The notes under the pieces were generated by a model that ran no database searches, was not told the origin of the DNA, and saw only the letters and a program-made list of their open reading frames with translations. Both the position numbers and the translations under genes were made by a program. Of a stretch of 33,129 nt of DNA, positions 1 to 33,129 are shown piece after piece. The stretch is from Acidobacteriota bacterium. GTDB taxonomy: Bacteria > Acidobacteriota > JAAYUB01. The DNA lies in NCBI GenBank assembly GCA_012517875.1, contig JAAYUB010000155.1, positions 1 to 33,129 of the forward strand. The letters are read 5' to 3'. Every line of letters begins with the position of its first letter. Positions within the stretch are counted from its first letter, which is position 1.

Positions 1-387
1 CTGCTGGAACGTGTCACCCGTGCTGGTCGCGTCCGGCCGGTCGGCCGGCACTCCCTTGAGCGGGAACTGTTGGGGCTTCCATCTGAGGTGGTCGCCTGCG
101 GGCACAGCCACATCCCGCGGCGTATTCTCCTTTCCGAAAAACTGCAAGTGGTCCACCTCGGCAGCGCGACCTTGCCGACCTACAGGGACAAAGAGCCCCA
201 TCCCCACATGATGGCCGCTGGTGCGCCTCACGCCCGCTATGCAATCCTGCGTCACCATGGAACAGGATGGGCGGTCGAGTTCGTGTCGGTGCCCTATGAT
301 TGGGCTGCTGCGGCACAGACGGCGGCGGCCAACCACCGATCCGACTGGTCACACTGGCTGGCGACCGGGTGCGCGCAGCCAGTCTGA
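1..387 (+). CDS. Metallophosphoesterase family protein (3' part only)
   Basis: The frame is open from the first base of the window, so the 5' end is missing; 128 codons remain. The visible GHSH motif (about residues 35-38 of the fragment), followed by a strand and an 'hLGSATLPTYRD' stretch, is typical of the last metal-binding block of small calcineurin-like phosphoesterases of the YfcE/MJ0936 type (Metallophos_2). The family hydrolyses phosphodiesters or phosphomonoesters with a two-metal centre. The upstream metal-ligand motifs lie outside the window, so the substrate cannot be judged. The gene converges on the acyltransferase gene, with a gap of 36 bases and no clear terminator. Confidence 0.72.
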   Translation: MLERVTRAGRVRPVGRHSLERELLGLPSEVVACGHSHIPRRILLSEKLQVVHLGSATLPTYRDKEPHPHMMAAGAPHARYAILRHHGTGWAVEFVSVPYDWAAAAQTAAANHRSDWSHWLATGCAQPV

Positions 388-423
388 CGGAACCGGCGAA
401 GCCGCACTCAGGTAAGGAGGGAG

Positions 424-1353
424 TCAGATCCCGGCATAGGGATCTGCCGGGTCATCCACCGGGCGGGTTTTCCAACGGCGGTGCCCCCACAGCCACCGGT
501 CTGGCCACTGCCGGACGGCTTCCTCGATACAGCGGGCGTAGCGGCTGGTGTTTTCCAGAACGTCGGCCGCGGTGTTGCCGGTGTTGCGCACAGGGATGGA
601 CGGCAGCGCATGGATCAGATAGCGGGTCCGCCGTTCCGGATCCGGCACCAGGAACGACGGGATCACAGCCGCGCCACTCCGCAACGCCAGCAGGGCCAGG
701 CCCGATGTCATGCACGCCTTCTTGCCGAAAAAGTCCACAAAGACGCCTTCGCGCTCCTGCACGTTCTGGTCCGCCAGAATGCCTACGTCGGCGCCCGATG
801 CCAGCGCCCGGAGCACCTTGCGTGATGCGTCCCGCTTGGAGATGGCCTGATTGCCCGACAAGCCGCGATAGCGCAGCAGGGCGGCGTCGATGCGCGGATT
901 GTCCAGGGGGCGGTACAGGTAGTGAATCGGGCGGTGGAACACACCGTGCGCAAAGGACAACAGCTCCCAGCATCCGAGATGGGCCGTTAGGATGAGGACC
1001 GGCCGGTTCTCCGCCTTGAATTTCACGTATTCATCCGTGAAATCGTACCGGACCAGCTTGCTCAGACGCTTCGGATCGTGCAGGCGCGGGAAGTGGGCGA
1101 TCAGCGCCAACATCTCACCGAGATTCCGGTAGGAGTCCCGGGCGATTTGCCGTCTCCGGGCCGGCGGCATGTCCGGAAAGGCGATGGACAGGTTTACGTC
1201 CGCGATCCGCTGGTGGCGGCGGTCGAAGTGGTAATACAGGCCGGCCACCCATCGGCTAAAGCCGATGGCCGCGCCGAGCGGCAGCGCATACAGGAGCGTC
1301 ATAATGCCGCGTCCGAAACCGTAAAGCAAGGTATCCGAACGTCTTGAGGCCAC
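424..1353 (-). CDS. Lysophospholipid/lipid A acyltransferase, LpxL/HtrB family
   Basis: This protein probably transfers an acyl chain from acyl-ACP to a lipid A precursor or similar lysolipid at the inner membrane. With the chosen start it has 309 residues, the normal size for LpxL/LpxM. The HX4E catalytic motif (HLGCWE) lies at about residues 125-130, close to its position in E. coli LpxL. A hydrophobic segment (MTLLYALPLGAAIGF) near residue 18 can anchor the N terminus. The start is GTG at 1353 because GGAGG lies 9 bases upstream on the reverse strand; a second GTG at 1359 is too close to that site, and the open frame runs up to 1509 without a better signal. The gene is divergent from rpsA. 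The exact acyl acceptor is unknown. Confidence 0.85.
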   Translation of the reverse strand: MASRRSDTLLYGFGRGIMTLLYALPLGAAIGFSRWVAGLYYHFDRRHQRIADVNLSIAFPDMPPARRRQIARDSYRNLGEMLALIAHFPRLHDPKRLSKLVRYDFTDEYVKFKAENRPVLILTAHLGCWELLSFAHGVFHRPIHYLYRPLDNPRIDAALLRYRGLSGNQAISKRDASRKVLRALASGADVGILADQNVQEREGVFVDFFGKKACMTSGLALLALRSGAAVIPSFLVPDPERRTRYLIHALPSIPVRNTGNTAADVLENTSRYARCIEEAVRQWPDRWLWGHRRWKTRPVDDPADPYAGI

Positions 1354-1435
1354 GCGCACTCTCCTCCCGGCCGGCACGCGCCCATCCGCGCGAACGGATC
1401 GTATGCGGAAGTCATTCAACACCCAAGGACTGCAA

Positions 1436-1463
1436 TTCTTACGGAGAAAATGTTTTTTTGCAA
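1436..1463 (-). promoter_or_regulatory. Possible sigma-70 promoter for the acyltransferase gene
   Basis: On the reverse strand a TTGCAA hexamer (1458-1463) is followed after 16 bases by TAAGAA (1436-1441). It lies in the AT-rich divergent intergenic region and would give a leader of roughly 75 bases. The match is modest. Confidence 0.25.
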
Positions 1464-1475
1464 TCGGAAAAATAC

Positions 1476-1504
1476 TTGTCATTTCACGTCTTTTTGGATA
1501 AAGT
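1476..1504 (+). promoter_or_regulatory. Sigma-70 promoter of rpsA
   Basis: TTGTCA (1476-1481) and TAAAGT (1499-1504) are separated by exactly 17 bases in an AT-rich tract. The expected transcript start near 1511 leaves a leader of about 30 bases before the rpsA start codon. Confidence 0.6.
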
Positions 1505-1542
1505 ATCACTCTTTGTCTGGGAGTCTATAACGAGGTGTCCGG

Positions 1543-3225
1543 ATGAGCGAGAACCACCCCCTGGAAAACAACATCCAGCCAGTGCCTGAAGCAACCCCGA
1601 ATCCCCATGAGGAGGCCCGCCCGCACGTGAGCGAATCCGCGCCGGTCGAAGCCGTCCCGACGGAGATCGCGGCGCCGCCTCAGGCCGATGTTCCCGCCGC
1701 CGCAGAACCCGCCGTGGCTGACAGCGGTTCGGAATTCGAGAAAATGATGGCCGCTTGGGATCAACAGGTCCCCAACGTCCAGAAAGGCGAGTTCGTGCAG
1801 GGCACCATCGTCAAAATCAAGGACAATGACGTGCTCGTGGATATCGGCACCCGCTGCGAAGGCAGCTTTCCCGCCGAGGAGATCCGCAACGCCCAGGGCG
1901 AGTACCTGTACAAGGAAGGTGACACCATCACGGTGCAGGTGGTCTCCTCGGTGACTACCGATTTCACCATCCGCCTGTCTCACAAGAACGCCCGCCGGCA
2001 GGAAATGATCCGCCAGTTCAAGAAGGCGTACGAGGACGGCACGGCGGTGACCGGAACCATCAGCGAATCGGTCAAAGGCGGCCTGCGTGTCAACATTGAG
2101 GGTTTCGAGGGCTTTTTGCCAGCTTCGCAGATCGACCTCCGCTTTGTCGAAAACACCGACACCTGGGTGGGCCGCACCGAACAGTTCCGCATCATGAAAT
2201 TCCATCCCCGCCTGGGCAAGCTGGTCGTATCCCGCCGCGCCCTGCTGCAGGAAGAGAAAGACCGTCTCAAGAACGACCTGTGGAACCAGATCAGCGTCGG
2301 CCAAGTGGTCAAGGGCAAGGTGACCCGGCTCACCGGCTACGGCGTCTTTGTGGATCTGGGCGGCATGGAAGGCCTGATCCACATCTCGAATCTCTCCTGG
2401 GACAAAGTCAAGAAGCCTTCCGAGATCGTCAAGGTCGGCCAGGAAATCGATGTGCAGGTCATTGAGCTGGACATGGAAAAAGAGCGTATCGGTCTCAGCC
2501 TGAAGGAGTTGGTTGCCGACCCCTGGCTCACTGTCGCCGACCGATACATGCTGGGACAACGCGTCCAGGGCAAGGTGGAAAAACTCGAATCGTTCGGCGC
2601 CTTCGTGAAGCTGGAGCCCGGTGTCACCGGCCTCATCCCCATATCCGAGATGAGTTGGGCCCGCCGGATCAACCATCCCAACGAGGTGATCAAGGCGGGC
2701 GACCAGGTGGAAACCATGGTGCTGCGCGTGGATCCCACCGAGCGGAAGATCTCCCTGTCCCTCAAGCAGGTTACCCCTTCGCCGTTTACCCAGTTCGCGC
2801 TGGATCACCAGCCCGGCGATATCCTCGAAGGGGAGATCACCAACGTGGTCGGGTACGGCGCATTCGTCAAGCTTTCGGAGCAGGTCGAGGGGCTGATGCA
2901 TATTTCGGAGATCTCCTGGTCTCCTGTGCGCAACATCGACGAAACCCTTCATGTCGGCGACAAGGTGACCGTCCGCATCCTGCACATCAACAAAGACACC
3001 GAAAAGGTTGCCCTAAGCGGCCGGCTGGGCGAGCCGCCCGCCATGGAAGCCGGTGATCCGGGTGCCGGCCACGCCCCGCGCAAGGGCGGCCGCCGTCCGC
3101 CGCGCCGCGAGAAAGAGAGCGAAGAGCAGCGGTATATGACTGATGTGGCCTCATTTGCCACCAAACTGGGTGAACGATTCCCCAAAGAACTACTGGAACG
3201 GATGAAGGCGCAGAAAGGCGAGTGA
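1543..3225 (+). CDS. rpsA: 30S ribosomal protein S1
   Basis: S1 binds mRNA single strands and helps the 30S subunit load structured messages. This 560-residue protein has five recognisable S1 (OB-fold) repeats at about residues 82-147, 166-232, 252-321, 338-408 and 425-494; the last three carry the typical 'GYGVFVDL / FGAFVKL / GYGAFVKL' strands followed by 'GLIHIS'-type ends. The first 75 residues are a Pro/Ala/Glu-rich tail outside any S1 repeat, and the C terminus (about 510-560) is basic, then helical. The ATG at 1543 follows a GAGGTG ribosome-binding site. The length is close to the six-repeat E. coli protein (557), but I count five repeats, so the N-terminal tail replaces part of the usual fold. 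It is transcribed from its own promoter. Confidence 0.95.
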   Translation: MSENHPLENNIQPVPEATPNPHEEARPHVSESAPVEAVPTEIAAPPQADVPAAAEPAVADSGSEFEKMMAAWDQQVPNVQKGEFVQGTIVKIKDNDVLVDIGTRCEGSFPAEEIRNAQGEYLYKEGDTITVQVVSSVTTDFTIRLSHKNARRQEMIRQFKKAYEDGTAVTGTISESVKGGLRVNIEGFEGFLPASQIDLRFVENTDTWVGRTEQFRIMKFHPRLGKLVVSRRALLQEEKDRLKNDLWNQISVGQVVKGKVTRLTGYGVFVDLGGMEGLIHISNLSWDKVKKPSEIVKVGQEIDVQVIELDMEKERIGLSLKELVADPWLTVADRYMLGQRVQGKVEKLESFGAFVKLEPGVTGLIPISEMSWARRINHPNEVIKAGDQVETMVLRVDPTERKISLSLKQVTPSPFTQFALDHQPGDILEGEITNVVGYGAFVKLSEQVEGLMHISEISWSPVRNIDETLHVGDKVTVRILHINKDTEKVALSGRLGEPPAMEAGDPGAGHAPRKGGRRPPRREKESEEQRYMTDVASFATKLGERFPKELLERMKAQKGE

Positions 3226-3260
3226 TCGCCGCGTTGCCTGTCATTTCCGGATGATCGAGC

Positions 3261-3286
3261 TTCGGGCCGGCTGAAGCCGGCCCGAA
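3261..3286 (+). terminator. Strong hairpin after rpsA (terminator-like, no U-tract)
   Basis: A perfect 11-bp stem (TTCGGGCCGGC / GCCGGCCCGAA) with a TGAA tetraloop starts 36 bases after the rpsA stop codon. It is not followed by a T run, so it could be an attenuating or RNA 3'-end-stabilising hairpin rather than a classical intrinsic terminator. Confidence 0.55.
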
Positions 3287-3291
3287 CCATC

Positions 3292-3320
3292 TTGCGTTCA
3301 CCTCTTTAATTTGATAAATT
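3292..3320 (+). promoter_or_regulatory. Possible promoter of the PilZ gene
   Basis: TTGCGT (3292-3297) and TAAATT (3315-3320) are 17 bases apart in an AT-rich patch just after the rpsA hairpin. An overlapping GATAAA gives a shorter spacing. The leader would be very short. Confidence 0.3.
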
Positions 3321-3335
3321 ACCCTCGACATTCTT

Positions 3336-4067
3336 ATGAAAATGAAGGCAAAGCGTTCTGCAGCGCCTGCTCCCGAAACGCCGATTGGGATGTTGCGCTG
3401 CATCTATCTCAATCTGGACTCCCGGTGCATCGAGTTCGACTCCGAAGGTCTGGAGGTGAGCGCGGTCAAAACCGTTTCCGACGTGTTCCGGCTCATCAAA
3501 GGCAACCCGGCCTCCGATTGGGTCATCCTCTTGGGTCTCTCCCGCAACCTCATGGACAACTATCTGGCCATCGCTTCCCTGTTCTTTCGCCAGCAACCGG
3601 GCAAGATCCCCATCATTCCGGTCACGCATTCCGGCAACCAGATCGCCGAACACAAGGCGTTCCTTTTCGGTAAAAAGCCTTATCCGTTCAAACGACTCGA
3701 CCTGGCTAAAATCCAGCAGTTGGTCGAGGTTCGGACTTACAGCCCCCGACACTTCATCCGAATACCCGTGGAATTTGTGGCATTCGCCCAACCCGACGGC
3801 AGCACCGCGCAGTACCCGGTGGTCTGCCGGAACATCAGCTGGAGCGGCACCTATTTCGAAACCCGCGAGCCCATTGAGCTAGATCGTTTCACCCTGATCC
3901 TGCGGTCGCGCATCCACACCGTTGAACTGCCGTCACGAGTCGTTCGCCGCGTCAATCTGGCCAACGCCTCACCGCCCCGCCACGGCTTTGGAGTGGAATT
4001 TCTCATGCCGCTGCCCTTGAGCCTGATCCATTACATGTACGCCAAACACATGAAAAACCAGCAGTGA
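3336..4067 (+). CDS. PilZ-domain protein with N-terminal receiver-like domain
   Basis: This is a probable cyclic di-GMP effector of 243 residues. The C-terminal half (about 135-235) has the two PilZ signature pieces: RHFIR (R138 and R142, the RxxxR loop) and NISWSG (166-171, the D/N-x-S-x-x-G motif); both are needed for c-di-GMP binding in PilZ proteins. Residues 18-130 alternate hydrophobic strands and helices like a response-regulator receiver, but I see no acidic pocket, so the domain is probably a degenerate receiver used for protein contacts. The gene precedes an HD-GYP phosphodiesterase gene, which supports a c-di-GMP role. The ATG at 3336 has only a weak ribosome-binding site; another ATG two codons downstream is also possible. 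Confidence 0.8.
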   Translation: MKMKAKRSAAPAPETPIGMLRCIYLNLDSRCIEFDSEGLEVSAVKTVSDVFRLIKGNPASDWVILLGLSRNLMDNYLAIASLFFRQQPGKIPIIPVTHSGNQIAEHKAFLFGKKPYPFKRLDLAKIQQLVEVRTYSPRHFIRIPVEFVAFAQPDGSTAQYPVVCRNISWSGTYFETREPIELDRFTLILRSRIHTVELPSRVVRRVNLANASPPRHGFGVEFLMPLPLSLIHYMYAKHMKNQQ

Positions 4068-4141
4068 TCAGCTCCGTATCCGCAACCACCGCCTGATCCG
4101 TGTTCCGGTTCGACTGCAACCGGTTTCCCTGGTCCGGCTGA

Positions 4142-4171
4142 TTGTGAGCGTTGCCGGAATTGTGTTATACT
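4142..4171 (+). promoter_or_regulatory. Sigma-70 promoter of the HD-GYP to comEC operon
   Basis: TTGTGA (4142-4147) and TATACT (4166-4171) are separated by 18 bases. The expected start point near 4178 places the hairpin at 4184-4211 at the very beginning of the leader. Confidence 0.55.
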
Positions 4172-4183
4172 CGCTCCACAGTC

Positions 4184-4211
4184 GGTTCCCGTCCATGACG
4201 GCACGGGAACC
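4184..4211 (+). promoter_or_regulatory. Leader hairpin directly before the HD-GYP ribosome-binding site
   Basis: A 9-bp perfect stem (GGTTCCCGT / ACGGGAACC) encloses a 10-base loop; an alternative inner stem CCGTC/GACGG overlaps it. The ribosome-binding site GAGG (4213-4216) begins two bases after the stem, so the fold could affect translation or mRNA stability. It is much too small for a known c-di-GMP riboswitch. Confidence 0.5.
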
Positions 4212-4220
4212 CGAGGCAAT

Positions 4221-5993
4221 ATGCAAGGCATCCGGAAGACGGGTAAAAAGCGCGGCCGCATAGTTAATCTGTTGGTCCTGTCCATGCTCATCGTCGGGAC
4301 CATCCCCCTGATCATCAGTGGCTACAACCTTATCTCGTACAACGCCGGCATTCTGGACACCGACCAGAAACTTCTGCACCTGCAGATTTGCAAATCGGTG
4401 GCCAGCGAGGTCGCCCTCTTTTTAAGATCATCCGCCAACATCATCACACCGGTGGAGAAAAGCGTCGAGATCGGCTACGACTCCAGCAATCCCAGTGCTG
4501 TGTTTTACGACAGCAAGACCCGCGATCTGATCACGGCGCTGTTCCAGTCCCACAACCGGATCATCAACATCCGGGTGTTGTATCTGAACAACCGGGGCGT
4601 GCAGGCCGGATATCGGATCGACGAAGCATCGCCCATCAACAGCGAGCTGATGGACACCATCCAGCGATGCCTTTCGTCGGACTACTTTCACATCTCCCGA
4701 CCGCAATATTCCGAGGATTTTAATCAGGTATTGTTCGTCATCGGCAAGACCGTGCTGATCAACAACAAGATCCAGGGCGTGATCACCATGGTCTTCAGCA
4801 TGGCCGATGTGATGGACACCGTCCGGCGAGCCCACCAGTCCAGCAACACCGCGTACATCCTGGATAGCCACGGCAATATCATTCTCCATCCGGAAATCCG
4901 GATCATCCGCGCCCGGATCAACGTCGCCGACAGTCCCATCTTCCAAGAACTGCGCAAATTGCGCTCCCATGCCATCTCTACATTTCCGTTCACGGACCGC
5001 TCGTCCGGGCACCCCGAGGATATGCTGGGCACCGTGTACATGATTCCCGACTCGGTTGTCGGGTGGGGAGTCGCGGTTCAAACGCCGGCCGAGGTGGCCA
5101 ACGTCGTCATCCAGAACATGCGCCGGCAAACGGTGTACTGGATTCTGTTGTCGATCATTCTGGCGCTGCTGATGAGCTTCTTGTTTTCGCAGCAGATCAG
5201 CATCCCCATCCAGATTCTGACGCAGAAGACGCTTTCCATCACCGACGGTAACTTCAGCGAGCGGGTGGACATCCGATCCAATAATGAATTGGGCATCCTT
5301 GCTGAAAACTTCAATCTCATGACCGAGGAGATCGAGGACTACATCAAGCGCCTCAAGCAGGCGGCCGAGGAGAACCGGCAGCTGTTCCTGGGTGCGATCC
5401 GGACTCTGGCTGCGGCGATCGACGCCAAGGACCCTTACACCCGCGGACATTCGGAACGGGTCACCCGCTATTCGGAAATCATTGCGACCGAACTCGGGTT
5501 ACCGACCGAAGAAGTGGAAAACATCCAGATCGCCGCCCTGCTCCACGATGTGGGCAAGATCGGCATCTCGGACTCCATTCTCCAGAAACCGGGCATCCTC
5601 ACTGAAGCTGAATATGCGGTCATGAAACAGCACCCCGAGTTGGGCGGTAACATCATGAGCCAGATCCAGCAGCTCAAACACATTATCCCGGGCATGCGCT
5701 ATCATCATGAATCGCTCGATGGATCCGGCTATCCGCGCGGCCTCAAGGGCGACGAGATCCCGCTGGCTGCCCGCATCATCGGCGTCGCCGACGCGTTCGA
5801 TGCCATGACCACCGAGCGGCCGTACCAGAAACCATTGGCCACCGAGGAAGCCCTGGAGATCATCAATCGAAAAGCCGGTCAGAAGTTTGACCGGCGAGTG
5901 GTCGACGCGCTGGCGGCCGCGGTTTCCAGGGGTCTGATCGACCTGCCCAATCCGGAAGACGTGAAAAAGCCGCGATACGTCACGAGCAATTGA
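4221..5993 (+). CDS. Membrane HD-GYP domain c-di-GMP phosphodiesterase (sensor type)
   Basis: This 590-residue protein has two membrane segments (about 15-36 and 306-325) flanking a periplasmic Cache-like sensor region (about 40-300), then a HAMP linker (about 326-380) and an HD-GYP domain (about 388-575). The catalytic signatures are intact: HD at H442-D443 in LLHDVGKIG, the downstream histidines (H471, H495, H496) and the GYP motif in DGSGYP (500-505). HD-GYP enzymes hydrolyse c-di-GMP, so this protein should lower c-di-GMP in response to an extracytoplasmic ligand. It is preceded by its own promoter and leader hairpin, and is followed after 2 bases by a Roadblock gene. A PilZ protein is encoded just upstream. 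The ligand is unknown. Confidence 0.92.
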   Translation: MQGIRKTGKKRGRIVNLLVLSMLIVGTIPLIISGYNLISYNAGILDTDQKLLHLQICKSVASEVALFLRSSANIITPVEKSVEIGYDSSNPSAVFYDSKTRDLITALFQSHNRIINIRVLYLNNRGVQAGYRIDEASPINSELMDTIQRCLSSDYFHISRPQYSEDFNQVLFVIGKTVLINNKIQGVITMVFSMADVMDTVRRAHQSSNTAYILDSHGNIILHPEIRIIRARINVADSPIFQELRKLRSHAISTFPFTDRSSGHPEDMLGTVYMIPDSVVGWGVAVQTPAEVANVVIQNMRRQTVYWILLSIILALLMSFLFSQQISIPIQILTQKTLSITDGNFSERVDIRSNNELGILAENFNLMTEEIEDYIKRLKQAAEENRQLFLGAIRTLAAAIDAKDPYTRGHSERVTRYSEIIATELGLPTEEVENIQIAALLHDVGKIGISDSILQKPGILTEAEYAVMKQHPELGGNIMSQIQQLKHIIPGMRYHHESLDGSGYPRGLKGDEIPLAARIIGVADAFDAMTTERPYQKPLATEEALEIINRKAGQKFDRRVVDALAAAVSRGLIDLPNPEDVKKPRYVTSN

Positions 5994-5995
5994 CC

Positions 5996-6355
5996 ATGCC
6001 CTTTTCCAAGCTGCTCGCTGACATGGTGAATTCGGTCGCCGGCGCCTCGGGCGCGATCTTTCTCGACGGCGAGTGCGAATACGTACAGTATTACGGTCAT
6101 CTCGATTCGTTCCGGACCAAGTTGCTCGGGGCATACCAGGGGATCCTCCTCCAGCATATGCGCGGCATCGTCGGCCGACTCCGGGTGTCCGGCCTGGACA
6201 AGATTGTCACCGGTTATGAGGGGGCCAATTTCATCACCAAGAATCTCAAGGATAATTATTACGTTGTCCTCGTTTTGGACCCAACGGCCAACATCGGCCA
6301 GGGGATTCAAGAAATCGACCGCGTCGCCGCAATCATCAACGCCGAAATTGCCTGA
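5996..6355 (+). CDS. Roadblock/LC7-domain protein
   Basis: This small protein of 119 residues has the alternating helix-strand pattern of Roadblock/LC7 (MglB-like) domains: an N-terminal helix (FSKLLADMVNSV), the 'GASGAIFLDGE' hairpin, a long central helix, the 'NYYVVLVLD' strand and a C-terminal helix. Such proteins bind or activate Ras-like GTPases, or act as dimer scaffolds. No small GTPase gene is in the window. The start is ATG at 5996, two bases after the HD-GYP stop codon; a TTG at 5990 is also in frame. The close coupling to HD-GYP suggests a partner role, which is an inference. Confidence 0.72.
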   Translation: MPFSKLLADMVNSVAGASGAIFLDGECEYVQYYGHLDSFRTKLLGAYQGILLQHMRGIVGRLRVSGLDKIVTGYEGANFITKNLKDNYYVVLVLDPTANIGQGIQEIDRVAAIINAEIA

Positions 6356-6372
6356 TCCGCTGGAGCGTGGGC

Positions 6373-7143
6373 ATGCTGCTGGTACTTGACGTTGGCGACA
6401 CCAACGCGACGTGTGGGATTTTTCGCGACCCCGACAAGCCAGACCACGTGTGGCGGCTGGCCGCACAGCCGAGCCGATCTGCCGACGAATACGGCCTGGT
6501 GATCCGCCAATATTTGTCCTTTTGCCAGAGCGACAGAACGGCACTCCGGGCCGTTGCCATCGCCTCGGGCGTACCCGCTGTGACCGACGCATGGACTCGG
6601 CCCATCAGACTGTATTTGGATCATGAGCCAACTGTTGTCGCTGTCGCCAATCAATCCCTGCGCGCCATCAGGTATCCGCCGTCCGGCGATCTGGGCATCG
6701 ATCGCATCGTCACCCCCGGCGCCGCCCGCCGGCGTTTTGTCTCACCGCCCACGGTCATCAATATCGGCACGGCTACGGCCGTTGACACAGTTGCCGCAGG
6801 CGACGTGCTTCTCGGCGGCACCCCTTCACCGGGCGACGGCGCGTTCACCGATCGCCTCACCAGACAGACGGCACGCTGGCTGCACGACGACTTGTCCCAC
6901 CCCGACCGAGCCAGCGGATTCAGCACACAGGCCGGCCGGCGCTCCGGCTGGCTCCTTGGGTATCTGCCTTTGCTGAAGGGATTCACACAGCGCGTCTGCG
7001 CAGAATTGGATCCCGACGCCCAGACCGTAGCCACGGGTGGCGTTCTGACTGTTTTCCGCACCGATCTGGATTGGCTGGCCGCCGTCGCCGACAAGTTGAC
7101 ACTAGGCGGCATTTACTACGCAAACAGAAAATCACATGAATGA
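6373..7143 (+). CDS. coaX: Type III pantothenate kinase
   Basis: CoaX phosphorylates pantothenate, the first step of coenzyme A synthesis, and belongs to the acetate/sugar kinase ASKHA fold. This 256-residue protein has the family blocks in order: the phosphate loop DVGDTNATCGIF (residues 6-17; usually DxGNT), GIDRIV (108-113; G-x-D-R), GTATAVD (132-138; usually GTATTxD) and LGGTPSPG (147-154; usually GGxIxPG), then the late TGG. The catalytic acids D6, D110 and D138 are present, but several neighbouring consensus residues are changed. The ATG at 6373 is chosen over GTG at 6367 because it matches the usual N terminus and has GGAG 7 bases upstream. It overlaps the next gene by 8 bases. Confidence 0.85.
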   Translation: MLLVLDVGDTNATCGIFRDPDKPDHVWRLAAQPSRSADEYGLVIRQYLSFCQSDRTALRAVAIASGVPAVTDAWTRPIRLYLDHEPTVVAVANQSLRAIRYPPSGDLGIDRIVTPGAARRRFVSPPTVINIGTATAVDTVAAGDVLLGGTPSPGDGAFTDRLTRQTARWLHDDLSHPDRASGFSTQAGRRSGWLLGYLPLLKGFTQRVCAELDPDAQTVATGGVLTVFRTDLDWLAAVADKLTLGGIYYANRKSHE

Positions 7144-7861
7144 ACCACGCTTTAACTATTACAACTACTTCACCGATATTGAAGATCACTTCATCTCCAA
7201 ACGCGGCAAGCATATCTTGCTGTCTCCGTTGGATTGGACGCTGATCGAAACCTGGCAGACGATGGGAATTCCACTCCATGTAGCGCTTCGCGGTATCGAT
7301 CGTGCCTTGACGGCATTTCGCGAAAAGCAGCTTCGCCACCGTCTGGTCAACTCGCTGTTCTATTGTAACCAGGCTGTGCTGGAAGAGTACGAACACCATC
7401 TGCTCAGCCAAGAGGGACAGTCCACCGAGGATAGTGAACTGTCCCGCCATTCCGCTCCCGCAACACTGGCGATTGATTTGTCCGGTTTCCTGACCGAACG
7501 TCAGACCGAGTTGCGCCGTCTGGCCGATCGGTATCCCGGCACCCCCGCCGCGGAAACCGGCATGCGCATGGCCCGGCGTCTTGAGGAGATCATCACCGCC
7601 TGGAAGCATTCCGAGCGCCCTGACCCGGAGCGACTGGAAAAGGATTTGCGCACGATCGAGGATGATCTCGCTCCGGCGCTCGCCAACTCGGTGTCCGCCA
7701 GTGAGCGCAAGACACTGACCGAAGCTTGCCGGCGAGAGCTCCGGCATCACCGTGCCAGCCTGCCACCCGAGATGTACCAGCGCATCCTGGAGAGCCTGAC
7801 TCGCCGACGTATCCGCGAGCGGTTCGGCCTGTCCGAACTCACGCTGTTGGACAGTCGATGA
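7136..7861 (+). CDS. Conserved-looking cytoplasmic protein of unknown function
   Basis: I do not recognise this 241-residue protein. It has no signal peptide or membrane segment. The N-terminal third (about 1-85) has a compact hydrophobic/aromatic pattern (FNYYNYFTDIEDHF, 'LSPLDWTLIETWQTMGIPLHVALRGIDRA') resembling small helical DNA- or protein-binding folds. Residues 110-241 are highly charged and predicted helical, with many Arg and Glu residues, ending in a short hydrophobic tail. It starts 8 bases inside coaX and its stop overlaps the methyltransferase start (ATGA), so it is translated as part of the operon. Its codon use resembles its neighbours, which makes it a real gene. Its position between coaX and an rRNA methyltransferase gives no firm clue to function. 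Confidence 0.75.
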   Translation: MNEPRFNYYNYFTDIEDHFISKRGKHILLSPLDWTLIETWQTMGIPLHVALRGIDRALTAFREKQLRHRLVNSLFYCNQAVLEEYEHHLLSQEGQSTEDSELSRHSAPATLAIDLSGFLTERQTELRRLADRYPGTPAAETGMRMARRLEEIITAWKHSERPDPERLEKDLRTIEDDLAPALANSVSASERKTLTEACRRELRHHRASLPPEMYQRILESLTRRRIRERFGLSELTLLDSR

Positions 7862-9093
7862 CCGAGATTCTCCACATTGACAAGTTGATTCACCGGGGGT
7901 TGGGACTGGCCCGGCGGGCCAACGGTCAGGCGGTGTTCGTGCCGTTCAGCGCCCCCGGAGAGGATGTCCGGGTTCGTGTGCGCACCGAGCACAGATCCTA
8001 CGCCGAAGCCGATCTGATCGATGTGCTCAACCCATCGCCCGATCGGCGGACGCCGCCTTGTCCGTACTTCGGCCGGTGCGGCGGCTGCCAGTTGATGCAT
8101 CTGACCTACCCTTGTCAAACCCACTGGAAGGCGCGCATCGCCGAAGAGATCTGGCCCTCGGGCCCGCCGGTTGAAAGCGGCAGCCAACACGGCCAGGAGT
8201 TCGGCTACCGGCACCGGGTCCGTTTCCAGGTGGCGCCCAACCTGAATGGCGTCGGGTTCGCCCAACATAATACTAATAATATAGTAATAATTCGCGATTG
8301 CCTGATCTGCGCGACGCCAATCCGCCAGATTATCCCTCACATTCAGGACGAATTGCTGCCGGTGCTGCGTACCGCCGGTATCCGTCCAAATTTTATTACT
8401 ATTATTATAGTAAACAATGCTCCCCTTGTCCGGGTGCATACACGTCAGCCGGTCCGTCCATTCGACCAACAGCAGGTGCAACACGCGGCGCCGTACCTGG
8501 TCGTCTTTGGCCCCCAGGCGGAAGTTATGCCAACCGGAGATCTGGATTTCGGCGGACTTCAGCTGACAGTCGGTCCGGACGTTTTTTTTCAGGCGTATCC
8601 GGCCGCAGCAGCAGAAGTGGGACGGCACCCCGTCACGCACCTGAACCCCGATGCGCGCCTGCTGGAACTCTACAGCGGAGTCGGCTTGTTCAGCCTTCTG
8701 TTCGCGCAGCGGGTGCGCGCAGTCCACGCCGTCGAAGGCGATCCGGCGGCGGGTCGGTTGTTTCCCTTGAATCAACGGCGCTATGCGGCGGACAACCTGA
8801 CGTTCAGTAACCAGTCCGTCGAACATTGGCTGGCCGAGAACGTTGTGGATTCGGTCTTTGACGCTCTGTTCCTGGATCCGCCGCGGACTGGGCTCAGCCC
8901 CGCCGTCCGTCACCGGATCGGACAGTCGCGATTGAATCCCATCCTGTATCTGTCCTGTGAGATCGCCACCCAACGCCGGGACGTGCAGCCCTGCCTGACT
9001 TCCGGCCGGCAGTTGACCGCATTGGTCGTTTACGATTTTTTCCCCAATACGTTTCATATCGAATGCCTGGCCCGGATCGAACGCCATGCGTGA
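7858..9093 (+). CDS. TrmA/RlmD-family 23S rRNA or tRNA (uracil-5-)-methyltransferase
   Basis: This SAM-dependent RNA m5U methyltransferase of 411 residues starts with a TRAM-like RNA-binding domain (about 1-58). Iron-sulfur cysteines follow in CPYFGRCGGC (C68, C74, C77), with C148 in the RDC motif as the fourth ligand. The Rossmann methyltransferase domain shows LELYSGVGLFS (269-279), DPPRTG (340-345), the catalytic cysteine in LSCE (C367; usually SCNP) and the terminal FHIE with E402 as the likely base. The ATG at 7858 overlaps the previous stop (ATGA), and the 3' end overlaps comEC by 8 bases. Two extremely AT-rich stretches encode residues 138-145 and 178-187; they are unlike the rest of the gene. 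RlmD versus RlmCD/TrmA substrate cannot be settled from sequence. Confidence 0.88.
   Translation: MTEILHIDKLIHRGLGLARRANGQAVFVPFSAPGEDVRVRVRTEHRSYAEADLIDVLNPSPDRRTPPCPYFGRCGGCQLMHLTYPCQTHWKARIAEEIWPSGPPVESGSQHGQEFGYRHRVRFQVAPNLNGVGFAQHNTNNIVIIRDCLICATPIRQIIPHIQDELLPVLRTAGIRPNFITIIIVNNAPLVRVHTRQPVRPFDQQQVQHAAPYLVVFGPQAEVMPTGDLDFGGLQLTVGPDVFFQAYPAAAAEVGRHPVTHLNPDARLLELYSGVGLFSLLFAQRVRAVHAVEGDPAAGRLFPLNQRRYAADNLTFSNQSVEHWLAENVVDSVFDALFLDPPRTGLSPAVRHRIGQSRLNPILYLSCEIATQRRDVQPCLTSGRQLTALVVYDFFPNTFHIECLARIERHA
8271..8286 (+). repeat. AT-rich quasi-palindrome, copy 1 (TACTA-N6-TAGTA)
   Basis: The inverted arms TACTA and TAGTA flank ATAATA, inside a 28-base run (8265-8292) with almost no G or C. It lies within the RNA methyltransferase coding sequence and is read in frame as Thr-Asn-Asn-Ile-Val. 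The second copy starts exactly 126 bases downstream. Confidence 0.7.
8397..8412 (+). repeat. AT-rich quasi-palindrome, copy 2 (TACTA-N6-TAGTA)
   Basis: The same inverted arms flank TTATTA; the arms extend to six bases (TTACTA/TAGTAA). It is embedded in the AT-only tract 8388-8413 and read in frame as Thr-Ile-Ile-Ile-Val. On the reverse strand the tract contains a consensus -10 hexamer TATAAT (8404-8409) with CGGACA 17 bases upstream of it, so an antisense promoter is conceivable. Confidence 0.7.
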
Positions 9094-11686
9094 TTCGGCT
9101 GCACCAGCCCGTCTGGGATTAACGGCGCCGCTGTTGCCGGTCGTGGCGCTGATCGTTCTCGGCATCCTGCTCGCCCGCGCAGTGTGCCTGCCGGGTTGGC
9201 CGGCAGTGGCCATGGCCGCAGCCGCCTTGTTGGTCCCGGCCCTCATCGCCGTGCATTGGGGATTCCAGCGGTCCGCCCTACTGGCTCTGGGATGCGTGTT
9301 TGTGCTGGCGGGAGCGGTCCTTGAGCTTCGCGAGCAGGACCGGTTTCGCCAATCCGCTGCCGAAACCAATGCTTGGCGAGACAACTCAGCAGCCGGCAAA
9401 TACGAACGGCTTGAAGGCATGACCCTGGATCTGCCCCGCCCGACACCCGCACGCGACGCCCTGGAGGGCGTGGTCATGGTGGATCGGATCTGGCGACATG
9501 GCCGTGAAGTCGAGGCGGCGCTGCCCGTTCTACTGCGGGTGTACGTGCCCCACGACTGGCCGGGTCAATGGCGGCGGGGCGACCGTATTCAGTGTCTGGC
9601 CCGGCTGACCCTCCCCCGCGGTTTCCGGAACGAAGGCACGCGACCGGCCGGCCTGTACTACTGGAACCGCAACATCCGGTTGCTGGGAAGCTGCAAATCA
9701 CCCGGCCTGTTTTCGATCGTAAACCCGGCTTCCGAAGGCTGGCGTGACCTCATCGCCCGGCGCCTGGACACCCTGATTCACGCGGAATCCGGCGACTTTG
9801 TCCGCGCCGAAGTGTTGGGCGCCCTGCTCCTCGGTTCGAATATCAGCACGCCCGAACTGCGCAGCGCATACATCGACGCCGGCATTTATCACCTGCTGGT
9901 GATCAGCGGCACCCACTTCACACTCATCGCGCTGTTTGTTGGAGGATTGCTCGCGCTGCTGCCGCTGCCGGCGCCGATGCGGCACGTTCTGCTCCTGGTG
10001 GTCCTGTCACTGTATCTCGTCCTGGTGCAATACCATGTCTCGGTGGTCCGGGCGTTTATCATCGCGATGATTTACATCCTCGGACGCCTGCTGAACCGCC
10101 CGGCGGCATTCTTGAACGCCATCGCCCTTGCCGCCCTGATCCTGCTGGCCTGGCAGCCGTGGTTCCTGTTCGATGCTGGATTTCAGCTCACTTTTTCAGC
10201 CGTGTGCGCCATCGCCCTGGTGGGTCGACCGTTGACACAGGCCGCCGCAGGACCGCTCCAGTACGCCGCCGGGACTCTGTTCTCCCCGCGCATCGATCTT
10301 GATCCGTCCCAACCTCACCGTGCCGGGCGCCGGTGGCGCTATCGGATGGAGTGGTTGCATTTCCGGTATGTCCGCTGGTGGGCTCCGGCGGTTTTCGGCC
10401 GCTGGGTCGGGCGCGGACTGCGCGCGGCAGCTTGGACGGTCAGCGGTTTGTGCGCTTCGTTGGCGGTGCTGATGGTGAGCCTCCCGGTTTTGGCCGCCCT
10501 GCACTTCCCCCTGCCTTTGAGCGGCACGGTCCTGACGCTGGTCGCCACCACACTGGTGTGGCCCATCATGATCCTGTTGCTGTTGGCTGTGCCTCTCGCC
10601 GCCCTCGGGGGCACGGCCGCCGGGATGCTCATTCAGGCGGCCGGTTGGCTGGCGGGCATTCTCAATATGCTGGTGGATGCCTGCCGCTGGCCGCCCCTCT
10701 GGATGATCCCACCCGGCGGGTTGCTGGCGGCGTGCTATCTGACTGTGTTGTTGCTATGTTTCGCGATCAAACAGCCTCGGCACCATTCGGCGTTCATCAT
10801 CTCCGTTCTCATGCTGGTGACGCTGGTCGGCATTCCCCTGCCCGGGCCGGATGGGTTGCACTTCAGCGTACTCGATGTCGGAGAGGGTGACAGCCTGTTG
10901 CTGCGGACACCCGAAGGTGACAACGTGATGGTGGACACCGGCGGCACGCCGTCCATCGGGCCGCCCAACCGAGCGCGGGACGGCACCGGCGATCTGTCGC
11001 GTCGCGTGCTCATCCCCACGCTCCTTGAAAAAGGGATCCGCCGGCTGGACGCACTGGTGATCACCCATTTCGACACGGACCATGCCGGCTCGGCGATCGG
11101 TCTGTTGCGCGCGTTTCCTGTCAACGCCCTGTTTGTCTCCGATGCCGAGTGGCGCAGGCAACCGCCGTTCGCTGATGAGTTGGCGGCGCAGGCGCGGTTG
11201 AATCGACTGGTCATCCGCCCACTAGCCGCAGGTGACACACTGCGATTCCACTCACTGACCCTCCGCGTGCTGCACCCCGGACGCGGGAAACCGGACTCGC
11301 GGGCCAATGCCAACTCGCTGGTGCTGGAGGGGCAGTGGCGCGATCACCGGATCCTGCTCACCGGAGACATCGAAGCCGCCACCGAGCAGTATCTTGCCGA
11401 AGCAGGCCGCCTGAACCGTTGTGCGATCATGAAGAGCCCTCACCACGGCAGCCAGACGTCGAGCACGCCTGCTCTGCTTCGGTCCGTCGATCCCTCGCTG
11501 GTCCTGATCTCCAGCGGCTCCCCCTGGCGCTTCAACCATCCATCCCCGCGCGTCATCGCCCGGCTGGAGAGTCGCGGCATCCCGAACCTGACCACACACC
11601 GGCATGGCGAAATTCTGGTGCGATTTCACCGCCCCGGGTTCCAACTGTCCTTCCCCGGGCCGGATGTCACCGCGTTTTTGCACTGA
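9086..11686 (+). CDS. comEC: ComEC/Rec2-type DNA uptake channel protein
   Basis: ComEC forms the inner-membrane channel that carries single-stranded DNA into the cell during natural transformation. This 866-residue protein has all three expected parts: N-terminal membrane segments and an OB-like DUF4131 region (about 1-215), the competence domain with many membrane helices starting at 'GALLLGSN..LLVISGTHF' (about 245-575), and a C-terminal metallo-beta-lactamase domain (about 590-866) with THFDTDHAG, the TGD motif and SPHHGS. The metal-ligand histidines are intact, so the domain may be an active nuclease. The ATG at 9086 overlaps the preceding gene by 8 bases. comEA lies 170 bases downstream, which makes a competence pair. 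Confidence 0.93.
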   Translation: MRDSAAPARLGLTAPLLPVVALIVLGILLARAVCLPGWPAVAMAAAALLVPALIAVHWGFQRSALLALGCVFVLAGAVLELREQDRFRQSAAETNAWRDNSAAGKYERLEGMTLDLPRPTPARDALEGVVMVDRIWRHGREVEAALPVLLRVYVPHDWPGQWRRGDRIQCLARLTLPRGFRNEGTRPAGLYYWNRNIRLLGSCKSPGLFSIVNPASEGWRDLIARRLDTLIHAESGDFVRAEVLGALLLGSNISTPELRSAYIDAGIYHLLVISGTHFTLIALFVGGLLALLPLPAPMRHVLLLVVLSLYLVLVQYHVSVVRAFIIAMIYILGRLLNRPAAFLNAIALAALILLAWQPWFLFDAGFQLTFSAVCAIALVGRPLTQAAAGPLQYAAGTLFSPRIDLDPSQPHRAGRRWRYRMEWLHFRYVRWWAPAVFGRWVGRGLRAAAWTVSGLCASLAVLMVSLPVLAALHFPLPLSGTVLTLVATTLVWPIMILLLLAVPLAALGGTAAGMLIQAAGWLAGILNMLVDACRWPPLWMIPPGGLLAACYLTVLLLCFAIKQPRHHSAFIISVLMLVTLVGIPLPGPDGLHFSVLDVGEGDSLLLRTPEGDNVMVDTGGTPSIGPPNRARDGTGDLSRRVLIPTLLEKGIRRLDALVITHFDTDHAGSAIGLLRAFPVNALFVSDAEWRRQPPFADELAAQARLNRLVIRPLAAGDTLRFHSLTLRVLHPGRGKPDSRANANSLVLEGQWRDHRILLTGDIEAATEQYLAEAGRLNRCAIMKSPHHGSQTSSTPALLRSVDPSLVLISSGSPWRFNHPSPRVIARLESRGIPNLTTHRHGEILVRFHRPGFQLSFPGPDVTAFLH

Positions 11687-11703
11687 TTTTCAATCTGTCG
11701 TAT

Positions 11704-11733
11704 TTGAACTGCCTTAAAATCAGCGGATATAGG
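11704..11733 (+). promoter_or_regulatory. Possible sigma-70 promoter of comEA
   Basis: TTGAAC (11704-11709) and TATAGG (11728-11733) are separated by 18 bases in the AT-richer gap between comEC and comEA. The leader would be about 115 bases. I see no terminator between the two genes, so read-through from comEC is also possible. Confidence 0.38.
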
Positions 11734-11856
11734 TCTAACCACGCTCTCTTCGTCAGTTTTTCGTAAATCGGCCAAACGAGAACGTTTGTCAGGGTGAGTC
11801 TCGTGATCGCCCGCGCGCAGGCCGTTCACACAACAAACGTCGGAAGGGAGGGTATC

Positions 11857-12171
11857 ATGACCGTGAATCGCAGATGGATCGTCGGATTGATGCTGGCTGT
11901 GCTGATCGCGCTCCCGCCCGTGATCCTGGCGGAAGGGAGCGGGAACGACACTTCTAAGGGACCTGCGGACACCGTCCGCAAAATCAACATCAACACCGCC
12001 ACCGCTGCCGAGCTCGAGGAACTTCCGGGCATCGGACCCAAAACCGCCCAACGGATCGTCGAATGGCGGAAGGAAAACGGCAAGTTCCAGAGGGTCGAGG
12101 ACTTGATGGCGGTCAAGGGAATCGGGGAGAAGAAGATGGCCCAGCTCAAACCGCTGGTCACCGTACAGTAA
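11857..12171 (+). CDS. comEA: ComEA-like helix-hairpin-helix DNA-binding protein, exported
   Basis: The 104-residue protein begins with a signal peptide or membrane anchor (about 5-24, ending 'VILAEG'), then a short linker, then a ComEA-type tandem helix-hairpin-helix domain (about 43-102) with the family hallmarks 'INTATAAELEELPGIGPKTAQRIVEWR' and 'DLMAVKGIGEKKMAQLKP'. ComEA binds double-stranded DNA in the periplasm and hands it to ComEC. The ATG at 11857 has a strong GGGAGG site; an in-frame GTG at 11794 would add 21 residues ahead of the signal peptide and is unlikely. It is the last gene of the competence block and is followed by a terminator. Confidence 0.88.
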   Translation: MTVNRRWIVGLMLAVLIALPPVILAEGSGNDTSKGPADTVRKININTATAAELEELPGIGPKTAQRIVEWRKENGKFQRVEDLMAVKGIGEKKMAQLKPLVTVQ

Positions 12172-12198
12172 TCTCTCCCGGGGTATCATGGATCACGC

Positions 12199-12228
12199 CC
12201 TCCCCGCCGATCAGGCGGGGAGGTTCTT
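12199..12228 (+). terminator. Intrinsic terminator after comEA
   Basis: A perfect 10-bp GC-rich stem (CCTCCCCGCC / GGCGGGGAGG) with a GATCA loop is followed by TTCTTTATTGTT. It separates the competence block from the hydrogenase operon. Confidence 0.85.
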
Positions 12229-12282
12229 TATTGTTGGGCTGGCTTCGGGGCAGACGGAAGATCACCTGAAACAGATATCATC

Positions 12283-12309
12283 TTGACTCAAAAAAGCCCC
12301 GATGATAAT
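12283..12309 (+). promoter_or_regulatory. Possible promoter of the hydrogenase operon
   Basis: TTGACT (12283-12288) is followed by GATAAT (12304-12309) after 15 bases, or by an overlapping TAATTG after 17. The first spacing is short, so the promoter may need an activator. It lies just after the comEA terminator. Confidence 0.42.
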
Positions 12310-12356
12310 TGGAAAGAGTGGACATCTCACAACGCGCTCGGCGCAATCTGCGCTCA

Positions 12357-12373
12357 TCTCGCCTGTGGCGAGA
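12357..12373 (+). promoter_or_regulatory. Leader hairpin abutting the hydrogenase ribosome-binding site
   Basis: A 7-bp stem (TCTCGCC / GGCGAGA) with a TGT loop ends 2 bases before AGGAGG (12375-12380), the ribosome-binding site of the first hydrogenase gene. It resembles in placement the hairpin before the HD-GYP gene. Confidence 0.45.
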
Positions 12374-12384
12374 CAGGAGGATCC

Positions 12385-13437
12385 ATGCCACATCGGTTGA
12401 TCGCGAAGAACGACTTCACCGATTTTCTGAAAAAGATGGCCCGGGATTTTCACCTGGTCGGGCCCGTCGAGAAGGAGCCGGGTCAGTTCACCTTCGTCCC
12501 GCTGGACGATTATTCCCTGCTGCGGATGGACTATGTCCACACCATCCTGCCGCCCAAGAAGTACTTTTTCCCTCAGCGCGAGACGCTCCTGCGGTTTGAC
12601 CTGTCAGCAGGTCAGCCGACGGTGGTTCCGGTGGTGGCAAGGCAGCCGCTGGCACTGGTCGGTGTCCACCCGTGCGATCTCCACGGCATCCAGCGTTTGG
12701 ACATGGTGTTTCAGGATGAAAATCCGGATCCGAATTACCTGGAAAAACGCAACGCTGCTCTGATCATCGGCGTCAACTGCATGCCGGACGACCAGTGCTT
12801 CTGCGCCAGCATGGGTACCATCCGTCCGCCCGACAACGGTTTTGACCTGTTTCTCACGGATATCGGCGAAGGGTATGCCGTGGAGATCGGGTCGCCCAAG
12901 GGGCAGACCGCCCTTGATGCCTACGCCCGCACCGTGCCGATCATGGACACCGCGGTGAAGGCAGCCAGCGAGTGGTACGACAAGAAAACCTCCAGCCAGA
13001 AGATCGCCGTCCGGACCGACGTGGGGCACCTCCCGCTGCTGTTCGGCGGCGAATACCATGATCGGATCTGGGAAGAACTGGGCCGGCGCTGTCTGTCCTG
13101 CGGCGCCTGCAACCTCGTTTGCCCCACCTGCTACTGCTTCGACGTGCAGGACCACGTTGACATCGCCAACCTCAGGCGGGGCGAGCGGGAACGGGTGTGG
13201 GACGGCTGCCAGCTCGAGGATTTTGCCCTGGTGGGCAGCGGTGAAAACTTCCGCAAACACCGCAGCGACCGAAACCGCCACCGCTTCTATCGCAAGTTTC
13301 TCTACCCCGTGATCCGCTACAAGAAGACGTTCTGCGTCGCCTGTGGACGGTGCGTCCGCAACTGCCTTGTGCACATCAGCGTCGTGGACACCGTCAACCA
13401 TTTTGCGGAAATGAGCCCCCAAGGAGGAGCGCGATGA
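12385..13437 (+). CDS. hydB: Group 3b [NiFe] hydrogenase (sulfhydrogenase) beta subunit, iron-sulfur
   Basis: This 350-residue subunit carries electrons between the hydrogenase heterodimer and the FAD/NAD(P) subunit. Two [4Fe-4S] ferredoxin motifs are clear in the C-terminal part: C236-x2-C239-x2-C242-x3-C246 and C317-x2-C320-x2-C323-x3-C327. More cysteines (C249, C251; C132, C138, C140) fit the conserved pattern of 4Fe-4S dicluster proteins in this family. The ATG at 12385 follows AGGAGG closely; the frame is open upstream to 12283 but that part lacks family sequence. The order beta, gamma, delta, alpha matches the sulfhydrogenase operon of Pyrococcus furiosus. It overlaps the next gene by 4 bases. 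Confidence 0.9.
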   Translation: MPHRLIAKNDFTDFLKKMARDFHLVGPVEKEPGQFTFVPLDDYSLLRMDYVHTILPPKKYFFPQRETLLRFDLSAGQPTVVPVVARQPLALVGVHPCDLHGIQRLDMVFQDENPDPNYLEKRNAALIIGVNCMPDDQCFCASMGTIRPPDNGFDLFLTDIGEGYAVEIGSPKGQTALDAYARTVPIMDTAVKAASEWYDKKTSSQKIAVRTDVGHLPLLFGGEYHDRIWEELGRRCLSCGACNLVCPTCYCFDVQDHVDIANLRRGERERVWDGCQLEDFALVGSGENFRKHRSDRNRHRFYRKFLYPVIRYKKTFCVACGRCVRNCLVHISVVDTVNHFAEMSPQGGAR

Positions 13438-14258
13438 GCCAGTCGCCCTATCTGCCGCAATGGGCCACTATCAAGCGGATCCATCAGGAGACCGAGCTGG
13501 AGAAACTGTTTGAACTGGAACTGCCGGGCAAGGCGTCTCTGGGACACACGCCGGGCCAGTTCGTCGAAGTCGGCATCTACGGCGTGGGTGAAGCGCCCAT
13601 CTCCGTCAGCTCGTCTCCCAATCGCAAGGAGAGCTTCGACCTGGTGGTTCGAAAGGTGGGCAACTTCACCAACCTACTGCACCAGCACACAGTCGGCGAT
13701 AGGGTGACCATCCGCGGCCCTTACGGCAACGGCTTCAACCTGGACGCGTTTCGGGACCGCGACGTCCTGTTTGTGGCCGGCGGCATCGGTCTCGTGCCGC
13801 TCCGCTCGCTCATCCACGCCGTCCTGGAAGACCGCCCGGCCTTCGGGCGGGTCATCATCATGTTCGGCGCCAAGACCCCGGCCGACCTGCTGTTCAAGGA
13901 CGAGCTGGCCGAGTGGACCAACCGCCGGAACATTGACTTCTACATCACGGTGGACCGCGCGCCGCAGGCCGGCTGGAGCGGGCATGTCGGAGTCATCACC
14001 ACCCTCTTCCCCAAAATAGATTTCGACCCGAAACGAACCGCGGCGGCGGTTTGCGGCCCCCCGGTCATGTACAAGTACGTGCTCCTGGAGCTGCTGGCCC
14101 GGGGCGTCCCCCAGCAAAAGATTTTCCTGTCGCTCGAGCGACGGATGAAATGCGGGCTGGGCAAGTGCGGCCATTGCCAGATCAACAACGTGTACATCTG
14201 CCAGAAGGGTCCCGTCTTCTGCTATCAGGAAGTCACCCAACTCGAGGAGGCAATCTGA
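13434..14258 (+). CDS. hydG: Group 3b [NiFe] hydrogenase gamma subunit (FAD/NAD(P)-binding)
   Basis: This 274-residue ferredoxin reductase-like subunit exchanges electrons with NAD(P)H. It shows an FAD-binding barrel (about 5-100; 'APISVSS' at 54-60 in place of RxYS), a nucleotide-binding domain with GGIGLVPLRS (116-125) and CGPP (207-210), and a C-terminal [2Fe-2S] motif C240-x4-C245-x2-C248-x7-C256. This layout is that of dihydroorotate dehydrogenase electron-transfer and sulfhydrogenase gamma subunits. The start ATG overlaps the hydB stop (ATGA) and has GGAGG upstream. Whether NAD or NADP is preferred cannot be read from the sequence. Confidence 0.9.
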   Translation: MSQSPYLPQWATIKRIHQETELEKLFELELPGKASLGHTPGQFVEVGIYGVGEAPISVSSSPNRKESFDLVVRKVGNFTNLLHQHTVGDRVTIRGPYGNGFNLDAFRDRDVLFVAGGIGLVPLRSLIHAVLEDRPAFGRVIIMFGAKTPADLLFKDELAEWTNRRNIDFYITVDRAPQAGWSGHVGVITTLFPKIDFDPKRTAAAVCGPPVMYKYVLLELLARGVPQQKIFLSLERRMKCGLGKCGHCQINNVYICQKGPVFCYQEVTQLEEAI

Positions 14259-15055
14259 TGGCCAAGCCGCGAGTCGCTTTTTTTGATTTCAGCTGCTGTG
14301 AGGGGTGCCAACTGACTGTCTCCAACTGCGAAGACGAGCTGCTGGATCTCGTGTCGCACATCGACATCGTCAACTTCCGCGAGATCATGACCGAGCGCTC
14401 GGACGACTACGATATCGCCTTCATCGAAGGGTCATGCACCCGCAAGGAGGAAGTGGCCCGCCTGCAGAAGATCCGTGATAACGCCCGGATCGTGGTGGCC
14501 CTCGGCGCCTGCGCCACCATCGGCGGCATCAACTGTCTGAAGAATGTTCACAACCTGGAAGAAGTCCGCCAAACAGTTTATGGAGACCAGTCCCGCTATT
14601 TCCCAACTTGGGAATTCCGCCCCATTGACCAGGTCGTCAAGGTGGATCACCACCTGCACGGCTGCCCCATCGACCGGGGAGAATTTCTCCGGATCGTCAA
14701 GGCCCTTCTGACCGGCCAGACCCCGACGCTGCCCAACTACCCCGTCTGCATGGAGTGCAAGCTGAAGGAAAACGTCTGCCTCTACACCCAGGGGAAAACC
14801 TGTCTCGGCCCCATCACCCGTGCCGGCTGTGGCGCCATCTGCCCCGAATTCGGCGACAGCTGTGTGGCCTGCCGCGGCATGGTGGACCAACCGAACATTC
14901 CCTACATGATCGAGGTGTTGCACGAACACGGCCTGACTTATGAAGAAGCCCGTCAGACGACGAGGATGTTCCTGGGTTACAAGACGTTCCAGGAGAAGAT
15001 CCAGGACGCGGACATCCCGTCCCTGACCGAATCCTTGCCTGAGGGGAAATCATGA
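14258..15055 (+). CDS. hydD: Group 3b [NiFe] hydrogenase delta (small) subunit
   Basis: The small subunit (265 residues) holds the iron-sulfur relay next to the Ni-Fe site. The proximal cluster ligands are visible: CEGC (C14, C17), GAC (C85) and GCP (C136). A second set of cysteines in the C-terminal third (C164, C167, C174, C182, C191, C195, C202, C205) should hold two further clusters. No Tat signal peptide is present, as expected for the cytoplasmic group 3 enzymes. The start codon overlaps the preceding stop by one base (TGATG), and the end overlaps hydA by 4 bases, so translation is coupled. Confidence 0.92.
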   Translation: MAKPRVAFFDFSCCEGCQLTVSNCEDELLDLVSHIDIVNFREIMTERSDDYDIAFIEGSCTRKEEVARLQKIRDNARIVVALGACATIGGINCLKNVHNLEEVRQTVYGDQSRYFPTWEFRPIDQVVKVDHHLHGCPIDRGEFLRIVKALLTGQTPTLPNYPVCMECKLKENVCLYTQGKTCLGPITRAGCGAICPEFGDSCVACRGMVDQPNIPYMIEVLHEHGLTYEEARQTTRMFLGYKTFQEKIQDADIPSLTESLPEGKS

Positions 15056-16356
15056 GCCGCAGCGCCAACGTCACCGTCAACGTCCACCACATCACCCGCG
15101 TGGAGGGCCACGGCAATATCCGGATCAACGTCAAGGACGGCCGCCTGGAGGAGTGCAAGCTCGAGATCGTCGAATCGCCGCGCTTCTTCGAGGCCATGCT
15201 TAAGGGACGGCCCTACTGTGAGGCGCACCACATCAGCTGCCGGATCTGCGGCATCTGCTCGGTAGGCCACACCTGCGCCTCGATCCAGGCCAGCGAGGCC
15301 GCCCTCCGGGTGACGCCCACCGAGCAGACCACACGGCTGCGGAAGATCTGCCTTCACGGCGAAACCCTGCAGTCCCATGTTCTCCACGCCTACTACTTGG
15401 CCGCCCCCGACTTCTTCGGCGTGGGCAGCGTGTTGCCCCTGGCGGTCTCTCACCTGCCGGTGGTGCAGCGGGCGCTCCGGCTCAAGAAGCTCGCCAACGA
15501 CCTGTGCGCGGCGGTTGCCGGACGCCACGTCCACCCAGTGTCCATGGCGGTGGGCGGATTCACGAACGTGCCGGATCTCAACAGATTGAAAGAAGCGCAA
15601 CAGCGCCTCATCGCCGCCCGTGAGGATTTACGGGAAACGGTGGAACTCTTCAAGTCCGTCCGGGACAAAATTCCTGCGTTCGACCGCCCCACGGAGTACA
15701 TCTCCCTGACCCGGGACGACGAATACGCATTTCTCAACGGCGACATCCTCTCATCGGATGCCGGCCGGGTGCCGGTGGGCGAATATCTGAAGATGACCAA
15801 CGAATTCATCGTGTCCCACTCGTCCGCCAAGCACACAAAAGCCAAACGCGACAGCTTCATGGTGGGCGCGCTGGCGCGGTTCAACAACAACCACGCCCGG
15901 TTGCGGCCTGAGGCAAAGCAGGCGGCAGCCGCCCTGGGCCTCCGGGCCCCCTGCCACAACTCTTACATGATCACGGTGGCTCAGGTCGTGGAGTGCGTGC
16001 ACTGCCTCGAGGACGCGATCGAGCTCATCGACACAGTGCTGCGGCGGGGCGTTCGCCGCGAGCCCATCGCGGTGACGCCGCGGGCCGGCCGGGGCATCGG
16101 CGCCACCGAAGTGCCCCGGGGAGTGCTGTACCATGACTACACGTTCAACGCCCAGGGACTGATCGAAAAGGCCAACTGCGTGATCCCGACGGGTCAAAAC
16201 CTGGCCAACATCGAACTGGATATGCGGACGCTGGTGCCGCAGGTTTTGGACAAAAGCCCCGAGGCGATCACTCAGCTCTCCGAGATGCTGGTACGCGCCT
16301 ATGATCCGTGCATCTCCTGTTCCGCGCATTTCCTGAATGTGGAATTCGTGGAATGA
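15052..16356 (+). CDS. hydA: Group 3b [NiFe] hydrogenase alpha (large, catalytic) subunit
   Basis: The catalytic subunit has 434 residues and both nickel-binding motifs: R64-I-C66-G-x-C69-x3-H73 near the N terminus and D418-P-C420-x2-C423-x2-H426 at the C terminus. These four cysteines bind the Ni-Fe(CN)2CO centre. The eight residues after H426 are the expected short extension removed by the maturation protease encoded next. The enzyme should interconvert H2 with NAD(P)H; group 3b members can also reduce sulfur. No hyp genes for metal-centre assembly are in the window, so they must lie elsewhere. It overlaps the protease gene by 4 bases. Confidence 0.95.
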   Translation: MSRSANVTVNVHHITRVEGHGNIRINVKDGRLEECKLEIVESPRFFEAMLKGRPYCEAHHISCRICGICSVGHTCASIQASEAALRVTPTEQTTRLRKICLHGETLQSHVLHAYYLAAPDFFGVGSVLPLAVSHLPVVQRALRLKKLANDLCAAVAGRHVHPVSMAVGGFTNVPDLNRLKEAQQRLIAAREDLRETVELFKSVRDKIPAFDRPTEYISLTRDDEYAFLNGDILSSDAGRVPVGEYLKMTNEFIVSHSSAKHTKAKRDSFMVGALARFNNNHARLRPEAKQAAAALGLRAPCHNSYMITVAQVVECVHCLEDAIELIDTVLRRGVRREPIAVTPRAGRGIGATEVPRGVLYHDYTFNAQGLIEKANCVIPTGQNLANIELDMRTLVPQVLDKSPEAITQLSEMLVRAYDPCISCSAHFLNVEFVE

Positions 16357-16808
16357 GGATCCGGGTCATCGGCGTGGGCAATCTGCTGCTCGGCGATGAG
16401 GGTGTTGGCGTGCACGCAATCCGGACGTTGGAGCAGGTCGGAGTGCCGCCCCGGGTGGAACTGATCGACGGCGGCACGGCCGGGCTGGGGCTGATCGGAT
16501 ATCTGGAAGACGTCGACAAGGTGATCTTTATAGACGCGGCGGACATGGGGCAGTCACCCGGGACGTTTCGGCGGTTTCAATCCGATGAAGTTCGGATACT
16601 GAGCGCGGAGCGGGGACTCTCCTTGCACGAGATTGGTTTGTTCAACGTGCTCGGACTGGCCCGGCAGACGGGCATCTGGCCACCGGAACTTGTCATCTTC
16701 GGGGTGCAACCCGCCACATTGGGGCACACCGTGGAGCTCAGTGACGTCTGCGCCGCCGTCCTTCCGGCTCTGGTCGCGGCGATACAGGCGGAATTTGACT
16801 CTATCTGA
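16353..16808 (+). CDS. Hydrogenase maturation protease (HyaD/HycI family)
   Basis: This endopeptidase trims the C terminus of the large subunit once nickel is in place. The 151-residue protein has the family's N-terminal VGVGNLLLGDEGVG motif and all three expected nickel-sensing ligands: E16, an Asp in IDAAD (D61 or D64) and H92, nearly the same positions as in E. coli HybD. The ATG lies in an ATGA overlap with the hydA stop; an upstream ATG at 16308 would lie inside hydA. It completes the hydrogenase structural operon. Confidence 0.9.
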   Translation: MRIRVIGVGNLLLGDEGVGVHAIRTLEQVGVPPRVELIDGGTAGLGLIGYLEDVDKVIFIDAADMGQSPGTFRRFQSDEVRILSAERGLSLHEIGLFNVLGLARQTGIWPPELVIFGVQPATLGHTVELSDVCAAVLPALVAAIQAEFDSI

Positions 16809-16845
16809 ACAAACGGAACAATCCGACCATACTTCGGAGGTTGCG

Positions 16846-17250
16846 TTGGCTAAAATTCTGATCATCGATGACGACTTCGACATCGTGGAAGCCATGAAGA
16901 TGACCCTGGAAACCCGCGGGTACGAAGTCTTCACCGCCTTCGCCGGATCCGAGGGATTGAACCGGGTGAAGGAGGTCTCGCCCGACCTGATCATTCTCGA
17001 CGTGATCATGGAAGACGACACCGCAGGCTTCAAGGTCTCATGGGCCTTGCGCAGCGCCGACCCCAAGTCGGAATACGCCGCCTATCAGCGCACTCCGCTG
17101 CTGATGATCACTTCAATCGCCGAGAAGAAGGGGATGAAATTCGACCCGAAGACGGACGGTGACTTCCTGCCCGTGGATGAATTCATCTCCAAGCCCGTGT
17201 CACCCAAACAACTGCTGGAGAAGGTGCAAACTCTGCTCCTCCGGCGATAG
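16846..17250 (+). CDS. Single-domain response regulator (receiver only)
   Basis: This 134-residue CheY-like receiver has the acidic pocket (IDDDFD), phospho-acceptor D52 in LDVIMED, T90 and K117 in FISKP. The loop between strands 3 and 4 is longer than in CheY, a variant seen in receivers next to histidine kinases. There is no output domain, so it must act through protein contacts. The start is TTG at 16846, 5 bases after CGGAGG (16835-16840); no ATG is available, as the preceding in-frame sequence lies in the protease gene. The gap to the protease gene is 37 bases and the kinase follows after 12. It is the only gene here that ends with TAG. Confidence 0.85.
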   Translation: MAKILIIDDDFDIVEAMKMTLETRGYEVFTAFAGSEGLNRVKEVSPDLIILDVIMEDDTAGFKVSWALRSADPKSEYAAYQRTPLLMITSIAEKKGMKFDPKTDGDFLPVDEFISKPVSPKQLLEKVQTLLLRR

Positions 17251-17262
17251 GACACAGCTCGA

Positions 17263-18609
17263 ATGGATATCAAAGATCTTCCCCTGAAGAGTGAGCTGCC
17301 GGAGCGCATCCGCTGGTTCGTCCGACTGCGCTGGTTCGCCGCCACCGGGACTGTACTCCTGGGGTTGGCGGGACGCTGGCTGATCCCGGGACTCAACACG
17401 ACGCCGCTGTTCTACATCGGCCTGGCCATCCTGCTCTACAACCTGGTTTTCCGCCAGCTGCGCCGGTGGCTGGACGCCCGCCTGAGCATCCACCTGCAGA
17501 TCATCCTGGACTGGCTGGCCCTGACTGCGCTGTGCCACCTGACGGGGGGGGTGGACAGCCCGTTCATCCTGTTCTTCCTGCTGCACGTTGTGCTGTCATC
17601 CATCCTGGTGTCGCGACGAGAGTGCTTTCTACAAGGGCTCCTGGCCATTGTCATGGTCAACGGGATGACGCTCCTGGAGATGCTGGGCATTTGGCCGCTT
17701 CCCGACTTCCCGGCCATTCCCGTTCTGCCCCATTACGAAAATCCGTCGTATTTGCTGGTTTTCCTCTTCTCCTTCAACGCGATCATTCTTTTCATCATCT
17801 ACCTTTCCACCTTCCTCGTCCAGCAACTGCGCCGGCGGGAGGCCAATCTACTGGAACTGCAGGACACCCTGCAACGCGCGTACACCGATGTCGTGAAAAT
17901 GGATGAGGCCAAGACCCGGTTTTTGCGGGTCGTGAGCCACGAGATCCGCGCCCCCTTGGCAGCCAGTCAAAGCCTGCTCCAGGTGGTGCTGGAAGGATAT
18001 GCAGGTGATGTCAGCGCTAAAGCCCGGGAGATGATCGGCCGGGCTGACCACCGGATGACGCAGCTCCTCGAATTCATCAACGAGTTGCTCGACCTGGCGC
18101 GCGGCAGCCAGCGGATGCCCGAAGAAGACAAAAACGATATTCTGGTCTACGAGTCGATCTCCCGGATCGTAAAAGAGATGGAAGCCAAGATGGCCGAGAA
18201 GGGGCTTCGCCTCAGCATCCAGATCGAGCATCCCAACGTGATCTTCCGCGGCGACCTGCAGGATCTGGAGCGCATTTTCCACAACTTGCTCGGAAACGCG
18301 ATCAAGTACACCCCCGAGGGTGGTGAGATTGCCGTGATCGGCACGCTGCTGCCCGACAACTTCTTTCTCTTCAAGATCTGCGACACGGGCATCGGCATTC
18401 CGCCTGCAGAACTCCCGCGGGTGTTCGACGAATTTTTCCGTGCCACCAATGCAAAAAAGGAGCTCAAGACCGGCACCGGCCTCGGCTTGTCCATCGTCAA
18501 AAAGACGGTTGAGAAGTACGGCGGCCGCGTAGAAGTAACCAGTGATTTGGGTACAGGCTCCTGTTTCAGCGTTTACCTGCCGGTCATCGCTCTGGATCGG
18601 CTCACCTGA
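17263..18609 (+). CDS. Membrane histidine kinase, RegB/PrrB-like sensor region
   Basis: This 448-residue kinase has about six membrane segments in residues 20-185, then HisKA with the H box SHEIRAPL (H226) and a HATPase domain (N345 in NLLGNAIKY, DTGIGIP at 374-380, GTGLGLS at 404-410). The membrane part contains LTGGVDSPF (93-101), which closely resembles the GGxxNPF ubiquinone-binding heptapeptide of RegB/PrrB redox kinases, with Asn replaced by Ser. Redox sensing of the quinone pool would fit a position directly after a hydrogenase operon, but that is inference. The preceding receiver gene is its likely partner. Hydrogenase, receiver and kinase may be one transcript; I see no terminator between 16808 and 17263. 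Confidence 0.88.
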   Translation: MDIKDLPLKSELPERIRWFVRLRWFAATGTVLLGLAGRWLIPGLNTTPLFYIGLAILLYNLVFRQLRRWLDARLSIHLQIILDWLALTALCHLTGGVDSPFILFFLLHVVLSSILVSRRECFLQGLLAIVMVNGMTLLEMLGIWPLPDFPAIPVLPHYENPSYLLVFLFSFNAIILFIIYLSTFLVQQLRRREANLLELQDTLQRAYTDVVKMDEAKTRFLRVVSHEIRAPLAASQSLLQVVLEGYAGDVSAKAREMIGRADHRMTQLLEFINELLDLARGSQRMPEEDKNDILVYESISRIVKEMEAKMAEKGLRLSIQIEHPNVIFRGDLQDLERIFHNLLGNAIKYTPEGGEIAVIGTLLPDNFFLFKICDTGIGIPPAELPRVFDEFFRATNAKKELKTGTGLGLSIVKKTVEKYGGRVEVTSDLGTGSCFSVYLPVIALDRLT

Positions 18610-18736
18610 GCACCGCCACCGGCAGCCAGTCAGGCATCTGGCGATGTGCCCCCCGAACCGCATGCGGTGCGTTCCGTATAACCAGTTGTTCAGACTCCTC
18701 AAGACGATGGCCGACTATCGATGAAGGAGAGTAAAC

Positions 18737-18766
18737 TAAACTGGACATCCAGGCATCTTAAACTGG
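18737..18766 (+). repeat. Direct repeat TAAACTGG upstream of the barrel-gene promoter
   Basis: TAAACTGG occurs at 18737-18744 and 18759-18766, 22 bases apart (about two helical turns), with the near-palindrome CTGGACATCCAG overlapping the first copy. The second copy ends 19 bases before the -35 element at 18786, a usual place for an activator. Confidence 0.4.
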
Positions 18767-18785
18767 GGATTGTGTGCACGCGGGA

Positions 18786-18815
18786 TTGACTTGTCCGGAA
18801 AGGGATTGATATAAT
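18786..18815 (+). promoter_or_regulatory. Sigma-70 promoter of the outer-membrane barrel gene
   Basis: TTGACT (18786-18791) and the perfect consensus TATAAT (18810-18815) are 18 bases apart. Transcription should start near 18822, so the leader is only about 15 bases and consists of little more than the ribosome-binding site AGAGG. Confidence 0.75.
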
Positions 18816-18836
18816 ATTTGCAAGAGGTTGGGCAAA

Positions 18837-20618
18837 ATGCCAGGCGCGTGGAAAAAACTCCCGAGCACGGTTGGCCTGATCCTGTTGCTCGTGTCTTGTC
18901 AGTTGGCGCCTCTGTGGGCGGCGCCGGGCGGATCCGTTTCGATTCTGGAAGGCATCGTCCGCAACGAATCCGGCACGCCGCTGGTGGGTGCCGTGATTTC
19001 CCTGTTCAAGGAAAACTGGACCGACAAGCCGCTGTTCACGGTCAAGTCCGGCCGTGACGGCGCCTTTTCCCTCAGCGATGTCAAACCGGGCCGGTACATC
19101 ATCAGCATCGTCAAATCCGGATACGAGCCCACCTCCTACAGCATCCTCGCCCCCCTGCAGAACAACCCCCTGTTCGTCATCCTGAAAAACCTGTCGTCCG
19201 ACGAGCAGAATACCGGCAATTGGGACGTGGCCACCGTCCTGCGCTCATCGAAGGACCGGGGCCTGATTTTCCGCGCCTCCCCCAACGCTCCGGAGCCGCC
19301 GCCCGGCCGGCGGCTGCTCACCGAGACGGACAAGAAATCGACCGGTCGCAGCGGCCAGGTTCAGTTCACCACCTCCCAGCCGCTCAATCCGCTGGGATAT
19401 TCCGTGTGGCCCAATCCCATCGGCACCGGGTTTTCCACCCGCTTCGCCTACGTGGAGCCGCTGGGCGGCAACAACAGCTACGTCGTCACCGGTCTCCTCA
19501 CCACCGGGACGGACAGCCAGTACCGCCTCAAGAACATCGTCAACTATCACGTGTCCGATAAGCACAAGCTTCAGCTGAACCTGAGCTACAACAAGGCGGG
19601 CGAAAAGGCCCGGGCCATCCATGATCTGGGCGGGGTCGACGCCAACGCGCTGGAAAACGACATTCTGAAAACCATTGAGCCCATCCAGAACATCAGCGTC
19701 GGCATCCAGGATTATTTCAAGATCGCCGAACCGCTGACACTGGTCTACGGCTTCGACATCGATTACTCCAAGAGCAACCGGAAAGCCGCCCACATCAGCC
19801 CGCGGTTCCAGGTCTTCTTCAATCCCGTTGAGGACCTGTCGTTCCGATTCCAACTCAACAGCGACCGGGTGTCCCACGATCAGACCATCACCCTGCCCGA
19901 GGGCGACCTGATCTCGCTTCACACGCCGCTCAACATCGCCAAAATCAACAACAGCGCGTTCACCAACCGGGTGGATCACATGGAAGCGGGGCTCAACTTC
20001 TTTCTCGGCGACAACACCAATCTGGAAGTCAGCTCCTTCCTTGACGAAGTCGCCGGTTCCGGCTACCCGTTCGTGGCCATCCTGAAGAGCCCGGGGACCG
20101 GCGTCACCCAGTTCCCGCTTGTCCCCTCCGATATGGCCGAATCGCAAGGTTTCCGGTTCAACCTCACCCATTCGTGGACCCAGTCGATCAGCACCTCGGT
20201 CCTCTACATCTACGGTTCCGGGGCCGAGCTGACGCCGGCCGGTTTGCAGAAACCCGCCATATCGGATCTGTCGACCCAGATCAACAACCGATATTTCAAC
20301 GTGCTTGCGGCATCGATCAACGCGCGTTTCGAGAAAACCGGCACCGACCTCACCGCCATCTACCGCCGGGCCGATGGCAACCCGCTGGCGCCCATCGATG
20401 CCTATTCCGACTTCTACGACGTGACCGACAACTCCCTCAGTGTGTTTGTCCGCCAATCCATCCCCCTCTTCGAGACATCCATCGGCAAGTGGGAAGCGAT
20501 CGTCGATATCCGCAACATCCTGAACCAGGGAGTTCAGGTGTACGAGACCACCTCCGGTGATCTGATCCTCGTCCGGGCACCCCGGACACTCCGCGGCGGC
20601 ATCAGCTTCCGCTTCTGA
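18837..20618 (+). CDS. Outer-membrane beta-barrel protein with carboxypeptidase-regulatory-like domain
   Basis: This 593-residue exported protein has a signal peptide (about 1-28, ending PLWA), a carboxypeptidase-regulatory-like beta-sandwich (about 33-115, 'GIVRNESGTPLVGAVISLF..DGAFSLSDVKPGRYIISI'), a linker, and about 430 residues of alternating amphipathic strands ending in the C-terminal Phe of outer-membrane barrels (ISFRF). It resembles the TonB-dependent transporter-like proteins common in Acidobacteriota, but is shorter, and I see neither a TonB box nor a plug domain. It may be a reduced transporter or a surface adhesin-like barrel. The ATG at 18837 fits the AGAGG site; a TTG at 18828 is too close to it. 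The substrate is unknown. Confidence 0.75.
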   Translation: MPGAWKKLPSTVGLILLLVSCQLAPLWAAPGGSVSILEGIVRNESGTPLVGAVISLFKENWTDKPLFTVKSGRDGAFSLSDVKPGRYIISIVKSGYEPTSYSILAPLQNNPLFVILKNLSSDEQNTGNWDVATVLRSSKDRGLIFRASPNAPEPPPGRRLLTETDKKSTGRSGQVQFTTSQPLNPLGYSVWPNPIGTGFSTRFAYVEPLGGNNSYVVTGLLTTGTDSQYRLKNIVNYHVSDKHKLQLNLSYNKAGEKARAIHDLGGVDANALENDILKTIEPIQNISVGIQDYFKIAEPLTLVYGFDIDYSKSNRKAAHISPRFQVFFNPVEDLSFRFQLNSDRVSHDQTITLPEGDLISLHTPLNIAKINNSAFTNRVDHMEAGLNFFLGDNTNLEVSSFLDEVAGSGYPFVAILKSPGTGVTQFPLVPSDMAESQGFRFNLTHSWTQSISTSVLYIYGSGAELTPAGLQKPAISDLSTQINNRYFNVLAASINARFEKTGTDLTAIYRRADGNPLAPIDAYSDFYDVTDNSLSVFVRQSIPLFETSIGKWEAIVDIRNILNQGVQVYETTSGDLILVRAPRTLRGGISFRF

Positions 20619-20646
20619 CGCAGCTCCATCCCACCGATTTCCCGAC

Positions 20647-20672
20647 TCCCGGTTCAAGGAACATTTCCGGGA
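20647..20672 (+). terminator. Possible terminator or regulatory hairpin after the barrel gene
   Basis: The arms TCCCGG (20647-20652) and CCGGGA (20667-20672) enclose a smaller inverted repeat GTTC-AAG-GAAC. No T run follows. It also contains a GTTCAA unit like those of the downstream operator. Confidence 0.35.
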
Positions 20673-20704
20673 ACAAATCTGTCCACATCAAGCCGATCCG
20701 ACTT

Positions 20705-20730
20705 GTTCAATATATTGAACCCCTGTTCAA
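20705..20730 (+). promoter_or_regulatory. Likely enhancer/operator: perfect palindrome plus half-site
   Basis: GTTCAATATATTGAAC (20705-20720) is a perfect 16-bp palindrome. A further GTTCAA lies at 20725-20730, 20 bases after the first, and another at 20652-20657, 53 bases before it. These spacings are close to two and five helical turns. The palindrome centre is about 144 bases upstream of the start point predicted from the sigma-54 promoter, the normal place for an NtrC-type activator site. Confidence 0.6.
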
Positions 20731-20830
20731 ATTATTGTAAAATATGTTTCGGAATTTTGGATCAGCGGCTAGCATCCCGAATAACCTGATTGTTTTCAGT
20801 TTATTGGAATAGCCGTTACCAGCGCGTTCA

Positions 20831-20846
20831 TGGCATGGGTCTTGCG
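20831..20846 (+). promoter_or_regulatory. Sigma-54 promoter of the kinase/NtrC operon
   Basis: TGGCATGGGTCTTGCG matches the -24/-12 consensus TGGCACG-N4-TTGCW with exact spacing; only the sixth and last positions differ. The start point would be near 20857, leaving about 22 bases before the ATG at 20879. The operon itself encodes a sigma-54 activator. Confidence 0.72.
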
Positions 20847-20878
20847 GCAATTTTCACAGCAGCAGCGCAGAAGGAAGC

Positions 20879-23754
20879 ATGAGCCATCCCACCCTGACCG
20901 ACAAGCTGAAAGTATACGGGCTGTTGCTGGTGGGTTTGGGCTTTCTGACCGCCGGAATTTTTAACATACGCGACCGGATCAGCTGGAACGACCCGTCCGA
21001 CGGCATCGCCTGGATCGAGCGCGATGAAGGCGTGGTGGTCCTCACGGTGACCGGCGAGCAGCCCCTGCCGGATGTCCAGCCCGGCGACACCCTGCTGCGC
21101 ATCAACCAGCACGAAATCCTCAACATGGGCGACTACACCGACGTGCTGTTCCTGCTCAACCCCGGCGAGACGGCCCATTACTTCCTCAAAGACCGGTCCA
21201 CCGGCGACGTCAAGGAGATCCGCCTGACGATCCAGCCGAAGCCGGTCCTGGCCATGAAGGACTTCTTCCGGATCATCGTTGCCTTCGTCTACCTCTGCGT
21301 GGGTGTCCTGATCCTGGTCAAGTACTGGCGCAGCCGCGGCAGCATCCACTTCTACCTGGTGTGCCTGTTCTCGTTCTCGCTGTATCTGTTCAGTTACATC
21401 AACCGGCTGCAGCCGTTTGACTATCTGGTGTACTGGATCTCGGTGGTCTCGACCCTGTTGCTGCCGCCCCTGTTCCTGCACTTCAGCATGAACTTCCCCA
21501 CCCGCAAGAGCTGGCTGCGGACCCATTCCCCGGTGATCCTCTTCATCTATCTCCCGTTTGTGTTCCTGCTGGGCCTGCAGATTTTCTGGTTCGCCGGCCG
21601 GCTGGCGTGGATCGGCCTGCCCCGCACCCTGTCGGCCCGGATCACTCTGGACATCGTCCACCTGATCTATTTCAGCCTGTTTTTTCTCGGCGGTCTGACG
21701 CTGCTGTTCATCTCGCGCTACAGCTCCGAATCCACCGAGCTGCGTCAGCAGATGAAGTGGATTGTCATCGGCACCACGCTCTCGCTCGTCCCGTTCTTCT
21801 TCTTCTACGTCCTCCCCTTCCTGCTGAACCTCGACATCAACCCGCTGATGCAGGCGTCCATCCTGTGCCTCATCTTCCTGCCCATTTCGTTTGCATACGC
21901 CATCGTGAAGTACCGGCTGATGGACGTGGACATTCTGTTCAAGCGCGGCGCGGCCTATTTCATCGCCAGCGCCGCCGTCTTGGGCATCTACTTCCTGCTG
22001 ATCGGTCTCAGTGGCGTGATCCTGCAGTTCTTCTTCCCCGAATCCAACACCTTCGCCATCGCCATCTCGGCGCTCGTGGTGGCCTTCTTGTTCGCGCCCA
22101 TCCGCCGGCGGGTCCAGCAGGAGATCGACCGTTTCTTCTACAAGGACGAATACAAATACCGTCAGTCCCTCATCGAGTTCGGCCACACCATCAGCACCGA
22201 AAGCAGCATGGAGACCATCACCTCCGCGATCATCGAGCGCGTGAACAAGTCGCTGAAGGTGGAGACGGTCGCCATCTTCCTGCGCTACCCGCAGGAGCCC
22301 GAGCAATATGACCTGCTGGCCTACCGCGGCCTCCGGCGCCCCCTGCCGCCCCGCCAGCGGTTCACCATTCCCGATGCCTTCCTGATCACCGGGGTGAACG
22401 TTCCCACCCTGCCCTTCACCATCATCGAGGAGGAAACCCGCCCGGAGAATCTGGCGCTGCGGGACGAGTACGCCCGGCTGTCCCTGTTCTACTTCCAGCC
22501 CATGGCGCACCGCAACGAGACCATCGGCGTCATCGCCCTGGGCAAGGGGCCCCAGGAGACCTTCCTGTCCTCCGAAGACCTGGAGCTCCTGAGCATGATT
22601 GCCGGCTACGCCGCCATCGCCCTGGAAAACTCCCGGCTCTACTCCACCCTCCAGGCCAAGGCCCACGAGCTCGAGGCGCTCAAGGCATACAACGAGAACA
22701 TCGTCGAGGGCATCAACGTCGGGGTCGTGGTCGTGAGCAACGACGGCATCATCACCACCTGGAACCAGGCGATGGTCCAGCTTTACTATCTGCCGGGCCG
22801 GCAGGCCATCGGCCGCCGGCTGGAGGAGGTGTTTGCGCCCGACCTGTCGGCCACCATCCGCAACGCCTTTCCCGCGGACTCCTACACCACCAGCGACACG
22901 GCCAACTTCTACAAGCTGTTCCTCGAGAACCGCCGCGGCGACAAGCGGTTTGTCAACCTGACCGTGAGCCCGTTCGTCCGGGAAACCGGCCAGGTGGCCG
23001 GGACGCTGCTGGTGTTCGACGACATCACCGCCCGCGTCCAGCTTGAGACCCAACTGCTCCAGGCGGAGAAGTTGTCGTCGCTGGGCCTCATCGCCGCCGG
23101 CGTAGCTCACGAGGTGAACACGCCGCTCACCGGCATCAGCAGCTTCACCCAGATGCTCATCGACGAGACCGGCCAGAACCACCCCCATCACACCATGCTC
23201 AAGAAAATCGAAAGCCAGTGTTTCCGGGCGTCCGAGATCGTCCAGAACCTGCTGAACTTTGCCCGGGTGCAGACCACCGAATTCGGCTCCGTCTCCCTCA
23301 ACGAGCTGCTGCAGGAGTCGGTGGCCCTCCTGGAGCACCAGTTCACCAAGAAGACCATCGCCATCCGCATGGATCTGGCGCCGGACCTGCCGCCGGTGCG
23401 CGGTAATGAGGGCCAGCTCATGCAGGTGTTCGTCAACATCCTGCTCAACGCCCGGGATGCCGTCCCCCCGGGCGGACACATCGACATCCGGAGCCGCTTC
23501 GGCGACGGCTTCGCCGTGATCCAGTTCGAGGACAACGGCAAGGGGATCCCGCCGGAGATCCGCCAGAAAATCTACGATCCGTTCTTCACCACCAAGGAGG
23601 TGGGCCAAGGGACGGGACTCGGCCTGTCCGTGAGCTACGGCATCATCCAGGAGCACGCGGGCCGTATTTTCGTGGAGAGCGAACCGGGTCAGGGCACCCG
23701 GTTCACCATCAAGCTGCCCGCGGCGGAACCCGCCGCGAAGGAGGCGTCCAGCTC

Positions 23755-23758
<4 letters not shown>
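20879..23758 (+). CDS. PDZ/GAF/PAS membrane sensor histidine kinase
   Basis: This large kinase of 959 residues has an N-terminal membrane helix (about 12-29), a PDZ-like domain (about 50-112, 'VQPGDTLLRINQHEI'), about eight membrane segments (about 135-420), a GAF domain (about 440-600), a PAS domain (about 612-725) and HisKA plus HATPase domains of the NtrB class (H744 in AHEVNTPLTGI, the N box near 856, DNGKGIP near 885, GTGLGLS near 910). The kinase part looks complete. The PDZ domain sits outside the cytoplasm by topology and may bind unfolded or C-terminal peptides, pointing to envelope sensing; this is inference. It overlaps the regulator gene by 4 bases (ATGA), so the two form a two-component pair. 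It is driven by a sigma-54 promoter. Confidence 0.9.
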
Positions 23759-25158
<1,400 letters not shown>

Positions 25159-25172
25159 GCCGGATCCGCCCC

Positions 25173-25191
25173 GTCACGGCAGCGGCGTGAC
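25173..25191. terminator. Small hairpin between convergent genes
   Basis: A 6-bp stem (GTCACG / CGTGAC) with a 7-base loop lies in the 51-base gap between the convergent NtrC and Rnk-like genes. There is no T run on either side, so the terminator role is weakly supported. Confidence 0.25.
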
Positions 25192-25209
25192 CGGCCCGAC
25201 CTCGCCGCA

Positions 25210-25626
25210 TCACAGGTGGAAATCGCCTGCCGCCTCCGGCTGGTACAGGATCTGTTCGATGCGGATGCGGCGGGTGCCGCCCGGCACCGGCCATTCGATG
25301 ACATCCCCGACGGCGTACCCGATGATGGCGGTGCCCACCGGTGCCAGGACGGAGATGGCGCCGGCGCCGATGTCCGCGTCCTTCGGGAAGACCAGCGTGT
25401 AGGTAATCGTCTCGTTTGAGTCCAGGTCGCGCAGGATCACCCGCGAGTTCATGGTCACGACGTCGGGCGGAATCCGCTCGGGCGGCACAATCTTGGCCCG
25501 CGCCAGCTCCTTGGCCAGGTTCCGCAGGTCCTGCCGGTTACGGTTGGTGACATCCGGGGTGGCGGGCAGGATTTTCTCCAGCCGCTCCCTGTCGTACTCG
25601 GTGATGAAGATTCTTCTCGGTTGCAT
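25210..25626 (-). CDS. Rnk/GreA-GreB family regulator (nucleoside diphosphate kinase regulator type)
   Basis: This 138-residue protein has an N-terminal helical region (about 10-45, 'EYDRERLEKIL...QDLRNLAKELARA') and a C-terminal GreA/GreB FKBP-like domain (about 48-130) with 'VTMNSRVILRDLDSNE', 'TLVFPKDAD' and 'ISVLAPVGTAIIGYAVGDVIEW'. The short N-terminal helical part, unlike the long coiled coil of GreA, marks the Rnk class, which binds RNA polymerase. The start is ATG at 25626 because GAGG lies 5 bases upstream; GTG at 25632 overlaps that site. It lies downstream of the AMMECR1 gene with a 109-base GC-rich gap. Confidence 0.85.
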   Translation of the reverse strand: MQPRRIFITEYDRERLEKILPATPDVTNRNRQDLRNLAKELARAKIVPPERIPPDVVTMNSRVILRDLDSNETITYTLVFPKDADIGAGAISVLAPVGTAIIGYAVGDVIEWPVPGGTRRIRIEQILYQPEAAGDFHL

Positions 25627-25735
25627 GCTCACCTCTTGCTCCCGAACCTCCGATCCGCTGGCCGCCGCGTGCGGCCGGTGATGCGTCCGGCTGGCCGCCC
25701 GGGGCGGCTGGGCGCCGGCCGCGGCTGTCGACGGA

Positions 25736-26290
25736 TTATGCCTCGGATTCGCCGAAGACGTCGGCGGTGAATGCCTGGATGCGCGCGCCCTTGCGCCATG
25801 CGTCGTCGGGCAGGCCCGCCTTACGGCAGGTGTGGCGCAGAAACTCCTCGCGGTCCCAGCCGTACTCGGTGGCCACCTGGGGCAGCAGCAGCCCGCGGCG
25901 GAAGCCGGTGGAGATCAGCAGGCCGTCGCGGCCCACGACGATCTCCGCCAGGTCGGCCACGTCGCGCATGGGCGAGAGCACCGAGATCTCGATGGTGATC
26001 GCCGCCAGTTCGTCGGGCGCCACGGGCGGGAAGCGCGGGTCGTGGCTCGCCGCCGAGACGGTGCAGTCAACGATGGTTTCCCACAGCGGCTTGATGGCCT
26101 CGACGTAGCCGATACAGCCGCGCAACTCCCCGCCCCGTTTCAGGGTGACGAAGGCGCCGCAGGGGAGTTCCAGCTCGGGGTGCGCCGGCCGGTAGGCGTC
26201 GCTCGCCTGTTGCCGCCGCACGTGGGCGTGCAAAGTCTTGCGCGCGAGGAACAGGCACTCCGTCCGGATGTCATTCGACAGAGGGTTCAC
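25736..26290 (-). CDS. AMMECR1-domain protein (AmmeMemoRadiSam system protein A type)
   Basis: This 184-residue protein is a single AMMECR1 domain: the signature LRGCIGY (about residues 56-62) follows 'PCGAFVTLKRGGE', and the later 'DPRFPPV', 'ITIEISVLSP' and 'GLLLPQVATEYGWDREEFLRHTCRKAGLP' blocks are all typical. The molecular function of the family is unresolved; in many bacteria it is encoded with a MEMO-like protein and a radical SAM enzyme. Neither partner is in this window. The GTG start at 26290 has GGAGG 6 bases upstream and lies 20 bases inside pgsA, so the two genes are translationally coupled. Confidence 0.88.
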   Translation of the reverse strand: MNPLSNDIRTECLFLARKTLHAHVRRQQASDAYRPAHPELELPCGAFVTLKRGGELRGCIGYVEAIKPLWETIVDCTVSAASHDPRFPPVAPDELAAITIEISVLSPMRDVADLAEIVVGRDGLLISTGFRRGLLLPQVATEYGWDREEFLRHTCRKAGLPDDAWRKGARIQAFTADVFGESEA

Positions 26291-26897
26291 TGCGGGCCTC
26301 CCGGATCACCCGGTTCTGCCGCCGCTGGAACAGCTTGCGCTTCAGGCGGATCCGCTTTTTGCGATGCGCGTCGATCTTGCGCCAGAACACGAAGAAATAA
26401 TGCACCATGCTGCTGACCGCGATCACCAGCACCAGCCAGAGCGAGATCTTCCCCAGCAGCAGCCAGATCCCGCCGAACCGCGCCCCGGCCAGGATGAGGC
26501 AGACCGCCACCACCTGGAAGACCATCTTGGTCTTTCCCAGCGCCGACGCCCGGATGATCAGCCCTTCCGACGAGGCCAGGTTCCGCAACCCGGTGACGGC
26601 GAACTCGCGGCCGATGATGATCACCACCATCCAGGCCGGCACCAGATGAAGCTGGACCAGAATGATGAAGGCCGAGGTGACCAACAGCTTGTCGGCCAGG
26701 GGGTCCATCAGGATGCCCATGGTGGTGACCTGGCGCCGCCGGCGGGCGATGTAGCCGTCCAGGACGTCGGTCACCGACGCCGCGAGGAACAGCCCGATCC
26801 CCCAGATCTCCTTGTTGGGAAACTCGGTGAGGAGCACCGTCACCAGGAAGGGGATCGAGAAAATCCGCAGCAGCGTGAGATAATTGGCCAGATTCAT
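26271..26897 (-). CDS. pgsA: CDP-diacylglycerol-glycerol-3-phosphate 3-phosphatidyltransferase
   Basis: PgsA makes phosphatidylglycerol phosphate in the inner membrane. The 208-residue protein has several membrane segments and the complete CDP-alcohol phosphatidyltransferase motif D-G-x2-A-R-x8-G-x3-D-x3-D (DGYIAR ... G ILM D PLA D, about residues 46-68). The N terminus MNLANYLTLLRI is the classic PgsA start. ATG at 26897 with GGAG 4 bases upstream is chosen; the open frame continues upstream to 27125 but is low-complexity Arg/Pro sequence. The C-terminal tail is very basic. It overlaps the AMMECR1 gene by 20 bases. Confidence 0.93.
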   Translation of the reverse strand: MNLANYLTLLRIFSIPFLVTVLLTEFPNKEIWGIGLFLAASVTDVLDGYIARRRRQVTTMGILMDPLADKLLVTSAFIILVQLHLVPAWMVVIIIGREFAVTGLRNLASSEGLIIRASALGKTKMVFQVVAVCLILAGARFGGIWLLLGKISLWLVLVIAVSSMVHYFFVFWRKIDAHRKKRIRLKRKLFQRRQNRVIREARSEPSVE

Positions 26898-26953
26898 CGC
26901 GCTCCACACGCCGGCCCGGTTCGCTGACGGCCCGGCGCCGACGGCTTGTTTCC

Positions 26954-26983
26954 ACCATATCACACCGGCCGGGGCCCAGGCAA
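26954..26983 (-). promoter_or_regulatory. Possible sigma-70 promoter of pgsA
   Basis: On the reverse strand TTGCCT (26978-26983) and TATGGT (26954-26959) are 18 bases apart. The leader would be about 50 bases. It is the only AT-containing patch in this gap. Confidence 0.35.
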
Positions 26984-27086
26984 GCCGGCGCGCCCCATCC
27001 CGCGGCGCGGGCAGCGGACGGTCGGCGGAAGGGCCGGTCGACCGCCGCGGCCCGTTCGCCGCGCCGACCGGCGGGCGCGCGACGCG

Positions 27087-27114
27087 AAAAAAAACCCGGC
27101 AACCGCTTGCCGGG
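27087..27114 (-). terminator. Intrinsic terminator of the protease operon
   Basis: Read on the reverse strand, CCCGGCAA and TTGCCGGG form a perfect 8-bp stem with a GCGG loop, followed directly by eight T residues (27087-27094 on the forward strand are all A). It ends the transcript coming from the secreted-protein gene. Confidence 0.9.
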
Positions 27115-27237
27115 TCTCTCATCATGATGGCGGATATTGCGTTCCGCCGATCCCCACCTCACTCACCCATCAAACCGGAATATCCGCAACCGTCGGGCGG
27201 CCGTCCGCTGTGGGGACCGTCCCGGCGGCCGGTTCAC

Positions 27238-27777
27238 TTACTCGGTGATGACGATCTGGGCGGCCGCGCCGCAGGCGTCGTCCGCGCCGTCCAGGTGCGC
27301 GGTGATCCGCCACTTGCCGTACAGCCCATTGCTGGTGATCAGGGTGCCGCCCACCGGGAAGGGAACGTCCACCCGGTAGAACCGCTGGTTCAGGTACGAG
27401 ACCTCCTGGGGGATCACCACCTTCTTGGCCCGCGGGTAGCCGGGGAGGGTACGGGTCTGCAGGCCCTGCGCCTTGGCCGTGCCCGGCGAGGCCACCGGCA
27501 CCGCCAGCTCCTGGTACAGGCTGCCGTTGGGCGTGTACACGCGGAGCGCCAGCCGGTGCTCGCCCGTGAACGTGGTCGGCAGCAACACCGACAGGGTCAG
27601 GTCCACCGTCCGACTGGCCGAGAACTTGCTGGCGTAAGCATTGGTGTTTTCCTCGGGCGAGCTGGCCAGCACGTAGGCGCACGGCTTGGCCGTGACCTTG
27701 TCGACTTCAACCGCGGCGCCGGAGGCGGGCAGGGCCAGGGCGCCGATGATCAGCAGGGTGGTTACGATGTTGCGCAT
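27238..27777 (-). CDS. Small secreted protein of unknown function
   Basis: The 179-residue protein has a clear signal peptide (about 1-21, 'IVTTLLIIGALALPASGAA') and a mature part rich in beta strands, with one Cys pair (C33, C168) that could form a disulfide across the domain. The 'SVLLPTTFTGEHRLALRVYTPNGSLYQELAVPV' stretch resembles an Ig-like or C2-like sandwich, but I cannot assign a family. Its ribosome-binding site AAGGAGG overlaps the stop codon of the giant protease gene, so the two are translationally coupled; a chaperone, inhibitor or accessory role for the protease is possible but unproven. A terminator lies 124 bases downstream. Confidence 0.75.
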   Translation of the reverse strand: MRNIVTTLLIIGALALPASGAAVEVDKVTAKPCAYVLASSPEENTNAYASKFSASRTVDLTLSVLLPTTFTGEHRLALRVYTPNGSLYQELAVPVASPGTAKAQGLQTRTLPGYPRAKKVVIPQEVSYLNQRFYRVDVPFPVGGTLITSNGLYGKWRITAHLDGADDACGAAAQIVITE

Positions 27778-27787
27778 GATCGCCTCC

Positions 27788-30700
27788 TTAGGGCAGCGGC
27801 ACGCTCACGGCGTACATCACGCCGGTGTCGGTGCCCACGTACACCATTCGGTTCACGTAGTCGTAGGCCGGGCTCCCCACCACCGGCACCGGCGAGGCGC
27901 CGGGCGCCAGTTCCACCGAGGCGTGGGCGCCGGTGGTGATGTTGATCTGGTAGAGCCGCCCGTCGCTTGCGCCCACGTAGATGTAGGACGTGCCGAACAG
28001 GAACAGCGGCGTGGACGGCGACGGGATGTCGGTCACCGCCCAGCGCACCGTGTAGTTGGCGCCGCCGTCGTCGGTGATGCAGTAGACGTTGTTGCTGGTG
28101 CTGAAGAACAGCCGGTGGGGGGTGGCGGTGTAGGTGGGGAACAGGTACGCCTTCACCGGCGTACCCGTGCCCGTGTTGTAGCTCCACTGGGTGGACCCGT
28201 CGGCGGCGTCCAGGCAGTACACCACGCCGGCGTTGGTGCCCACGAACACCCGGCCGTTCCAGACCACGGGCACGCCGTCGATGTCGCCCAAGGGCTGAGA
28301 CCAGACTTTGGCGAACGCCGAGCCGTTGAACGACAGGCACCAGACGGTGTGGCTGGAGCCGCCGCCCTTGGCCCGGCTGGCGAAGTAGACCCGGTTGGTG
28401 TCGTAGTCCACCAGGACGCCGCCGCTGATGATGCCCATGGCGTTTGAGCCGCCGCCGTTGTTGAAGCTGAAGAGCGTGGCCCCGGTGGCCGGGTTCAGCG
28501 CGTAGACCTTGTTTTCGCTCGTGGCGTTGCGCGTGGCGGCGAACACCAGGTCGTAGGCGCCGCCGTACGCGGTGAACATCGCCGACGGCGCCGCCTGGAC
28601 CACCTCGCCCAGCGAGGCGCTCGTCCAGAGCGGCGCGCCGGTCTCGGCGTCAGCGGCGTAGACATAGCCGTCCTGGGAGCCCACGAAGGCCACCTCGTCG
28701 GCACCGGAGACCAGCGCCGTGGGCACCACCGCCGGCCGGTCCTGGGCCGGACCGTTCATGGCCATGGGCTCCCACGTGTAGCCGCCCGCGCGCGGCCAGT
28801 CGCCGCCGGCAGCCGACGGGTTGGTGGCGTGGAGGTTCCGGTCGTTGGACACGGCGTAGACGCCGCCGGCCCCGATGGCGCCCGGGTTGACGCCCGGCGG
28901 CGCCAGCGCCGTGGCGCCGGTGCTGTACGCCCACTTCACGGCGCCGCTCGTGTCGAACGGCCGCGCCGCCACCGTCTTGCCGCTGGAGTAGGCGCTGCCG
29001 TTGTAGACGAACGCCGCATAGTAGTAAGTCGTGCCGTTGGTCAGGCTGAGGTGCTCCAGCGAGTCGTACTCGCCGGCCGTCCCCGCCTGGTCCGCCAGCA
29101 GCGTGCCGTCCGTGGGGCTGGTGGGATACGTGTCGGTCCGATAGCGAATCCGGGTGGTGGTGTAGCTCCCCGCCGGGTTCACCCACTCCAGCTTGTTGCT
29201 TTCATTCGTCGCCGTCGCTGTCAAGTAAACTACATCCGCCGGTGTGCCAGTGCAGGCACCTAGCTGGGCAACGTGGGTGATGCTGATGTCATCCACATAC
29301 CAGCCCTCAGAAACCGTATTGCCGTTTGTTGAGAAATTAAATCGGATAATAATCGTAAGTCCGTTGTAGCTACTCAAACTGACCGAATAACTATTCCATG
29401 TTAGATTGTTCCCAGTAAAACAACCAACTCCGGTCGCGTAGCCGCATGCATCCGCCGAATTACGAAACGTGCTAGGGTATCCTGGTGTCGGCGTCAATTG
29501 CGTCCAACTACTGCCGCCGTTGGTGCTGATTTCAACGACCCCACCGTCATAACGGCTTTGGATATTGAAGGCTGTCCAGAAGCTCAGGGTGGAAGATTGT
29601 CCCGCAGTTAGCGTCAAACTAGGCGTCCGGACGTTGGCGCACAGATTGTTTGAATAGCCCGAGAAATAACTGTAGGTGCCTGAATGTCTCCGGGTGCTGG
29701 AGATACTCCACAAGCCATTCATTGTTAACGTCGGATCCCCAGATTCAGCCCCGGCGCTCCATGTGGTATCTACAATTGGGCCCGTGGACATTCCGGATTG
29801 TTCGACGGTGTTGGATTCAGACACACCATTACTTTCGTCGGTCGCCCGGACAACGTAATAATAGGTAGTCGCCGGCAGCAAGCCATCCGTGTCCTGATAA
29901 GTGGTCCCGGTGATACCCACCGCAATCCGGTTAGACAGGCTCGGGGTGAATCCCGTCGAAGTGCTTCGATATATTGAGTAGGTCACAGGTCCACTGCATT
30001 GCGCGATCGCTGCATCCCAACTCAACTCCAGTGTGCAGCCGGTTCCGCCTGGCGCCGAGACTGAACCCAAGCCATTGAACATTGGTGGTAAATTACATGC
30101 GCCTTGTACTGTGGCTGACGCTTCAACTGAATAACCGGAATCGCAGGCGCTGCTGCCGCTGCCGTACGAGGTGACGACGTAATAGTAGGTGAACCCGCCG
30201 GAAAGGTTGTTGTCGCTGTAATCGGTCGTGGGTGCGCTGACTGTAGATAGTAAGGAGTAAGGCCCACCCGACGTGGTGGAGCGATACACTTTGTATTGAA
30301 CGGCACCGGTCACTGAGTTCCAGTCCAGGTAGATGCTGTTGTTGTTGGCCAATGCACTAAATCCGGATGGGGCACTGAGCGCCAAACAGGAAACGCCGCT
30401 CATCACCAAGGCATACGGCTGGGTGTTGGTGCCGCTGGTGCCGTTGCCCGGCACATTGGTGCCGCGGACGGTGATGCTCCATTCGCCCGATGCCGGCGAC
30501 GACACGTAAACCTGCTCCACGTTGTTGATACTGTCCTGGGTGCCGCCGGTCCAGTCCTTGCGGTTCGGATAGTAGCGGGTGCCGCCAGGTGCGTAGACCT
30601 CGAGGTCCATGTTGTTGATCAGACGGGTGCCGGATGCCGCTGCGGCCCATGGGTCGGTCCAGACAAGGGTGACGATCAGCGGATCGTTGGCGTTGGCGAG

Positions 30701-31138
30701 GTAAAAAGTGTAAGTGTGGGTCTGTCCCGTCTGGAGTCCGGGCGTCACATCGTACACGGCCAGTTTGCGGCTGGCATCATCCCCCCAGCCGGAACCCGGG
30801 AACAAAGAATGTTCCAGGTCCACCCGGCCGAAGCCCTCGGCGTTGTTGGGGAGATCGCGGCCGGTGTCCCAGTCCGGCGGCAGCTCCCGGGTGGTCCCGG
30901 TGCCGTACTGGCCGGGATTCATGTCCCAGGCTCCGTTGATCAGGGTGGCCTTGACCAGGGCTGATGAGGGATTGAACCCGTCAACTGGCACGGCGCTGGA
31001 GTTGGTTGTGGAACTGTTGTTGGGGTGCCAGCCGTCGACGTAGTATTGGCGGACCAGCGTGGATGCTCCGGCGGTCAGCGGATTGGACATCGATGTCCCA
31101 CCCATGTTCACGTAGTACGGCCGCTGAGCGGTCGGCAC
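27788..31138 (-). CDS. C-terminal part of an interrupted multidomain secreted subtilase
   Basis: This part is in the same frame as the upstream fragment and continues it after a single TAG codon. It opens with the missing catalytic serine block, MGGTSMSNPLTAG (S625 counted from the protease start). Then come a P-domain-like beta sandwich (about residues 75-245 of this part), two fibronectin type III-like domains (about 250-345 and 350-445), a MAM/immune-inhibitor-A-like jelly roll (about 455-640), a third fibronectin-like domain (640-730) and a PQQ-type beta-propeller (735-1116) with repeated 'vyclDAadGstqWsy'-like blades. Alone it lacks a signal peptide and a convincing ribosome-binding site (GTG at 31138 is only the first possible start). 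It is therefore probably not an independent gene. Confidence 0.8.
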   Translation of the reverse strand: MPTAQRPYYVNMGGTSMSNPLTAGASTLVRQYYVDGWHPNNSSTTNSSAVPVDGFNPSSALVKATLINGAWDMNPGQYGTGTTRELPPDWDTGRDLPNNAEGFGRVDLEHSLFPGSGWGDDASRKLAVYDVTPGLQTGQTHTYTFYLANANDPLIVTLVWTDPWAAAASGTRLINNMDLEVYAPGGTRYYPNRKDWTGGTQDSINNVEQVYVSSPASGEWSITVRGTNVPGNGTSGTNTQPYALVMSGVSCLALSAPSGFSALANNNSIYLDWNSVTGAVQYKVYRSTTSGGPYSLLSTVSAPTTDYSDNNLSGGFTYYYVVTSYGSGSSACDSGYSVEASATVQGACNLPPMFNGLGSVSAPGGTGCTLELSWDAAIAQCSGPVTYSIYRSTSTGFTPSLSNRIAVGITGTTYQDTDGLLPATTYYYVVRATDESNGVSESNTVEQSGMSTGPIVDTTWSAGAESGDPTLTMNGLWSISSTRRHSGTYSYFSGYSNNLCANVRTPSLTLTAGQSSTLSFWTAFNIQSRYDGGVVEISTNGGSSWTQLTPTPGYPSTFRNSADACGYATGVGCFTGNNLTWNSYSVSLSSYNGLTIIIRFNFSTNGNTVSEGWYVDDISITHVAQLGACTGTPADVVYLTATATNESNKLEWVNPAGSYTTTRIRYRTDTYPTSPTDGTLLADQAGTAGEYDSLEHLSLTNGTTYYYAAFVYNGSAYSSGKTVAARPFDTSGAVKWAYSTGATALAPPGVNPGAIGAGGVYAVSNDRNLHATNPSAAGGDWPRAGGYTWEPMAMNGPAQDRPAVVPTALVSGADEVAFVGSQDGYVYAADAETGAPLWTSASLGEVVQAAPSAMFTAYGGAYDLVFAATRNATSENKVYALNPATGATLFSFNNGGGSNAMGIISGGVLVDYDTNRVYFASRAKGGGSSHTVWCLSFNGSAFAKVWSQPLGDIDGVPVVWNGRVFVGTNAGVVYCLDAADGSTQWSYNTGTGTPVKAYLFPTYTATPHRLFFSTSNNVYCITDDGGANYTVRWAVTDIPSPSTPLFLFGTSYIYVGASDGRLYQINITTGAHASVELAPGASPVPVVGSPAYDYVNRMVYVGTDTGVMYAVSVPLP
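29220..30360. other. Low-GC block inside the protease gene
   Basis: Base composition drops visibly compared with both sides; for example 29320-29420 is mostly A/T with AT-ending codons. The block matches about residues 259-639 of the C-terminal fragment, that is, two fibronectin-like domains plus the jelly-roll domain. The third fibronectin-like domain and the propeller return to GC-rich codons. Boundaries are by eye. Confidence 0.55.
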
Positions 31139-31150
31139 GTTACAGATGCC

Positions 31151-32965
31151 CTATTGTTCGTAGGCCTGGTTCAAGTCGGTCCGGGTCGAGATAATGGCTA
31201 TGCCCGGTGCCGTGATGTCCGGCTTGATGCGTCCATCGTCGCAGGGCCCGCGCGAGGAAAACGCGCCCATCCCATTGGCGTTGTTGGCCATCGGATCCGA
31301 ATAGATCGGCTCGCGGCCGAAATTCGTGCCGTTGAACCAGCCCCACGCCACCTGGGTGAAAGCAGTCCCGGTGCAATCGTTCTCGGGGTACTCGTAGACA
31401 AAATCAGGCCGGTAATTTTCCGATGCGCCGACGGTGATGCAGTTCTTCGCCGTGCCCGGAGATCCGATTGAATCCGTGTCGATCACGCCGCTGGTTCCAC
31501 CAGTGTCCCGGCCCGAGTTGCCGGCCGAAAAAGTGATCACCATGTCCTTATTGTTCCAGGCAAACCTGTCCAGATTTGATGAATCGGTTGAATACTGGCC
31601 GGCGAGCGCGGCGCCCCACGAATTGGAATGCACGCGGGCGCCGTCCGCATAGGGCGGACTGAACAGATTGTTGAGGTCTGCGGGAATCCCGCCAAGTCCA
31701 CCACTGCTGTCCATAACCGACTGGAACACGAATTGCGCCTTGGGCGCAGTGCCGGCGAAACAGGTGGACGGGAACGTGTTCGTGTTCGGCGTGGAGCCGG
31801 ACCGGAAGCCATTGCCCACGATGGAGCCGGAGGTGTGGGTGCCGTGTCCGCCGCCGGTGGTCTGGTTGTCATCCCACGTTGTCCGTCCCAAGGCGTAGCC
31901 TTTGATCACCCGCATGGGATTGGTGCTGGAGCCCTGTTGTCCGTAATCCTGATGCAAGGTGGCCAAATTGCCGGTGGATAGACCCGTGTCTGAAGCCGAC
32001 GCGATCTGCCCCTCGCCGCGGATGCCCCGGGCCCAAACGTCCTCCACATCCATGATCGGGCCGGCGGTGGCGCCGCGGCCGGTGGTGGTATTGGCCGACG
32101 TGCGGGCGATGTTGTTGTGCAGTTCATGGGGCACAAACCGCTCCACCCAAAAGCAGCCGGGCACGGCGGCCAGGGCGCGCGCCTGCTGGGCTTCACCGGC
32201 AAACCGGACCAGCCAGAAGTCGCCGTTGTGGTCGTAATCCGTGATGTCCAGGTTCACCCGGCTCAACACGTCAAACAGGTCTTCAAAATCCGGATATAGC
32301 AGCGGATCGAAGTGAGCAGTGAATTCCAGCTCTTTCAGCGGATCGGCTTCGATCACCCAATCGAGCTTCGGATAAATCCGGAAGGCCGGCTGGTACAGAC
32401 CCATCCAGAACACCTCGGGACGCTGCTCCAGGGCCTTCCAGCCGGCGGTGTCCAGGCGCACCAGGTAAGCCAGTCGGGGCAGGTAGCCCAGGATGGCGAT
32501 GCCGGACTGTTCCAGATGCTGCCGGAGGGCTGTCTGGCCGTCGGGCGAGTCGGCCTGGACGATGAAGTAGTCCCACGTGCCGGCGGTGAACGGCCGCTTG
32601 ACCAGACTTGGCTGGAAGCTGCCAAGATCAGGGTAGGCAAACGACTTGCGGCCCGCCCGGTCCTTGCTCACCAGGCGGTCGGTGGCGAACTGGAATGCCG
32701 CCAGGTCGATGACATGGTCGCCGGCCGCCTGAAGCTGGTCGGCCGGCAGGTAGCGCTCAGCGAACGGGTGATAGGTCTTCCAGTCGGAGGCGATGAAGAC
32801 CAGCGACTCGCCGGTGGCCGGGTCCACGACCGCGGGAGGAATGACTTTGCGGCCCCCGCCCAGGTTATCCGCGGCCAGCACCGGCAGACAGAAAAGCCCC
32901 GTCAGCAAGGCCAGCATGACCATCGCGCCCAGGATCCGTCCTGTCTTGAAAATATGATCGTTCAT
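31151..32965 (-). CDS. N-terminal part of an interrupted secreted subtilisin-like protease (S8 family)
   Basis: This 604-residue fragment has a signal peptide (about 1-32, 'MVMLALLTGLFCLPVLAA'), a long propeptide-like region (about 35-300) and the first part of a subtilase domain with catalytic D326 (ASDTG) and H374 (HGTHTSG). It ends at a TAG codon (31151-31153) after 'TDLNQAYEQ', 20 codons before the catalytic serine, which is encoded in the same frame downstream. Without read-through the product would lack the serine and be inactive. The ATG at 32965 is used because AGGAGG lies just before it; the ATG at 32980 precedes that site. Together the two parts span 1,725 codons. A nonsense mutation, a sequencing error, or read-through are all possible. 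Confidence 0.85.
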   Translation of the reverse strand: MNDHIFKTGRILGAMVMLALLTGLFCLPVLAADNLGGGRKVIPPAVVDPATGESLVFIASDWKTYHPFAERYLPADQLQAAGDHVIDLAAFQFATDRLVSKDRAGRKSFAYPDLGSFQPSLVKRPFTAGTWDYFIVQADSPDGQTALRQHLEQSGIAILGYLPRLAYLVRLDTAGWKALEQRPEVFWMGLYQPAFRIYPKLDWVIEADPLKELEFTAHFDPLLYPDFEDLFDVLSRVNLDITDYDHNGDFWLVRFAGEAQQARALAAVPGCFWVERFVPHELHNNIARTSANTTTGRGATAGPIMDVEDVWARGIRGEGQIASASDTGLSTGNLATLHQDYGQQGSSTNPMRVIKGYALGRTTWDDNQTTGGGHGTHTSGSIVGNGFRSGSTPNTNTFPSTCFAGTAPKAQFVFQSVMDSSGGLGGIPADLNNLFSPPYADGARVHSNSWGAALAGQYSTDSSNLDRFAWNNKDMVITFSAGNSGRDTGGTSGVIDTDSIGSPGTAKNCITVGASENYRPDFVYEYPENDCTGTAFTQVAWGWFNGTNFGREPIYSDPMANNANGMGAFSSRGPCDDGRIKPDITAPGIAIISTRTDLNQAYEQ

Positions 32966-33002
32966 GTCTCCTCCTGACATCCGAAACCCGACCCCCGATC
33001 GA

Positions 33003-33032
33003 TATATATTTCAAATCCTATTACTGACTCAA
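33003..33032 (-). promoter_or_regulatory. Likely sigma-70 promoter of the protease operon
   Basis: On the reverse strand TTGAGT (33027-33032) and TATATA (33003-33008) are 18 bases apart in an AT-rich patch. The start point would be near 32996, giving a leader of about 30 bases that contains AGGAGG. Confidence 0.55.
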
Positions 33033-33129
33033 TGCCCTTCGTGCGGGTTGCCCTGGCACGGGCCGCCGCCGGCGGGCACCCGGCCGCACGAGGCGGTGAA
33101 GGCCAGCGGCCGGAACGGCTCCAGCCAGC
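33029..33129 (-). CDS. 3' end of a further reverse-strand gene (partial)
   Basis: The frame ending with TGA at 33029-33031 is open to the window edge (32 codons visible) and nearly every codon ends in G or C, as in the real genes here. The visible tail contains two Cys and two His residues ('SCGRVPAGGGPCQGNPHEGH'), which could suggest a metal-binding end, but no family can be named. Other frames of this short stretch are also open, so the call is tentative. Confidence 0.42.
   Translation of the reverse strand, partial: WLEPFRPLAFTASCGRVPAGGGPCQGNPHEGH

Follow-up and report, generated by a model that had tools for sequence, protein, structure and literature searches.

An in-frame TAG in a KP-43-like subtilase gene

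The closest described relatives of the gene reported here are the KP-43 type alkaline serine proteases of family S8 (PDB 1wmd; SubHal, 5fax). The gene lies on the minus strand of the window, the whole stretch of 33,129 nucleotides that was analysed. When the TAG within it was read through, the best solved relatives of the protein were 1wmd (E 2.1e-66) and 5fax (E 2.4e-64). The same Asp, His and Ser motifs were present, and the alignment extended on both sides of the TAG. A literature search returned nothing on this subtilase gene.

The first-pass annotation of the window had placed an in-frame TAG at 31151-31153. The plus strand reads cta there, which confirmed a TAG on the minus strand. It occupies codon 610 in a gene of 1,730 codons whose frame is open everywhere else. 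The open reading frame before it (31151-32980) encodes 609 aa, and the one after it (27788-31138) encodes 1,116 aa from a GTG. The two share an identical frame, as annotated, and reading through the TAG gave 1,730 residues with no other stop. The annotated range, 31090-31160, covered the site and not the whole gene. The features are as follows:

27788-32980, minus strand: large secreted-type subtilase gene, 1,730 codons when read through the TAG, with S8 peptidase domain and Fn3-like, MAM-like and PQQ-type beta-propeller regions
31154-32980, minus strand: upstream piece, 609 aa, with the N-terminal region, predicted Asp331 and His379, and SAGNS (oxyanion Asn) at 485
31151-31153, minus strand: in-frame TAG, codon 610; the column is TGG (Trp) in all seven orthologues
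27791-31150, minus strand: downstream piece, 1,120 sense codons in an intact frame, with predicted catalytic Ser630 and the C-terminal domains
27238-27777, minus strand: small secreted-type ORF, 179 aa, directly downstream of the subtilase, without a confident Pfam family

The 179-aa ORF, associated with the subtilase by position only, is possibly its partner gene.

In the read-through protein, Pfam Peptidase_S8 (PF00082) matched residues 356-698 with 118.7 bits, against a curated cut-off of 21.8. The Pfam search also matched an InhA-like MAM domain at residues 1094-1235 and, towards the C terminus, models of PQQ-type beta-propellers, and an Fn3-like chain of a solved structure matched residues 869-950. 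The catalytic motifs start at 331 (DTGL, Asp), 378 (GHGTH, His), 485 (SAGNS) and 628 (GTSMS, Ser). Following the usual subtilisin assignment, we take the triad to be Asp331, His379 and Ser630. The TAG falls between the predicted His and Ser, and Ser630 is 20 codons past it. These positions agreed with the annotation, which had put Asp and His upstream and GTSMS 20 codons downstream. Its claim of continuous homology was also borne out, the Peptidase_S8 match, the KP-43 alignment and the seven orthologues all spanning the site.

Under the standard code, the three catalytic residues are not on one polypeptide, and Ser is separated by the TAG at 610. Judged from the sequence, the gene is a member of the S8 family by descent, and the product predicted from it falls short of a complete enzyme.

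The GTG at 31138, shortly after the TAG, opens a frame of 1,116 aa. The locus might on this account consist of two genes now, with the downstream part re-initiated at this GTG and the fragments acting separately or together. On the other hand, a protein made from the second piece would lack a signal peptide, the break falls inside the catalytic domain, between His and Ser, and the gene is split in no relative. We regard such a use of the two pieces as barely conceivable.

The interrupted codon in orthologues

Seven orthologues from other Acidobacteriota (L034/L131, L035, L036/L133, L037/L132, L038, L041/L134 and the more distant L109) aligned straight through the site. Unlike the window gene, all of them have TGG (Trp) at the column, in the context EQWG, and the frame is open with no stop. 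Over residues 300-609, six of them showed about 76-83% identity and L109 about 67%. Their open frames, in the DNA examined, ranged from 1,162 to 1,765 codons. The C-terminal propeller is common to L132, L133 and L134, at about 47-50% identity.

Of 396 genomes of the phylum surveyed, 11 gave a match at E <= 1e-60, and none of the matched stretches contained a stop except that of the window's copy. A premature stop that is absent from intact orthologues is what is seen in a nonsense pseudogene.

TAG is one substitution away from TGG. The annotation had explained the TAG by one base change, in a TGG or a CAG codon, and the relatives favour the former; they point to Trp, encoded by TGG, as the ancestral residue. 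Because all seven orthologues have TGG, the TAG is private to this assembly and is not a conserved recoding site. Conserved recoding was ruled out by these codons together with the lack of any other stop in the 396-genome survey.

Use of TAG in this genome

A release factor RF1 was present in the genome (532 bits against a curated cut-off of 423). A second, weaker release-factor match is presumably RF2. The best PylS match, 23.5 bits, was far below the family cut-off of 178.15, and none of the 19 relatives searched had a match over it. Among 14 control genomes, one exceeded the cut-off. The weak matches are presumably other class II synthetases. No CTA anticodon was found among 40 tRNA matches whose anticodons were read with ARAGORN, a search that could miss a strongly non-canonical tRNA-Pyl and whose recovered set had no Asn, His or Ile tRNAs. 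The search for pylT, pylS or an amber suppressor that the annotation had proposed thus found no candidate among the matches over the cut-off or the detected tRNAs.

The ends of long ORFs were tallied in the window and in a further sample of about 200 kb, made up of nine stretches of 20 kb and a contig of 18.7 kb. In this mechanical ORF count, which includes the TAG in question, 106 of 145 ended in TGA, 24 in TAG and 15 in TAA. TAG is a normal stop in this genome. The annotation had called it rare; over the sampled genome it is not markedly so.

Reassignment of TAG over the whole genome was rejected, with RF1 kept and TAG terminating 24 of the 145 long ORFs. The annotation had likewise concluded that the code is not reassigned, and RF1, the stop usage and the absence of PylS over the cut-off and of a CTA tRNA in these searches all supported it. 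Pyrrolysine decoding was rejected as well, there being no PylS over the cut-off in this genome or the 19 relatives and no TAG at the column in the homologues.

The TAG might still be read through, by an amber suppressor, by pyrrolysine or by low-level misreading, to give the full-length protease. This would fit the intact downstream frame and its conserved sequence, and with an incomplete tRNA set the assembly could lack a suppressor tRNA. On the other hand, RF1 is present, no PylS match passed the cut-off, no CTA anticodon occurs among the detected tRNAs, TAG commonly serves as a stop, and the relatives never have it at this column. We consider read-through very unlikely, and its particular form in which a tRNA missing from the assembly suppresses the TAG, giving a conditional full-length protease, more improbable still. 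Read-through and use as a split gene, taken together, carry only a slight probability. The annotation had offered a recent event, an error or suppression; the first two stand, and the RF1, TAG stop usage and PylS and tRNA results make suppression unlikely.

Age of the interruption

The downstream stretch, described in the annotation as about 1,100 codons of intact frame, was counted as 1,120 codons with no second stop. GC3 was 0.80 downstream of the TAG and 0.79 upstream. In the absence of selection, about 97-115 nonsense changes per substitution per site would be expected in the downstream stretch. As none was found, the neutral divergence since the event would be less than about 0.026-0.031 substitutions per site, if the stretch has been unconstrained.

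The pN/pS against the distant orthologues was 0.18-0.25 upstream and 0.31-0.43 just downstream, values that reveal no more than a long-term constraint on the catalytic part and cannot date a recent event. The subtilase gene was also sought in the congener assemblies G001, G002 and G003 to date the event, and it was found in none of them, intact or broken. The lack of a second lesion in the downstream frame suggested that the interruption is young, or that it is not real.

If the TAG is not real, it would have arisen as an error of assembly or consensus calling, or have come from a minority strain whose allele entered the metagenome-type consensus, and the gene would be intact in most cells. 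A perfectly clean downstream frame is expected of a working gene, and a single miscalled base in an undamaged gene would leave the same picture. The assembly comprises 182 contigs, its contamination is estimated at 3.73%, and 13 neighbouring ORFs in the window are open, so that the lesion is isolated. Against this, wrongly called single bases are uncommon in the consensus of an assembly with adequate coverage, and low sequence quality was not indicated by the alignment to the congener G002, with 30 gap columns over 19.4 kb. We hold an error or minority variant to be a possible but doubtful explanation; the TAG is likelier to be real in the cells.

Genome context

The window makes up an entire contig (C155) in the 4.02-Mb genome of an uncultured Acidobacteriota bacterium, estimated to be 95.9% complete and 3.7% contaminated. 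At 61.7%, its GC content is below the 64-68% measured for ten other stretches of this genome. A foreign or mis-binned contig was considered and rejected: G002 matched positions 7603-26988 at 91% nucleotide identity, which makes most of the contig native to the genus. The subtilase lies beyond this match.

In G002 (L130, G002:C98, 1-600), a different small gene follows the CDP-alcohol phosphatidyltransferase (window 26988-27117). That contig stops at a terminator-like sequence resembling window 27089-27117, beside the site of the 179-aa ORF and the subtilase.

In G001 (L136, G001:C160, 1-1468), the sequence that matches window 32980-33129 leads into the start of a different subtilase gene, whose product shows only 32% identity over 145 residues. 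The frame of this subtilase ends at 113-115, and the first ~112 bases of the contig are an unrelated frame, which appeared transposase-like by eye and had no Pfam hit.

By sequence comparison, the protease locus varies between species of the genus, and it may exchange protease genes.

Another subtilase in the same genome (G000:C44) has an uninterrupted open frame of 1,661 aa. This intact subtilase could make loss of the window copy tolerable.

Interpretation and comparison with known systems

We interpret the TAG as probably a recent, ordinary nonsense mutation at a Trp codon, fixed or polymorphic in the population. A single, very recent substitution would have changed TGG to TAG in the KP-43-like gene. 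Ribosomes would stop at the TAG through RF1 and release a product of 609 residues, in which Asp and His are kept and the nucleophilic Ser and all C-terminal domains are lost. This copy of the subtilase would then be an inactive protease.

The case carries little weight in itself, since assemblies from environmental DNA often contain single nonsense mutations and consensus errors. Its value is that of a negative example that has been checked: where a large conserved gene contains an in-frame TAG, RF1 is present, PylS stays below the cut-off and the relatives lack the TAG, the codon should not be taken for a recoded one.

Compared with the KP-43 type proteases, the window protein has about four times the length and carries Fn3-like, MAM-like and PQQ-propeller regions at the C terminus, and its gene is interrupted by the TAG. 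Ordinary bacterial nonsense pseudogenes are likewise interrupted by a single in-frame stop that only one genome carries, the rest of the gene being intact. The window gene differs from these in having no second lesion yet, as expected of a very young one, if it is real.
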